From: Coleofasciculus sp. LEGE 07092
GTDB taxonomy: Bacteria; Cyanobacteriota; Cyanobacteriia; Cyanobacteriales; Coleofasciculaceae
NCBI RefSeq assembly: GCF_015207375.1
Contig: NZ_JADEWY010000023.1
Location: forward strand, 1 to 60,604
DNA length: 60,604 nucleotides
Reading direction: 5' to 3'
Shown here: one piece after another, positions 1 to 60,604 of the stretch
Position numbering within the stretch: the first letter of the stretch is position 1
Layout of the letters: every line of letters starts with the position of its first letter
The notes under the pieces: model-generated
Databases searched by the model: none
Told to the model about the DNA's origin: nothing
The model's input: the letters and a program-made list of their open reading frames with translations, nothing else
Translations under genes and position numbers: made by a program

Positions 1-125
1 GGAGCAGAGGAGCAGGGGAGCGGAGGAGCAGAGGAGCGGAGGAGCGGGGGAGCAGAGGAGCGGAGGAGCGGGGGAGCGGAGGAGCTGGGGAGAATTTTTC
101 TATTCCCCACTCCCCACTCCCTCCC
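1..125 (+). repeat. GGAGC low-complexity repeat followed by CCCCACT tract, in frame with the cyclase gene
   Basis: Positions 1-89 are tandem variants of GGAGCAGAGGAGCGGG, followed by a pyrimidine tract built on CCCCACT at about 104-125. Read in the frame of the gene, it encodes [12 protein letters not shown] followed by similar units, with no stop codon. The same 12-residue string occurs in the linker of the ABC ATPase at 11075-11110. It looks like an intergenic-type repeat that entered a protein linker in a tolerated frame. Confidence 0.85.
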
Positions 126-3100
126 ACAAAAGAACTAATCTTGGTATCAGGGTATTCCGGCATCGGTAAATCAGCGCTGGTGCAGGAACTGTACAAACCC
201 ATTACTCGACGGCGCGGCTATTTCATTAGTGGAAAATTTGACCAGTATCAGCGTGATATTCCCTACAGTGCAGTGATTAAAGCATTTCGGGGATTAGTTC
301 GGCAATTGCTAACAGAAAGTACCGCACAGCTTGCTGAATGGCGAAACCATATTTTAACGGCTTTGGGAAGAAATGGGCAAGTTATTGCTGATGTGATTCC
401 GGAAGTGGAACTGATTGTCGGGAAGCAACCTTTATTGCCTAGCTTACCACCTACAGAAGCCCTAAATCGTTTTAATTTGGTGTTTCAAAATTTTATTGCC
501 GTCTTTGCAAAGCCAGAACATCCTTTAGCTATCTTTCTCGATGATTTACAGTGGGCAGATGCGGCTTCTTTAAAATTGATGCAACTGTTGATGACGGCTT
601 CAGAGAGTCACTACCTGTTGCTAATTGGAGCTTATCGAGATAACGAGGTGAGTATAGCTCATCCATTAATGCTGACGTTGGAGGAGATTTGTCAAAGCGG
701 AGCTATTGTTAATCAGATTTATCTGGAACCGTTGGAGTTACCTAGCATTACTCAGCTAATTAGCGAAACCTTAAAATGCTCTGCTGATGAAGCCAAACCT
801 CTTGCTGACTTAGTGAAATTAAAAACAGGAGGTAATCCTTTTTTTATTAATGAGTTCTTGAAATCCCTTTATACAGAAAAACTCTTAGAGTTCAATTTTA
901 AACGTGGCGGTTGGCAGTGGGATTTAGTCAAAATTCAAGCCAGTGGATTTACCGATAATGTTGTTGAATTGATGGCGAATAAGATTCAACAACTCACGAC
1001 TGAAGGTCAACAGGTGTTACAAGTTGCTGCTTGTATCGGTAATTCATTGGACTTAAAAACCTTAGGGATTGTTTTAGAGAAATCTCAAAGAGAAACTGCA
1101 ATCCAATTGTGGGAAGCGGTATCTAAAGGTCTAATTTTACCTTTAGGGGATGAATATAAGTGGATTGGCGGAGTATTCACATCAGATAACACCAGTTCTG
1201 TTAATAAAAATTTAGATAATTTACCGGATAATTTAACGGTTGAATACAAATTCTTTCATGACCGAATTCAACAAGCAGCTTATTCATTGATTCCAGGCGA
1301 TCGCCAAAAAGAAATCCACCTAAAACTGGGTCGGTTGCTATTAAAAACAACTCCTCTAGAGCAACTAGAAGAACGTATTTTTGAGATTGTTAACCCTCTC
1401 AATATCAGTCGTGAGTTAATCACGCTGCCAGAGGAACGCTATCAACTTACCCAACTCAATCTAATCGCTGGCAAGAAAGCTAAGACAGCAACTGCTTACG
1501 AAGCCGCCGTCCGGTATTTAACTTTGGGGTTGGAATTGCTACCTGACAAGAGTTGGCAGTTTCAGTATGATTTAACTCTCAGTCTCCACGTTGAAGCCAT
1601 AGAAGCTGCCTACTTAAATACTCATTTTGAACAGGCAGAAACTCTCGGTAAAGTTGTCTTACAGCAGGCAAAAACCCCGATTGAAAAAGTCAGAGTTTAC
1701 GAGACAAGTATTCTGTTTTCTGTGTCTCAAAATAAAATGCTCTCAGCGATAGACACGGCAGGAGAAATTTTAGAACTGCTGGGAGTATCTTTATCGCAGG
1801 AACCCCCGACTTATCAAACCGTTGAAGAGTTGCTAGAGCTACCAGAGATGACGAATCCGGCTCAACTGGCAGCATTGCGAATTTTAATGAGTGTCATGGC
1901 TCCTGCCTATATTGCTAAACCCTCTCTATTGCCATTACTCATTTTTACAATGGTTAATCTATGCGTAAACTCTGGTAATTCTCCCCTAGCAGCCTATGCC
2001 TATAGCGTTTACAGTTTGCTTTTATGCGGTAAGCCGGAAACCATCGATTGTGGCTATCGATTTGGTAAACTGGCATTAAAATTATTGGATCAATTTGACA
2101 CTAGAGACGTTAAAGCGAAAGTTCACCAGCAGTTTAATGCTTTTGTTCGCCCTTGGAAAGAACCAGTCCGAAAAACCCTCAAGCCATTTCTTGAAACAAT
2201 AAACGTAGCAATTGACAGTGGTGATATTGAATATGCCTGCCACTGTACGGTTAATTACTGCACCTACTCATTTTTTGTGGGACTACCGTTAGATGAGGTG
2301 GAGAGCAGGCAAAACCAACATCTCGAACTGACAAACAAGTACAAGCAATTTTTTCAATTCAATTATATAAAAATATGGCATCAATTGGTTCTGGCGTTAA
2401 AATCTGAAGAAAAAATAGAATCGATAGATGCAATTCTGGAGAAGGATAATATTTTATCAGAATTATTTCAAACCAATAACCAGTTATCTATCTTTTCGTT
2501 ATATTTTTCTGATCTTTTTCTCAGTTACCTTTTTAAAGACTCTGCCCGTTCAGTTGCGAGTGCGGCTTTGGCTGAGAAGTATCTTCCTGGTGTTCGGGGA
2601 TTATTGAACAGTGTTTTATACAATTTTTACTCGTCTCTCGCCTTACTTTCTCTGTGTTCTCAGGTTTCCCAGACAGAGCGCAAGCCCTATCTACAGAAAG
2701 TATCACGGCATCAGAAGATGATGAGTCTGTGGGTAAGCCATGCCCCGTATAACTTTAAACACAAATATGAGTTGGTGGAAGCGGAAAGAGCGAGGGTGCG
2801 GGGTAAAATTGTCACGGCGATGGAGTGTTATGATTGCGCCATTCAAGGTGCGAGAAAATGGGGATACATTCAAGACGAAGCGCTAGCTTACGAATTGGCA
2901 GCAGAATTTTATTTGGCTCTGGGGCGGGAAGAAATTGCTCAAAATTATATGCAAAAAGCTTACTATAGCTACAGTCGATGGGGGGCAACGGCTAAAGTCA
3001 AGCAGTTAGAAGAAACCCACAGCAAATTCTTGTTTGCAACATCAAAAGGAAATAGTCCGAGTAACCTTCATCGAAAATCCTCAACGTTTTCAACAACGAG

Positions 3101-4481
3101 CAGCAGTGAAAGTAATTCTTCGGCAGTTTTAGATTTAGCGACTGTGATGAAAGCGGCGCAAGCCATTTCTAGCGAAACCATACTGGATAAGTTACTGGCT
3201 TCACTGATGAAAATTATGATTGAGAATGCGGGAGCCCAAAAGGGTTTTCTGATTTTAGAAACAAAGGGGCAGCTTTTGATCGAAGCGAAAGGGGTTGTTG
3301 ATAGCGTGCAGCAAGGGTGTGCTGAGTGTAATCAGGTTAAAGTGTTGCAGTCAATTCCTGTTGAAAATTCTCAATTCTTGTCCGTCGCTATTGTCAACTA
3401 TGTTGCCCGTACTCGGGAAACAGTGGTACTCAATGATGCGGTGCATGAGGGTCGATTTACTAACGACTTTTACATTAAAACGAATCTACCTAAGTCTATT
3501 CTCTGTGCACCTTTGATTGATAGAGGTAAACTTAGCGGCATTGTTTATTTAGAAAATAATTTAATCAACGGCGCGTTTACACCCCAGAGATTGGAACTCT
3601 TAAATCTTCTCTCAGCACAAGCGGCGATTTCGATTGAAAATACCCGTTTTTATACAAATTTAGCAGAACTAAATGATGCTTATGAGCGCTTTGTTCCCCG
3701 TCAATTCCTGGAGTTTTTGAATAAAGAGAGTATTGTTGATGTCCAACTCGGCGATCAAGTTCAGCAGGATATGTCGGTGCTGTTTTCTGATATTCGTAGC
3801 TTCACTACCTTGAGTGAAAGTATGACACCGGAGGAAAATTTCCGATTTATCAATTCCTATCTGAGTCGTATGGAACCTGCGATCGCTGAAAATAACGGCT
3901 TTATCGATAAATATATAGGTGATGCGATTATGGCGCTGTTTAGCGGCGATGCCGATGATGCAGTTAAAGCTGGAATCGCTATGCTGCACCGCCTGACTGA
4001 GTACAATCAACACCGCCAAAATCAGCGTTATGCGCCGATTAAAATTGGTATTGGCATTAATACGGGTTTATTGATGCTAGGTACAGTCGGCGGACGCAAC
4101 CGGATGAATAGTACGGTGATTAGTGATGCGGTGAATTTAGCTGCTCGTATGGAGAGTTTGACTAAAGAGTATGGAGTTTCCCTGTTAATCTCTCATTACA
4201 CGTTTGCGAGGTTGCAAAACCCAATGGGCTATTGCATCCGACTAGTCGATCAAGTAAAAGTGAAGGGAAAATCTCGATCGGTGGCAGTTTTTGAGGTGTT
4301 TGACGGTGATCCTCGGGAACTTCGAGAGGTGAAGTTAGCGACTGTCAGCACCTTTGAGGAAGGGTTGCTGCTTTATTACCGCGATCGCTTTTCGGAAGCT
4401 GCACAGCGGTTTGTCGATTGTTTGCGAATTAACCCTAGCGATCGGGTAGCTCAAATCTATTGGGAACGCTGTCAATTATAG
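1..4481 (+). CDS. AAA/STAND-like ATPase - GAF - class III nucleotide cyclase (5' end beyond window)
   Basis: Large cytoplasmic signalling protein that should make cAMP. The reading frame is open to the left edge, so the gene very likely starts outside the window. The first in-frame start codon here is TTG at 141, but the codons just before it encode KELILVSGYSG, which aligns with REMMLVTGYSG in the downstream paralogue. Numbering from 141: Walker A GYSGIGKS at 4-11, Walker B-like FLDDLQWAD near 130, a long helical region, a GAF domain at roughly 1020-1190, and a cyclase domain at roughly 1205-1400 with metal-binding FSDIR, DKYIGDAIM and transition-state NLAARME. Positions 3-92 encode a Ser/Arg/Gly/Ala/Glu repeat just ahead of the ATPase. 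By analogy with the paralogue a kinase-like domain may lie upstream, but it is not visible here. Confidence 0.85.
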   Translation, partial: SRGAGERRSRGAEERGSRGAEERGSGGAGENFSIPHSPLPPTKELILVSGYSGIGKSALVQELYKPITRRRGYFISGKFDQYQRDIPYSAVIKAFRGLVRQLLTESTAQLAEWRNHILTALGRNGQVIADVIPEVELIVGKQPLLPSLPPTEALNRFNLVFQNFIAVFAKPEHPLAIFLDDLQWADAASLKLMQLLMTASESHYLLLIGAYRDNEVSIAHPLMLTLEEICQSGAIVNQIYLEPLELPSITQLISETLKCSADEAKPLADLVKLKTGGNPFFINEFLKSLYTEKLLEFNFKRGGWQWDLVKIQASGFTDNVVELMANKIQQLTTEGQQVLQVAACIGNSLDLKTLGIVLEKSQRETAIQLWEAVSKGLILPLGDEYKWIGGVFTSDNTSSVNKNLDNLPDNLTVEYKFFHDRIQQAAYSLIPGDRQKEIHLKLGRLLLKTTPLEQLEERIFEIVNPLNISRELITLPEERYQLTQLNLIAGKKAKTATAYEAAVRYLTLGLELLPDKSWQFQYDLTLSLHVEAIEAAYLNTHFEQAETLGKVVLQQAKTPIEKVRVYETSILFSVSQNKMLSAIDTAGEILELLGVSLSQEPPTYQTVEELLELPEMTNPAQLAALRILMSVMAPAYIAKPSLLPLLIFTMVNLCVNSGNSPLAAYAYSVYSLLLCGKPETIDCGYRFGKLALKLLDQFDTRDVKAKVHQQFNAFVRPWKEPVRKTLKPFLETINVAIDSGDIEYACHCTVNYCTYSFFVGLPLDEVESRQNQHLELTNKYKQFFQFNYIKIWHQLVLALKSEEKIESIDAILEKDNILSELFQTNNQLSIFSLYFSDLFLSYLFKDSARSVASAALAEKYLPGVRGLLNSVLYNFYSSLALLSLCSQVSQTERKPYLQKVSRHQKMMSLWVSHAPYNFKHKYELVEAERARVRGKIVTAMECYDCAIQGARKWGYIQDEALAYELAAEFYLALGREEIAQNYMQKAYYSYSRWGATAKVKQLEETHSKFLFATSKGNSPSNLHRKSSTFSTTSSSESNSSAVLDLATVMKAAQAISSETILDKLLASLMKIMIENAGAQKGFLILETKGQLLIEAKGVVDSVQQGCAECNQVKVLQSIPVENSQFLSVAIVNYVARTRETVVLNDAVHEGRFTNDFYIKTNLPKSILCAPLIDRGKLSGIVYLENNLINGAFTPQRLELLNLLSAQAAISIENTRFYTNLAELNDAYERFVPRQFLEFLNKESIVDVQLGDQVQQDMSVLFSDIRSFTTLSESMTPEENFRFINSYLSRMEPAIAENNGFIDKYIGDAIMALFSGDADDAVKAGIAMLHRLTEYNQHRQNQRYAPIKIGIGINTGLLMLGTVGGRNRMNSTVISDAVNLAARMESLTKEYGVSLLISHYTFARLQNPMGYCIRLVDQVKVKGKSRSVAVFEVFDGDPRELREVKLATVSTFEEGLLLYYRDRFSEAAQRFVDCLRINPSDRVAQIYWERCQL

Positions 4482-4530
4482 AAGGAACGTAAAAAAAGCT
4501 GATTCAACTGAGTCCCTTTGAATCAATTAG

Positions 4531-4563
4531 GTATTACCGTCACCTCCTAGGGGAGGGTAATAC
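4531..4563. terminator. Strong hairpin between the two tandem cyclase genes
   Basis: GTATTACC at 4531-4538 pairs perfectly with GGTAATAC at 4556-4563, and an inner CCTCC/GGGAGG extends the stem. A second, weaker hairpin (GATTCAA/TTGAATC, 4501-4524) precedes it. No U-run follows, so it could be an attenuator or mRNA-stabilising structure rather than a classical terminator. Confidence 0.4.
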
Positions 4564-4602
4564 TCTCTCGTTGAGCAACCATTCGCTCAGGAACACCCAA
4601 CG

Positions 4603-7600
4603 ATGCTCACCCTTCCAGGCTATCAGATTCAGTCCAAGATTTATGAGAGTGACAACTCTCTCGTTTATCGAGGCGTTCGAGAGGCGGACAATCAAGCTGT
4701 TATCCTCAAAGTTCTCAAGGGAGAATATCCCACACCCGCAGAACTCACCCAATACAAGCAAGAATATGCGATCGCGCACAGTCTTGACCTAGAGGGTGTG
4801 ATCAAGGCGTATTGCCTGGAGACGTATCAAAATACCTTAGTAATCGTCTTCGAGGATTTTGGCGGAGATTCCTTACACCTATTAATCAATAAACAAACGT
4901 TTAACTTAGCGGAATTTCTCAATCTGGCGATAAAAATTGCCGAGATTCTGAGCCAAATTCACGCCGCCAATATTATCCACAAAGGCATTAACCCATCTAA
5001 CATAATTTTTAACCCAGAAACTGAGCAAATTAAAATAATTGACTTTGGCATCTCTACAGTTTTGAGGCGAGAAACTGCCGCCCTTCAAAATCCCAATGTT
5101 TTAGAAGGGACTCTAGCCTATATGTCCCCCGAACAAACGGGTAGAATGAACCGTTTGCTCGACTATCGTACTGATTTTTACTCTCTTGGTGCTACCTTTT
5201 ATGAACTACTCACCAATCGCCTGCCCTTTGAAACAACCGATCCTCTGGAGTTAGTTCACTGCCATATTGCGAAACAACCTATCCCCCCCCATGAGCTTAA
5301 TTCAGCAATTCCCAAAACCCTCTCAGATTTGGTGATCAAACTTTTAGCAAAAACGGCTGAGGAACGATACCAAAGTGCCTGGGGAATTCAAGCCGATTTG
5401 GTATTGCTGCTGATGCAGTTAGAAGCGAACGGTGAAATTGAGGACATCATTTTAGGGGAGAATGATGTGTCAGACACATTTCAAATCCCACAAAAATTGT
5501 ATGGCAGAGATGCAGCGATTGCCACCTTACTGACTGCCTTTGAGCGTGTGAGCCAGGGAACCCGTGAAATGATGCTAGTAACAGGGTATTCTGGTATGGG
5601 TAAATCAGCGCTAGTACAAGAAATTTACAAACCCGTCACTCGACAAAAAGGATATTTCATTTCTGGCAAATTTGACCAGTTGCAGCGAAATACTCCCTAT
5701 GAAGCCTTGATTAAGGCGTTTCAAAAATTAGTCGGGCAACTCTTAACGGAAAGCGAAACCCAACTCCATTGGTGGCGAGAAAAACTTACCGTTGCGTTGG
5801 GTGCTAATACTCAAATTATTATTGATGTTATTCCAGAAATAGAACTCATTGTTGGTACGCAACCCGATGCACCAGACGTAACACCACCCCAATCTCAAAA
5901 CCGCTTTAGTCTACTCTTTCAAAACTTCATCAAAGTGTTTGCCCAACCTGAACATCCCTTAGTCATTTTTCTAGATGACTTAGAATGGGCAGATTCTGCT
6001 TCGTTAAAACTGATGCAACTGCTGATGACGGCACCGGATAGTCCCTATCTATTTTTAATCGGGGCGTATCGAGATAACGAAGTCAGTGCAGCTCATCCCT
6101 TGATGTTGACTCTGGATGAGATTTGTGAAAGTGGAGCAGTTGTGAATCATATCTCCCTATCACCCTTAGGGTTGCCGGATATCAATCAGCTCATTTCTGA
6201 AACGCTCCACTGTCAAACTCAATCCTCACACGCCTTAGCCGAATTAGTGCTAGCTAAAACGGGGGGAAACCCTTTCTTCTTGCAGGAGTTTTTGCAGTCG
6301 CTGTACGCAGAAAATTTATTAACTTTTGACTTAGATTGCCTGAGTTGGCAATGGGATTTAGCACAAATTCAAGGGCAAAAAATTACCGATAATGTTGTCG
6401 AACTGATGGCTCAAAAGCTTCAAAAATTACCAGAAAATACGCAATGTATTTTAAAATTTGCCGCTTGTATTGGCAATCAGTTTGAGTTAGAGATGTTGGC
6501 AATAGTCAGCGAAAATAATCTACAAGACACAGCCTTGATCCTGCATTTAGCCGTTACTGAAGGTATAATATTACCCCTAAGTGACGCTTACAAGTCTGTT
6601 GAATTAAAGGCAATTAAGGGTAAGGAAAAACTGATCGTTACTTACAAATTTGTCCATGATCGAATCCAGCAAGCTGCCTATTCCCTTATTTCTGACAGAC
6701 AAAAGCAGATCATACACCGACAATTGGGACAGCAATTGTTGCAAAGGACTCCACCGGAAAAGCAAAGTCAGAAAATCTTTGACATTGTTAACCAACTCAA
6801 TTTTAGTATTGAACTTATTAATAACGAATCAGAACGTGTGCAACTGGCACAGTTAAATTTGATAGCCGGTCAAAAAGCAAAAGCGTCAGCAGCGTATGCA
6901 TCAGCCTTTGATTACCTTCAGGTTGGTATCAAGTTATTGGGAGGCGATCGCTGGCAAAAACAGTATCATTTAACCTTAACTTTATACGAGGAAGCAGCAG
7001 AGGCGGCATACCTGCGGGGCGACTTTGAGCAGATGACTCAATTAACAGATACAGTATTTAAACGGGGCAAAACTATTCTGGATAAAGTGAAAGTTTATGA
7101 AATTAAAATTCAGGCGTATACCGTACAAAACAAACTCGTAGATGCTGTACAAATCGGGCAGCAGACTCTCAAACAATTAAGAGTAAGATTACCTAAAAAT
7201 CCAACAACAGTTAACACATTGATCGGCTATCTATCAACAGTCCTAGCCTTAGCTGGAAAAAAGCCCCAAGACTTAAAAGAACTGCCAGATATGACCGATC
7301 CGTACAAACTGGCAACGATGCGCATTCTGTTGAGAACTGCGTCCCCAGCATACTTCACCATTCCCAAACTATTTGCACTCATTGTATTTAAATGTATCAA
7401 ATTATCCGTTAAATATAGCAATGCTGCATCTGCCTATGCTTATGCCACCTACGGACTCATCCTTTGTGGGTTAATCGGTTCTATTACTACGAGCTATGAA
7501 TTCGGTAAGCTTGCCCTTCATTTACTCGATAAGTCCACTAATAAAGAACTCAAAGCTAGGACGCTTTTAATTTTTAATGGCTTTCTCAGGCATTGGAAGG

Positions 7601-9918
7601 AGCCGCTCCGGGAAACCTTAACTCCTTTACTCGATACCTATCAAACTGGACTGGAAACCGGAGATTTAGAATATGCAGCATACGCCATTCATATCTACTG
7701 TATTAATTCCTACTTTGGGGGTAGGGAACTTCCAGGAGTTGAACGAGAGATGGCAATCTATGGTTCTGCGATAGAACAACTCAAGCAAACTACCGCCTTG
7801 TATTCTCATAAAATTTATAGACAAGCTGTACTAAATTTATTAGATCGGGCTGAAAATTATTGTTGTCTGGTTGGTGAGAGTTATGATGAACAGAAAATGC
7901 TGCCGCTTCACCTGGAAGCCAATGATCAGACTGCCGTTTATAGCTTATATCTGAATAAATTTTATTTGTGTTATATCTTTCAAAATAAAACCCAGGCTTT
8001 TGAAACTCTCAAAAAAGCTCAAACCTATTCCCACTGTATTAAAGCTACCATAACAGTTCCTGTTTTTTATTTTTATAGTTCTCTCACTCAGTTAGCCGTT
8101 TATCCAGATGTTTCTAACTCTCTCAAACGTCACCTTCTCCATCAAGTTCGATGGAATCAAAAACGTATGAAACGATGGGCACATCACGCGCCCATCAATT
8201 ACTTACATAAATTTTATCTGGTGGAAGCCGAGCGATATCGAGTGATCGGGCAAGATACTAACGCCATGGAATTATACGATCGCGCCATTACTCTAGCCAA
8301 AGAAAATGAACATCTGAATGAAGAAGCCTTAGCTTACGAACTGGCTGCCAATTTTTATCTATCCAGGGGAAGATATTTAAGTGCCAGAACCTATATGCAA
8401 GAGGCTCGTTACTGTTATCTCAAGTGGGGAGCTACAGCTAAAGTCAAGCAGCTCGATGAAACCTATCCCCAACTCTTCCCCTCTTCCCAACCCAGCGCTC
8501 AAGAATTCCCCTCCACCCCATCGATAACCGGAATCAATTCGAGTGAGGTGCTAGATTTAGCGACTGTCATGAAAGCCTCTCAAGCGATTTCTAGCAATAT
8601 CGTGTTGGATAAGTTATTGGCGTCTTTGATGAAGATTCTCATTGAGAATGCTGGGGCGCAGTTTGGCTACCTGATTTTAGAAGCCAAGGGCAAACTGCTA
8701 ATCGAGGCGTCAGGCTCGGTAGAATCTGAGAGTATTACTGTGTTGCAGTCGATTCCTATTGAAGAGAAGGATAACCTAACTCAACCCCAAAACCTGCCCA
8801 TTCGATTCTCTACAACCCTCATTAATTACGTTGCCCGAACCAAAGACAGTGTAGTATTAAAGAATGCCACGGAGGAGGGCAAGTTTACCAACGATTCTTA
8901 TATCAAAGAATATAAACCCAAGTCAATTTTGTGCGCCCCCCTACTCGATCGGGGTCAACTTGCGGGTATTGTTTATCTAGAAAATAATTTAACCACTGGA
9001 GCTTTTACACCCCAGAGGCTGAAACTCTTAAATCTCCTCTCAGCCCAAGCCGCCATTTCAATTAACAATGCCCGCTTCTACAACAACATGGCAGAACTGA
9101 ATAAGGCTTACGAACGCTTTGTTCCCCGGCAATTTCTCCAGTTTTTAGATAAAGAAAGCATTGTCGATGTCCAGCTAGGCGACCAAATTCAACAGGATAT
9201 GTCGGTGCTGTTTTCCGATATTCGTGATTTTACTAGCTTGAGCGAACGTATGACGCCGGCAGAGAATTTTCAATTTATTAATTCCTATTTGTCCCGGATG
9301 GAACCTGCCATCAGCGAACATCACGGTTTTATCGACAAATATATCGGCGATGAAATTATGGCACTCTTCAGTGGTGGTGCTGATGACGCCGTTAAAGCCG
9401 CAATTGCCATGCTGCATCGCCTGACTGAGTACAACCAACACCGCCAAAAGCAGGGTTACATACCGATTGAGATTGGCATTGGTATCAATACCGGTTCCTT
9501 GATGCTGGGTACGGTTGGGGGACAAAACCGCATGGATGGAACGGTAATTAGCGATGCGGTTAATTTAGCCTCTCGCTTGGAACGCTTGACTAAAGAGTAT
9601 GGAGTTTCCTTGTTAATTTCTCACCACACCCTAGCCCGTTTGAACGACCCAACGGAGTATAACATCCGGTTAGTAGAACAGGTAAAAGTGAGGGGGAAAT
9701 CGAAAGCTGTGGCAGTCTTTGAAGTCTTTAACGGCGATCCGCCGGAACTCCGAGACGTGAAGTTAGCGACAGTGGGAGTATTTGAGGAAGGGTTACTGCT
9801 TTACTACCGCGATCGCTTTTCAGACGCCGCACTACGGTTTACCCATTGCCTGCAAATTAATCCAGCCGATCAAATCGCTCAACTCTACCTCGAACGCTGC
9901 CAGCAACAGATAGGATAG
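4603..9918 (+). CDS. Kinase-like - AAA ATPase - GAF - class III nucleotide cyclase, tandem paralogue
   Basis: A 1771-residue multidomain signalling protein. Residues 1-270 form a Ser/Thr kinase-like domain with Lys36 (AVILK), DFG at 147-149 and SPEQTG. The HRD-equivalent reads HKGINPSN (126-133), so the catalytic Asp is Gly, and the glycine loop is degenerate (IYESDNSLVY). Walker A GYSGMGKS is at 328-335. A long TPR-like helical region follows, then a GAF domain at about 1330-1500 and a cyclase domain at about 1528-1715 with FSDIR, DKYIGDEIM and NLASRLE. The cyclase keeps the Lys and Asp expected for ATP use, so adenylate cyclase is more likely than guanylate cyclase. It aligns with the preceding gene over the whole ATPase-to-cyclase part, so the pair is a tandem duplication. 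The role of the kinase-like domain as an allosteric module is inferred. Confidence 0.92.
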   Translation: MLTLPGYQIQSKIYESDNSLVYRGVREADNQAVILKVLKGEYPTPAELTQYKQEYAIAHSLDLEGVIKAYCLETYQNTLVIVFEDFGGDSLHLLINKQTFNLAEFLNLAIKIAEILSQIHAANIIHKGINPSNIIFNPETEQIKIIDFGISTVLRRETAALQNPNVLEGTLAYMSPEQTGRMNRLLDYRTDFYSLGATFYELLTNRLPFETTDPLELVHCHIAKQPIPPHELNSAIPKTLSDLVIKLLAKTAEERYQSAWGIQADLVLLLMQLEANGEIEDIILGENDVSDTFQIPQKLYGRDAAIATLLTAFERVSQGTREMMLVTGYSGMGKSALVQEIYKPVTRQKGYFISGKFDQLQRNTPYEALIKAFQKLVGQLLTESETQLHWWREKLTVALGANTQIIIDVIPEIELIVGTQPDAPDVTPPQSQNRFSLLFQNFIKVFAQPEHPLVIFLDDLEWADSASLKLMQLLMTAPDSPYLFLIGAYRDNEVSAAHPLMLTLDEICESGAVVNHISLSPLGLPDINQLISETLHCQTQSSHALAELVLAKTGGNPFFLQEFLQSLYAENLLTFDLDCLSWQWDLAQIQGQKITDNVVELMAQKLQKLPENTQCILKFAACIGNQFELEMLAIVSENNLQDTALILHLAVTEGIILPLSDAYKSVELKAIKGKEKLIVTYKFVHDRIQQAAYSLISDRQKQIIHRQLGQQLLQRTPPEKQSQKIFDIVNQLNFSIELINNESERVQLAQLNLIAGQKAKASAAYASAFDYLQVGIKLLGGDRWQKQYHLTLTLYEEAAEAAYLRGDFEQMTQLTDTVFKRGKTILDKVKVYEIKIQAYTVQNKLVDAVQIGQQTLKQLRVRLPKNPTTVNTLIGYLSTVLALAGKKPQDLKELPDMTDPYKLATMRILLRTASPAYFTIPKLFALIVFKCIKLSVKYSNAASAYAYATYGLILCGLIGSITTSYEFGKLALHLLDKSTNKELKARTLLIFNGFLRHWKEPLRETLTPLLDTYQTGLETGDLEYAAYAIHIYCINSYFGGRELPGVEREMAIYGSAIEQLKQTTALYSHKIYRQAVLNLLDRAENYCCLVGESYDEQKMLPLHLEANDQTAVYSLYLNKFYLCYIFQNKTQAFETLKKAQTYSHCIKATITVPVFYFYSSLTQLAVYPDVSNSLKRHLLHQVRWNQKRMKRWAHHAPINYLHKFYLVEAERYRVIGQDTNAMELYDRAITLAKENEHLNEEALAYELAANFYLSRGRYLSARTYMQEARYCYLKWGATAKVKQLDETYPQLFPSSQPSAQEFPSTPSITGINSSEVLDLATVMKASQAISSNIVLDKLLASLMKILIENAGAQFGYLILEAKGKLLIEASGSVESESITVLQSIPIEEKDNLTQPQNLPIRFSTTLINYVARTKDSVVLKNATEEGKFTNDSYIKEYKPKSILCAPLLDRGQLAGIVYLENNLTTGAFTPQRLKLLNLLSAQAAISINNARFYNNMAELNKAYERFVPRQFLQFLDKESIVDVQLGDQIQQDMSVLFSDIRDFTSLSERMTPAENFQFINSYLSRMEPAISEHHGFIDKYIGDEIMALFSGGADDAVKAAIAMLHRLTEYNQHRQKQGYIPIEIGIGINTGSLMLGTVGGQNRMDGTVISDAVNLASRLERLTKEYGVSLLISHHTLARLNDPTEYNIRLVEQVKVRGKSKAVAVFEVFNGDPPELRDVKLATVGVFEEGLLLYYRDRFSDAALRFTHCLQINPADQIAQLYLERCQQQIG

Positions 9919-10006
9919 TAGCATTCTTCTATAGAATGTTCAGACCAATCCCCTGCAAAGGAAACGGGTTGTTACAATTTTCCTTAATTTCACTTTTTAA
10001 AGTGCC

Positions 10007-12001
10007 ATGACTGACACCGTTCTCGACGTTCGCAACCTACAAGTACAATTCCAAACTGATGAAAAGCGAGTTCTGGCTGTTGACGGTATTAACTTCCAGC
10101 TCAAACGGGGACAAACCCTCGGAATTGTAGGCGAGTCGGGTTCGGGGAAATCGGTGACATCACTAGCCGTCATGGGCTTAGTGCCGAGTCCTGGTAAAGT
10201 TAGCCAGGGTGAAATTTATTTTAAACCCTCAGAGGATAAGTCAAAACCCATCGATTTGCTGAAACTCAGTAACGAGCAAAAGCGGCTCTACCGGGGCGGT
10301 AAAATTTCCATGATTTTCCAGGAACCCATGAGTTCCCTCAACCCCGTCTATACCTGTGGGTTTCAGTTAGTAGAAGCAATTCTCCAGCACCAAACGATTT
10401 CTAAAGTGCAAGCGCGGCGTCAGGCAGTTGCCAGCCTCCAAGAAGTCAAACTCCTCCCCAGCGATGACGAGATGAGGCGGCACTATGTGGAAGAATTCCA
10501 GCAGGAGAACCCCGGTAAACCTCTGCCAGATGAAAAGGAAATCAATCACCAAATCAATCAGCTCAAGCTAACCATCCTTGAGCGCTATCCCCACGAGCTT
10601 TCTGGGGGGCAACTCCAGCGGGTAATGATTGCCATGGCGATTTCCTGCAACCCCGATATATTAATTGCCGATGAACCCAGTACCGCCCTCGATGTCACGG
10701 TGCAGGCGGCAATTCTGGATTTACTCCGGGAGTTGCGGGACAATCGCGGGATGTCGATGGTTTTTATCACCCACGACTTGGGGGTAATTGCGGAAATTGC
10801 CGACACCGTGGCGGTGATGTATCAGGGAAAAATTGTAGAAAGTGGGGATGTTTTGCAGATTTTCTCCAACCCCCAACACCCATACACCAAAGGTTTGCTA
10901 GCGTGTCGCCCCCGCCCGGAAGAACATCTGAAGTACTTGCCCACGGTGTCTGACTTTATGGAAGTAACCCGCGAAGAGAATGGCAAACTGGTGATTCGCG
11001 AAAAATCGCCGGATTTGAACGTGGGGAATGGGGAGCAAGGCTTCGCCGTGAGCGTTCAGCCGAACGGGAGCAGAGGAGCGGGGGAGCGGAGGAGCAGGGG
11101 AGCGGGCGATCGCATTTCTGCATCCTCTGCATCTCAATCTCCCCTCGTTACCGTTCGCAACTTGCGGGTGGGTTTCCCGGTGCGGGGCGTCTTTGGCAGA
11201 GCCAAGCGCGATGTTATGGCAGTCAATAAAGTATCCTTTGACGTTTATCCGGGGGAAACCTTGGGACTGGTAGGCGAATCAGGTTGTGGTAAATCAACTC
11301 TTGCCCGGACGTTGCTGCGTTTAATTGAACCGATAGGCGGCAAGATAGAATTTGAAGGTCGAAATATCACCCATCTAACAGGTAAGTCCCTGCGGCAGTT
11401 GCGCCGCCAGATGCAAATTATTTTCCAGAATCCTTTTAGTTCCCTCGACCCCCGGATGAAGATTGGGGAGGCGGTGATGGAACCCATGGTAATTCATAAT
11501 GTTGGTGGTAAGGGGAAAACCCGTCGTGATCGCACGGCGTATTTATTAGAACGGGTAGGCTTGAATCCTGACTTGATGAACCGCTATCCCCACGAGTTTT
11601 CTGGGGGGCAGCGTCAACGGGTTTGTGTGGCGAGGGCGCTGGCACTCAAGCCTAAATTTATTATCTGCGATGAATCGGTGTCTGCCCTGGATGTTTCGGT
11701 GCAGGCACAGGTACTCAACCTACTTAAGGAGTTGCAGGATGAGTTTAATTTGACCTACATCTTTATTTCCCATGACTTGAGCGTGGTGAAATTCATGAGC
11801 GATCGCATTATGGTGATGAACCAGGGCAAAATTGAGGAAATTGGTACTGCTGAGAGTATTTACCGGGAACCGGAAACGGACTACACCCGCCAGCTTATTG
11901 CTTCAATTCCAACGGGCAGCTTGGAAAGGATTCAGGCGCAGCAAGAGGGGCGGCGTGTTTCTCAGTTATCGGCAATTAGCGATCCTGGGTCGGTTGGGTA
12001 A
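10007..12001 (+). CDS. Fused double-ATPase subunit of a peptide/oligopeptide ABC importer (DppD-DppF type)
   Basis: 664 residues holding two complete ABC ATPase domains of the oligopeptide/dipeptide class, which energise uptake through membrane permeases. Domain 1 has Walker A GESGSGKS (about 42-49), signature LSGGQLQRV, and Walker [13 protein letters not shown]. Domain 2 has Walker A GESGCGKS (about 423-430), signature FSGGQRQRV, and [11 protein letters not shown], where Glu-Ser replaces the usual Glu-Pro. The linker (about 335-380) contains low-complexity sequence including [15 protein letters not shown]. No permease gene is adjacent; a DppB-type permease lies at 42035. Such scattering of transporter genes is common in cyanobacteria. 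Confidence 0.93.
11030..11110 (+). repeat. In-frame GGAGC repeat and GC-rich repeat in the ABC ATPase linker
   Basis: The segment starts with GCTTCGCCGTGAGCG-type sequence and continues with GGAGCAGAGGAGCGGG units matching those at 1-89. It encodes the inter-domain linker without breaking the frame, and the coded string [12 protein letters not shown] equals that of the first cyclase gene. Confidence 0.8.
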
Positions 12002-12534
12002 ACGGTGGATCGAACTTACAGGAATATGTATCCTGATCATAGGAGTCAGGTATCAGAAACCAAAGAAAAAACTAGAACGCATAACCAACACAATAGTAAT
12101 CGCTTCACAAAAGTTTGACAAAATCTTCATATATAGCAAGCCTAAATAAGTTGTACAATTTAAAATAAGCTCACAACTAAATAAATGCTCAAGCGATGGA
12201 ATTCGGCGGACTATGGAAAAAAATAACCTGCATCCCGTGTTCTGGAAAGCCGTAGTGCTAGTTAAGCGTTTCTATCCCGAGCTGGGGATGCGGTCAATTA
12301 GAAATACCCATTTTGCGATCGCGGCTGATGAATCTGACATATTTCGTTGAACAGAGTTAAGCTGATGAACTCTTGAAGGCTTTTCCATCTTTTAACGAAA
12401 ATTATAAATATATATAATAGAGATAAACCGAGTGGAAGCTTGGGAGTATGAATTAAAGATTATTTTGTATAACTCGCTGAAACTATCCCAAATTTTTCAT
12501 TATAGAGAAACGCTATCTAAAAATCTAAATAGTT
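12002..12534. other. 533-bp intergenic region ahead of the polysaccharide cluster
   Basis: No convincing gene is seen. A complementary pair GCATCCC (about 12232-12238) and GGGATGC (about 12285-12291) could close a long hairpin. One HIP1 site lies near 12317. The last 150 bases are AT-rich and hold a possible promoter. Confidence 0.5.
12391..12418 (+). promoter_or_regulatory. Possible sigma70-type promoter of the polysaccharide cluster
   Basis: TATAAT at 12413-12418 is preceded at 16 bases by TTTAAC (12391-12396). A start near 12425 would leave a leader of about 110 bases before 12535. The surrounding DNA is AT-rich, so chance occurrence is possible. Confidence 0.3.
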
Positions 12535-14289
12535 ATGGATAAAGTTAAAATTCTCAATATTTTTATCGATAATTTATCCATGTCAGAGTTTCTCGAAGAT
12601 TTGGAATTTGGCATAGTTTTTACCCCTAACGTTGATCATTTGGTAAAATTACAGAAAGATCAAGAATTTAGACAAGCTTATGATTGTGCTGACTACAAGG
12701 TCTGTGATAGCCAATTAATCCTTTTCTTGTCTAAGCTTTTAGGCTCACCTATAAAAGAGAGGGTTTCTGGCTCTGATTTGTTCCCAGCTTTTTGCCAGCA
12801 TCACAAAAATAATGAAAATATCAAGATATTTCTTTTAGGAGCTGCAGAAGGAGTCGCTCTTAAAGCTCAATATCAAATTAACCAAAAAATCGGCAGGCAG
12901 ATTATAGCCGATGTTCATTCCCCATCCTTTGGATTTGAAAAGAATGAAAAAGAATGTCAGGAAATTATTGGAATAATAAATCAATCTGGAGCTACAGTCC
13001 TGGCAGTAGGAGTTGGATCACCAAAACAAGAGAAGTTTATTTCCAAGTATAAAAAATACTTTCCCAAAATTAAAATATTTTTAGCAATAGGTGCAACGAT
13101 TGATTTTGAAGCGGGCAATGTAAAGAGAGCGCCAAGGTGGTTGAGTAATTCAGGACTAGAATGGCTTTATAGATTGTTGTCTGAACCAAAGAGATTGTGG
13201 AAAAGATACTTGTTTGAAGACGTAATTTTTTTTTGGTTAGTTTTAAAACAGAAATTCAATTTTTATGTGGAACCGTTTATGGAATCAATATCAACAGAAG
13301 AAAACTTCAACTTTCAAGTAACTTTTTCAAACAATACTGCTGTAATGCGTCTGCCTGATCGGTTAACTGTGATTGAAGCTGTTACTTGGAAAAATACTTA
13401 CCAAGATCTTCTCCAAGAAAGTTTAAAATTCAAAGAAATTGTTTTAGATTTCAGTCAAACTAAGTTTATCGATAGCAGTGCTATTGGGGTGCTAATTAGT
13501 AATTATAAAAGGACAGTGGAGAGAGGAATTGAACTTTTACTCAGAGGAGTCAATCCCACGGTGATGGCAGTGTTAGAGATGACGGGACTCGATCAAATTT
13601 TAACGATTGAGTCACCCCGCCAGCGTAAATCGTTAACAAATCCCGTCAGTTGGCCTAAATGTCAGTTGCCAACAACCCATCCTTCCGTTCGTTCGGGGCT
13701 GAAGCGATTTCTGGACATTCTGGGAGCCATCGTGGGTTTAGGAATTACTGCCGTTGTGTTCGTTCCTATTGTCATCGCAATTAAACTCGACAATCCAGGT
13801 CCCATCTTCTTCAGCCAAATCCGTTGTGGTTGGATGGGACAGCAGTTTCGGATATGGAAATTTCGCTCGATGTGTGTTGGTGCTGAACGCCTGCAAGACG
13901 ATATCGACAATCACGCTGATGGGAAAATTTTCAAGAATGAAAATGATCCGAGAATCACGCGAGTCGGTCGTTTTTTACGGAAAACCAGTCTCGATGAACT
14001 GCCTCAGTTCTGGAATGTATTAAAAGGTGAAATGAGTCTGGTAGGCACTCGACCCCCTATACCCAAGGAAGTGGAAATCTATGATGTACCGGAGTGGCAG
14101 CGGTTAGATGTTAAACCGGGAATGACAGGTGAGTGGCAGGTGAATGGGCGATCAAAAATCCGAAATTTTGAGGACATCATTAAACTGGATTTGCGTTATC
14201 AAGAAAACTGGAGTTTGATGCATGACCTGAAGTTAATCGTTAAAACAATTACAGTTGTGTTTGATAAGGATAGTGGTGGTGGTTTTTAG
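12535..14289 (+). CDS. WecG/TagA glycosyltransferase - STAS - bacterial sugar transferase triple fusion
   Basis: One 584-residue polypeptide joins three activities. Residues 1-240 are a WecG/TagA/CpsF glycosyltransferase (TPNVDHL near 30, CDSQLI near 60, GVGSPKQEKFI, GATIDFEAG, RAPRWL), which adds a second sugar to a lipid-linked primer. Residues about 262-360 are a STAS domain with the phospho-acceptor motif D313-S314-S315 (FIDSSAIG), the fold of anti-sigma-factor antagonists. Residues about 384-584 are a monotopic phosphoglycosyltransferase with a hydrophobic re-entrant helix, KFRSM, catalytic D486-E487 (SLDELPQ) and SLVGTRP, which loads the first sugar phosphate on undecaprenyl phosphate. 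The fusion could channel lipid-linked monosaccharide to disaccharide, with STAS phosphorylation as a switch. The switch is inference. Confidence 0.93.
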   Translation: MDKVKILNIFIDNLSMSEFLEDLEFGIVFTPNVDHLVKLQKDQEFRQAYDCADYKVCDSQLILFLSKLLGSPIKERVSGSDLFPAFCQHHKNNENIKIFLLGAAEGVALKAQYQINQKIGRQIIADVHSPSFGFEKNEKECQEIIGIINQSGATVLAVGVGSPKQEKFISKYKKYFPKIKIFLAIGATIDFEAGNVKRAPRWLSNSGLEWLYRLLSEPKRLWKRYLFEDVIFFWLVLKQKFNFYVEPFMESISTEENFNFQVTFSNNTAVMRLPDRLTVIEAVTWKNTYQDLLQESLKFKEIVLDFSQTKFIDSSAIGVLISNYKRTVERGIELLLRGVNPTVMAVLEMTGLDQILTIESPRQRKSLTNPVSWPKCQLPTTHPSVRSGLKRFLDILGAIVGLGITAVVFVPIVIAIKLDNPGPIFFSQIRCGWMGQQFRIWKFRSMCVGAERLQDDIDNHADGKIFKNENDPRITRVGRFLRKTSLDELPQFWNVLKGEMSLVGTRPPIPKEVEIYDVPEWQRLDVKPGMTGEWQVNGRSKIRNFEDIIKLDLRYQENWSLMHDLKLIVKTITVVFDKDSGGGF

Positions 14290-14312
14290 AGTTATAAAAT
14301 AAAGGATGGTTA

Positions 14313-15539
14313 ATGGTGTTAAGCAATCATTTAGCGTTCCTAGTTATAAATATTCTACTAATTGCGATCGCTCTGGGATTGTTCGTTCCTGTTGCGGTTC
14401 TTTTTATTGAGTGTACTGCTGCTTTACTGCCAAGTCGTTCCAAGATAGGAAATGTTCAGACACCCCGACCGAGGACTGCGGTGTTAGTTCCAGCTCACAA
14501 TGAAGAATCTGGAATTAGTGCCACCTTGCAAACCCTAGTACCCCAGTTAACAGAGCGAGATCGACTGATCGTCATTGCCGATAATTGCACAGATCGAACG
14601 GCGGAAATTGCTCGAACTTTCGGTGCGACAGCAATCGAACGACAAGATCTCGAACGGCGGGGTAAGGGGTACGCTTTGGACTATGGTTTGCAGTTCATAG
14701 AGGCAGATCCGCCAGATGTAGTCGTGGTAGTAGATGCCGACTGTATTGTTCATCAGGAGACAATTGAACAGATTACCCGCGTCACGGCGGCTTTAGGACA
14801 ACCTGTGCAAGCAACCTACCTGATGGCACAACCAGCCAACCCTAGCCCGAAGGATTCGGTGTCCGCTTTGGCGTTTATGGTCAAAAACTTAGTGCGTTTG
14901 AGGGGATTAGCTCGATTGGGCTTGCCTTGCTTGCTGACAGGCACAGGTATGGCTTTTCCTTGGTCGGTTATTCGTGAAGCACCTCTCGCTAGCGGCAATA
15001 TTGTTGAGGATATGCAGCTTGGTTTAGATTTAGCGATCGCAGGCTATACGACCGTATTTTGCAGCGAGGCTAAAGTGACCGGACTTCTGCCGCAGCAGCA
15101 GCAAGTTGCTAAAGGGCAAAGGACAAGATGGGAACACGGTCATTTGCAAACATTATTAACCCAAGTTCCTCAACTCCTCAAAGCGTCTCTAAGTCAGAAG
15201 CGTTTCGACTTGTTCGCCCTTGCCCTAGATATGTGTGTGCCGCCCCTGTCGCTATTGGTCATGCTCTGGCTAGCTGCCACAGGGTTAGCATTACTTGCAG
15301 GAGCATTGGGAGCAACCTGGATACCAGGGGTTTTGTTAGGAATAGAAGGACTTCTCCTTCTCCTCTCGATTGTTACGGCTTGGGCTAAATTCGGCCGTGC
15401 TGACTTGCCCGTACAGGCGCTGCTGGCTGTACCCTTTTACATTCTGTGGAAGATTCCCCTTTATCTGGCTTTTTTAGTACGTCCTCAGACGAAGTGGATT
15501 CGGACTCAACGGGATGCTGTTGATGCTTCGGAGTCTTGA
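14313..15539 (+). CDS. Membrane glycosyltransferase family 2, processive-type
   Basis: 408 residues. One N-terminal membrane helix (about 8-32) is followed by a GT2 domain beginning RTAVLVPAHNEE, with VDADC near 140 for nucleotide-sugar/metal binding and Q269-RTR-W273, the QxxRW motif typical of cellulose/hyaluronan-synthase-like enzymes. Three hydrophobic segments fill about 300-395. ATG at 14313 follows AAAGGA at a good distance, and the gap to the preceding gene is 23 bases, so they are probably co-transcribed. The sugar donor cannot be read from the sequence. Confidence 0.9.
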   Translation: MVLSNHLAFLVINILLIAIALGLFVPVAVLFIECTAALLPSRSKIGNVQTPRPRTAVLVPAHNEESGISATLQTLVPQLTERDRLIVIADNCTDRTAEIARTFGATAIERQDLERRGKGYALDYGLQFIEADPPDVVVVVDADCIVHQETIEQITRVTAALGQPVQATYLMAQPANPSPKDSVSALAFMVKNLVRLRGLARLGLPCLLTGTGMAFPWSVIREAPLASGNIVEDMQLGLDLAIAGYTTVFCSEAKVTGLLPQQQQVAKGQRTRWEHGHLQTLLTQVPQLLKASLSQKRFDLFALALDMCVPPLSLLVMLWLAATGLALLAGALGATWIPGVLLGIEGLLLLLSIVTAWAKFGRADLPVQALLAVPFYILWKIPLYLAFLVRPQTKWIRTQRDAVDASES

Positions 15540-15716
15540 TGAACTGGGTGTGAGCGAGTGTTTGCTTCGTTAAAGTTCACAATTTCTTTACAAAAACCTT
15601 CTGAGTTAACAGTTCCAAACTTGATATCAGAGGTAAAAATGGATAGAGATAACAATCGAAATTGAAAGCCAATACAGTTGATAAAGGAATCTCAATCGCT
15701 CAGATATGGATTGGTA

Positions 15717-15725
15717 TGTTATAAT
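15717..15725 (+). promoter_or_regulatory. Possible extended -10 promoter before the Wzz/BY-kinase gene
   Basis: TGTTATAAT is an extended -10 match ending at 15725, 20 bases before the ATG at 15746. No good -35 is seen, which extended -10 promoters tolerate. The leader would be very short. Confidence 0.35.
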
Positions 15726-15745
15726 ATAAAACTGCCAAAATTAAA

Positions 15746-18031
15746 ATGACCCCGGATACTGAACAGGATTCTAAATTCTTATTAAATAGCAAGCCAAGTG
15801 CGCAGTTGCAGGAATTCCCTGTAGAGGAAGAAGTCGAGCCTAGTGCTCCGCCTCAAAAAGGGCTGAATTTGCGTCCCTATTTGAGGACTGCAAAGCGGAG
15901 AGCTTGGCTGATTGCTGGTTTCACCGCTATAACTACGGCTGCTGCCTTGTATTCAAGTTCAAAAGCCCTACCCATCTACGGAGGAAATTTTCAGCTATTA
16001 GTCGAGCCTGCAACCTCTGAACAGAGAATGGCAGATCCTCTTGCTTTGACTCGCAGTCGAGGAGGAGTACCAGATGCGGGCGCTTTTGAACTGGATTATT
16101 CTACTGTTTTCACAATACTAACCAGCTCTAGAATGCTGTCTAGTATTGTTGATCAAATTCAAGCTGAGTATCCCCAGTTTAATGTCGGTCAACTCAGAAG
16201 CGGATTACAGGTCGAACGCCTCAAATCGACACAGTTTGGTCCTGGCAGAGACGCAGAAACCAAGATCGTTCAAATTAGCTATCAGGGGCTAGACCCGGAA
16301 CTGGTCGAATTAGTCTTAGAGCAAACGGCGAAACGATATTTAAAGTACAGCCTTGAGGAGCGCAAGACGAACATTGGTCAAGCGGTTGAGTTCATTGAAG
16401 AACAACTCCCCTCGTTACAAGAGCGAGTCAAGACTCTCCGGGCGCAGCAGCAGAAGTTGCAACAGCAGTATAACCTTATCGATCCTACATCCCAGGGTTC
16501 AGAATTATTCGCCCAAGTTCGTCAACTTGCCAACGAACAAATAGCCGTCCAACGAGAGCTACAGGAACAAAAAACTCTCTACACCCACTTGCAAGAGCAA
16601 TTACGTCTAAATCCCGATGATGCCCTTGCCGCTTCAGCGTTGAGTCAAAACCCTGGCTACCAACAGTTGCTGGCTCAACTGAAGGAAGTAGAATCTCAGA
16701 TTGCAGTAGAGTCAGCTCGCTTCCAACCTGACAGTCCGCAGATCCAATCTTTACAGGAGAAACGACAGAATTTACAAAATTTACTTGATCGAGAAATACA
16801 GCAAATTGTGGGGCAGAACTCAACCAATACTGCCAGCAATCCTCAAGTTTTAGCATTTCAAGATTCGACTCGTCAAGGTCTGATTGGACAATTAGTTGAA
16901 ACCGCTAACCAAATTCAGGTGTTAGAAGTTCGCAATCAAGCACTTCTCCAGACTAAAAATACTTTTGAGCAACAAGCACAGAAATTCCCAGCGATTATCA
17001 GCGAGTATACTCAGCTTCAGGGGGAGTTAGATCTGGCGACTCAAACCCTTAACCAACTCTTGAGTCAGCGCGAAACCCTCCGGGTTGAAGCGGCTCAGAC
17101 TACTGTGCCTTGGGAACTCGTGTCCGAACCTCAGATTGTCCGTGATGGGAGCGGAAATCCACTTCCCCAAGTCGCTGAGTCTAAGAAGAAGCTGATCATG
17201 GCAGTGGCAGCAGGTTTGGTATTGGGTATGGGAACAGCCGTATTTTATGAGAAACTCCGCAATATTTTCTACAGTGTTGAGGATATTGAAGATGCAACCC
17301 GATTGCCCTTGTTAGGAACAATTCCACAGGAGCGCAGCATTGAACCCTCATCAAAATTCAGGCTACTATCGCCAACATTCAGCTCGTTGGCAGAATCTGG
17401 TGAAGAAATTGAAGGTAGTGAACAGAGTAGTTTTCTATTTTGGGAAGCCTTCGATTCCCTCTACACCAATATCCGTTTTATCTCTTGCGATCGCCCAGTT
17501 CGTTCTATAGCTGTTTGCTCGGCTACACCTGGGGATGGCAAGTCTGTGGTTGCTTTACATTTAGCTCAAACAGCCGCCGCCACGGGTCAACGAGTTCTGT
17601 TGGTAGATGCCAATTTGCGATCGCCTAAACTCCATCGGCGACTAGATACACCAAATTTTAAAGGACTCAGTGACCTTCTTGACACGCAGCTAGAACCAAA
17701 AGACCTGATTGAGCAACTGCCTCTAGCGGATAATCTATTTGTATTAACCTCTGGTCAACCTTTACCCAAGTCTACCAAACGGTTAGCATCCGATCGGATG
17801 GATTATCTCAAGGAAAAATTTCAGAGACTCTTCGATTTAGTTATTTACGATACACCCAATCTGCTGGATTACCCAGACGCCAGTTTCTTAGCCGCCAATA
17901 CAGATGGAATCTTGCTAGTTGTGACGGTTGGCGATACTAAGCAATCGTCAGTAATGAAAGCCATTGATCGCTTAAATAATTTTGGTTTACCGCTCTTAGG
18001 ACTAATTGTTAATCGGGTGAAGGCTCGCTAG
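15746..18031 (+). CDS. Polysaccharide co-polymerase with BY-kinase-like domain (Wzz/CpsD fusion)
   Basis: 761-residue inner-membrane protein thought to set chain length and coordinate export. An N-terminal membrane helix (about 53-71) is followed by a Wzz-type region, a long coiled coil (about 215-360), a second membrane helix (about 480-500) and a cytoplasmic P-loop domain. The latter has Walker A ATPGDGKSV (about 593), Walker A' VLLVDANLRSPKLHR and Walker B-like LVIYDTP. The protein ends shortly after LGLIVNRVKAR. The C-terminal Tyr cluster that BY-kinases autophosphorylate is absent, so it may bind ATP without classical autokinase control. Confidence 0.92.
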   Translation: MTPDTEQDSKFLLNSKPSAQLQEFPVEEEVEPSAPPQKGLNLRPYLRTAKRRAWLIAGFTAITTAAALYSSSKALPIYGGNFQLLVEPATSEQRMADPLALTRSRGGVPDAGAFELDYSTVFTILTSSRMLSSIVDQIQAEYPQFNVGQLRSGLQVERLKSTQFGPGRDAETKIVQISYQGLDPELVELVLEQTAKRYLKYSLEERKTNIGQAVEFIEEQLPSLQERVKTLRAQQQKLQQQYNLIDPTSQGSELFAQVRQLANEQIAVQRELQEQKTLYTHLQEQLRLNPDDALAASALSQNPGYQQLLAQLKEVESQIAVESARFQPDSPQIQSLQEKRQNLQNLLDREIQQIVGQNSTNTASNPQVLAFQDSTRQGLIGQLVETANQIQVLEVRNQALLQTKNTFEQQAQKFPAIISEYTQLQGELDLATQTLNQLLSQRETLRVEAAQTTVPWELVSEPQIVRDGSGNPLPQVAESKKKLIMAVAAGLVLGMGTAVFYEKLRNIFYSVEDIEDATRLPLLGTIPQERSIEPSSKFRLLSPTFSSLAESGEEIEGSEQSSFLFWEAFDSLYTNIRFISCDRPVRSIAVCSATPGDGKSVVALHLAQTAAATGQRVLLVDANLRSPKLHRRLDTPNFKGLSDLLDTQLEPKDLIEQLPLADNLFVLTSGQPLPKSTKRLASDRMDYLKEKFQRLFDLVIYDTPNLLDYPDASFLAANTDGILLVVTVGDTKQSSVMKAIDRLNNFGLPLLGLIVNRVKAR

Positions 18032-18207
18032 GTCTAAGACGGTAGATATAGAGATGTAAATAGCTGCTATTTTTTTATCCATAAGACTAGAATAGTTCTG
18101 CTATACAAGCCAAGTCCAATTCATTGATCTACAGGGTTGATATGTCACTGTAAAAATCCAAGTTTTTAATCTTCAAATAAAATTTAAAGTTATAAAAATT
18201 AAAACTA

Positions 18208-18237
18208 TTGCCAAGCCAATCTTAAGAAGGCTATAAT
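18208..18237 (+). promoter_or_regulatory. Good sigma70-type promoter inside the polysaccharide cluster
   Basis: TTGCCA (18208-18213, five of six -35 bases) and a perfect TATAAT (18232-18237) are separated by 18 bases. Transcription would start near 18244, about 64 bases before the ATG at 18308. The 276-bp spacer 18032-18307 is AT-rich and otherwise empty. It would make the genes from 18308 a separately started unit. Confidence 0.55.
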
Positions 18238-18307
18238 GATGTTTATACTCAGATAAAAATGAAAAAATTAATAAATAAAGTTTTATAAAAACTAATTAAA
18301 AAAAAGG

Positions 18308-19570
18308 ATGACAATTGCTTATTTAGTTAATCAGTATCCCAAAGTAAGTCACAGCTTCATCCGCCGAGAAATTTCGGGGCTTGAAGCCTGCGGTATTCGA
18401 GTTGCCCGTTTTTCAATCCGCTCCTGCGAATCTGAGTTGGTTGATGAGGCAGACAAACTAGAGTTGGAAAAGACTCGATTAGTTTTAGGAGTTGGCAAGG
18501 TAGGCTTGCTATTTGGCTTGCTCCGCATTTTCGCAACTAAACCTGTTCGTTTCCTAATCGCTTTGGGGCTGACGCTTAAAATTGGCTTAGGTTCAGAGCG
18601 AGGTCTTTTGAATCATTTAGCTTACTTGGCTGAAGCCTGTGTTTTGCTGGGTTGGTTCTCAGAGTTGGGAGTAACCCACGTTCACGCTCATTTCGGGACG
18701 AACTCAACCACAGTGGCAATGTTGTGTCATGTCTTGGGTGGTGTTCCCTACAGCTTTACAGTGCACGGACCTGAGGAGTTTGATAAAGTTAAAGCGATCG
18801 CCTTGGAAGAAAAAATTAAGCGAGCGGCTTTTGTTGTCGCAATCAGTTCCTTCGGGAAAAGCCAGTTATATCGGTGGTGCGAGTATCAACAGTGGTCAAA
18901 AATTCATGAAATTCATTGTGGTGTGGACAAGATGTTTCTGCATCAGTCTCTTACCTCCGTACCGGATGAGCCACGGTTAGTTTGTGTCGGTCGGTTGAGC
19001 GAGCAAAAGGGACATTTACTTTTAATTGAAGCCGCAGGTCAGTTAGCGGCGGAGGGATTGCCGTTTAAGCTGGTATTAGTGGGGGATGGTTCCCTCAGAC
19101 CTCAGATTGAAGCTCGGATTGCCCAGCTTGGGTTACAAGATAATGTTGAGATTACTGGCTGGGCTAGTAATGCTGAGGTTCAGCAACAGATTTTGGCTTC
19201 GCGGGCGCTGGTACTGCCCAGTTTTGCTGAAGGGTTGCCGGTGGTAATTATGGAAGCGCTAGCTTTAGGTCGTCCTGTAATTGGTACTTATGTGGCTGGG
19301 ATACCTGAATTGGTGGAGCCTGAGGTTTGTGGTTGGTTGGTGCCGCCTGGGTCGGTTGAAGAACTAATAGCAGTAATGCGAAAAGTTTTGCAGTTGCCAG
19401 TGGAAACGCTGGAGCGGATGGGTAAGGCAGGAGTTGAGCGGGTTGCCCAACGACACGATGCAGCGAGGGAGGCTGGTAAATTAGCGGTGCTATTTCGAGC
19501 TAGCCTGGAGCCGTTATCGGAGCCAGAAATTAACTCTGAAAAAATTAAGGAGGTTCAATCAGTGAGTTGA
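18308..19570 (+). CDS. Glycosyltransferase family 4
   Basis: 420-residue GT-B retaining glycosyltransferase resembling colanic-acid-type enzymes. The N-terminal half starts MTIAYLVNQYPKVSHSFI. The C-terminal half contains CVGRLSEQKG, LVLVGDGSLR and the EX7E motif EGLPVVIME (about 308-316) that holds the nucleotide sugar and catalytic Glu. The ATG at 18308 follows AAAAAGG directly, so the ribosome-binding site is weak. It is a cytoplasmic, membrane-associated step of repeat-unit assembly; the donor is unknown. Confidence 0.9.
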   Translation: MTIAYLVNQYPKVSHSFIRREISGLEACGIRVARFSIRSCESELVDEADKLELEKTRLVLGVGKVGLLFGLLRIFATKPVRFLIALGLTLKIGLGSERGLLNHLAYLAEACVLLGWFSELGVTHVHAHFGTNSTTVAMLCHVLGGVPYSFTVHGPEEFDKVKAIALEEKIKRAAFVVAISSFGKSQLYRWCEYQQWSKIHEIHCGVDKMFLHQSLTSVPDEPRLVCVGRLSEQKGHLLLIEAAGQLAAEGLPFKLVLVGDGSLRPQIEARIAQLGLQDNVEITGWASNAEVQQQILASRALVLPSFAEGLPVVIMEALALGRPVIGTYVAGIPELVEPEVCGWLVPPGSVEELIAVMRKVLQLPVETLERMGKAGVERVAQRHDAAREAGKLAVLFRASLEPLSEPEINSEKIKEVQSVS

Positions 19571-19593
19571 TTTTTTGTTTCGGCATAGCTGAG

Positions 19594-19612
19594 ATGGGGG
19601 ACGAAAGCCCCC
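19594..19612. repeat. G/C hairpin repeat
   Basis: GGGGG (19596-19600) and CCCCC (19608-19612) flank ACGAAAG and are followed by TTACAATGCTCCC. A related layout (GGAGG, CAAAA, CCTCC, TTACAGAGC) is found at about 37464-37495, so this is probably a dispersed repeat that may also act as a weak terminator. Confidence 0.45.
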
Positions 19613-19715
19613 TTACAATGCTCCCAGCATTCACGAAATCTAGAACCGCTAATACCTCAACGGCGAGAGCATTCCTATAAATTTCCTTGTTTAAAATTTA
19701 AAAAGTTCCATCCAG

Positions 19716-21527
19716 ATGCAAAAATATCTCTCAAAACTATTCTATGTCCTGACAGGAACTAAAAGAAAGCTGGCTTTAATCCTGTTGGCATTCATCTCAA
19801 CATCTGTACTCGAAGCCTTCGGTATTGGACTAATCGGTCCCTTTTTCAGCATAGCGTCTCGCCCCCAAGTGATTCAGGAAGTTTCTATCCTTGACGGGAT
19901 TTATCAGAAACTAGGATTGCAAGAGAGTAGTCAATTTATTTTAATTTTAGGTTTAGTAATTGTTGTCATATTTTGTGTCCAATCCGCCTTATACTTTCTG
20001 GCTCAAACCTACATTTATAGGTACAGCTTCAATCAAAAAACTCGACTAACTTCTAGGTTGATGAAGTCTTATTTAGCAGCGCCTTACACATTTTATTTAA
20101 AACAAAACACAGCGGCTATTATTAAAAACATTCTGACTGAGACAAATACTTTTACTCAAAACAGTCTACAAGCACTGCTAATTTTAATCACCAACCTAAT
20201 TGTTACAGCAGTTCTGTTAATACTACTGGCTTATACTAGCCCACTACTTCTAGTGATGATTCTGGGAATCTTAGTGCCTGTATTTTTATTATTTCAACGA
20301 CTAGGAAACAAATTCCAAAACTGGGGTCAGATTCAATCCCAAACCCAGAGCGAGATGGTGCGCGTTATTAATCATGGCTTGGGAGGATTGAAAGAAACGC
20401 GGGTTATTGGGTGTGAAGAGTACTTTGAGAACCAAATGGATCGGGAAGCTCAGAAATATTCTAGAGCAGCCACCTTATTTCAAGCGGCTCAGTTGTTACC
20501 GAATATTCTGATCAAAACCTGTTTACTTGTTTTTGTGGTACTCTTCATCTCATTATCTCAAGTCTTCTTTAAGAATAACGGACAAGACTTAACCGCAGTG
20601 ATGAGTGTTTTTGCTGTGGCTTCAGTACGCTTAATTCCAGCGTCGAGTCAGTTGATCCAGTCCATCGGCAGAATCCGAAATTCTAGCCATGCTCTTGATA
20701 TGCTCTACTTGGATTTGAAGGAGATAGAGAAACGAGAGGTTTATGTTTACAAGAATAGGGAGTTATTGCCGGAGTCAAAGAACAATGGCTTGGGCAATTC
20801 TAGGTTTAATAAAAATCAAGCCATGACTTTCGTCAATCAAATTGACTTAACTAATGTTACTTACCATTATCCTGACATCTCAGAGCCTGCTGTTAAAGAT
20901 ATTTCTTTAAGTCTTAAAAAGGGTGAATCAATCGCGCTAATCGGTAAATCGGGAGCAGGTAAAACCACATTAGTGGACGTGATTTTAGGTCTATTGGAGC
21001 CGCAGAGCGGCGATATCCAGGTTGATGCTGTATCTGTCTATGACAATATCCGCTCCTGGCAAAATCTAATTGGTTATATTCCCCAGTCGATTTTTCTGAT
21101 CGATGACACAATGGAGAGAAATATTGCCTTTGGTGTTGCCGACGCTCAGATTGACTCGGAGCGATTGCACAAGGCGATTAAAGCAGCACAGCTTGAGGAA
21201 TTAGTAGAGCAACTGCCGGAAGGGATTAAAACTAGCGTTGGAGAAAGGGGGGTGCGGTTATCGGGGGGACAGCGCCAGCGAATTGGAATTGCACGGGCGC
21301 TTTATCATGAACGGGAGATTTTGGTGTTGGATGAGGCGACGGCGGCATTGGATAATGAAACGGAGAGTCGAGTGACTGAGGCAATTAAATCTTTGGCGGG
21401 GACGAAAACGATGATTATCATTGCTCACCGTCTGACTACGGTGGAACATTGCGATCGGGTTTATTGTTTGGAGAGGGGGCGTGTAGTTAAGTCGGGGAGT
21501 TATCAGGAAGTGGTTTTGGAAGGATGA
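19716..21527 (+). CDS. ABC exporter, MsbA/PglK-like, candidate lipid-linked sugar flippase
   Basis: 603-residue half-transporter with an N-terminal six-helix membrane domain (about 1-330) and a C-terminal ATPase. Walker A GKSGAGKTT is near 411, signature LSGGQRQRIGIARAL, Walker B ILVLDEATAALD, and H-loop IIAHRLTT. It should act as a homodimer. No Wzx gene is seen in the cluster, so this protein is the best candidate to flip the undecaprenyl-linked repeat unit, as PglK does. That role rests on context. Confidence 0.9.
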   Translation: MQKYLSKLFYVLTGTKRKLALILLAFISTSVLEAFGIGLIGPFFSIASRPQVIQEVSILDGIYQKLGLQESSQFILILGLVIVVIFCVQSALYFLAQTYIYRYSFNQKTRLTSRLMKSYLAAPYTFYLKQNTAAIIKNILTETNTFTQNSLQALLILITNLIVTAVLLILLAYTSPLLLVMILGILVPVFLLFQRLGNKFQNWGQIQSQTQSEMVRVINHGLGGLKETRVIGCEEYFENQMDREAQKYSRAATLFQAAQLLPNILIKTCLLVFVVLFISLSQVFFKNNGQDLTAVMSVFAVASVRLIPASSQLIQSIGRIRNSSHALDMLYLDLKEIEKREVYVYKNRELLPESKNNGLGNSRFNKNQAMTFVNQIDLTNVTYHYPDISEPAVKDISLSLKKGESIALIGKSGAGKTTLVDVILGLLEPQSGDIQVDAVSVYDNIRSWQNLIGYIPQSIFLIDDTMERNIAFGVADAQIDSERLHKAIKAAQLEELVEQLPEGIKTSVGERGVRLSGGQRQRIGIARALYHEREILVLDEATAALDNETESRVTEAIKSLAGTKTMIIIAHRLTTVEHCDRVYCLERGRVVKSGSYQEVVLEG

Positions 21528-21631
21528 GAAAGCTGATATCTATGGAAATTGACGTTAAATCTTCTGGTCAAAGATTGGTGAATTATTATTAAAAATTAAT
21601 GGAAGCAAAACCGCGTTGGAGGTTTCCTGTA

Positions 21632-22534
21632 ATGTTACCTAAAATCAGCGTCTTAATGTCGGTCTACAACGGCAGTAGTTACTTACATGAATCTGTAGAA
21701 ACTATTATCAATCAAACCTTTACTGATTTTGAATTCATCATTATCAATGATGGTTCAACCGATAAATCTGAATCCATATTGCAAAAGTTTCAAAAGCGGG
21801 ATAAACGTATCCAACTTATCAGTCGAGGTAATAAAGGACTTACAGCTACCCTGAATGAGGGACTGGGTTACGCTCAAGGGCAATACATTGCCCGAATGGA
21901 TGCTGACGATATTGCTTTTCCAGACAGATTTGCCAAACAAGTCGAATTTCTTGACCAAAACCCTGACTATGTTGCCGTTGGTTCACGAGTCTTGCTCATC
22001 GATCCGGAGGGCTTGTCAATTTGTCCATTCGCTCAACAAACTAGTCATGAAGAAATTGATAATGAGCATATGGCTGGTCATGGTGGCTCAATCGTTCATC
22101 CGGCTGTCATGCTTCGTCGCTCTGCCGTGCAACGCATTAACGGCTATCGAGAGGAAATGCAAATTGCCGAGGATTTCGATCTGTTTCTGAGATTAGCAGA
22201 AATTGGTAGGCTCGCTAATCTTCCAGATATTCTATTGAAGTACCGTATGCACCCAGAGAGCATCGGTCATAGTCATCGCTTAGAGCAAAAACGGATAGCA
22301 AATTTAGCCGTTATGGATGCTCATCGCCGTAGAAAACTCGCACCCCCAACGAAGATAGACAGTGGAGGTGAACATCAGAGTTCACTAAGCGAACTTCACC
22401 GTAAATGGGCATGGTGGGCTTTAGGTGCAGGTAATGTGGCAACTGCCAGAAAACACGCTCTTCTCGCACTCACAAAAAAACCAGTTTCCAGCCAATCGTG
22501 GAAGGTGCTTGCCTGTGCTATGCGTGGATATTAG
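21632..22534 (+). CDS. Glycosyltransferase family 2
   Basis: 300-residue inverting GT-A enzyme starting MLPKISVLMSVYNGSSYL, with NDGSTDKSE and the DXD-type motif ARMDADDIAFPDRF. An ATG at 21599 in the same frame would add 11 residues unlike the family. I prefer 21632 because GGAGG lies nine bases before it. The C-terminal part holds an RLAEIGRLANLPDILLKYR segment often seen in polysaccharide GT2 proteins. No membrane helix is evident. Confidence 0.9.
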   Translation: MLPKISVLMSVYNGSSYLHESVETIINQTFTDFEFIIINDGSTDKSESILQKFQKRDKRIQLISRGNKGLTATLNEGLGYAQGQYIARMDADDIAFPDRFAKQVEFLDQNPDYVAVGSRVLLIDPEGLSICPFAQQTSHEEIDNEHMAGHGGSIVHPAVMLRRSAVQRINGYREEMQIAEDFDLFLRLAEIGRLANLPDILLKYRMHPESIGHSHRLEQKRIANLAVMDAHRRRKLAPPTKIDSGGEHQSSLSELHRKWAWWALGAGNVATARKHALLALTKKPVSSQSWKVLACAMRGY

Positions 22535-22560
22535 TTTCAGTTTAAAAAGAAGGTTTTTCA

Positions 22561-23706
22561 ATGAAAATTACATTCATCCTTCCAGTTGCTAACCTTTCTG
22601 GAGGTATTCGCGTCGTGGCAATTTATGCCGAACGATTGAAACGTCGCGGGCATGAGGTATGCGTGGTTTCGATACCTCAACGGAGTCCAAGCCTTAAAGA
22701 TAAGTTTAAATCCCTCCTTAAAGGCAATGGATGGCTCACAAATCAGAAGCCAAAGCCTTCCCACTTCGACAATGTAGATGTTCCTCACCAAGTAATTGAC
22801 TCTCCTCGTCCGATCACAGATGCTGATGTGCCGAATGCTGACGTCGTTGTAGCAACTTGGTGGGAAACTGCTGAGTGGGTAGCGAATCTATCTGAAAGAA
22901 AAGGGGCAAAAGCCTACTTCATTCAACATCATGAAGTTCATGATTACTTACCTAAAGACAGAGTAGAAGCGACTTATTTACTTCCTCTACACAAAATCAC
23001 GATCGCCGAGTGGTTGATTGATCTGATGAAAACTCGATATAGCGATCGCAATGTCTCCCTCGTTCCAAATAGCGTAGATTTTGAGCAGTTTTACGCGCCA
23101 CCGCGTGGCAAACAAAGCATTCCTAGGGTCGGTATGTTGTATTCTAGAACTCCGTGGAAAGGGTGCGATATTACCCTTAAGGCTTTTTCTCTGGCTACCC
23201 AAAATATCCCCAATTTGCACTTAGTTGCCTTTGGAAGCCAAGAACCCCATCCAGATTTACCACTGCCCCCGGATACAGAATACATCGGTCAACCACCACA
23301 AACTACCATAAAAGACCTTTACGCCAAGTGTGATGCATGGCTTTTTGGTAGTCGCCTAGAGGGTTTTGGTCTCCCAATTTTAGAAGCGATGGCGTGCCGC
23401 ACACCAGTTATCGGTACTCCTGCTGGTGCTGCCCCCGAACTATTGGGGGATGGTGCAGGGGTGTTGGTGAAACCTGAAGATTCTGAGGATATGGCACGGG
23501 CAATAGTACAGGTTTGCAGCCTCTCTGATAGTGAATGGCAGGCAATGTCCAATGCCGCCTATGCCAAAGTTAGAGGTTATACTTGGGATGATGCCACCGA
23601 ACTATTTGAGGCAGCGCTATACACCGCCATTGAGCGCTGGCAACGGGGTGAGTTTTCCAGCACAACACTGCCAGAAGAGGTGAACTCACAGCAGACTCTG
23701 ACTTAA
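22561..23706 (+). CDS. Glycosyltransferase family 4
   Basis: 381-residue GT-B enzyme. The N-terminal domain begins MKITFILPVANLSGGIRVVA. The C-terminal domain contains RVGMLYSRTPWKGCD, VAFGSQEPH and the EX7E motif EGFGLPILE near 266, followed by GTPAGAAPELL. AGAAGG precedes the ATG at good spacing, and the gene follows the GT2 gene by 26 bases. It probably adds one internal sugar of the repeat unit. Confidence 0.9.
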   Translation: MKITFILPVANLSGGIRVVAIYAERLKRRGHEVCVVSIPQRSPSLKDKFKSLLKGNGWLTNQKPKPSHFDNVDVPHQVIDSPRPITDADVPNADVVVATWWETAEWVANLSERKGAKAYFIQHHEVHDYLPKDRVEATYLLPLHKITIAEWLIDLMKTRYSDRNVSLVPNSVDFEQFYAPPRGKQSIPRVGMLYSRTPWKGCDITLKAFSLATQNIPNLHLVAFGSQEPHPDLPLPPDTEYIGQPPQTTIKDLYAKCDAWLFGSRLEGFGLPILEAMACRTPVIGTPAGAAPELLGDGAGVLVKPEDSEDMARAIVQVCSLSDSEWQAMSNAAYAKVRGYTWDDATELFEAALYTAIERWQRGEFSSTTLPEEVNSQQTLT

Positions 23707-23784
23707 CTATACTTTGATCAATGACTTAGGAGTGCGATCGCAAGTGAGCAAAAACTCAGTTTGTCTTGATGCCCAGCAAACTCT

Positions 23785-25227
23785 ATGACTCCTCAAGCGC
23801 AACTTGCCCTACTCCTCTGGATGCCAGTTGTTTTCTACCTGTTTACCGTGTTTACCCCTCGGAAAGCAGTCATTGTCAGCTTCATCGGAGGATTGCTATT
23901 CCTGCCACAGCGAACAGGATTTGCTCTGCCCCTAATCCCAGATTATGCAGGAATGGTGGCGACTTGTTACGGCATTATACTGGCTATCCTTGTCTACGAT
24001 TCGCAACGCTTGAGTTCATTTCAACCAGGCTGGATTGACCTGCCGATGCTGATCTGGTGTATCTGCCCCTTTGCTTCATCAATCACAAATGGCTTAGGTG
24101 CTTACGATGGCTTGAATGAAACACTTTCCCAAATGGCAACCTGGGGATTGCCCTATTATTTGGGGCGGCTGTATCTAGGTAATCTAGCAGGACTGCGAGA
24201 GTTAGCCCTTTGCATCCTTAAAGGCGGCATGATCTACGTGCCTCTCTGCCTTTGGGAAGGTCGTATGAGTCCGAATCTACACTTGATGATTTACGGTTAC
24301 TTCCCCCATTCTTCAGGTCTCAGCCAAGCAATCCGTTATGGGGGATATAGACCGAACGTCTTCATGCAACATGGTCTTATGGTAGGTATGTGGATGATGA
24401 CGGTGGCGTTGGTTGCGTTTTGGCTCTGGAAGGCTGGGGCTATCAAGAAAATCTGGGGTGTTTCTATAAATTGGCTGGTGGTGGTGCTGCTGTTCACGGT
24501 TATCTGGTGCCGATCTACGGGAGCATATATGTATCTAGTGTTAGGGATTATCATCTTGTTCGCTGCCAAGTGGTGGCGTACTAGTTTGCCACTGTTGCTT
24601 CTCATCGTGGGACTATCCTACTACCTGTACACTGGAGCAACTGGAACGTTTCAGGGTGATGAGATTGTTTCCTTTATGTCGGAGAAAATTAATCCCGATC
24701 GAGCTGGATCATTAGAGTTTAGATTTGATAATGAAGAAATCCTTTCGGAGAAGGCGCGGCAGCAGATGACATTTGGTTGGGGAGGATGGGGACGCAATCG
24801 TGTTTATGAAGAGAACTGGCGAGGAGAACTCGTAGATATATCGGTCACAGATAGTTTGTGGATTATCGCATTTGGTGTTAATGGTGCGGTGGGTCTAGCC
24901 AGTGTAACAGCATCTCTGTTAGTACCTGCTGCTAGCTTTGGTTTGTTGCGTTATCCACCCAGAACCTGGTTTAACCCTAAAGTAGCACCAGCGGCTGTAC
25001 TGGCAGTGGCTTTAGCGTTGTTTATGCTGGACTGTGTCTTAAACAATATGTTCAATCCAGTTTTTCCGCTCATTAGTGGGGGGATATCCGGAGTTGTACT
25101 CAAACAGCCAGAAAGCCTTAAGACAAAACCCTCTCGTCCAGCAGTAGCCAAGCGCTCCCTGCCGCGACAGAGACAACGCCTGAATGGGAAGCAATCTTTA
25201 GCCGTGGGAAGTAAGCTGTCTGATTGA
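23785..25227 (+). CDS. Wzy/O-antigen-ligase-like membrane polymerase candidate
   Basis: 480-residue polytopic membrane protein with about ten to twelve hydrophobic segments spread over the whole length and a basic C-terminal tail after about 435. The segment YRPNVFMQHGLMVGMWMM sits before a large polar loop (about 290-345) rich in Glu, Asp and Arg. This layout fits O-antigen polymerase/ligase proteins, which are defined by topology more than by motifs. As the only polytopic non-ABC membrane protein in the cluster it is the likely polymerase. Confidence 0.75.
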   Translation: MTPQAQLALLLWMPVVFYLFTVFTPRKAVIVSFIGGLLFLPQRTGFALPLIPDYAGMVATCYGIILAILVYDSQRLSSFQPGWIDLPMLIWCICPFASSITNGLGAYDGLNETLSQMATWGLPYYLGRLYLGNLAGLRELALCILKGGMIYVPLCLWEGRMSPNLHLMIYGYFPHSSGLSQAIRYGGYRPNVFMQHGLMVGMWMMTVALVAFWLWKAGAIKKIWGVSINWLVVVLLFTVIWCRSTGAYMYLVLGIIILFAAKWWRTSLPLLLLIVGLSYYLYTGATGTFQGDEIVSFMSEKINPDRAGSLEFRFDNEEILSEKARQQMTFGWGGWGRNRVYEENWRGELVDISVTDSLWIIAFGVNGAVGLASVTASLLVPAASFGLLRYPPRTWFNPKVAPAAVLAVALALFMLDCVLNNMFNPVFPLISGGISGVVLKQPESLKTKPSRPAVAKRSLPRQRQRLNGKQSLAVGSKLSD

Positions 25228-25361
25228 CTGAAATAAACAATCCTGATGGCACGGATGATAACTCCTGAACTAGCTAATTAATAAACGTTAGGCAATCGGA
25301 ACTTAGAGAATTTTCTCATTAGACGACCTTCACAAGAAAAGTAAGATACGGAGATTGATTT

Positions 25362-26657
25362 ATGAACCTAACTTCAAGTAATTACCTAATGATTTTGCAG
25401 GTAAACTACTACAGAATTCAAGGGAGTAAAATTGCTATTGAAAGTGCTTTTCTACAACATTTAAGATTGCTAAAGGCAAAACTTAATCCAGTATTCAGCC
25501 GATTGACCGTTGCGCTGGTCGAAATGGATGATGGAAGCTATGAGAAGCGCAAGAATTCTCTAGAAATTTTTGATGAAGAACAAGAAGGTATTTTTTGTAA
25601 AACCTTATATACCTCTCGGACTAACGAGCGAGATCCTCGCTTTATTGCCTTGAATTTTATTCCCGTATTTAAACATATTTACCAACTCGTAAAAAACTGC
25701 GATGTTCTGCATTCAGGGCTTTCTCACAATATTTGGTTTCCGACCAGTTTTATGGCGGTTTTATGTGCAAGTTTACTCAGAAAACCAACTGTCTATGTTG
25801 TCGATATAGACTTTAGAAATTCAGCTTGGATGTACTACAAAAGTGGTGAATGGTCTCTGAAAAGCTATTTGCTGTGTAAGTATGTTTATGACAAGTTTCG
25901 ATCCTTACAAATTTGGGTTGCGATTTCTTTCTGCTCGCTTGTCCTATTAAAAGGTAGGAAAATGTGTGAGGACTATGGGCGAAGAAAAGCCCATGTAATA
26001 AACTTCTTGAATGCCGCTCATTCTGAAGAGCATATTATAGACAGCGAAACTCTTTCTAAAAAGCTCTCAACTATAAAAAATGAAGCAAACCTTTTGGAAG
26101 TTGTTTACTTCGGAAGACTAGTTACCTATAAGGGAATCGATCGGTGTATCCAGGCAGTTGCTCTAGCACAAAAAAAGACGAAACAGAAGATTATTTTTCA
26201 TATCATTGGTTCTGGAGAGGAAAAGGAACAGTTGGTACAACTTACTGAAGAACTAGGAATGCAAAACAATATCCTTTTCCACGGTTCTCTACCATTCGGT
26301 CCGACTCTCTTCAAAAAATTGTACGAATGCCACTTGTTATTGGCTGCACCTCTTAGAGAAGACACACCCCGAAGTGCTCTCGACGCTATGGCAGCAGGGA
26401 TTCCTATTCTTGCCTTTGATACTTACTACTATAAAGACCTAGAGGCAACAGGTGCTGTTACCGTGGTTCCGTGGTTATCCACCGAGCAATTGGCGGAAAA
26501 AATTGTTTCCCTTAACATCAATAGAGAGAAATTAGCAGATATGGCAGAAAAAGCAGTAGATTTTGCTAAAGACAATACACAAGAAATATGGCTGGAGAAG
26601 CGATTTAATTGGACAATTGAAAATATTAATGAGCATCAATTAAAGCATACATCCTGA
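25362..26657 (+). CDS. Glycosyltransferase family 4, divergent
   Basis: 431-residue GT-B-like protein. The C-terminal half has LEVVYFGRLVTYKGIDR, HIIGSGEEKEQL and LFHGSLPF. The EX7E position reads EDTPRSALD, so the second Glu is replaced by Asp, and the loop PRSALDAMAAGIPILAFDT follows. CGGAG lies nine bases before the ATG. It stands 134 bases after the polymerase gene. The Glu-to-Asp change may be conservative or may lower activity. Confidence 0.82.
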   Translation: MNLTSSNYLMILQVNYYRIQGSKIAIESAFLQHLRLLKAKLNPVFSRLTVALVEMDDGSYEKRKNSLEIFDEEQEGIFCKTLYTSRTNERDPRFIALNFIPVFKHIYQLVKNCDVLHSGLSHNIWFPTSFMAVLCASLLRKPTVYVVDIDFRNSAWMYYKSGEWSLKSYLLCKYVYDKFRSLQIWVAISFCSLVLLKGRKMCEDYGRRKAHVINFLNAAHSEEHIIDSETLSKKLSTIKNEANLLEVVYFGRLVTYKGIDRCIQAVALAQKKTKQKIIFHIIGSGEEKEQLVQLTEELGMQNNILFHGSLPFGPTLFKKLYECHLLLAAPLREDTPRSALDAMAAGIPILAFDTYYYKDLEATGAVTVVPWLSTEQLAEKIVSLNINREKLADMAEKAVDFAKDNTQEIWLEKRFNWTIENINEHQLKHTS

Positions 26658-26704
26658 ATGCGAATAATCCATAAGTAAGTAATGAATTTAGTGTAATAAT
26701 ACCC

Positions 26705-27661
26705 ATGCGCCTTGCTATTATTATCGTTAACTATCGCACTCCTAAACTGGTTATTGATTGTTTAGCTTCACTCCAAGGTGAAATTGAGGTGGGTTGTGAT
26801 TCGGTGGTGGTGGTGGATAACGCCTCCGGTGACAATTCAGTCGAACAAATCGAACAGGCAATTAACCAAAACGAATGGAGTCAATGGGTACAAGTCTTGC
26901 CATCTCCCGTCAATGGCGGTTTTTCGGCGGGCAACAATCTGGGATTGAAAGCGGTCATAGCAGACGCTTACCTATTGTTGAATAGCGACACCATTGTTCG
27001 GGCTGGAGCAATTAGCTCATTACTAGAGGCTATGCAAGCCCATCCAGAAGCAGGCTTAATCAGTCCGCGCCTTGAGTGGTCTGATGGAACTCCGCAGATT
27101 AGCTGTTTCCGCTACCATTCTCCCGTCAGTGAATTGATTGATGCTGCGGCAACCGGACTGATAACCGAACTACTGAAACACTATGATGTACCCATTCCGG
27201 TCTCTGACATTCCGATAGAACCCCAGTGGACAAGCTTTGCCTGCGTACTAATTCGACGCGAGGTCATTGAGCAGATTGGCTTGATGGATGAGGGATACTT
27301 TATGTATTTCGACGACGTTGACTACTGTCGGCAAGCGAGAAATGCAGGCTGGCAGATTCTACACTGGCCCGCTGCTAGAGTCGTCCACCTGCGCGGGGGT
27401 AGTGGTCCGGTAAAGGCAGAGATGGCTGCCCGCAAACGTCCTCGCTCTTATTTGTATGCTTCGAGATCAAGGTACTTTACAAAGTTCTACGGTCTAAGCG
27501 GCGTGTGGATAGCAAACTTGTTTTGGCTTGCTGGTCGGAGTATCTCACTCCTGCGCGAGTTAGTGGGCAACAAAAAGCCCCATACCTGTGAATATGAGGC
27601 TCAAGACATTTGGATAAACTGGCGAGAACCCATGAAAACTCCCCAGCTACCTGAGATTTAA
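26705..27661 (+). CDS. Glycosyltransferase family 2, rhamnosyltransferase-like (WbbL type)
   Basis: 318-residue GT2 protein with IIIVNYRTPKLVIDCLASL at the start, NGGFSAGNNLGLK, LLLNSDTIV as the donor-binding motif and the family signature MYFDDVDYCRQARNAGW followed by VHLRGGS. These features match dTDP-rhamnosyl transferases of the WbbL/RfbN group. A C-terminal hydrophobic stretch (GVWIANLFWLAG) may associate with the membrane. The complete rfb set nearby supports rhamnose transfer. Confidence 0.88.
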   Translation: MRLAIIIVNYRTPKLVIDCLASLQGEIEVGCDSVVVVDNASGDNSVEQIEQAINQNEWSQWVQVLPSPVNGGFSAGNNLGLKAVIADAYLLLNSDTIVRAGAISSLLEAMQAHPEAGLISPRLEWSDGTPQISCFRYHSPVSELIDAAATGLITELLKHYDVPIPVSDIPIEPQWTSFACVLIRREVIEQIGLMDEGYFMYFDDVDYCRQARNAGWQILHWPAARVVHLRGGSGPVKAEMAARKRPRSYLYASRSRYFTKFYGLSGVWIANLFWLAGRSISLLRELVGNKKPHTCEYEAQDIWINWREPMKTPQLPEI

Positions 27662-27720
27662 AGTTACTGACTTACCTTGCCCAGCACTCTGATTAAGCTA
27701 CTAGTTAGGAACGATAACCT

Positions 27721-28596
27721 GTGAATAATGCCCCAGACTTTCTGATTATTGGCGCAATGAAATGCGCGACGAGTACCCTGCACGAGCAACTGGCTCTACA
27801 GCCAGGTATCTTCATGACTGAGCTGAAAGAACCCAACTTTTTCAGCAACGACGAAGAGTATGCCAAGGGAATAGAATGGTATTTATCTCATTTCAAGTCA
27901 GCCAGTCCCGATGATTTATGCGGCGAGTCAAGTACCCATTACACCAAGCTACCGACCTATCCCCATACCATCGAACGCATTCAAAAACACCTGCCCGATG
28001 TGAAGCTGATCTATGTAATGCGTCATCCGATTGACCGACTGGTATCGCAATACATTCATGAATGGACGCAAGGCGTGATTTCGGTCGATATTAATCAAGC
28101 GATCAGTAAGCATCCCGAACTGCTCGAGTACAGTCGTTATACTATACAACTGAAGCCATATTTTGAGACTTTTGGTCAAGACCGAGTCTTGCCAGTGTTC
28201 TTTGAAAGACTGCTCAAGCACCCGCAAGAGGAACTAGAACAAGTCTGTCGCTTCATCGGTTACAAGGATAAACCTGTTTGGGATACCGAACTTGATGCCA
28301 AGAACGTCTCAAGCGAGCGGATGCGCAAGAATACCTTACGAGACTTCTTTGTAGAAGCCCCCATCCTTAAAGACTTTCGACGAATGTTCATCCCCAAGAG
28401 CTGGCGCACTCAGATCAGAAGTTTGTGGACGATGAAAAAGAAACCAAAGATTGAGCCGCAACAACTAGAACACCTGCGGACTATTTTTGATGAAGATTTA
28501 GCTATCCTTGGCTCATGGCTGGGTATTTCACTATCCTGCGATAACTTCAAAGCCACAGCACAAGTCAGCTCCGGGAATTGGATTGATTTGTCCTAA
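27721..28596 (+). CDS. PAPS-dependent sulfotransferase
   Basis: 291-residue protein of the sulfotransferase superfamily, which moves sulfate from PAPS to a sugar hydroxyl. The 5'-phosphosulfate loop is FLIIGAMKCATSTLHEQL near the start and the 3'-phosphate region is KLIYVMRHPIDRLVSQY (about 97-113). The start is GTG at 27721, preceded by TAGGA; no better start is visible. No signal peptide or membrane helix is seen, so it probably acts in the cytoplasm on lipid-linked precursor. Its place between GT2 and rfb genes predicts a sulfated polysaccharide. Confidence 0.9.
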   Translation: MNNAPDFLIIGAMKCATSTLHEQLALQPGIFMTELKEPNFFSNDEEYAKGIEWYLSHFKSASPDDLCGESSTHYTKLPTYPHTIERIQKHLPDVKLIYVMRHPIDRLVSQYIHEWTQGVISVDINQAISKHPELLEYSRYTIQLKPYFETFGQDRVLPVFFERLLKHPQEELEQVCRFIGYKDKPVWDTELDAKNVSSERMRKNTLRDFFVEAPILKDFRRMFIPKSWRTQIRSLWTMKKKPKIEPQQLEHLRTIFDEDLAILGSWLGISLSCDNFKATAQVSSGNWIDLS

Positions 28597-28616
28597 ACAG
28601 AGTGCCAGATAAACCG

Positions 28617-28908
28617 ATGAAGACAACCCTTCAAGCAACAAATACGCCACAAATCTCTGCCACAGAACCAGATTGGAGCCGCGAACAAATTCGCCAATGG
28701 TGGGACTCCAGTCGTCAACTGCTTAAATCTATCCGCGAGTACCAAAAATGGCAAGCACACGGCGGGTTATTCGGACGTTTTTTCCGTTGTTGAGGGGGTT
28801 AAAATTGGCGATCACGTTGATATCGGTGCTGGAGCGAAAATCATTCGCCCTGTAAGTATTGGTGTACCTGCCTACGTTATCAATCCGCCAAATCTTCAAG
28901 ATACATAG
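28617..28908 (+). pseudogene. Collapsed serine-acetyltransferase-like (hexapeptide) gene
   Basis: The first part matches the N-terminus of the intact gene at 34066: ISATEPDWSREQIRQWW and SRQLLKSIREYQKW align almost residue for residue. The frame stops at TGA (28791-28793). The next bases, in another frame, encode VKIGDHVDIGAGAKIIRPVSIG and VPAYVIN, matching the C-terminal hexapeptide part of 34066. The middle, about 70 codons, and a short C-terminal piece are missing. It is a relic of a duplicated acetyltransferase. Confidence 0.88.
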
Positions 28909-29107
28909 TTCTTTTGTTCGTTCAGAGTCGTCAGACAGTTCATGCTTTATCTATTTTTCATATCTATAGCATTTTGTGAATTTTTGGCTAAGTTTTAGTC
29001 ACTTATAAAGTTCCGCATGATTTAATATTAGTTAACCCATTAATTTTTTAAGTTTAGGAGGCTGCAACCTTTAACTTCATTGGCTTAGAAGTCATATAAA
29101 AATTTTC

Positions 29108-29653
29108 ATGAACATTATCCCAACTCAACTCCCTGATGTTTTAATAATCGAACCTCAAGTCTTTGGAGATGACCGGGGGTTTTTCATAGAAAGCTACAAC
29201 AAGAAGGCTTTCAAGGACAAAGCAGGCATAGATGCTGAGTTTGTCCAAGACAATCATTCCCGTTCCACGCAAAACGTCTTGCGGGGTTTGCACTATCAAA
29301 TTCACCAGCCTCAAGGTAAATTGGTACGAGCCATTGTCGGAACGGTGTTTGATGTGGCAGTAGACATCAGAAAAACTTCTCCTACCTTCGGTCAGTGGGT
29401 TAGCTGCCTCCTCAGTGCTGAAAACAAACGACAGCTCTGGGTGCCACCAGGATTTGCCCACGGCTTCTATGTCGTCTCAGAAGTGGCTGAGGTCATGTAC
29501 AAAGCCACTGATTACTACGCTCCGCAATACGAACGGTGTATCTTATGGAACGACCCGGATTTAGCGATCGCCTGGCCCCTGACAAAAGACCCAATTTTAT
29601 CAGCTAAAGATCAAGCGGGTCAACCCTTCAAGACAGCCGAGGTCTTCTCATGA
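29108..29653 (+). CDS. rfbC: dTDP-4-dehydrorhamnose 3,5-epimerase
   Basis: 181 residues, the usual length. This cupin enzyme catalyses the third step of dTDP-L-rhamnose synthesis. DRGFFIESYN, the catalytic His in LRGLHYQ, the partner Asp in VDIRKTSPTFG and the PPGFAHGFYV segment are all present. The stop overlaps the start of rfbD by four bases (ATGA), so the two are translationally coupled. The 199 bases upstream (28909-29107) show no gene. Confidence 0.97.
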   Translation: MNIIPTQLPDVLIIEPQVFGDDRGFFIESYNKKAFKDKAGIDAEFVQDNHSRSTQNVLRGLHYQIHQPQGKLVRAIVGTVFDVAVDIRKTSPTFGQWVSCLLSAENKRQLWVPPGFAHGFYVVSEVAEVMYKATDYYAPQYERCILWNDPDLAIAWPLTKDPILSAKDQAGQPFKTAEVFS

Positions 29654-30549
29654 CGCGAATCTTGCTCACAGGCACAGCAGGTCAACTCGGTCAGGAACTG
29701 AAACAAAGCCTAGCCGCCTTGGGAGAAGTAAGAGATTTTGACCGCCAGATGCTGGATTTAGCCCAACCCGACAAAATTCGTCAGGCAGTCGCTGAAGTCA
29801 AGCCCGATTTAATCGTTAATGCTGCTGCCTATACAGCAGTTGACAAGGCTGAAAATGAAAACGAACTGGCTAACGCGATTAACGGCACGGCTCCGACTAT
29901 CATGGCAGAAGAAGCCCAGCGGTTGGGTGCAGTCCTAATTCACGTTTCCACCGATTACATATTCGATGGTCGTAAAAATACTCCTTATACGGAAGATGAT
30001 ACTCCCAATCCCCTCAGCGCCTACGGTCAATCCAAACTTCTTGGCGAAGAGGGAGTGCAGCAAAAGTGCGATCGCTATATTATTCTCAGAACAGCTTGGG
30101 TCTACGGGGTTGGCGGTAAGGGAAATTTTGTCAAAACCATGCTACGACTAGGAGCAGAACGTGAAGAACTGCGGGTAGTAGTTGATCAGGTGGGTAGCCC
30201 GACCTGGACGAGGGATATTGCCCGCACCATTGCTCAACTCGGTCAAAAAATCAGCCCAGAACTTGGCAGTAATGGAATGAGTGCTGGTATCTATCACTTC
30301 ACCAATAGCGGTGCAATTAGTTGGTATGATTTTGCCGTCGCTATCTTTGAAGAAGCCCAGCAGATCGGTTTCCCTTTGAAAGTACGGCAGGTTGTGCCAA
30401 TTATCACCTCGGAATATCCCACACCAGCGCCTCGTCCGGCTTATTCGGTACTTTCTAGCCAAAAAATATCCGCTATCTTAGGAAATCACCCTCCCCATTG
30501 GCGCACAGCACTGCGGCAAATGCTTAAACAACTCTACACTCAAAACTAA
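29650..30549 (+). CDS. rfbD: dTDP-4-dehydrorhamnose reductase
   Basis: 299-residue short-chain dehydrogenase/reductase that performs the last step to dTDP-L-rhamnose. The nucleotide-binding loop is LLTGTAGQLGQEL, with VNAAAYTAVDKAE, STDYIFDG, the catalytic YGQSK and the RTAWVYG segment. Length and order are standard. It overlaps rfbC and is followed by rfbA after two bases, giving a tight rfbCDA operon. Confidence 0.97.
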   Translation: MTRILLTGTAGQLGQELKQSLAALGEVRDFDRQMLDLAQPDKIRQAVAEVKPDLIVNAAAYTAVDKAENENELANAINGTAPTIMAEEAQRLGAVLIHVSTDYIFDGRKNTPYTEDDTPNPLSAYGQSKLLGEEGVQQKCDRYIILRTAWVYGVGGKGNFVKTMLRLGAEREELRVVVDQVGSPTWTRDIARTIAQLGQKISPELGSNGMSAGIYHFTNSGAISWYDFAVAIFEEAQQIGFPLKVRQVVPIITSEYPTPAPRPAYSVLSSQKISAILGNHPPHWRTALRQMLKQLYTQN

Positions 30550-30551
30550 TT

Positions 30552-31628
30552 ATGAAAGCACTTATTCTTTCAGGTGGTAAAGGCACGCGACTGCGCCCCC
30601 TGACCTATACAGGTGCAAAACAACTAGTTCCAGTTGCCAATAAACCAATTTTGTGGTACGGAATTGAAGCCATTGCTGCTGCTGGCATTACAGATATTGG
30701 TATTATTATTAGCCCAGAAACGGGAGAGGAAGTTAAAACTAAAACAGGAAATGGCGATCGCTTCGGTGCCAAGATTACCTACATTCTTCAGGATAAACCT
30801 GCGGGTTTAGCTCATGCGGTCAAAATAGCTCATCCTTTCCTAGAGAATGCCCCGTTTTTAATGTATCTGGGAGACAACCTGGTTCAAAGTGACCTGCGCC
30901 TATTCGTTGATCGCTTTAAAGAGAGGAATTTGGATTCCTTAATCCTCCTATGTACAGTTCCCAATCCCACTGCCTTCGGAGTTGCCAAGATTGACGAAGA
31001 TGGGCGAGTGTTGGAACTTGTAGAAAAGCCCAAAGTTCCCCCCTCGAATTTGGCACTGGTGGGTATCTATATGTTCTCGAATGCCGTTCACAATGCGATC
31101 GCGAAGATCCAACCCTCCCCCCGAAGTGAACTTGAGATTACCGATGCGATTCAGTATCTGATTAATCAGCCCAACAGCAAAGTAGAAGCCCGTCAATTGG
31201 AGGGTTGGTGGCTGGATACGGGGAAGAAAGACGACCTCCTAGAAGCTAACCGCACTATTCTGGATGCTTGTCTTAACTGTACGGTTCTGGGTGAAGTTGA
31301 TGCTCAAAGTCAGGTCATTGGACGGGTACAGATTGGAGCGGGTTCCAAAATCATCAATTGCACGATTCGCGGTCCGGTAACGATTGGTACCGACTGTCAC
31401 ATGGAAAACTCTTTTATCGGTCCTTACAGCAGCGTAGCTGATCACGTCACTCTGATTGATGCTGACCTTGAGCATAGCGTGATTTTGCAGGGCGCTCAGG
31501 TTGTAGGCATTCATCAGCGAATTGTGGACAGCGTGATTGGACAGCGAGCTCAGCTTAAGGTTGCGCCACGGCGTCCTAAAGCTTTGCGTTTCATGATTGG
31601 TGATGATTCTCAAATTGAGCTAGTTTAA
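30552..31628 (+). CDS. rfbA: Glucose-1-phosphate thymidylyltransferase, long form
   Basis: 358 residues. It joins glucose 1-phosphate and dTTP in the first step of dTDP-sugar synthesis. LSGGKGTRLRPLT holds the pyrophosphorylase signature, and YLGDN and VEKPKVPPS follow. Beyond about 245 the chain carries a left-handed beta-helix domain absent from short RmlA but typical of the long archaeal/actinobacterial/cyanobacterial (StrD-like) form. Confidence 0.95.
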   Translation: MKALILSGGKGTRLRPLTYTGAKQLVPVANKPILWYGIEAIAAAGITDIGIIISPETGEEVKTKTGNGDRFGAKITYILQDKPAGLAHAVKIAHPFLENAPFLMYLGDNLVQSDLRLFVDRFKERNLDSLILLCTVPNPTAFGVAKIDEDGRVLELVEKPKVPPSNLALVGIYMFSNAVHNAIAKIQPSPRSELEITDAIQYLINQPNSKVEARQLEGWWLDTGKKDDLLEANRTILDACLNCTVLGEVDAQSQVIGRVQIGAGSKIINCTIRGPVTIGTDCHMENSFIGPYSSVADHVTLIDADLEHSVILQGAQVVGIHQRIVDSVIGQRAQLKVAPRRPKALRFMIGDDSQIELV

Positions 31629-31687
31629 CCAATTAGGACAGTTATTTTCTGTAAACGAGAACAACCTTGATTAAGAGAGTGACATCA

Positions 31688-32725
31688 ATGGATTGGACAG
31701 TTGTTGCACCCTTTATCCATGAACATAAGGCTGAGAAAGCCTTTTGGCTAACTCCTTTTGTTCCAGGAGAACGGCACCAGTTCCGTATCATCCCGCGCCA
31801 GGACACATTAGCTAGTCTGAGTTGGCACAATCGTTCCTCTCGCGTGACTGGATATCGAGAATGGCTTGGATACTGGAAGCAGAGTGAAGAAGCATGGCAA
31901 GTTTCACAGGGCGGCATTATCACAGTCTTTCCCCAACTAGCGGCAATGGTAGGAGTGCGGCAGCGTTTAGCCCGTAAGCATATTCCTGTGGTTGCTTGGT
32001 GCTTAAACATTGGCGCTTGTTACCCTGGCTTTAAAGGTTGGTTAGCCCGAACCGCTTTTAAGGACATAGATCGGTTCATTGTCCACTCGCAGCGTGAGGT
32101 GAACAACTATAGCCAATGGCTGGAACTTCCTAGGGAACGCTTTGAATTTGTTCCGCTGCAACGATCACAGATTCCTGTGACCTATAAGGAAGAAACGAAC
32201 AACCCCTTCATACTAGCGATGGGTTCTGCTAATCGTGACTACCCAACACTTTTTGAGGCAGTGAAAAAGCTCGGATTGCGTACAGTCGTTGTGGTCGGTC
32301 AACATACGTTGAAAGGCTTAACAATTCCAACCTCTGTTGAAGTGCGGTCTGGTCTAACAAGGCATGAGTGTTATTGTTTAGCACAACAAGCTCGGGTGAA
32401 TGTCGTACCCCTGCTCAATCATGAAACGGCAGCAGGACAAGTCACGATCATTGAAGCAATGCGCATGGGGCGTGCTGTAATCGCCACACAATGCATAGGA
32501 TCAGAAGACTATATCAAGGAGGGCGAGACAGGTTTCCTAGTGAAACCACATTCAGTCAATGATTTAGCCCAGGCTATCGAATTGCTTTGGAAGAACCAAG
32601 AACTACGGAATCGTCTTGGCAAGGCAGGTAGCCGTTATGCGGCTGAACATTTATCCGATGAAGCGGCAGGAGCAGCCTTAGGTCGAATTCTTGATACTGT
32701 TGCGGACGAGGTAGGTCAGTGCTGA
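31688..32725 (+). CDS. Glycosyltransferase family 4
   Basis: 345-residue GT-B-type protein. The C-terminal half contains ILAMGSANRDYPTLFEA, VVVVGQHTLKG and TAAGQVTIIEAMRMGRAVIAT, followed by GSEDYIKEGETGFLV, as in donor-binding GT4 domains. A TTG seven codons upstream is in frame, but ATG at 31688 is the more natural start. The gene lies between rfbA and rfbB, interrupting the rhamnose set, so it may itself use dTDP-rhamnose; this is inference. Confidence 0.85.
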   Translation: MDWTVVAPFIHEHKAEKAFWLTPFVPGERHQFRIIPRQDTLASLSWHNRSSRVTGYREWLGYWKQSEEAWQVSQGGIITVFPQLAAMVGVRQRLARKHIPVVAWCLNIGACYPGFKGWLARTAFKDIDRFIVHSQREVNNYSQWLELPRERFEFVPLQRSQIPVTYKEETNNPFILAMGSANRDYPTLFEAVKKLGLRTVVVVGQHTLKGLTIPTSVEVRSGLTRHECYCLAQQARVNVVPLLNHETAAGQVTIIEAMRMGRAVIATQCIGSEDYIKEGETGFLVKPHSVNDLAQAIELLWKNQELRNRLGKAGSRYAAEHLSDEAAGAALGRILDTVADEVGQC

Positions 32726-32859
32726 ACCCCCTGGAGTATTGTACAAAGGCACTCTCACCGCGCGCTACACTCTTTCGCCATCAGTTTTCCACTTTTCAGG
32801 CTTAACGTTTTCTCGTTGGCAACGACTCTCACACCAAGCTAGTCAGGTTGATTATAGAA

Positions 32860-33963
32860 ATGATACTTTCTGAACAAGAACAGCCAAGTTCAAGACTACC
32901 ACGCCACTTACTGATTACAGGTGGTGCTGGATTCATCGGCTCAAATTTTGTCCATCATTGGTGCAAACAATATCCAAGCGATCGCGTAGTCGTACTTGAC
33001 GCCCTCACCTATGCAGGGAACCGCCAAAATCTAGCTCCTTTAGCAGGACATAAAAATTTTCACTTTGTTGAGGGTGATATTTGCGATCGCTCCTTAGTTC
33101 AAGCCCTACTCAAGGAAGAAGCGATCAACACTGTAGCTCACTTTGCCGCAGAATCCCACGTTGACCGCTCAATTTTAGAACCGGATGCCTTTATCCGCAC
33201 CAATCTTGTTGGCACCTTCACCCTACTAGATACCTTTCGGCATCACTGGGAAAGCCAGGGACAGCCAGAAAACTTTCGCTTCCTTCATGTTTCTACGGAT
33301 GAAGTCTACGGCAGCCTTGGTTCCGATGACCATCCCTTTACCGAAACCACACCCTACGCACCCAACAGTCCCTACTCAGCATCTAAAGCAGGCAGCGATC
33401 ATCTAGCTAGAGCGTACTATCACACCTATGGTGTACCCACCATCATCACCAACTGCTCTAACAACTACGGTTCTTATCACTTCCCCGAAAAATTGATTCC
33501 CCTGATGTGTATCAATATCCTGCTGGGCAAACCGCTGCCAGTTTACGGAGATGGACAAAACATTCGGGATTGGCTGTATGTCGGCGATCATTGCCGTGCG
33601 TTAGATGTGGTCGTTCACAAAGGTCAACCAGGCGAAACTTACAATATTGGTGGCAATAACGAAGTTAAAAATATCGACCTCGTACATAAGATTTGCGAAC
33701 TCATGAACGAGTTAGCACCAGATTTGCCCGTGCGTCCGGCACAAAAGCTAATCACCTTTGTCAAAGATCGACCGGGACACGATCGCCGTTATGCTATTGA
33801 TGCGACCAAAATCAAAACTGAACTGGGTTGGACGCCAGCAGAAACGTTAGAAGGAGGACTCCGACGTACAATTGAGTGGTATCTGACTCACCGTGATTGG
33901 TGGCAACCCCTGTTGTCGGAGGAGTATCAAGCTTACTACCAGCAGGTCTACGCAACTCCATAA
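32860..33963 (+). CDS. rfbB: dTDP-glucose 4,6-dehydratase
   Basis: About 367 residues. The NAD-dependent SDR enzyme converts dTDP-glucose to the 4-keto-6-deoxy form. [11 protein letters not shown] binds NAD. STDEVYG holds the catalytic Thr-Asp-Glu, and [11 protein letters not shown] holds Tyr and Lys. Also present are FPEKLIPLM and [11 protein letters not shown]. An in-frame TTG at 32848 would add four residues; I prefer ATG at 32860. With rfbCDA it completes the dTDP-L-rhamnose pathway within the window. Confidence 0.96.
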
Positions 33964-34065
33964 AGAAAACAAAGGGAAAAGGCAAAGGAAAAAGTTATTT
34001 TATCTTTTCTCCTTAATCTTTTGTTGTTCAGTAATTTTTTTTAAATGTAAAATTAAGCGAAGATA

Positions 34066-34599
34066 ATGAAGACAATTATAGAACTAGAAAAATCCTCACA
34101 AATTTCTGCTACAGAACCCGACTGGAACCGTGAAAAACTTCGCCGTTGGTGGGACCCCAGCCGACAACTGCTCAAATCTATCCGGGAGTATCAAAAGTGG
34201 AAGGCACGCGGCGGCATAATCGGACGCTTTTTAAGTGCTTGTAATGTAATTCAGCATCGATTCTGGAGCGTTATCACGGCGGCTGACATTCCACTGAACT
34301 GCCAGCTTGGAGGAGGTTTACTTCTGACTCATCCTAATGGAGTTGTAATTCACCCAGATGCCTCAATTGGAGCAAATTGTCTAATTTTGCAACAGGTGAC
34401 AATTGTTAAAGATGTTAAAATCGGTGGTCATGTCGATATCGGTGCTGGTGCTAAAATCATTCGTGCTGTAAGTATCGGCGATCATGCCAAGATTGGGGCA
34501 AATGCTGTAGTTATTTGTGACGTACCAGCCGGAGCAACAGCAGTTGGTATTCCCGCCAAAATCATCAATTCTAAAAATTCTGAATGTAATTCAGTGTAA
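34066..34599 (+). CDS. Serine acetyltransferase-like hexapeptide acetyltransferase
   Basis: 177 residues with an N-terminal helical segment and then the left-handed beta-helix repeats of the CysE/LbH class: GVVIHPDASIG, VTIVKDVKIGG, VDIGAGAKIIRAVSIG and IGANAVV. It is shorter than biosynthetic CysE (about 240-270). Its position in a polysaccharide cluster, and the decayed copy at 28617, suggest O-acetylation of sugars or cysteine supply. I cannot separate the two from sequence. Confidence 0.85.
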   Translation: MKTIIELEKSSQISATEPDWNREKLRRWWDPSRQLLKSIREYQKWKARGGIIGRFLSACNVIQHRFWSVITAADIPLNCQLGGGLLLTHPNGVVIHPDASIGANCLILQQVTIVKDVKIGGHVDIGAGAKIIRAVSIGDHAKIGANAVVICDVPAGATAVGIPAKIINSKNSECNSV

Positions 34600-34692
34600 A
34601 AAATATAAATGTAATTTTGTAAAAATAATTATAATTTAACTCAATATCAAAATCTAGGTCATTTATAATGCATAATCCAATAGAATTAAAAA

Positions 34693-36375
34693 ATGAAATT
34701 TGTTAAATTTATCGCGCTATTTGGAGCAGCCTTAATCCTCATTTTAGTATTTTCAAATACTGTTAACTTATCAAAACAAACTCCTAATCTTACCAATGCC
34801 AATAACTACTCTCAGGAAAAATCTGCCTTAGGGACTAACCTGAACGGTATTGCCGATTGGTCAACTGAAATTCCATTTTTAGACATTTTTAAATCGTCTC
34901 GAAAATGGATTACCCAGTGTGCAGAAAAAGAACCTAGCTGTAGTGGTTCTTGGAGTACTAATGAATTCGATAAACTGAACTTAGACGAACATGGCTGGGT
35001 TAAATCCCTACCGGCTCCCGATGATTCTCCTGAGTATACTCGTGTTAGCACATTAATGTTTAGAGATGTCGGTCGCTATCCTGGAGGACAGTATGTAGTT
35101 CTCTATGATGGAGAAGGTACTCTAGAATACGGGTTTGATGCCGCCAAAGATAAAACTGCATCAAAGCCTGGAAGGGATGTTATTAATGTAACTCCATCTA
35201 ACGGAGGTATTTTTTTAACGATTACCTCTACTGATCCCAATAAGACGGGCAATTACATTCGTAATATTCGGGTCATTCCAGCTAACTATGAAGACAAGTA
35301 TCAGTCCCTGATTTTTAACCCTGAATTTATCAAGAAAATCACTAAATTTCAAGCTCTGCGCTTCATGGACTGGATGAAGACCAATAATTCTGAGCAAAAG
35401 GAATGGGAAAATAGACCAAAACTAGAAGATGCCTCATACGCTTGGAAAGGCGTCCCCCTAGAAATTATGGTCGATCTTGCCAATCGGCTAAAAGTTGACC
35501 CTTGGTTTACATTGCCACACATGGCTACAGATGACTACATCACAAACTTTGCCAAACTCGTAAAAGAGAATTTAGCTCCAAATTTAACCATTTACTTGGA
35601 ATACTCGAATGAAGTTTGGAATGCTCAGTTTAAACAATTTCACTGGGTCAGAGATAATGGTGTGATTCCCGGTGGGACTACTTCATATCAGCCTTACGGT
35701 GTACGAACTGCCCAGATGTGTGACGTATGGAAAGGCGTGTTTGGGGAAGAACGTCAGCGCATCAAATGTGTGATGGCAACTCAAACAGCCAACCCTTGGG
35801 TAGCCGATCAAGTCTTGAATTGTGATAAATGGAAAGAAGCGCCTTGCTACAAACATGGTATCGACGCGCTAGCAATAACCGGCTACTTTAGTGGCAGATT
35901 AGGTAAACCTGAATTTCAAAAGACTATAGAATCCTGGCTAGACAATCCCAAAATTGATGAATTTGAACGAGCCTTAACTCAGTTAAAGGATGGAAGTGTA
36001 TTAGGAACAGAAGGAGATAATACAACAGAGTTAGTCAAACGTTTTAATGATTACTCTAAAATCGCCAAAGACAAAGGATTAGAGTTACTGGCTTACGAAG
36101 GCGGCACTCATGTAGTTGGAACGGGTGGGGTAGAAAACAATGAGAGAATTACAAAATTCTTTATAGAACTGCATAGAAGACCAGAATTTTATGACAGATA
36201 TAAAGAAATGCTGGAGGCATGGAAAGACCCCGAGGGAACACGTACCCTATTCATGCACTTTGTAGATATCGGTAAGCCCAGTAAATGGGGGAGCTGGGGC
36301 GCTTTGGAACACGTTGACCAAGAGAGTTCACCCAAATACGATGCTTTAATAGACTTTATGGATCAAAACTCTTGA
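34693..36375 (+). CDS. Secreted or membrane-anchored clan GH-A-like glycosidase candidate
   Basis: 560 residues. A hydrophobic segment at about 4-24 (FIALFGAALILILVF) acts as signal peptide or anchor, so the rest should be periplasmic or outside. The body begins GTNLNGIADWSTEIPFLD and contains LEYSNEVWN, where Glu307 resembles the Asn-Glu acid/base of clan GH-A barrels. LLAYEGGTHVVG places Glu469 as possible nucleophile. DPWFTLPHMATDDYI also fits a barrel strand-loop. It may trim or release the polysaccharide. Similar proteins are sometimes labelled cellulose-binding, which I cannot confirm. Confidence 0.65.
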   Translation: MKFVKFIALFGAALILILVFSNTVNLSKQTPNLTNANNYSQEKSALGTNLNGIADWSTEIPFLDIFKSSRKWITQCAEKEPSCSGSWSTNEFDKLNLDEHGWVKSLPAPDDSPEYTRVSTLMFRDVGRYPGGQYVVLYDGEGTLEYGFDAAKDKTASKPGRDVINVTPSNGGIFLTITSTDPNKTGNYIRNIRVIPANYEDKYQSLIFNPEFIKKITKFQALRFMDWMKTNNSEQKEWENRPKLEDASYAWKGVPLEIMVDLANRLKVDPWFTLPHMATDDYITNFAKLVKENLAPNLTIYLEYSNEVWNAQFKQFHWVRDNGVIPGGTTSYQPYGVRTAQMCDVWKGVFGEERQRIKCVMATQTANPWVADQVLNCDKWKEAPCYKHGIDALAITGYFSGRLGKPEFQKTIESWLDNPKIDEFERALTQLKDGSVLGTEGDNTTELVKRFNDYSKIAKDKGLELLAYEGGTHVVGTGGVENNERITKFFIELHRRPEFYDRYKEMLEAWKDPEGTRTLFMHFVDIGKPSKWGSWGALEHVDQESSPKYDALIDFMDQNS

Positions 36376-36402
36376 TATTGGGAAACTCCAACAGGAATCA
36401 CT

Positions 36403-37443
36403 ATGTCCCAAGCCAAAGAAACAATACTAGTCACAGGGGGAGCTGGATACATCGGCTCTCATACTGTACTAGCACTACTCAGGGCAGGCTACCGCGTCGT
36501 TGTTCTCGATAACCTGGAATACGGGCATCGAGAACTCGTCGAAGATGTTCTCAAGGTGGAATTAGTAGTCGGAGACATTCGCTGCCGCACCACCCTAGAC
36601 CAACTCTTTGCTACCCATAAGTTTGCGGCTGTCATGCACTTAGCCGCCTATATTGCTGTGGGAGAGTCGGTTGAAACACCTGCTAAATACTACCAAAATA
36701 ATGTGGCAGGCACCCTAAACCTCCTAGAGGCAATGGTGGCGGCAAATGTCAAAAACATTATCTTTGCTTCAACCTGCTCCATCTACGGACTGCCGAAGCA
36801 AGTTCCTATGACCGAAGATCATCCCCAAGACCCGATCAACCCCTATGCTACAACGAAATGGGTTGTCGAGCGAATGCTGGCAGATTTCGATCGCGCTTAC
36901 GATGTGCGTTCCGTTGTTTTCCGCTTCTTCAACGCTGCGGGTGCCGACCCAGGGGGATTACTCGGTGAAGACCATTATCCAGAAACCCACCTCATTCCCT
37001 TAGTCATCTTAACCGCTTTGGGTCAACGGGAGTCTATTTCTATTTTCGGTACCGATTACCCCACCACTGACGGCACCTGTCTGCGGGATTACATCCACGT
37101 CGGCGATCTAGCCAACGCCTATCTGCTAGGACTCAAATACTTGCTACAAGGTGGTAAGAGTGAAGTCTTTAACTTAGGCAACGGCAACGGCTTTTCTGTC
37201 AGAGAAGTCATTGAAACCGCCAAGGCTATTACAAGACAAGATATCAAAGTCGTGGAATGCGATCGCCGACCCGGAGACCCACCTGTCTTAGTTGGCAGTA
37301 GCGACAAAGCCAGAAATACGTTGGGTTGGCATCCCCAATACCCAGCCTTGAGTGATATCCTCTCCCATGCATGGCAGTGGCATAAAAAACGTCATGGAAA
37401 GACAAGCCAACTAGAGGCAGAACCCCTACATTCTAATTTCTAG
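36403..37443 (+). CDS. galE: UDP-glucose 4-epimerase
   Basis: 346 residues, family length. It interconverts UDP-glucose and UDP-galactose. The NAD loop is TGGAGYIGSHT, and DNLEYGHRE, the STCSIYG segment and catalytic YATTK are present, as is RFFNAAGADP. The ATG follows the glycosidase candidate by 27 bases. In this context it supplies a galactosyl donor (or a 4-epimer) for the polysaccharide. Confidence 0.95.
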   Translation: MSQAKETILVTGGAGYIGSHTVLALLRAGYRVVVLDNLEYGHRELVEDVLKVELVVGDIRCRTTLDQLFATHKFAAVMHLAAYIAVGESVETPAKYYQNNVAGTLNLLEAMVAANVKNIIFASTCSIYGLPKQVPMTEDHPQDPINPYATTKWVVERMLADFDRAYDVRSVVFRFFNAAGADPGGLLGEDHYPETHLIPLVILTALGQRESISIFGTDYPTTDGTCLRDYIHVGDLANAYLLGLKYLLQGGKSEVFNLGNGNGFSVREVIETAKAITRQDIKVVECDRRPGDPPVLVGSSDKARNTLGWHPQYPALSDILSHAWQWHKKRHGKTSQLEAEPLHSNF

Positions 37444-37459
37444 GATGAGGTGGGAACAA

Positions 37460-37545
37460 GGTTGGGGAGGCAAAACCTCCTCTTACAGAGCTTTTTGAGT
37501 CGGTGTGGTACAGTCCCCCCCTTGGGTTCGGGGGGTTAGGGGGGT
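37460..37545. repeat. G/C-rich dispersed repeats after galE
   Basis: A GGAGG/CCTCC hairpin followed by TTACAGAGC (about 37464-37495) resembles the one at 19594. It is followed by a C-tract/G-tract palindrome (CCCCCC ... GGGGGG, about 37517-37542). Both are in the 249-bp spacer between galE and the next gene, which holds no other feature. Confidence 0.5.
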
Positions 37546-37692
37546 CAAAACCTAGTTCATTAACTTGAAAATCGCTGTAATAAGAACAAAACAAATAAGT
37601 TCTCAGCATTTAGGAAAGCACACTTTAGCCAAATAGGGAAAGAGAGCTTGAACGGGTGCAAGTTAAATGCAGGTTAGCAGAGTAAATAACAA

Positions 37693-38721
37693 ATGACCAA
37701 CGAGCAACAGTTGCAACACATCGGATTAGTTGCCATCGGACGCAATGAAGGAGAGCGCCTACGCCAGTGCCTGCTTTCAGCCATCGGCAAAGTAGCTCAC
37801 ATTGTCTACGTTGATTCTGGCTCAACCGACGGCAGTTTAGAGATGGCACGCTCAGTGGGGGTAGATGTAGTTGAACTCGACCTGTCTACCCCTTTTACCG
37901 CAGCTCGCGCTAGGAATGAAGGATTTACCTGCCTACTTCAAACCAACCCGCAAATTGAATTTGTGCAATTTGTCGATGGCGACTGCGAGGTGGTTGAGGG
38001 ATGGCTCGACCTAGCTCAACACGAACTCGAAGCTCACCCCGATATTGCCGTAGTTTGCGGTCGCCGACGCGAGCGATTCCCCAAACAAACTATCTATAAC
38101 CGATTGTGTGACATTGAGTGGGATACACCCGTTGGCGAGGCAAAAGCTTGTGGTGGTGATTCCATGATGCGCGTAACCACCTTTCAGCAAGTTGAAGGGT
38201 TCAATCCCACCCTCATTGCTGGCGAAGAACCAGAACTCTGCCTTCGACTACGCCAGAACGGGTGGAAAATTTTCCGCCTAGATGCCGAAATGACCCGACA
38301 CGACGCACAAATGACTCATTTCAGTCAATGGTGGAAACGAATGCTTCGCGCCGGTCACGCTTACGCAGAGGGTTCTTGGTTGCACGGTCGCAGCCCGGAA
38401 CGCCATTGGGTCAAGGAAAGTCGGAGCATCTGGTTTTGGGGAGTCGTCTTACCCCTGCTAGCTTTGGGTACTGCATGGTCAACCCACGGATTGAGTTTAT
38501 TGCTCATGAGTGGCTACCCGCTTATTGCTTATCGTGTCTATCGTCACACTCAGCAACGGGGTTTTAGTTCACAGGATGCGGCGCTTTATGGCTTATGTTG
38601 TATGCTGGCTAAGTTTCCTCTGGTGCAGGGTCAGATGCAGTTTCACCTAGGTAGATTGCTCGGACGGCGTCGTAATTTAATTGAATACAAGCAAGCTATT
38701 CCGATAGACACGGCTACTTAG
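37693..38721 (+). CDS. Glycosyltransferase family 2 with C-terminal membrane region
   Basis: 342 residues. The GT2 domain begins GLVAIGRNEGERLRQCL, with VYVDSGSTDGSLEMA and the donor motif FVDGDCEV (about 93-100), then GEEPELCLRLRQNGWKI. Hydrophobic segments at about 245-285 may anchor the C-terminus. It is the last gene of the polysaccharide cluster and ends 38 bases before the convergent ppk gene. Confidence 0.9.
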   Translation: MTNEQQLQHIGLVAIGRNEGERLRQCLLSAIGKVAHIVYVDSGSTDGSLEMARSVGVDVVELDLSTPFTAARARNEGFTCLLQTNPQIEFVQFVDGDCEVVEGWLDLAQHELEAHPDIAVVCGRRRERFPKQTIYNRLCDIEWDTPVGEAKACGGDSMMRVTTFQQVEGFNPTLIAGEEPELCLRLRQNGWKIFRLDAEMTRHDAQMTHFSQWWKRMLRAGHAYAEGSWLHGRSPERHWVKESRSIWFWGVVLPLLALGTAWSTHGLSLLLMSGYPLIAYRVYRHTQQRGFSSQDAALYGLCCMLAKFPLVQGQMQFHLGRLLGRRRNLIEYKQAIPIDTAT

Positions 38722-38759
38722 TACAGCGTGCCAGAAATAACGCTTTAGTTAGAAATTCC

Positions 38760-40907
38760 CTAAACTATCCCAACAGCTTCCTTTGCCGATTCCTTCGCCA
38801 TTTCCATTAAAATCGTCTGGGCGCATTGCTCTTTGCCGTCCCCTGAATGGCGTTGGGTATAGTTGCCATTGGGCTGTAATTCCCAAGCGTGACGACTATC
38901 TCCTAGCATGACTGCTAGAATTTCTTGCAAGTCTTTGATCATCTTGGGGTCTTCTATCGGTACCACTGCCTCGACACGCCGATCTAGGTTGCGGCGCATC
39001 CAGTCGGCACTCCCAATATAAACTTCTTCTTGTCCTTGGTTGTGGAAGTAAAAAATCCGTGAATGTTCTAAAAAGCGACCCACAATACTAATCACCCGAA
39101 TCGTTTCACTCACACCCTCGACACCGGGACGCAAACAGCAGATGCCACGCACAATTAAGTCAATTTGAACACCTGCCTGAGATGCCTCGTAAAGGGTGGT
39201 GATAATCTGATGGTCTACCAAAGAATTCATTTTGGCAACAATGCGACCAGTGCCATCTTTACGACAATGGTCTATCTCACGCCGAATCATAGCCGTCATG
39301 CGATCGCGCAAATTCACCGGTGCTACCAACATTTTGCGATAAGACCGCTGCCGCGAGTAACCTGTCAAATAGTTAAACAAATCTGTCAAATCAGCACCCA
39401 ACTCTTCGCGACAGCTTAAAAGTCCCAAATCTGTATAAAGTTTAGCTGTTTTGGGATTGTAATTCCCTGTACCAATGTGGGCGTAACGGCGAATTCGCTT
39501 TTCCTCCCGACGCACCACTAATACAATTTTTGTGTGAGTCTTTAACCCCACCAAACCGTAGACAACATGGACTCCCGCCTGTTCTAACTTACGTGCCCAG
39601 AGAATATTATTTTCTTCATCAAAACGAGCTTTTAATTCCACCAAAACTGCCACCTGCTTGCCATTTTCTGCCGCTTTGATTAAGGCACTGATAATCGGCG
39701 AGTCCCCAGACGTGCGGTACAATGTCATCTTAATTGCCAACACGTTCGGGTCATCTACGGCTTGGGTAATAAAGCACTGTACCGTTCCCCCAAAGGAGTG
39801 ATAGGGATGATGGACTAGCACATCCGACTTGCGAATCACGCTGAAAAAATCTTCCCCATCCTCCTCTACCGTTGCTCCTTGCAACGACGATGGCACCACA
39901 GGTGTCCAAGGCCGGTCTTTGAGTTCCGGCAGTGGCAACCCTAGAAACGACATTAAATCTTTGAGTCCCAATAGACCATCAATTTCGTAAACATCGCTCT
40001 CGGTGAGTGACATCTCGCGCATCAGCGTTTCCCGCAAGGCTTCTGGTGCAGTAGCGTGAATTTCCATGCGTACTGTTGAACCGCCCAATCGCCTTCTGCG
40101 CAGTCCTTGCTCGATGGCTAACAGTAAGTCATCGGCTTCATCCTCCTCCACTGCCAAATCTGCATTTCGGGTAATCCGAAAGGGATGATATTCTTGAATA
40201 TTCATCCCCGGAAACAGAAACTCTAAATTATGGGCAATCACCTGCTCTAGGGGAACCCCCGTCCAGAACCCTGATTTTCCCTTCTGTCGAGATCGCAACG
40301 TTTCCGGCAAAGCGACAAACCGAGGCAGAACTTTGGGAACTTTCACTCGTGCAAAAAATTCCTCTCCTTTTTCCGGGTCTTTGACCACGACTGCTAGATT
40401 TAAACTGAGATTGGAAATGTAAGGAAATGGGTGCCCCGGATCAACGGCTAGGGGGGTCAAAACTGGAAAAATGTGTTCTTCAAAGTAGTTTTGCAGGTGA
40501 GTCCGCTGTTCTGGATTTAAATCTACATAGTCTAGAAGGTAAATACCCTGTTCTGCCAACAGAGGTCGTAGGGCTTGTTCAAAATTTTGGTGCTGTTCCT
40601 TTACCATTGGCAGCAACCGCTGGTTGATAGCGTTGAGTTGGTCGCTTGGTGTCCGTCCATCCGGCGTCAGCACACTCACCCCCGCTTCCACCTGCTGTTT
40701 CAAACCCGCCACTCGCACCATGAAGAATTCATCAAGGTTTGAGCTAAAGATACTCGTGAACTTTAGCCGTTCCAACAGGGGAGTCCGGGAGTCGGTGGCT
40801 TCATGCAATACTCGGCAGTTAAACTCTAACCAACTGAGTTCCCGATTGAAATAGTATTGTGAATCCCTTAGGTTAACATCCGCTGTCGTTTTCTTAGATT
40901 TAGCCAT
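38760..40907 (-). CDS. ppk1: Polyphosphate kinase 1
   Basis: 715 residues, the usual length for Ppk1, which polymerises the terminal phosphate of ATP into polyphosphate. The N-terminal domain has YFNRELSWLEFNCRVL. The phospholipase-D-like core holds the phospho-acceptor His458 in GLKTHTKI, then YAHIGTGNYNPKTAKLYTDLGL (given in two overlapping parts: YAHIGTGNYNPK and TAKLYTDLGL), and CCLRPG with the second active-site region. No clear ribosome-binding site precedes the ATG. The gene is convergent with the polysaccharide cluster and stands alone on its strand. Confidence 0.97.
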   Translation of the reverse strand: MAKSKKTTADVNLRDSQYYFNRELSWLEFNCRVLHEATDSRTPLLERLKFTSIFSSNLDEFFMVRVAGLKQQVEAGVSVLTPDGRTPSDQLNAINQRLLPMVKEQHQNFEQALRPLLAEQGIYLLDYVDLNPEQRTHLQNYFEEHIFPVLTPLAVDPGHPFPYISNLSLNLAVVVKDPEKGEEFFARVKVPKVLPRFVALPETLRSRQKGKSGFWTGVPLEQVIAHNLEFLFPGMNIQEYHPFRITRNADLAVEEDEADDLLLAIEQGLRRRRLGGSTVRMEIHATAPEALRETLMREMSLTESDVYEIDGLLGLKDLMSFLGLPLPELKDRPWTPVVPSSLQGATVEEDGEDFFSVIRKSDVLVHHPYHSFGGTVQCFITQAVDDPNVLAIKMTLYRTSGDSPIISALIKAAENGKQVAVLVELKARFDEENNILWARKLEQAGVHVVYGLVGLKTHTKIVLVVRREEKRIRRYAHIGTGNYNPKTAKLYTDLGLLSCREELGADLTDLFNYLTGYSRQRSYRKMLVAPVNLRDRMTAMIRREIDHCRKDGTGRIVAKMNSLVDHQIITTLYEASQAGVQIDLIVRGICCLRPGVEGVSETIRVISIVGRFLEHSRIFYFHNQGQEEVYIGSADWMRRNLDRRVEAVVPIEDPKMIKDLQEILAVMLGDSRHAWELQPNGNYTQRHSGDGKEQCAQTILMEMAKESAKEAVGIV

Positions 40908-41000
40908 GGTAATTTCAGGAACTAAGCGCGATTGGTTTTTTCGGGCAGGGAGAATGTCCGTTCAGATCCTATAACAGTATCCCAAAAATCGCAGCTATAC

Positions 41001-41025
41001 CAACAAAACCCGCTGATGCGGGTTT
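41001..41025 (-). terminator. Hairpin terminator after the DUF4870 gene
   Basis: AAACCCGC (41006-41013) and GCGGGTTT (41018-41025) form an eight-base stem with a four-base loop. Read on the minus strand it is followed by TTTTGTT, so it fits a short intrinsic terminator downstream of 41073. Confidence 0.6.
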
Positions 41026-41072
41026 AAAAATTTATCATTCGTTTTATTTTTGCCGCTTTTAAGGAAGCGAAC

Positions 41073-41411
41073 CTACAGAATGCGGAAAATAAACGGATAA
41101 CGGTAAGATTGATCAGGATTACTCAAAACTTGCAGAATCGCCAGAATTGGCATAATCCAACTCACAAGAAACAACAGACCTAGTAGGGGCCAGCCAATGA
41201 GAACAACTGTTAGAATTCCGAAGATGAGTCCGTAGAGCCAAATGTTCAAGTGAAAATTGAGTGATTCCTGCGCATTCTCTTTGACGATCGGATCGTCGGA
41301 TATTAACAAGATTGCAATCGGAATACCAATTGAAATTCCTGTAGCGCTAATAAAAACTGACCCATGACATAGGGCTGAAAAAAGCTTGCGTTTGTCGCTG
41401 TCATACTCCAT
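41073..41411 (-). CDS. DUF4870 family small membrane protein
   Basis: 112 residues, starting MEYDSDKRKLFSALCHGSVF. Three or four hydrophobic helices and the family segment DPIVKENAQESLNFHLNIW place it in DUF4870, whose function is unknown. I chose ATG at 41411 because GGAAGGAGG lies at ideal distance before it. An upstream in-frame start at 41444 would put that site inside the gene. Confidence 0.85.
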   Translation of the reverse strand: MEYDSDKRKLFSALCHGSVFISATGISIGIPIAILLISDDPIVKENAQESLNFHLNIWLYGLIFGILTVVLIGWPLLGLLFLVSWIMPILAILQVLSNPDQSYRYPFIFRIL

Positions 41412-42034
41412 GAACCAGACCTCCTTCCCATTCACACAAAACACTTAGGGTTCATCTTGACTCTAGCAAGCCATGGGGTAAAGACGAGTCGTAAATTCCG
41501 CCCAGAGTAAGGGAGGATATCGCATTAAGGGGTGACAAGAACGCTACAAAGGATACTGGGTGAGGGTGCTAGACTTTTGTCAGTCAATCAGGGTTGGCGG
41601 AATGTAGGTAAGAAGGATATTGCATCGGGTGGGCATTGCCCACCCAATCTTCCCTAAACAGCCACGAAATCTAACTCAGTAAGGGTAGAGGTATTAATCC
41701 CGTCGAGGAGCGTATCGTTCCCTTCACCGCCATCAGGACTTACGCACTGAAACGAAAAACTGTCATTCTGAGTCCAGGGAAGAATTTATCCAGAAGCTGA
41801 AACATCCATTCTACCGTTCTCCACTGGGCTGAGTGTGTAAGTCCTCAATACTTAATCACTCCCAACCCCAAGGAATGATAACCGCACCGCCGTTTACCTA
41901 GCACTCCTTCTCTATGAGTCTCTATGAGTGCTAAATTTGCTAATCTGATTATCAGATACATTAGTTCCCTCTAAATTTTACTCACCTTTCAAACAAAAAT
42001 TCGCTTCACCCTTACCCTTAAATCGAAAATCTTA
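41412..42034. other. 623-bp spacer with repeats
   Basis: No gene is supported. It carries the ribosome-binding site of the DUF4870 gene, a copy of the CTTTTGTCAGTCAATC repeat (41573-41588), a perfect hairpin GGGTGGGC/GCCCACCC (41627-41645), and the MITE-like element at 41735-41845. The last 150 bases should hold the promoter of the permease gene, which I cannot pin down. Confidence 0.6.
41735..41845. mobile_element. MITE-like element, 111 bp, terminal inverted repeats
   Basis: AGGACTTACGCACT (41735-41748) and AGTGTGTAAGTCCT (41832-41845) are inverted repeats matching at 13 of 14 positions. The left 33 bases recur, inverted, at about 56350-56388. There is no coding capacity, so it would need a transposase supplied elsewhere. 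Confidence 0.6.
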
Positions 42035-43045
42035 ATGGGTCGCTATATTGCCAAACGCCTGCTCAATTTGATACCCGTTTTGTTAGGAATTACTCTTTTA
42101 GTTTTCACCTTCCTGCACTTAATTCCAGGTGATCCAGCTATAGTCATGTTAGGAGAGCGCGCCACTCCCGAACAACTTGAAGCGTTAAGAGAGCAACTGG
42201 GTTTAAATGAACCCCTGCCGCTGCAATACCTTACCTTTTTGACAAATTTGCTACGCCTAGACTTTGGCACCAGCATTATCAGTGGTATTCCTATTATTGA
42301 AGAAATTAAAACCCGCTGGCCCGCTACATTTGAATTGTCTTTAGCCGCAATGATAGTAGCCGTTATTTTAGGAATTCCAGCCGGAGTTTTGGCAGCCGTT
42401 CGCAAAAATACTTGGACGGATAACCTATCAATGACTGCCTCGTTGATAGGTGTTTCGATGCCAGTATACTGGTTAGGATTGCTGCTAATTTATCTATTTG
42501 CTGTTAACTTAAATTGGTTGCCTCCGAGTGGACGAATCAGTATTGAGGCAGGATTGAACTTCCAACCTATTACGGGTTTTTACGTGCTAGATACTTTACT
42601 CAAGCTTAATTTTAAAACCCTGCTAGACGTACTCCCTCATCTGATTTTGCCAGCTTTAACCTTAGGTACAATTCCCCTGGCAATTCTGGCTCGAATTACC
42701 CGCTCTGCCATGCTGGAAGTGCTATCCCAAGACTATATTCGCACCGCCAGAGCCAAAGGAATTCCGGAGCGTTGGGTGATAGTCAAACACGCGCTAAAAA
42801 ATGCATTATTACCTGTAGTGACAATTATTGGTTTGCAATTCGGGACGCTTTTAGGTGGCGCAATTCTCACGGAAACTATCTTCTCGTGGCCCGGAATTGG
42901 TTTGTGGATTTATGAAGGGATTTTGGCAAGGGATTATCCGGTGGTGCAAGGTGGCGTCGTTTTCGTGTCCGCTGCCTTTGTGTTAATTAATCTCTTGGTC
43001 GATATTTCTTACGCTTTTATTGATCCTAGAATTCAATATAGGTAA
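42035..43045 (+). CDS. Peptide/nickel-type ABC transporter permease (DppB family)
   Basis: 336-residue inner-membrane permease. It starts MGRYIAKRLLNLIPVLLGIT and has HLIPGDPA near 30 and TPEQLEALREQLGL, both typical of DppB/OppB. The coupling loop that meets the ATPase is DYIRTARAKGIPE near 240. Six hydrophobic helices are visible. It is a lone gene flanked by repeats. The fused ATPase at 10007 is a possible partner, but DppC and the binding protein are not in the window. Confidence 0.92.
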   Translation: MGRYIAKRLLNLIPVLLGITLLVFTFLHLIPGDPAIVMLGERATPEQLEALREQLGLNEPLPLQYLTFLTNLLRLDFGTSIISGIPIIEEIKTRWPATFELSLAAMIVAVILGIPAGVLAAVRKNTWTDNLSMTASLIGVSMPVYWLGLLLIYLFAVNLNWLPPSGRISIEAGLNFQPITGFYVLDTLLKLNFKTLLDVLPHLILPALTLGTIPLAILARITRSAMLEVLSQDYIRTARAKGIPERWVIVKHALKNALLPVVTIIGLQFGTLLGGAILTETIFSWPGIGLWIYEGILARDYPVVQGGVVFVSAAFVLINLLVDISYAFIDPRIQYR

Positions 43046-43151
43046 AAACTACTGTATCCTATCGGCTCAAATACTCTTAATAAGAATAGCTGCAACTCCT
43101 TGGGTTAGGGCATTGCAATTATGGGCAATCATTAGGACATGATATTAGAAG

Positions 43152-43248
43152 GAATGGCACTGACATAATATCGGTTCATTGTCGGCACAAAGCAAGCGAG
43201 CCTTAAGCGCTAAAGCACCTACTACAAACCAATAAGTCAGTGCCATTC
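43152..43248. mobile_element. MITE-like element, 97 bp, perfect 13-bp inverted ends
   Basis: GAATGGCACTGAC (43152-43164) and GTCAGTGCCATTC (43236-43248) are perfect inverted repeats. The match continues imperfectly inward (ATAAT against AATAA). The 71 bases between do not code. Such ends resemble insertion-sequence termini, so it may be a MITE or a shrunken IS. It is unrelated to the element at 41735. Confidence 0.65.
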
Positions 43249-43289
43249 AGATTAGGGGAGAGGGCAAGACAATGAAAAACGGAAATTTA

Positions 43290-43481
43290 TCAACGCCGTT
43301 TGCGATATTTACGTTGTTGACGATGCCGAGATATTTCCTTACGTTTGTGCTTTTCTAATGGAGTTTCAAAAAAGCGATTTTTCTTCATATCAGAGAAAAT
43401 CCCAGCACTAGATACCTTGCGCTTGAATCGTCGCAGCCCCGATTCAATTCCTTCGTTTTCTCCAATAATAACTTGAGCCAT
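43290..43481 (-). CDS. rpsU: 30S ribosomal protein S21
   Basis: 63 residues beginning [20 protein letters not shown] and ending in a very basic [12 protein letters not shown] tail, as in cyanobacterial S21. It binds the small ribosomal subunit near the anti-Shine-Dalgarno region. AAAGGAG stands before the ATG. It lies 103 bases downstream of the RRM gene on the same strand, a pairing known in cyanobacteria. Confidence 0.97.
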
Positions 43482-43506
43482 ATTTATCTCCTTTCATGCT
43501 TAATAC

Positions 43507-43533
43507 AAAAAAGGACAGACTCCTTGCCTGCCC
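43507..43533 (-). terminator. Attenuator/terminator between the RRM gene and rpsU
   Basis: On the minus strand GGCAG pairs with CTGTC (one G-U), extended by an outer G-C, then a run of six T. It could let part of the transcripts stop after the RRM gene and part read into rpsU, as described for related cyanobacterial rbp-rpsU operons. Confidence 0.5.
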
Positions 43534-43584
43534 CCCAATTTCAAAAGCTACAACAAGCCACTTGTGTGACAAGTCTTAGCTTTC

Positions 43585-43872
43585 TCAAAAAGATCTGCGG
43601 CTATAGCCACCGCCATTACCGTTTCTTTCTTCACGCGGTCGAGCCTTATTAACTTTCATTGAGCGTCCCATCCATTCAGCACCATCAAGGGTTGAAATGG
43701 CGGTAGCTTCGTTAGTCTCAGACTCCATTTCGACAAAAGCAAACCCGCGTGGGCGTCCGGTTTCACGGTCTGTGGGTACGCTGACACGACTTACGCTGCC
43801 GTATTCAGCGAAAACTTCCGTTAGATCCTCTTGAGTGACCTCGTAGGACAAATTACCAACATAAATAGACAT
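43585..43872 (-). CDS. Cyanobacterial RRM RNA-binding protein (Rbp family)
   Basis: 95 residues with one RNA recognition motif: RNP2 IYVGNL at 3-8 and RNP1 RGFAFVEM near 43-50, followed by a short Gly-rich tail (NGNGGGYSRRSF). These proteins are usually cold-inducible and bind RNA. AAGGAGG lies at good distance before the ATG. A promoter about 100 bases upstream gives a long leader, typical of cold-regulated genes. Confidence 0.95.
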   Translation of the reverse strand: MSIYVGNLSYEVTQEDLTEVFAEYGSVSRVSVPTDRETGRPRGFAFVEMESETNEATAISTLDGAEWMGRSMKVNKARPREERNGNGGGYSRRSF

Positions 43873-43974
43873 CAGACACCTCCTTAGTCCTAAATCTGTA
43901 GTGAGTTAATCGGAGGCGTGCCTGGAAAAAGAATTGAATCAAGCGTACTCTACCGAAAATCAACAATTTTCACA

Positions 43975-44004
43975 ATCATAACACTTAAATAGAGTTTACG
44001 GCAA
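43975..44004 (-). promoter_or_regulatory. Candidate promoter of the RRM-rpsU unit
   Basis: Minus-strand TTGCCG (43999-44004) and TATGAT (43975-43980) are 18 bases apart. A start near 43968 leaves an untranslated leader of about 95 bases. The rest of the 43873-44251 spacer holds only the repeat at 44160 and one HIP1 site. Confidence 0.45.
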
Positions 44005-44159
44005 AACTTTTAATTGTCAGAAGCGCTGAGGGGAGTTAGGGAATGGCGATCGCAAGACCTAGACTAGAATTATCAGCCTCTAATCGCCATGACTACAACA
44101 ACTGAGTCCTTCACGTTTGAGAAATACCCAAACCTCAACCTGTTGCCCTTACCCCCCAG

Positions 44160-44187
44160 CCCCCTCTCCCAAATCTGAGAGAGGGGG
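44160..44187. repeat. CCCCCTCTC/GAGAGGGGG palindrome
   Basis: CCCCCTCTC (44160-44168) and GAGAGGGGG (44179-44187) form a nine-base perfect stem. It lies downstream of the flv1-like gene and is of a type widely dispersed in cyanobacterial genomes. It could terminate that transcript. Confidence 0.55.
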
Positions 44188-44251
44188 AGTCAGAAGGGAA
44201 TTAAAGCTCAGTTCCCAGTACTTTGACACAGGGAAGAAGACTCAAAAGCAC

Positions 44252-45970
44252 TTAATAATGAGTTCCCGACTTACGGTGATGCACCGCCGTCACACCATCG
44301 GATAGGACTTTACCATTCGTGACCACCCCATAAACTAACCAATGATCGCCGCATTCCATGCGATTTTCCACGGCGCATTCCACATACGCCAAGGAATCCG
44401 TCAGAATTGGGCAACCATTCTCTGCCTCTTGGGTCGCCACCTCAGCAAATCGGTCTTCACCGGGCGCAAAAGGTTTGAGAAAATGCTTCATCAAACTCAG
44501 ATGTTTTCCTTCTTCTAAGATATTCAAAACAAATTGATCGCCTGGGTACATCAGCGATTCTAGCGCCCGGTCTTTGGCAACCGCTACAGTCAAACCCGGA
44601 GGGTTAAACGTCGCTTGCGATATCCAGTCTGCCAGCATCGCCCCCGTGAGTTCTCCCTGTTTGGCAGTGACAATACACAGCGAACCAATCAACCGCCCTA
44701 CTGCTTGTTCCGTCCGGGCAACTTGAGAATCACTCACTGATTGCCGGGAGGTTCGGGATTTTTTGGCTTTTTTCAAGGCTTGGGCAAAATCAGTCCCCGC
44801 TTCTTCGCAATATTTGAGGGTAACTTCCGTCGGCTTGAACTTCACCCGAATCGTATCAAAACCAAACTTATACCCCGCATCCCGGAATTTACTTTCAATC
44901 AAGTCAATGGCTTCCCCACTCCAGCCGAAGGAACCAAACACCCCTGCCAGTTTCGTTTTCGTGGCTGTAGATAATACAATACCGAGGGCGGTTTGGATTT
45001 GGGTCGGTGCATGACCCCCTAGGGTTGGAGAACCCATAACAAACCCTTCGGCTTTCTCCACTGCTGTCCGAATTTCTTCTGAGTCAGCCGCTTCGCAGTT
45101 AATTGATTCTACTCCAACTCCGGCTTTGGTAATCCCCCGTGCGATCGCTTGGGCAATCGTGCCAGTATTCCCATAGGCTGAAGCATAAAGCAGTGCCACC
45201 GTTGTATCCTGAGATTTTTGCTCCTCGCACCACTGCCGATAAGACTGGGTTAAGGGTATCAAGCTGTAGCGTACCAACTGCCCATGACCCGTCCCATAAA
45301 TCCTTGCCGGAAATTCTGCTAGTTTATCTAACGCCTTTTCTACTTGCCGCGCATGGGGTGCCATAACGCAATCGAAGTAATAGCGGCGATGTTCGCTAAT
45401 AATCGTCCACCCTTCATCTAAGACTTGGTCGCCACAAATATGAGCACTAAATAATTTATCGGTAAACAGAATTTCAGTTTTTTGGTCGTAGGTGCAAAGG
45501 GCATCGGGCCACCGGGGATTGGGCGTGGGGATAAATTGCAGGTGATGACCCCTACCTAAATCTAAGGTTTCGTCACCCCGCACTACCTTAATTTTTAAAT
45601 CCGGTGTTTCTAAGATACCCCGTAGAGCGATCGCTCCTGGATTGGAACATACAAATTGAATTTGCGGTGCCAGTTCTAGTAAGGCTTTTAAAGTAACGCC
45701 CCGGTTGGGGTTGACGTGACCGAGAATAACGTAATCAATGGTTTTGGGGTTGATGCGGAGTTGTAATTGGGTGAGAAAGATTTCTGTAAAGGATTCTCCG
45801 GGGGGGTCAAAGAGGGCTATTTTATCGCTTTGAATTAAATAAGAGTTGGCTGTGGTGCCGCGTTGTAGGGCGTATTCGATTTCAAATTTGAGTCTGTCCC
45901 AAGTGCGAGAACGGAGAACGGTGGTGTCTGGAGCAATTGGGAGGGCTTGGAGGTCGCGGGGTTTGTTCAT
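44252..45970 (-). CDS. flv1: Flavodiiron protein, non-canonical diiron site (Flv1-like)
   Basis: 572 residues: metallo-beta-lactamase-like domain (1-250), flavodoxin-like domain (about 262-400) and C-terminal flavin-reductase domain (about 430-572), the three-part cyanobacterial class. Canonical iron ligands HxExDH become H85-V-N87-P-N89-R90, and a later His is Arg (TPNPRWPD). Such substitutions mark Flv1 (or Flv2), which pairs with a canonical partner to reduce oxygen at photosystem I. It lies 126 bases downstream of the Flv3-like gene. Direct adjacency without an intervening gene argues against flv2/flv4. No ribosome-binding site is visible; a repeat fills the leader. Confidence 0.85.
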   Translation of the reverse strand: MNKPRDLQALPIAPDTTVLRSRTWDRLKFEIEYALQRGTTANSYLIQSDKIALFDPPGESFTEIFLTQLQLRINPKTIDYVILGHVNPNRGVTLKALLELAPQIQFVCSNPGAIALRGILETPDLKIKVVRGDETLDLGRGHHLQFIPTPNPRWPDALCTYDQKTEILFTDKLFSAHICGDQVLDEGWTIISEHRRYYFDCVMAPHARQVEKALDKLAEFPARIYGTGHGQLVRYSLIPLTQSYRQWCEEQKSQDTTVALLYASAYGNTGTIAQAIARGITKAGVGVESINCEAADSEEIRTAVEKAEGFVMGSPTLGGHAPTQIQTALGIVLSTATKTKLAGVFGSFGWSGEAIDLIESKFRDAGYKFGFDTIRVKFKPTEVTLKYCEEAGTDFAQALKKAKKSRTSRQSVSDSQVARTEQAVGRLIGSLCIVTAKQGELTGAMLADWISQATFNPPGLTVAVAKDRALESLMYPGDQFVLNILEEGKHLSLMKHFLKPFAPGEDRFAEVATQEAENGCPILTDSLAYVECAVENRMECGDHWLVYGVVTNGKVLSDGVTAVHHRKSGTHY

Positions 45971-45972
45971 GG

Positions 45973-46100
45973 TTTTTTTTAACGCAGAGGTTCGCAGAGG
46001 TAACGCGGAGGTACGCAGAGGGGGTTAGAGGTGGTTGACGACTCGTTTGATGCCGTCTTTGCACCTCTGCGCCAACCTCCCTTGTACCTCTGCGTTTTAA
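45973..46100. repeat. Palindromic repeat filling the flv3-flv1 spacer
   Basis: Units of AACGCAGAGG recur at 45981-45990 and just after it, and the inverse CCTCTGCGTT closes the element at 46087-46096. The whole spacer is this repeat, and the flv3 stop codon (46097-46099) lies at its edge. It could form a stable stem in the mRNA between the two genes. Confidence 0.75.
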
Positions 46101-47815
46101 TAATAATTTCCCACCTTCCGATGGTGAACCGCCGTTAACGCATCCGCCTTAGACACCCGCCCAGCATCAACGATCGCATAAACAACCCAATGGTCACTCA
46201 ATTCCATCCGGCTTTCCACCTTGCATTCTAAGTAAGCCAGGGCATCAGTAAGAATAGGAGAACCATTCGTCGTCGCTTGAGTCTTCACGCCTTCAAAGCG
46301 GTCAGCACCTGGGGGAAAGCGCTTGAGGAAGTGCTTCATTAGTGCCTGATAATTGCCTTCTTCAAGAATATTGAGAACAAAGCGATCGCTTACTTGCATC
46401 AACGATTCAATTGCCCGGTCTTTCGCCACGGCAATCGTCAAGCCTAGGGGTTTGAAACTAGCTTGAGATACCCAGGATGCTAACATCGCACTCTTGAGGT
46501 CGCCTTTCTGGGCAGTGATAATGTACAAACCACCACTGATGCGTCCCAAGGCTTTTTCTAGGTCGTTATCGATAGATTTACGCTGCTGGATCGTGCGATC
46601 GCGAGTTAGCAACTGCCCCATATCCGTTCCTGCTTCTTCGCACAGTTGGTAAATGGCTTCGGTTGGGGTTTCCTTAATCCGAATCGCGTCAAAGCCTTCT
46701 TTAAGTCCCAAATTGCGGAATTGACTCAACAGGGGGTCGATGGGTTCGTCGTCGCCGCCGTAGGACTCGAAGATGCCAATGAGTTGTTTGGATTTAGCAG
46801 CAGCGAGTACGGTACTCATCGCTGCTGTAGCGGTTTTGATGGACGCTGGCGGCATAGCCAGGGCAATTCCGGCGGCGCGACCGACTGTTTCCTGTACCTC
46901 TTGTGGGTCAGCGGATTTTAAGTCCATCATCTCTACACCGACGCCGGTTTTGGTAATGCCTCGGGCAATGGCTTGGGAGATGCGATCGCTATAGCCGTAG
47001 TCGGAGACGTAAAATACTACCACCGATGTCTCGGCTTTTGCCTGGGCTTTACTCCAACGGCGGTAGCGTCCTACCAGTTCTTCAACATTATGGTGCAGTA
47101 AGGGACCGTGACCTGTGGCAATGGTTGTAATATCGCCCAACTTATCCATCCGCTTCAGGGCAGAGAGTACGGAACGGGCATTGGGAGCCATCAGGCAGTC
47201 GTAGTAAAATCGGAAATCTGGTTCAATTGCGGCTAAATCATCATCGTAGGTGCTATCGGAGCAGTAGTGCAGACCGAAAGCATCGCAGGTAAACATGACT
47301 TGTGTTCCGGCGTCGTAGCTGAAGATAGTGTCAGGCCAATGGAGGTTGGGGGCGTTAACAAATTCAAAGACATGACCATTGCCGATATCCAGTTTGTCCC
47401 CATTTTTGACGATTTGCCGCTTAAAAGGCTGATGCACCAAGTCTTCCAAAAACTGGATGGCTACCTTTGACCCGACTACTGTAATCTCGGGTGCCAGTTC
47501 GAGGATATCTTTGACCAAACCGCTATGGTCGGGTTCGGTATGGCTGATAATCAGGTAATCGATTTGGTTGGGTTCGATGAGTTCTAAGAGGGTTTCTAAG
47601 TACAGCCGACGGAACTTCCCATGAGAGGTATCGACTAAAGCCGTTTGCTCACCCCGAATCAGAAATGAGTTGTAGGTTGTGCCATTTTGCAGCCCAAATT
47701 CGATATCGAAGCGATCGCGATCCCAGTCCAGCGATCGAATTGCCGTTGTATCCGGCGCAATATCTTCGACCTGCATAGTTAACCGCTTTTGGGTTCGGTC
47801 GGTGAGCAGTGTCAT
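46097..47815 (-). CDS. flv3: Flavodiiron protein, canonical diiron site (Flv3-like)
   Basis: 572 residues with the same three-domain order as its neighbour. The diiron ligands are intact: H92-T-E94-P-D96-H97, then LHWPD, CDAFG and TGHGPL. The flavodoxin-like part starts SVVVFYVSDYG and the flavin-reductase part ends with AVHHRKVGNYY. AAGGAG precedes the ATG by seven bases. The pair probably forms the Flv1/Flv3 oxygen-photoreduction system that protects photosystem I in fluctuating light. Confidence 0.87.
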   Translation of the reverse strand: MTLLTDRTQKRLTMQVEDIAPDTTAIRSLDWDRDRFDIEFGLQNGTTYNSFLIRGEQTALVDTSHGKFRRLYLETLLELIEPNQIDYLIISHTEPDHSGLVKDILELAPEITVVGSKVAIQFLEDLVHQPFKRQIVKNGDKLDIGNGHVFEFVNAPNLHWPDTIFSYDAGTQVMFTCDAFGLHYCSDSTYDDDLAAIEPDFRFYYDCLMAPNARSVLSALKRMDKLGDITTIATGHGPLLHHNVEELVGRYRRWSKAQAKAETSVVVFYVSDYGYSDRISQAIARGITKTGVGVEMMDLKSADPQEVQETVGRAAGIALAMPPASIKTATAAMSTVLAAAKSKQLIGIFESYGGDDEPIDPLLSQFRNLGLKEGFDAIRIKETPTEAIYQLCEEAGTDMGQLLTRDRTIQQRKSIDNDLEKALGRISGGLYIITAQKGDLKSAMLASWVSQASFKPLGLTIAVAKDRAIESLMQVSDRFVLNILEEGNYQALMKHFLKRFPPGADRFEGVKTQATTNGSPILTDALAYLECKVESRMELSDHWVVYAIVDAGRVSKADALTAVHHRKVGNYY

Positions 47816-48535
47816 GAGTGAACTCCTTAATATGGGGTCTATTAAATTTATTTTTTCTTCATTTTTACACGGCTGACGAGTATAGATTATCAGAAAAGCT
47901 TATAGAAGTTAAGCAAAAATACCTATGATGCCCGAAAATGGGCAGAGAGAATAGGAGCAAAGGGTAGGCTTTACTGTAGTCTGTACCCGTTGCCCCATAA
48001 TCAACAGGAGAGCCAATCCTGACTGGCTATCTCACTGTTGCGCTCTTTCCTGAATCTGGTGATCTATGCTTTTGACGGCACTGTAAGAAAAGTGACGACG
48101 TAGCCAAGGCATCAAAGTTGCCAGAAATCCTTAAAAAGTGGGGGTTTTGCTGTAAGTTTACAAAATCTTTACAGTAAATGGAGGCTATCTTCATCTAGTC
48201 TTTAAATTTTATTCTCCTATCACTGAATAAATCAGTTATATTCTTCTTGGGAAGTTAAAAGTTATTTTAGGTTAGCTGCAAAGTTTAAGACATTTCGGTT
48301 CTACATTTAACTAGCTATATTTTTTAAGTCATGAGGATTTATATCCTCATAGCGAACTGAGTGATTCTTAGACTTTCACTTTAATCTTAGGAGTTTAAAT
48401 CAACCCGCTCCTAGGATAGTTTGTCCTGGCTAGCACAAAATGAAATAACTTAAATAACGTTCTTCCTTTACTAACTCTGTACATCTTAGACCAATTTTTG
48501 ATTCTACTGAAGTTTGCATTCCCCGAGGGTTTACC
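47816..48535. other. 720-bp divergent intergenic region
   Basis: It holds the leaders of flv3 (minus) and the secreted-protein gene (plus). A bulged hairpin GAGAGCCA/TGGCTATCTC lies near 48010-48036 and a better one at 48384-48417. No RNA gene or ORF with support is seen. Confidence 0.5.
48384..48417 (+). promoter_or_regulatory. Leader hairpin upstream of secreted protein
   Basis: ATCTTAGGAG (48384-48393) and CTCCTAGGAT (48408-48417) form a ten-base stem with one G-U pair and a 14-base loop. It ends 118 bases before the ATG and could control or terminate upstream transcription. Confidence 0.4.
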
Positions 48536-49279
48536 ATGTCAAAATTCGTCGCTAAATCCTTCTTAGGACTAGCTACTGCATCAGCTTTTTTCGCAGTTTT
48601 TTCAGCCCTAACGCCCTCAGTCGGAGCCTTTAAGATTATTGGTAATAGTGTTGAAAACATTACGGCTGATGATCTAGAGAAATCGTTCATCGTTTTTTTG
48701 GGAGGACAAATAGATGGCAAATCTCAAGAAGGATTATCATCTGAGGCAACCTTTAAATTAGTCCAATTTGAAACGGTCACTAAAAAAATCAAGGGAGTCC
48801 TCCAGGAGTTTACTCAAGTCAGTTTTGATATTTTACTCAGTAATACCTCTAGCAATGCTATTTCATCCAGTCGAACCTCTAGCCTGGGGTTTGATGTTAG
48901 TGACCCTATTTTGGACGCGAAGAGCGCAGGTACTGATGCCAGTACCGCGCCGCTTTTTACCAATGCCAATTTAAGCACTAAATTGTTTGATGGCAAAAAC
49001 GGAGACGTTGATCTTTGTTTTAGCGATAATCGGAATAACTGTAGAGGTGGCAAAAATGGCGGGGTGAAGCCGAAAGAAACAGGCAGTTTCTCTGCCTCCT
49101 TTACTTTGTCTCCCTCAGCCAAAGAAATTGCTTTGAGTAACTTTGGGGTACGGTATCAGAGCATCGATTTGGCAAATACGAAAAAACTTGATGATGAAAG
49201 CGGGACGGGTTACGCCGTCAATGTTGCACCGAATGGTAGCAAGAATTGGACTGATTCTAAAGATTCTCATCTTTGGTAA
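48536..49279 (+). CDS. Secreted cistern-like protein without PEP-CTERM tail
   Basis: 247 residues. An N-terminal signal peptide (FVAKSFLGLATASAFFAVF) probably ends near APSVGAF-like residues 30-32. The mature part is rich in Ser, Thr, Asn and beta-strand pattern and has the spacing CFSDNRNNCRGG followed later by LSNFGVRYQSI, which I associate with cyanobacterial cistern-type PEP-CTERM proteins. The usual PEP-motif, helix and basic tail are missing; the chain ends KDSHLW. It may be exported freely. The family link is from memory of the pattern. Confidence 0.7.
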   Translation: MSKFVAKSFLGLATASAFFAVFSALTPSVGAFKIIGNSVENITADDLEKSFIVFLGGQIDGKSQEGLSSEATFKLVQFETVTKKIKGVLQEFTQVSFDILLSNTSSNAISSSRTSSLGFDVSDPILDAKSAGTDASTAPLFTNANLSTKLFDGKNGDVDLCFSDNRNNCRGGKNGGVKPKETGSFSASFTLSPSAKEIALSNFGVRYQSIDLANTKKLDDESGTGYAVNVAPNGSKNWTDSKDSHLW

Positions 49280-49305
49280 ACTGATAAGTTGCACCTTTGT
49301 CGATA

Positions 49306-49450
49306 AGCCCGAAAATCCGCCCAGAGTTCAAACTCCGGGCTAATAGCTCAAGTCCATTTCAATGGACTGAAAGTCTTGTAGAGTCAGTATTTAGTCCTCA
49401 TAGCGAGGACTTTATCTATGAGCCAGTGGTTTAAACCAGTGGCGGTTAGT
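49306..49450. repeat. Cluster of four short palindromes
   Basis: In order: AGCCCG/CGGGCT (49306-49342), AGTCCATT/AATGGACT (49352-49369), AGTCCTC/GAGGACT (49394-49412) and TGGTTTAAACCA (49428-49439). It follows the secreted-protein gene and would make an RNA of serial hairpins. It looks like a dispersed multi-hairpin element. Confidence 0.65.
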
Positions 49451-49527
49451 GAGACTGGTGCAAGATGTGAGGTAAACGGATTTTGCTGGTATAGCAATCC
49501 TATTTGAGTTACAAACTTTGGCTGTTG

Positions 49528-49560
49528 AGATCCCCGGCTTCTTGAAGAAGTCGGGGATCT
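49528..49560. repeat. 33-bp near-perfect palindrome
   Basis: Sixteen-base arms (AGATCCCCGGCTTCTT and AAGAAGTCGGGGATCT) with one G-T mismatch surround a single central G. This sequence type is commonly dispersed in cyanobacteria. It lies 42 bases past the pseudogene end and could terminate it. Confidence 0.75.
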
Positions 49561-49602
49561 TGGAGTTTACGAATCCTAGGGAATAGGGAAGTAGAGTCCC
49601 CT

Positions 49603-50548
49603 TCAGCGTTTCCGCACCGCTTCTAAGGCAGCCTCTATCCCCCGCTCTTTTTGGGGGTCGGCTCCCTGAGCGTATTCTGGGGAAAAGGGAATGAGTATAT
49701 CGGGTATCACACCTTGTCCTTCTAGGCGTTGTCCGTCAACATATACATCGGCAACCGTCTTCAAGCTGCTGCTGGTATTGGTCACTCCCATAAGACCACA
49801 TATGGACGTAGCCAATTTTTTTACCCTCCCGTTCGATTACCTGGGTACTTGCTCGTTGGGCATCCAGAAACATCGTGGTTGTATCCAGTATCTTCGGCGT
49901 AACAATAATAGTTTGCTGACTGTCGGGTTCGGGCGATCGCTCAACCAATACCTTCACCTCTTGATCCGCTTTCCCTGCAAAGGACTGAATCGGATGAAAT
50001 GGACGACTATCAACACTCATTATGCGATCACCCACCATCAACCCGGCTTTTGCCGCCGGACTGCCATCGAAAATAGCACTAACAAAGGTCTTGCCGTCGA
50101 TATCTTTCGTAACGATGCCAATACCACTGTATTCAGGCTTACCATTGGGGAGAAAATCCTTAAGCTGTTTCTGTAAGTCAGGGATTCTGGGAGCAAAGAT
50201 TCCTAAAACCTGGTAGTAGGCTGGTTCGTTCGGAGTGTAGAAGTGAGTATGAGAAGTATTTAACTCCGATAGCATCTGATTGATAAGAACAGCCATGTCT
50301 TCGGTTGACTGAGCTTGCTTGACTTCAGGCTCATATTTAGACCGCATAGCTTGCCAATCGACACCATTAAAGTTTGGGTCGTAAAAGTTCTCGTTCACCG
50401 TTTCCCAAACATCCTCAAAAATTGCAGAGGTCGGTTGTTCTGTCCTGGAAAGTGCTGGAGAAATAAGCCCGTACAGAAATACGAGTGAAACACTAATTAA
50501 GGTTAATATAACGAGGCGACTATCTCTTAGTAATCTAAATTGTGTCAT
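49603..50548 (-). pseudogene. S41 (CtpA-like) peptidase, catalytic core deleted
   Basis: The N-terminal part from ATG 50548 has a membrane signal (RLVILTLISVSLVFLYGLI), an S41 N-terminal domain, a PDZ domain (YSGIGIVTKDIDGKTFV, KAGLMVGDRIMSVD) and ends in KIGYVHMWSYGSDQYQQQLED before a stop at 49736. The family's C-terminal motif VADVYVDGQRLEGQGVIPD occurs in another frame (49603 to about 49770). The segment with the catalytic Ser and Lys is absent. A deletion near 49760-49785 both removed it and shifted the frame. Confidence 0.85.
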
Positions 50549-50755
50549 AAAAATATCTTTTGAAATTGTGCTGGTAGGCTGTTGAAGACGAAAGTATCTA
50601 TTTTTACATACTTTGTAGTGCAGACATTTTGCCTGCTTTGTTGAATGAAAAAGGGGCAGCATAATTACCTGTTATGCTACTTCAGGTTGTTGGTGAAGCA
50701 GTATTTCGAGATTATTGCTGAGAAATGGTATCTGCTACCCTAGCTGTATACCCAG

Positions 50756-51580
50756 TTGAGCCAAGCAGCAAATACAGAATCTACCGTGACTGACGAGAGC
50801 CTATACCTCAAACGATTCCTAGATCCTATAAAGGTTTGCAGACGGTACAAGCCCAAATTCGGATTGGGAAATAAAGAGGCAGGATTAGATCTGTCCCGCT
50901 TTCTATTGCTTTATGGAGCTGATCCGTTTTACTCGTGGATTGGTCTCAACTCAGATGTGATGTATGCTGCCCATAAAGCGGCTGGTGGAATGACCTCGGT
51001 TTATCGACAGATTGGCAGGGGGTGTGAAAATTTATTTAGGCAAATAATAATAGATCACACAGAGTACGACGATCCAAAGTATGCCATGTGGTCTTACGTT
51101 ACAAAGACGAAAAATGATAAGGATAAAACTTTGTCGTTGGATGCTCGGCTAGAGGTTACAAAAATTCGTAATCCTGATATTAAAGCAAGAGTTATGCAGT
51201 GGATAGCAGATTACAGCCAAACTCTCAGCGTACCTGCGCCAGCAAATGGAGCCGTGTTTGAAGTTCGACAAGGATACAAAAGTAAAGATAGCAAAAGACA
51301 AAATGCTGACATAGATAATATTGCTGTTGCTTGGGCAAATGGTTATCTCCCAGTTTTTGCAATTTTCTCCTCTCAAATTGACGCAGATTTGGTATTACGC
51401 TACCGCAATAGCCGTGGCGGGATAATTATTGGAACTACATCAGGTAGTAACCAAAGCTCGTTGTTTGCTTTCTCCAAAGAGGTTATGACCTATGATTTAG
51501 CGGATTTCTTTCGTCGCAACTCGGAGCTAATCAAGAGTGAAATTCATGATACGCTAGAAGCTTTATTAAGTGCGGATTAA
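50756..51580 (+). CDS. Putative type II restriction endonuclease
   Basis: 274 residues with no signal or membrane segment. The stretch FEVRQGYKSKDSKRQNADID (about 168-187) is rich in charged residues and could hold the Glu/Lys/Asp of a nuclease active site, followed by VFAIFSSQIDADLVLRYRNS. The stop overlaps the methyltransferase start by one base, which is the main reason for the call. The start is uncertain: TTG at 50756 or GTG at 50786, neither with a clear ribosome-binding site. I do not recognise its cut site. It could instead be another partner of the methylase. Confidence 0.6.
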   Translation: MSQAANTESTVTDESLYLKRFLDPIKVCRRYKPKFGLGNKEAGLDLSRFLLLYGADPFYSWIGLNSDVMYAAHKAAGGMTSVYRQIGRGCENLFRQIIIDHTEYDDPKYAMWSYVTKTKNDKDKTLSLDARLEVTKIRNPDIKARVMQWIADYSQTLSVPAPANGAVFEVRQGYKSKDSKRQNADIDNIAVAWANGYLPVFAIFSSQIDADLVLRYRNSRGGIIIGTTSGSNQSSLFAFSKEVMTYDLADFFRRNSELIKSEIHDTLEALLSAD

Positions 51581-52806
51581 TGTTATCTACTGTTAAGCAA
51601 AGAGCTGACTATACATTCAAATTTAATCGCACTCTTGGAAGACATGGATGGTTGCGCCTTACTCCAGCCTATGGGGTAAAGCTTGTTGAAAAAATTCTGG
51701 CTTCTGTTGAGAGAGATGCTATTATTCTTGATCCTTTCTCAGGTACTGCTACAACAGGACTTGTCGCTGCTGAACATGGCAATCAAGCCGTTACATTTGA
51801 TATTAATCCGTTTCTCGTCTGGCTTGGAAATGCTAAGTGTCGTAACTACTGTGAGGATTGCCTAATAAATATTCGTAAGGGTGTACAGCAAGCATTAAAA
51901 GAGTACAAAAGTCTTGTAGAACAAGATAATTGGATACCACAGATATTCAATATTGAGCGGTGGTGGTCTAGTTATACTCTCAAATGTATTGCTGCTTTGC
52001 GAACGGCTTTAGTGAATCAATTTGGAGAAACTGAAGAAAATAAACTATATGACCTTGTTTGGATAGCATTTTGTCGCTTGATAATCGAAACTTCGTCAGC
52101 CAGCTTTAATCATGTCTCCATGTCATTCAACGAAACCACCACTCATTTTGAGATTGAATATATTGAGGAGCTTTTTGTCACTATTCTTGGTTTTGTGTTG
52201 AGTTCGGCTGAACAACACATTCAAGGTAAAGCAAAAGTAATTAAAACAGATTCTCGGAATATAGTCGAATTAAATAATATCAAAGTCGATCAAGTAATAA
52301 CCTCACCACCTTATCCAAATCGAATGAGTTACATTCGTGAACTTCGTCCCTATATGTACTGGACTAAATTCCTGGATGAAGCCAAGGAAGCCGGTGAAAT
52401 AGATTGGATGGCAATTGGTGGAACGTGGGGGATTGCAACCAGTCGCCTTACTTCTTGGCAAGTGCAAGAATGGAAATTACCAGAAGACATTTTTTTAGTT
52501 GCAGAAAGAATTCAAACATCTAAGGGAAAAAACGCCGCGCTTCTGGCCGTCTACGTGCTGAAGTACTTTCATGATATGCATCTACATTTGTCTTCGCTTC
52601 GACACATTCTTAAAAATGGAGCTGAATTGCACTACATAGTTGGGAATTCAACATTTTTCGGTAACATGGTTGATACATCAGCTCTAATTTCTAAGTCCAT
52701 GCAAATGCTTGGTTACAGCGAGATTCATTCTAAAATTATTAGAAAACGAAACTGTAAAAAGGCTTTATATGAGTACTGTGTTTCCGCCGCTTGGTCAGAT
52801 TCGTGA
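51580..52806 (+). CDS. DNA methyltransferase of a restriction-modification pair
   Basis: 408 residues. Motif I reads DPFSGTATTGLVAAEHG (about 49) for S-adenosylmethionine binding, and motif IV reads TSPPYPNRMSY (about 243), SPPY being common in amino-group (N4-cytosine or N6-adenine) methylases. Motif I lies before motif IV, and a long insert rich in Trp and Tyr lies between, possibly the target recognition part. ATG at 51580 overlaps the upstream stop. No HIP1 octamer is seen in the pair although it is frequent elsewhere, which hints at acquisition. Confidence 0.9.
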   Translation: MLSTVKQRADYTFKFNRTLGRHGWLRLTPAYGVKLVEKILASVERDAIILDPFSGTATTGLVAAEHGNQAVTFDINPFLVWLGNAKCRNYCEDCLINIRKGVQQALKEYKSLVEQDNWIPQIFNIERWWSSYTLKCIAALRTALVNQFGETEENKLYDLVWIAFCRLIIETSSASFNHVSMSFNETTTHFEIEYIEELFVTILGFVLSSAEQHIQGKAKVIKTDSRNIVELNNIKVDQVITSPPYPNRMSYIRELRPYMYWTKFLDEAKEAGEIDWMAIGGTWGIATSRLTSWQVQEWKLPEDIFLVAERIQTSKGKNAALLAVYVLKYFHDMHLHLSSLRHILKNGAELHYIVGNSTFFGNMVDTSALISKSMQMLGYSEIHSKIIRKRNCKKALYEYCVSAAWSDS

Positions 52807-52841
52807 CAGGTGAATAAAACAGCCGCTCATTAATAAAATGT

Positions 52842-52880
52842 ACGTTGCCTCAACCTATCACAAATAGTTGTAGGCAACGT
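52842..52880. terminator. Bidirectional hairpin between methyltransferase and treY
   Basis: ACGTTGCCTCAAC (52842-52854) pairs with GTTGTAGGCAACGT (52867-52880) except for one bulge. CTTTAAAATTT follows. It serves the two convergent genes. Confidence 0.65.
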
Positions 52881-52903
52881 CTTTAAAATTTAAAAGCTTT
52901 CTC

Positions 52904-55711
52904 TCAATCAGCAGTCCCTTTATTAATCAGTAACGCAACGGGAAAGTGTTTGAGAACATCCCGAATCCAGAGGGTGTCATCTCCCTGAACTTCCTGTCCA
53001 CTCATAGCATCATACCAGGTTGAAGATGCTCCAGGCGGTAAAGAGAGGCGGGTTTCCTGCCAAACCTGTTCACCTAACGGATGCTCTCCCTCTTTAATTA
53101 AGGAAGTCAAAAACCGAGGAGCGATCGCCATAATTGTCGTATGATCCCAGTGTCTGGCAAAGGCAACAATATGATCCCGTAAGCTACCAATCACCGTCAG
53201 TTTCTCGTAATCGCCACGCTGGAACAATTCCAGATACTCTCGGCGAGTTTGCAGCGCTTGGTAAATTAGAAACAGCTTGATTCTCCCGTCTTCTGGAGTT
53301 TCCAATAGCTCCTGAATTAGACCCAAATAATCCGTTTCAATGTGGTTCTTAAAGTCTCGAAGTATACCGATGCATTGTTCAAAATCAACGGGACGACGAT
53401 TATCTGGATCTACTAAACTCAAATCCCACAGTTCTGTTCCTTGATAAAAGTCTGGAACTCCAGGAGAGGTCAGTTTCAGTAACGTTTGTGAGAGGGAATT
53501 AAAGATACCGTAATGTTGAATTCTGCGCTGGAAGGGTCGGAACGCCTGCAAAAATTCATTGTCTTCAGAATCTTTCAACAAGCGTTCTGCAAATTGGATA
53601 AAACCATCTTCATAGCCAGTATCGGGTCTCAACCACGCTGTGTGAACTTTGGCTTCTCGGATGGCTTTGATAATATACTCTTTAATCCGTCCCACAAAGG
53701 CTGGATACTCACTCTCATAAAATGGGTAAGTTCCTAGCAGAGTTTGGTAAAAAAAGTATTCATCATTGGGATCGGGAACATCTAAACCCTCAACGCACTC
53801 CTTATGACCCCCATTGATTTCCTGCCATTTTCTGATAGTGTTTTCCCACTGACCTGGGATTTCTGATAACACATTAATCCTCGCTCGAATATCTTCTCCT
53901 CGTTTTGTGTCGTGGGTTGAACTCGCATTTGTGGTATGGGGCCAGTAGGCAGCGCGATGATGGTTAAAGCTGTGAAATTCGTCTACAGAAACGCCAAATT
54001 CCCCAGGATTGGAGCCGACTTCATTAAGAGATACCAACCTGTTGTAGATATACAGAACGGTATCTTCTACCCCTTTTGCCATCAAAGGACCGGTGAACTG
54101 TTGCAGGCGCATAGCGAAGTAACGCTGTTGCTCTTTTTCTTCCTGGGTTAGAGACTCATCAAACTCCTGCAAAAGGAACTTTTCAATAAAATTGAGTTCA
54201 TTCAAGAAAACGGGTGTATTTTCTCTCGCTTTAGTAATGACTTGCTGAATGCACTCCCGGTCTGCTTTACTCGACCCTTCGGCGCTAATATAAGTCCGAT
54301 AGACTGGAAACACTGCCATGATTTCTACTAAAGCACCTTTTAAGGCGTAAATAGTAAAGTCACTGGCATACCTGTACAAGCCGGAGAGATGCTTTAATAA
54401 GTTAGCTAGGTTATCAATATCTCCCGTTAAGTGTTTACCAATAATCAGCCGTTTTTTATCATCAACTAATGTCTCATAAGGTGTGGAATTGCCAATGAAG
54501 CGGTGGTAGACACTATTAAACTTCTCTTGTGTAGCTTGTTGACAAAATATCCCATTCACCTGATTGAGAAAATCATAACCTGTGGTGCCTTGCACGGGCC
54601 AGTTTAGGGGTAGTTCTTCGTGTCGTTCTAGAATCTTTTCGACCGTAATGTAAGCATCTGGAACTCTTTCCCTCAACCTGTGTAAATATTGGGCAGGGTC
54701 GTAAAGACCATCAATATGGTCGATTCTGAGTCCAGTGAATTCTTGCGTATCTATCAGCTTAAAAATCAGAGAGTGGTTGTGTTCAAAAACCCTTTCGTCT
54801 TCCACCCGCATTGAAATCAGGTCGTTAACCGTAAAAAATCGCCGATAGTTCAATTCCTCATTTCCTACTTTCCAGTAAGAGAGGCGGAAGAACTGTTCAG
54901 CTAGTAAGCTTTCTAATAAATTGAAGCTTTCTGGGTTTCCGGGTTCTCCGTTAAAGATTTTGATACTTTCTTGAATGAATTCTCGGATATCGGGATTCTC
55001 ACTCCAGAGTTCCCATACCATCCCTTTGATGAAGGTAATTTGGTCGTACCGTTCTCTGCCTTCTTCACCTGAAGGAATATATTTTAAAGCATAAAGAGCG
55101 CCTAATAGCTTGACAAAATCTGGATGTTTTCGTCCTAATTTCTGACGCAACTGTCCCAATTCGTGGGTTAAAACCTGAATGTAGGATTCGATGCGGATGG
55201 GAAACTTTAGACCGTAGTAGTTAATGGTTAGTCCCCGTTCTTCATACTGGAGTTGCAGTTCGCCGCTTTCTAAGCAATCCCCACAAAATTTCCCTAAAAA
55301 AGGAGCAAGGACTCGTCCCCGAATGCCTTCATAGGGATGCTCCCAATTAATATCAAAATAATCTTTGTACTGAGAATCAGGACCGTTTTCGAGAACATCG
55401 ACCAGCATTTGGTTTTGACTGTCGAATGCCATGTGATTGGGGACAATATCCTGAACCCATCCCAATCCATAATTCTGAAGTTCCTGCACCAGATTTTCAA
55501 ACGTCTTGGGTCCCCCTAGTTCGGTGTTAATCTGATTGGGGTTCACCACATCGTAGCCGTGGGTACTCCCCTTCCGGGATTGAAAGACTGGGGAAGCATA
55601 TAGATCAGAAATCCCTAATTCAGCCAGATAGGAAGCGATCGCTTTGGCGTCCTGAAACGTAAAAGCCGGACTGAACTGAATTCTATAGGTTGCTAATGGA
55701 ATCCGCATCAT
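52904..55711 (-). CDS. treY: Maltooligosyl trehalose synthase
   Basis: 935 residues, GH13 family. It turns the reducing end of maltodextrin into a trehalosyl unit that TreZ then releases. Active-site regions are visible in order: DIVPNHMAFD, GLRIDHIDGLYDP with the nucleophile Asp, ITVEKIL with the Glu acid, and STHDTKRGEDIRARI. The N-terminus ATYRIQFSPAFTF is characteristic. Two ATG codons start the gene. No treZ is in the window, so the operon partner must be elsewhere. Trehalose here fits desiccation or salt tolerance. Confidence 0.96.
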   Translation of the reverse strand: MMRIPLATYRIQFSPAFTFQDAKAIASYLAELGISDLYASPVFQSRKGSTHGYDVVNPNQINTELGGPKTFENLVQELQNYGLGWVQDIVPNHMAFDSQNQMLVDVLENGPDSQYKDYFDINWEHPYEGIRGRVLAPFLGKFCGDCLESGELQLQYEERGLTINYYGLKFPIRIESYIQVLTHELGQLRQKLGRKHPDFVKLLGALYALKYIPSGEEGRERYDQITFIKGMVWELWSENPDIREFIQESIKIFNGEPGNPESFNLLESLLAEQFFRLSYWKVGNEELNYRRFFTVNDLISMRVEDERVFEHNHSLIFKLIDTQEFTGLRIDHIDGLYDPAQYLHRLRERVPDAYITVEKILERHEELPLNWPVQGTTGYDFLNQVNGIFCQQATQEKFNSVYHRFIGNSTPYETLVDDKKRLIIGKHLTGDIDNLANLLKHLSGLYRYASDFTIYALKGALVEIMAVFPVYRTYISAEGSSKADRECIQQVITKARENTPVFLNELNFIEKFLLQEFDESLTQEEKEQQRYFAMRLQQFTGPLMAKGVEDTVLYIYNRLVSLNEVGSNPGEFGVSVDEFHSFNHHRAAYWPHTTNASSTHDTKRGEDIRARINVLSEIPGQWENTIRKWQEINGGHKECVEGLDVPDPNDEYFFYQTLLGTYPFYESEYPAFVGRIKEYIIKAIREAKVHTAWLRPDTGYEDGFIQFAERLLKDSEDNEFLQAFRPFQRRIQHYGIFNSLSQTLLKLTSPGVPDFYQGTELWDLSLVDPDNRRPVDFEQCIGILRDFKNHIETDYLGLIQELLETPEDGRIKLFLIYQALQTRREYLELFQRGDYEKLTVIGSLRDHIVAFARHWDHTTIMAIAPRFLTSLIKEGEHPLGEQVWQETRLSLPPGASSTWYDAMSGQEVQGDDTLWIRDVLKHFPVALLINKGTAD

Positions 55712-55879
55712 AAGGCATTCACAGGAGAGAGTTAACAGGCAGAGTTTACGTCCCGGTTATGACGTGCTTTATATTGTAGACCTGTCAGCATATATTTTCG
55801 ACTTACCTTTGGCAGTGCGGATTTTGAGGAGTTGATGGCGATCGCGCCAAACCGCTTGCGCTAGTTAATGTACTAGTGT
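55712..55879. other. Spacer upstream of treY
   Basis: Apart from a HIP1 octamer near 55839-55846 nothing with support is seen. A treY promoter should be here but no clear pair of hexamers stands out. Confidence 0.4.
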
Positions 55880-56030
55880 TAGGAGTGAGGGGACTCAAGG
55901 ATCGATCAGGCTTGTAAGAACCCGAGGTGGGAGATTCCTGTAAGTCCCCATTACCAGGAAGCTTCTCTGATTGCCCCCTACAGGAATAAACCCCGAATAG
56001 CAAAAACCCCAGCACTGGATAAGCACTGAG
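55880..56030 (-). ncRNA. Candidate structured RNA, possibly 6S RNA (ssrS-like)
   Basis: The minus strand can fold with an apical stem ATTCCTGTA/TACAGGAAT (55979-55987 with 55934-55942) inside a looser pairing whose outer strands are CTCAG...GCTT (5') and AAGC...CTTGAG (3'), and a 3' segment GGGTTCTTACAAGCC that resembles the 3' side of the 6S bubble. A -10-like TATAGT is at 56032-56037. A 100-codon frame covering it has unlikely composition. I identify it from shape and memory only; ends are approximate. Confidence 0.4.
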
Positions 56031-56243
56031 GACTATAGTGAAGGTAGACACACCTCCAGGTAGATCATCACGCAGACTTTTTAAATCATTCAGGCAGCAA
56101 AACATCTCTTTCTATAGAATCACTTGCTTTTCGTTTATTTTCTAGATCGGTTTAAGACCAGTGAGCCATACTTAAACTGAGCTTGACAAGTAGCAAGACT
56201 TTCCGATTCCCCTGAGAAATTTAAATAGAGTACTATTTCAGCC

Positions 56244-56395
56244 GATTGACTGACAAAACTTGTGAGCAGATGCCCAGGAAGCCCTCACCCTTGGGGAAAG
56301 GAAGAGGGGTTGGGGGTAAGGGCGCTAGACTTTTGTCAGACTCCACTCTCCAATGACAGTTTTCCGCTTCAGTGCGTAAGTCTTACCATAGTAAA
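56244..56395. repeat. Composite dispersed repeat with inverted parts
   Basis: GATTGACTGACAAAACT (56244-56260) is the inverse of the repeat at 41572-41588, and ACTTTTGTCAG recurs at about 56325-56336. Between them GCCCTCACCC/GGGTAAGGGC form a hairpin (56280-56321). AGTGCGTAAGTCTT at about 56373 matches one end of the MITE-like element at 41735. The region carries no gene. Confidence 0.6.
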
Positions 56396-56479
56396 AGCGA
56401 TCGCCTTCGGGCTTGCTTTCCCGCTAGTTCTGTGTTGGATGGAAAACCGTTAGCCTCAGCCTCGGCTACTAGACGTTGA

Positions 56480-57919
56480 ATGAATTACATCGATCGGTAC
56501 TATCAAATCCTCGGACTCAACAAGAGTGCTTCATTAGAGCAAGTAAAGCAAGCTTACAGGGAATTAGCGATGAGCTGGCATCCCGATCGCTTCCCCAATA
56601 ATCCCCAACTCCAAGAAAAAGGGCAAGAGCAGCTCAAACAAATTAACGACGCTTACCAACAGCTCAAATTCTATTATCAAAATCCATCCTATCAAACGGC
56701 TTCACCCCCGACCGACTCCCGCCCGGTTGCCGACCCCGAAACCTACTACAACTCGGGCATGGAGAAAGCCAGACGAACCTACTACCAAGAAGCGATTGAG
56801 GACTTCAATACAACATTGCGGCTCGACTCCCACTTCGTTCCTGCCTACAAGTATCGGGGGCTAGCCTACTCCCAACTCGGACAACACCAGCAAGCGATCG
56901 CAGATTTTCAACAAGCTGCCGACTTGTATTGGCAGCAAGGCAATCTCCACGATTACCAAGATGCTCTCTTCTGTATTAGCAAACTACAAAACGTAGTACT
57001 AGACCCGCTCCAGCAAAACTGGCGCTGCATTCATACCCTCAAAGGGCATAGCTCCTTTGTCTATGCCGTCGCACTTAGCCCCAATCGACAAATTCTAGCC
57101 AGTGGCAGCACCGACGGAACCATTAAAATTTGGCAGCTAGATACTGGCACAGAACTGCGTGCCCTCAAAGGACATTCCGGACGGTTTTGCTACATTCAGT
57201 CCCTAGCAATTAGTCCCGACGGGCAAATTCTTGTCAGTGGCAGCGATGACAAAACCATTAAGCTTTGGCAACTCAGCAACGGACGGGAACTGCACACACT
57301 CAAAGGACATTCCGGTTTATTCGCCGGCGTCAAATCCGTCGCCATTAGCCCCTACGGTAAAATTCTTGCCAGTGGCAGCGACGATAAAACCATCAAACTG
57401 TGGCAGTTTGAAAAGGGACGAGAACTACGCACCCTCACCGGTCACAGTGGTGGCATTAACGCCGTTGCTATCAGTCCCGATGGCAAAATGGTTGCCAGTG
57501 GCAGCGACGACAAAACCATCAAACTGTGGCAGTTAGGCAAGGGGCGAGAACTTCATGTCCTCAAAGGACACACCGATGCCATCAACTCTATTGCCTTCAG
57601 TTCAGACGGTCAAATTCTCGCCACCGGCAGCAGTGATAAAACCATCAAGATTTGGCACCTCAGTAGCGGACGAGAACTGCGCACCCTCAAAGGACACACT
57701 GATGCCATCAATTCCATTGCCTTCAGTTCAGACGGTCAAATTCTCGCCACCGGCAGCAGTGATAAAACCATCAAGATTTGGCAGTTGAGCAAGGGGCGGA
57801 AACTGCGCACCCTTAAAGGTCATACCGCTACGGTTTATTCTGTTGCAATTAGTCTAGACGGACAAACTATCGTTAGCGGCAGTGCGGATAAAACCATTAA
57901 GATTTGGCAGCGTCCATAA
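56480..57919 (+). CDS. DnaJ-domain, TPR and WD40 seven-blade fusion protein
   Basis: 479 residues. Residues 1-68 are a J domain with the HPD motif (WHPDRFP at about 34-40), which stimulates an Hsp70 ATPase. A TPR-like pair of helices (about 90-160) follows. Then seven WD40 repeats from about 182 to the end form a complete propeller, each with GH near the start and IKIW or IKLW near the end. Repeats 5 and 6 are almost identical in DNA. It probably targets an Hsp70 to a partner bound by the propeller. No membrane segment or signal is seen. Confidence 0.92.
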   Translation: MNYIDRYYQILGLNKSASLEQVKQAYRELAMSWHPDRFPNNPQLQEKGQEQLKQINDAYQQLKFYYQNPSYQTASPPTDSRPVADPETYYNSGMEKARRTYYQEAIEDFNTTLRLDSHFVPAYKYRGLAYSQLGQHQQAIADFQQAADLYWQQGNLHDYQDALFCISKLQNVVLDPLQQNWRCIHTLKGHSSFVYAVALSPNRQILASGSTDGTIKIWQLDTGTELRALKGHSGRFCYIQSLAISPDGQILVSGSDDKTIKLWQLSNGRELHTLKGHSGLFAGVKSVAISPYGKILASGSDDKTIKLWQFEKGRELRTLTGHSGGINAVAISPDGKMVASGSDDKTIKLWQLGKGRELHVLKGHTDAINSIAFSSDGQILATGSSDKTIKIWHLSSGRELRTLKGHTDAINSIAFSSDGQILATGSSDKTIKIWQLSKGRKLRTLKGHTATVYSVAISLDGQTIVSGSADKTIKIWQRP

Positions 57920-57925
57920 GGCTTA

Positions 57926-58019
57926 GGAGATGGGGAAGAGGGGGAGTATTTTAATCAACATTCACTCGGAAAATTTTCTTTTTATCTCCCCCATCTCCCC
58001 ACTCCCCACTCCTCACTCC
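57926..58019. repeat. Purine/pyrimidine repeat between convergent genes
   Basis: GGAGATGGGGAAGAGGGGGAG (split as GGAGATGGGG and AAGAGGGGGAG, 57926-57946) faces CTCCCCCATCTCCCC and further CCCCACTCC units (57986-58019) of the type seen at 104-125. The two arms can pair imperfectly, making a large hairpin that ends at the cyclase stop codon. Confidence 0.6.
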
Positions 58020-60308
58020 CTACTCATCCAGCCTGCCAGTCAGCCAATAAGTCATCATTTCCCCCTTACCTTTCACCATAATTTCTCCCCGCTTTTCCAA
58101 AACATACTTATCTTTCAACCGCTCATAGGTTGCTTTTGTAACTTGAATCCCGCCAGGAATTCCCTGAGATTCCATTCGCGATGCCACGTTTACCGTATCG
58201 CCCCACAAGTCGTAGATGAATTTTTTCATGCCAATGACTCCAGCAACCACCGGACCTGTATTAATCCCAATCCGAATTTGGAAGGGTTCCCCTCTGTCAG
58301 TGCGGAATTGGGTGATAACTCGCTGCATATCCAGTGCCATTTGAGCGATCGCTTCGGCATGATCGGCTCTGTGAACGGGCAAGCCGCAAGCTACCATATA
58401 GGCATCACCAATCGTTTTAATTTTCTCCAAACTGTACTGCTCCGATAGGCGATCGAAGGTAGAAACAATTGAGCCAAGCAGGTTCACCAGTTCTGTTGGC
58501 AGCATTCGACTAGCCAGGGGAGTAAAACCCACAATATCAGCAAACAGAATAGTCACATCCTCAAATTGCTCGGCGATAAGGGCTTCACCATTGGATTTTT
58601 CCAAACTACTGTGACTTTGTTTCAATTGTTGAGCGATCGCCGCAGGCAAAATATTGAGTAATAAACGCTCAGATTTTTCTTGCTCGATTCGCAACGCTTC
58701 CTCTGCCTGTCTGCGCTGGGTAATATCTTCCAACACTCCTAAAATACCAATCACCTTACCTTGGGCATCGTGAATGGGAATTTTACTAACATCCAGCCAA
58801 ACCGTGTGCCCATCAACTGGGGGTTTTTGTTTTGTTTCGACAACATGAAATTCTGCCTGATTTTGTTCAATGACGCGCCGATCTTGAGCGCGGTACAATT
58901 CAGCAATCTCTGGACTAGTGAGTAAATCGTAGTCGGTTTTACCTACCACAGACTCCGGACTTTCTATTTGCGCTGCTTTTGCCCAGTTCTTATTGCAGCC
59001 GAGGAAAACTAAATTGGTATCTTTCCAAAAGACTTGCTGGGGAATATTATCCAGAACTAATCGCAGATACTGTTCTTTTTCTCGAAGAGCTTCTTCCGCT
59101 CGTTTCCGTTCCGTGGCATCCGTGCCAATGGATAAAACTTCAACCAACTGACCCCAATCATCTAAGATGGGTTTATTCGTCCAATTAACCCAAACTGTCT
59201 TACCATTGCGGCAGATATTTTTAGTTTCTTTAAACTGATAACGATCAGGGTGTTTACGGATATCTTGAATCAGTACTTTGAGGATGCGCCGAGAGCGTTC
59301 TGTTTCAGGAATAATAGTTCCTACAATATTGCATCCTAAGATTTGATCTTCTTGATAACCAAAGAAGTTCTGCCCATAACTATTTATAAACTTGATTTGA
59401 CCGAGGGCATTCCAGCGCAAAATAATACAATTGGGAGTTTCAACCAAATCCCGATACTGAGCTTCCCTCGTTCGCAAGGCTTCGAGTGCCTGCTTGCGAT
59501 CTGTAATATCCCGCGCCACCCAGAGTACAGAATCAGCAGAAATAGGTGAGATTCGGGTAGAAAACCAAGCCTCGCGATCGCCAACAGGGAGGCTATACTC
59601 CACCTGAATCGTCTGTTGAGTTTTTAAAGCCTGTTGGATATAGCCAACAAAAGTATCAGCTTGCGATCGCTCAAAAATGTCATAGTCTGTCTTGCCCAGC
59701 AATTCTTCAACCGGTTGGTATAAAGGTGGAGCATTCGCTGATACTATTTTGAGGTAGCGCCCTTGAGAATCTTTGACAAAAATCAGTTCAGTCATCGCCT
59801 CAAACAGCACCCGCAACTCCGCTTCTGCTCGCCGGAGCTCAACTGTTCGCCGCTCAACCCGCCTTTCTAACTCTTCATTCGTCTTTGCTAAAACCGTAAA
59901 TGATTCGCGCAGTTGCCCTGCCATTTTGTTAAACGACTGAGCCAGAATTTCCAGTTCACTAATGCCCTCGACATGAACCTGATCAAATTCCCCACTGGCG
60001 AAATCCCCAGTCCAAGCTTGCTGCGCTAGATCTTGACTGACAGCACTCAAACGACGAATTGGCTGGCTAATCCAGCCCGATGTAAAAATTCCCACGACTG
60101 CAACCCAACCCAGTACTGCCAAACACAGGAGAATCGTGTTGTAAGTGCTGGTGTCAAGCTGTTCCCATTGCCCATCCTGTAACGACAGCCATCCGCTTAG
60201 TCCTACAAGCCAAACGAGTTGGATCAAGAAGGGCATCATCAGCACAAAACGCAGCGGCACCCTTTTAAAAGTCTGGGAAACCCAATGGGCTAGCATTTGC
60301 AATACCAT
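58020..60308 (-). CDS. Membrane adenylate cyclase with HAMP and three PAS domains
   Basis: 762 residues. Two hydrophobic helices (about 20-45 and 58-83) are separated by only a short loop, so no sizeable periplasmic sensor is present. A HAMP-like segment (ISQPIRRLSAV onward) leads to a coiled coil and three PAS domains (about 165-275, 285-405 and 415-535), so sensing is probably cytoplasmic. The class III cyclase domain (about 570-750) has FADIVGFT, KIKTIGDAYM and LWGDTVNVASRME, with the Lys and Asp that favour ATP. The product should be cAMP. Confidence 0.93.
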   Translation of the reverse strand: MVLQMLAHWVSQTFKRVPLRFVLMMPFLIQLVWLVGLSGWLSLQDGQWEQLDTSTYNTILLCLAVLGWVAVVGIFTSGWISQPIRRLSAVSQDLAQQAWTGDFASGEFDQVHVEGISELEILAQSFNKMAGQLRESFTVLAKTNEELERRVERRTVELRRAEAELRVLFEAMTELIFVKDSQGRYLKIVSANAPPLYQPVEELLGKTDYDIFERSQADTFVGYIQQALKTQQTIQVEYSLPVGDREAWFSTRISPISADSVLWVARDITDRKQALEALRTREAQYRDLVETPNCIILRWNALGQIKFINSYGQNFFGYQEDQILGCNIVGTIIPETERSRRILKVLIQDIRKHPDRYQFKETKNICRNGKTVWVNWTNKPILDDWGQLVEVLSIGTDATERKRAEEALREKEQYLRLVLDNIPQQVFWKDTNLVFLGCNKNWAKAAQIESPESVVGKTDYDLLTSPEIAELYRAQDRRVIEQNQAEFHVVETKQKPPVDGHTVWLDVSKIPIHDAQGKVIGILGVLEDITQRRQAEEALRIEQEKSERLLLNILPAAIAQQLKQSHSSLEKSNGEALIAEQFEDVTILFADIVGFTPLASRMLPTELVNLLGSIVSTFDRLSEQYSLEKIKTIGDAYMVACGLPVHRADHAEAIAQMALDMQRVITQFRTDRGEPFQIRIGINTGPVVAGVIGMKKFIYDLWGDTVNVASRMESQGIPGGIQVTKATYERLKDKYVLEKRGEIMVKGKGEMMTYWLTGRLDE

Positions 60309-60604
60309 TCGTTTCTGTTACCTCCCCAGCTTGCCTGTCAGCGTTACCCACAATTAGATGCTTCCCTGATAAACTGGCACGCTCACACTAGTGCAGTTAG
60401 TTCCTAGGCAGTACCCTGGTTGCCAACTCGCTCTAAGTGACAGCTTCGCGTAGGGTTCGAGTCGCCTAAAATGCCCCTAATTATTCGTTAGGCTAGCTTA
60501 TTCACGAGGCTTCTTTCAGGCAGACTTCTATGATAACTTTCATAAGGGCTAGGGGAAGGTGGAAAGATAGGGAGATAGGAAGACAATTTTCTCTGCACCC
60601 CAAC
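60309..60604. other. Right-edge intergenic region
   Basis: It should hold the promoter of the membrane cyclase, but no good hexamer pair is evident. A short TAGGGTTCGAGTCGCC string near 60451 looks tRNA-like but has no matching arms. The last 60 bases are purine-rich on the + strand. Confidence 0.4.

Follow-up and report, generated by a model that had tools for sequence, protein, structure and literature searches.

Partner switches tied to polysaccharide, in which a STAS protein is the output, have been described as HmpUVW in Nostoc punctiforme and as SypA/SypE in Vibrio fischeri (PMC8256260, PMC6495340, PMC4517449), and for HmpV of Nostoc, activity in the unphosphorylated state has been proposed (PMC8256260). 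A second line of work concerns the phosphoglycosyl transferases (PGTs). In the EpsW-EpsZ pair of Myxococcus xanthus, a response regulator is proposed to activate the initiating PGT by direct contact, and CapM, a small PGT, had earlier been reported to be phosphorylated on tyrosine; the same source poses as an open question how bacteria apportion the lipid carrier for which their glycan pathways compete (PMC12802240). PGTs with fused functional domains constitute a named class (PMC10942596). Among open-licence papers, we found no publication on a WecG-STAS-PGT or a STAS-PGT fusion.

Here we describe such a fusion from Coleofasciculus sp. LEGE 07092, encoded in a stretch of 60,604 nt that is referred to as the window.

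Domain composition of the triple-fusion protein

The triple-fusion gene (12535..14289, + strand) is a complete open reading frame with an ATG start and a TAG stop, and its 584-aa product consists of a WecG/TagA glycosyltransferase domain, a STAS domain and a monotopic PGT domain. Pfam places Glyco_tran_WecG at aa 52-225 (8e-57), STAS at aa 260-359 (2.1e-15) and Bac_transf at aa 390-576 (2.4e-66), with all three above their curated cut-offs, so that a STAS domain flanked by the two catalytic domains, as described in the initial annotation, is indeed what the gene encodes. Sequence matches to solved structures run in the same direction along the protein (TagA, then SpoIIAA, then WbaP/PglC), and Foldseek searches with the predicted model returned TagA and SpoIIAA/RsbV for the corresponding parts and a loose match to PglC (target TM-score 0.57-0.59). 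Because the model of the whole protein is poor (mean pLDDT 66.8, pTM 0.41; the STAS part is good), the arrangement of the domains within it is not interpretable, and the separate folds alone were compared.

The WecG/TagA/CpsF (GT26) domain, with its Pfam core at 12688..13209 (+), scores 192.2 bits against PF03808 (cut-off 27.4) and 125.7 against TIGR00696 (cut-off 69). Thr37, Asn39, Asp65, Arg83 and Gln167 of TagA (7mpk), which we take to be active-site residues, align with Thr30, Asn32, Asp58, Arg76 and Gln165 of the window protein, and the fold match agrees with this assignment.

The PGT domain (aa 390-576; 13702..14262, +) is identified by Pfam (PF02397, 223.1 bits versus a cut-off of 27), by structure matches and by Foldseek, and in the predicted model its membrane-entering helix spans aa 388-419. 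Alignment with WbaP and with relatives locates an Asp487-Glu488 pair (13993..13998, +), presumably the catalytic dyad, and this pair is present in all but one (124 of 125) of the distinct STAS-PGT sequences compared, which comprise 5 triples, 57 sequences whose gene has a kinase gene linked to it and 63 without one in the examined stretch. The domain scores 279.8 bits against TIGR03025 (EPS glycosylphosphotransferase; cut-off 295.55), with profile positions 250-442 of 445 matched; we do not assign it to that subfamily, since the score lies below the cut-off and the N-terminal part of the profile is absent here. In three triple proteins of Symploca type (L002:7950-9773, L003:7899-9767 and L162:10170-12002) the PGT motif QVNGR is lost, being replaced by KIVDDR, KVVEDR or KVVEER, while Asp-Glu is kept, and we count this loss against the functional reading given below.

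The STAS domain and its serine

The STAS domain (aa 260-359; 13312..13611, +) is supported by Pfam, by alignment with SpoIIAA and by its SpoIIAA/RsbV fold. It exceeds the cut-offs of PF01740 (56.8 versus 22.6) and TIGR00377 (64.0 versus 53.45) and falls below that of the SpoIIAA equivalog TIGR02886 (51.7 versus 114.75). Residues Asp313-Ser314-Ser315 are encoded at 13471..13479 (+) by the codons GAT AGC AGT, as the initial annotation had read them. Asp313-Ser314 aligns with the Asp-Ser pair of SpoIIAA, the serine of which is an alanine in entry 1tid, as fits an acceptor site. Since Ser314 falls in the column of the Bacillus SpoIIAA acceptor serine (Ser58; PMC8256260), it is the residue that we regard as the candidate switch.

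Loss of the STAS residues from most orthologues had been named beforehand as the outcome that would speak against a switch. It was looked for, and Asp-Ser was found in all 125 distinct STAS-PGT sequences, including the five triples. The second serine, Ser315, is variable, being Thr in L003 and Cys in six kinase-linked relatives. Two further features weigh against a phospho-switch: residue 316 of the window protein is Ala, a position at which Gly or a similar residue is found in nearly all relatives, and STAS is the least conserved part of the protein (best identity to relatives 53%, versus 73% for WecG and 82% for PGT). The alignments nonetheless support a STAS domain that would be competent to act as a switch.

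Distribution of the triple gene and of STAS-PGT

Full-length open triple frames are present at 69-70% identity in L001 (genome G394, Limnofasciculus) and at 60-62% identity in L002 (G390), L003 (G389) and G391, of which L002 and L003 are from Symploca. Together with the window genome, this amounts to 5 of 20 genomes of the window's family, and the same five, all of one family, are those that carry the gene among 388 genomes of the order. The class sample (388 genomes) contains it once, in the window's own genome, as does the phylum sample (386 genomes) among the matches listed, where no other match spans both halves. These samples overlap, and a very diverged triple could be hidden by the 1e-152 cut-off applied to order and class and by the three candidates scored per genome in order, class and phylum. 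Two further genomes of the order passed the 1e-152 cut-off, with two-domain proteins only, and at E <= 1e-30 a match of one kind or another occurs in 196 of the 386 phylum genomes, a count that includes WecG-only and PGT-only matches and hence does not measure STAS-PGT.

The three-domain order, for which a search across cyanobacteria had been suggested, is thus not general, and we discard the idea of a general cyanobacterial three-domain protein: the triple gene is a real fusion, but a lineage-restricted one. The accompanying statement that WecG and PGT usually act as separate proteins agrees with our searches, in which the other relatives carry WecG alone or STAS-PGT alone among the matches listed.

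The two-domain proteins are more widespread. Loci L001-L080, which are the best 80 of 396 from one scan of species genomes, hold three triple genes (L001, L002 and L003); the two-domain STAS-PGT genes in them number 80 and encode 320-415 aa. The wider and more interesting unit is not the triple protein, it is STAS-PGT with a kinase gene close by, a generality that the initial annotation had missed.

Kinase and phosphatase genes

Of the 80 two-domain STAS-PGT genes in L001-L080, 35 are followed on their own strand by a gene for an RsbW-like kinase, at a distance of -64 to +94 bp in 21 cases and of 436 to 849 bp in 14, and this linkage speaks for a phospho-switch. The remaining 45 genes (two with less than 600 bp of contig left) and the three triples of L001-L003 have no linked kinase, which speaks against it. 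A profile search of the same loci added no linked kinase; its one additional match, weak and distant, is in L064. The 35 linked kinases share E-x-F-x-N, I-W-D-x-G and G-L without exception, as is expected of an ATP site.

The window's own genome follows the wider pattern outside the window. A two-domain STAS-PGT paralogue on another contig (G000:C49) is followed by a HATPase_c_2 kinase gene, and the two genes share 35 bases if the kinase is taken to begin at its first possible start (TTG). Because there are four strong RsbW-like matches in the 6.7 Mb of this genome (21 HATPase_c_2 matches overall), we estimate that the adjacency of STAS-PGT and kinase genes is far above chance. A linked pair is found in 15 of 20 hand-chosen genomes, including all five with the triple fusion; in family f6, it was found in three of eight genomes, the other five having been examined only around their best kinase match.

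All 21 HATPase_c_2 matches and all six SpoIIE-type phosphatase matches of the genome lie outside the window, which is a whole contig, and this again argues against a phospho-switch. Any RsbW-like kinase that acts on the triple protein would have to be encoded elsewhere or beyond the contig, since none is on it, and the kinase next to the C49 paralogue is by inference the best candidate partner. Other kinases on the contig, the Ser/Thr kinase domain encoded in 4603-9918 and the Wzc-like protein, are alternative candidate partners, and their presence also counts against the explanation that we favor below. The partner-switch control that had been suggested for the protein thus holds up in part: the Asp-Ser site in all 125 sequences and the downstream kinase genes are in its favor, whereas the RsbW-like kinase and SpoIIE-type phosphatase are missing from the contig.

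Two arrangements of related genes were seen along the way. In genome G042 of family f6 (L212:7262-9121), STAS-PGT, RsbW-like kinase and STAS-only genes lie in a row. In the window's own genome, genes for a STAS-only protein, for a response-regulator-PP2C protein (L148:219-1301) and for an RsbW-like kinase are close together at L211:3969-6159 (G000:C163), a set that resembles HmpUVW.

Gene neighborhood and history of the fusion

The triple gene is the first of a polysaccharide cluster that extends over approximately 12.5-38.7 kb and contains GT2, Wzc-like, GT4 and ABC transporter genes, more glycosyltransferases, a sulfotransferase, dTDP-rhamnose genes and sugar dehydratases. On the + strand, the genes that follow encode a GT2 glycosyltransferase (14313..15539), which is the next gene and is kept in relatives' loci, a Wzz/Wzc-like chain-length protein with an ATPase domain of the tyrosine-autokinase type (15746..18031), a GT4 glycosyltransferase (18308..19570) and an ABC transporter with a fused membrane domain (19716..21527), possibly the flippase; these assignments are based on domains and on the loci of relatives (of one relative for the transporter). 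The sulfotransferase gene lies at 27721-28596, and the polymer of this cluster may accordingly be sulfated.

Outside the cluster, two large adjacent signaling proteins are encoded at 141-4481 and 4603-9918, both of which combine AAA and GAF domains with adenylate/guanylate cyclase domains; an N-terminal Ser/Thr kinase domain is additionally present in the second. Two neighboring genes on the - strand (44252-45970 and 46097-47815) each encode a 572-aa protein with ODP/lactamase and flavin reductase domains, which we take to be a probable tandem pair of flavodiiron-type proteins.

L001 has the same order as the window (triple, GT2, Wzc, GT4, ABC). At the same place L007, a contig of genome G395 that shares its genus code with G394 (L001), has a STAS-PGT gene without WecG, followed by GT2, by Alg14-like, GT28-like and second STAS-PGT frames, and by Wzc, with GT4 beyond. 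L168 and L169 have WecG alone at this position, then GT2, with Wzc and GT4 in the opposite orientation. The GT2 neighbor is thus retained beside the triple in L001, beside STAS-PGT in L007 and beside WecG in L168 and L169. Searches with tblastn for the missing half in L007, L168 and L169 gave no credible match (two matches in L169, E > 4). The Symploca triples occur in a different setting, where a divergently oriented, intact-looking two-domain STAS-PGT gene adjoins the triples of L002 and L003, and they may represent a separate fusion.

The second STAS-PGT gene of the L007 cluster (L007:11747-12709) has LHKL in place of LDEL and no NGR motif, and keeps the STAS Asp-Ser; its product is possibly a pseudo-enzyme or a kinase decoy.

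The triple gene itself looks, from its sequence, like a head-to-tail join of two whole reading frames, because the internal Met249 (13279..13281, +) at the join lies one alignment column from the start codon of the stand-alone STAS-PGT gene L147. The G+C content is uneven along the gene (0.34 in the WecG part, 0.37 in STAS and 0.45 in the PGT part), while the triple gene of L001 has only a small step (0.39, 0.39, 0.41).

On a single clean fusion event, the trees of the two parts of the protein give different answers. For STAS-PGT (38 of 125 rows, picked by hand, being left out), a clade of the five triples alone is rejected (p-AU 0.00085), the triples with L007 are borderline (0.056), and the window, L001 and L007 group together (96/81). 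For WecG (28 of 31 rows, three distant rows of the earlier tree being left out), the triples alone are not rejected as a clade (0.227), the triples with L145/L146, the tree rows for WecG of L168/L169, form a weak group (77/66), and the window, L001, L145 and L146 group at 84/89. The groupings with L007 or L145/L146 were named after the earlier trees, in which the window stood apart from L001 and L007 (STAS-PGT) or L001 apart from the window (WecG; matches below 80 bits or 170 aa excluded), and in each of these trees the triple label had to change three times. Most simply, the ancestor of this locus would have had a triple gene, or two adjacent genes, and each lineage would have lost one half.

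Proposed function and alternatives

On balance, we lean towards a phospho-switchable starter enzyme for one exopolysaccharide, with PGT and WecG activities and with a SpoIIAA/RsbV-type STAS switch that would operate through Ser314. The architecture, the conserved residues and the linkage of kinase genes to the two-domain relatives are observed, whereas substrates, phosphorylation, partner, direction of the switch and its effect on activity are deduced; the strong RsbW-like and the SpoIIE-type matches in the genome and the position of the gene in a polysaccharide cluster also speak for this explanation. The protein would start the exopolysaccharide of the cluster at approximately 12.5-38.7 kb. 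Judging from its family, the PGT domain would load a sugar-1-phosphate onto undecaprenyl phosphate, and the WecG domain, again by family, would then attach the second sugar to this lipid-linked product. The STAS domain would be bound, and its Ser314 phosphorylated, by an RsbW-like kinase, for which the product of the gene next to the STAS-PGT paralogue is the most likely choice, and a PP2C phosphatase would reverse this, so that initiation of the polymer would be set at the enzyme itself and not by transcription. We take the unphosphorylated STAS domain to be the permissive form because HmpV is suggested to be active in that state, although by this analogy alone the assignment is close to an even call. 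The substrate channelling envisaged in the initial annotation is possible in the triple protein; the relatives of the locus that carry WecG alone or STAS-PGT alone suggest that it is dispensable. The absence of STAS-PGT at this locus in L168 and L169 and of WecG in L007 also counts against our preferred explanation as a whole.

More broadly, and with more doubt than confidence, we suggest that cyanobacterial polysaccharide initiation is switched at the enzyme, by an RsbW-like kinase and a PP2C phosphatase whose common target would be the STAS domain fused to the initiating PGT. In this lineage, the same switch would also command the second-sugar transferase, which is part of the same chain. 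If gene fusion is taken as a guide to function, an initiating PGT would also be the effector on which free STAS outputs, HmpV and SypA among them, act.

The alternative that survives best, though we consider it rather unlikely, is that STAS has become a spacer or docking module that is no longer phosphorylated in the triple protein, which would then be a constitutive bifunctional starter enzyme. The low conservation of STAS in the window protein fits this, as does the observation that neither in the window nor in L001-L003 does the triple gene have a linked RsbW-like kinase, but a module of this kind would not be expected from the retention of Asp-Ser in five of five triples and in every other sequence compared, nor from the kinase-linked paralogue present in all five triple-fusion genomes.

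Distinctly less probable is a reversed direction of control, in which STAS-PGT acts as a sponge that holds or releases the RsbW-like kinase depending on the enzyme's state, which would make gene expression respond to polysaccharide initiation; the target of the kinase would then be a sigma factor or another STAS protein. Canonical RsbW/SpoIIAB kinases are described as anti-sigma factors (PMC8256260), a STAS-only gene follows the kinase gene in G042, and the second STAS-PGT of L007, with Asp-Ser and without the PGT dyad, is decoy-like. Weakly against this, no sigma factor was found in the 8 scanned of 14 other ORFs longer than 150 aa in the 17 kb around the own-genome pair, and the gene after the kinase of that pair encodes a GT4 glycosyltransferase.

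That a missed stop, a frameshift or a misassembly merged two neighboring genes, as the internal Met at the point where two ORFs would meet and the rise in G+C in the PGT part might hint, is practically negligible and is ruled out by the same full-length open frame in four other genomes (G394, G391, G390 and G389) of two other genera.

Comparison with known systems

Compared with the two-domain STAS-PGT proteins of cyanobacteria, the switchable starter enzyme that we favor has the same domain order and the same Asp-Ser site, at identities of at most 53% (STAS) and 82% (PGT); it differs from them in its additional WecG domain and in that an RsbW-like kinase gene follows in 35 of 80 of theirs. 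Each of its catalytic parts is shared with a known group, TagA/WecG (GT26) on one side and the bifunctional monotopic PGTs on the other.

With the RsbV-RsbW-RsbU and SpoIIAA-SpoIIAB systems of Bacillus, the window protein has in common the STAS fold and the acceptor serine, and its genome has HATPase_c_2 kinases and SpoIIE-type phosphatases as these switches do. Unlike in these systems, the STAS domain here belongs to an enzyme, none of the ORFs scanned near the own-genome pair encodes a sigma factor, and phosphorylation of Ser314 is putative. EpsW-EpsZ, in which a signaling protein activates an initiating PGT by direct contact, resembles the control proposed here, but there, as the source describes it, a response regulator acts on a large PGT, whereas the PGT of the window protein is small and carries a fused STAS domain (PMC12802240).

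In HmpUVW and SypA/SypE, the STAS protein is a free one for which these papers leave the effector undefined (PMC8256260, PMC6495340, PMC4517449), while the STAS domain of the window protein is fused to a PGT. The STAS-PGT fusion, with a kinase gene nearby in many cyanobacteria, thus provides a candidate effector for such free STAS outputs. The half that comprises switch and enzyme is common in cyanobacteria, often just before the matching kinase gene, and this suggests direct on/off control of slime production. The STAS-PGT/kinase pair is a small system in which the effector idea could be probed by a single point mutation.
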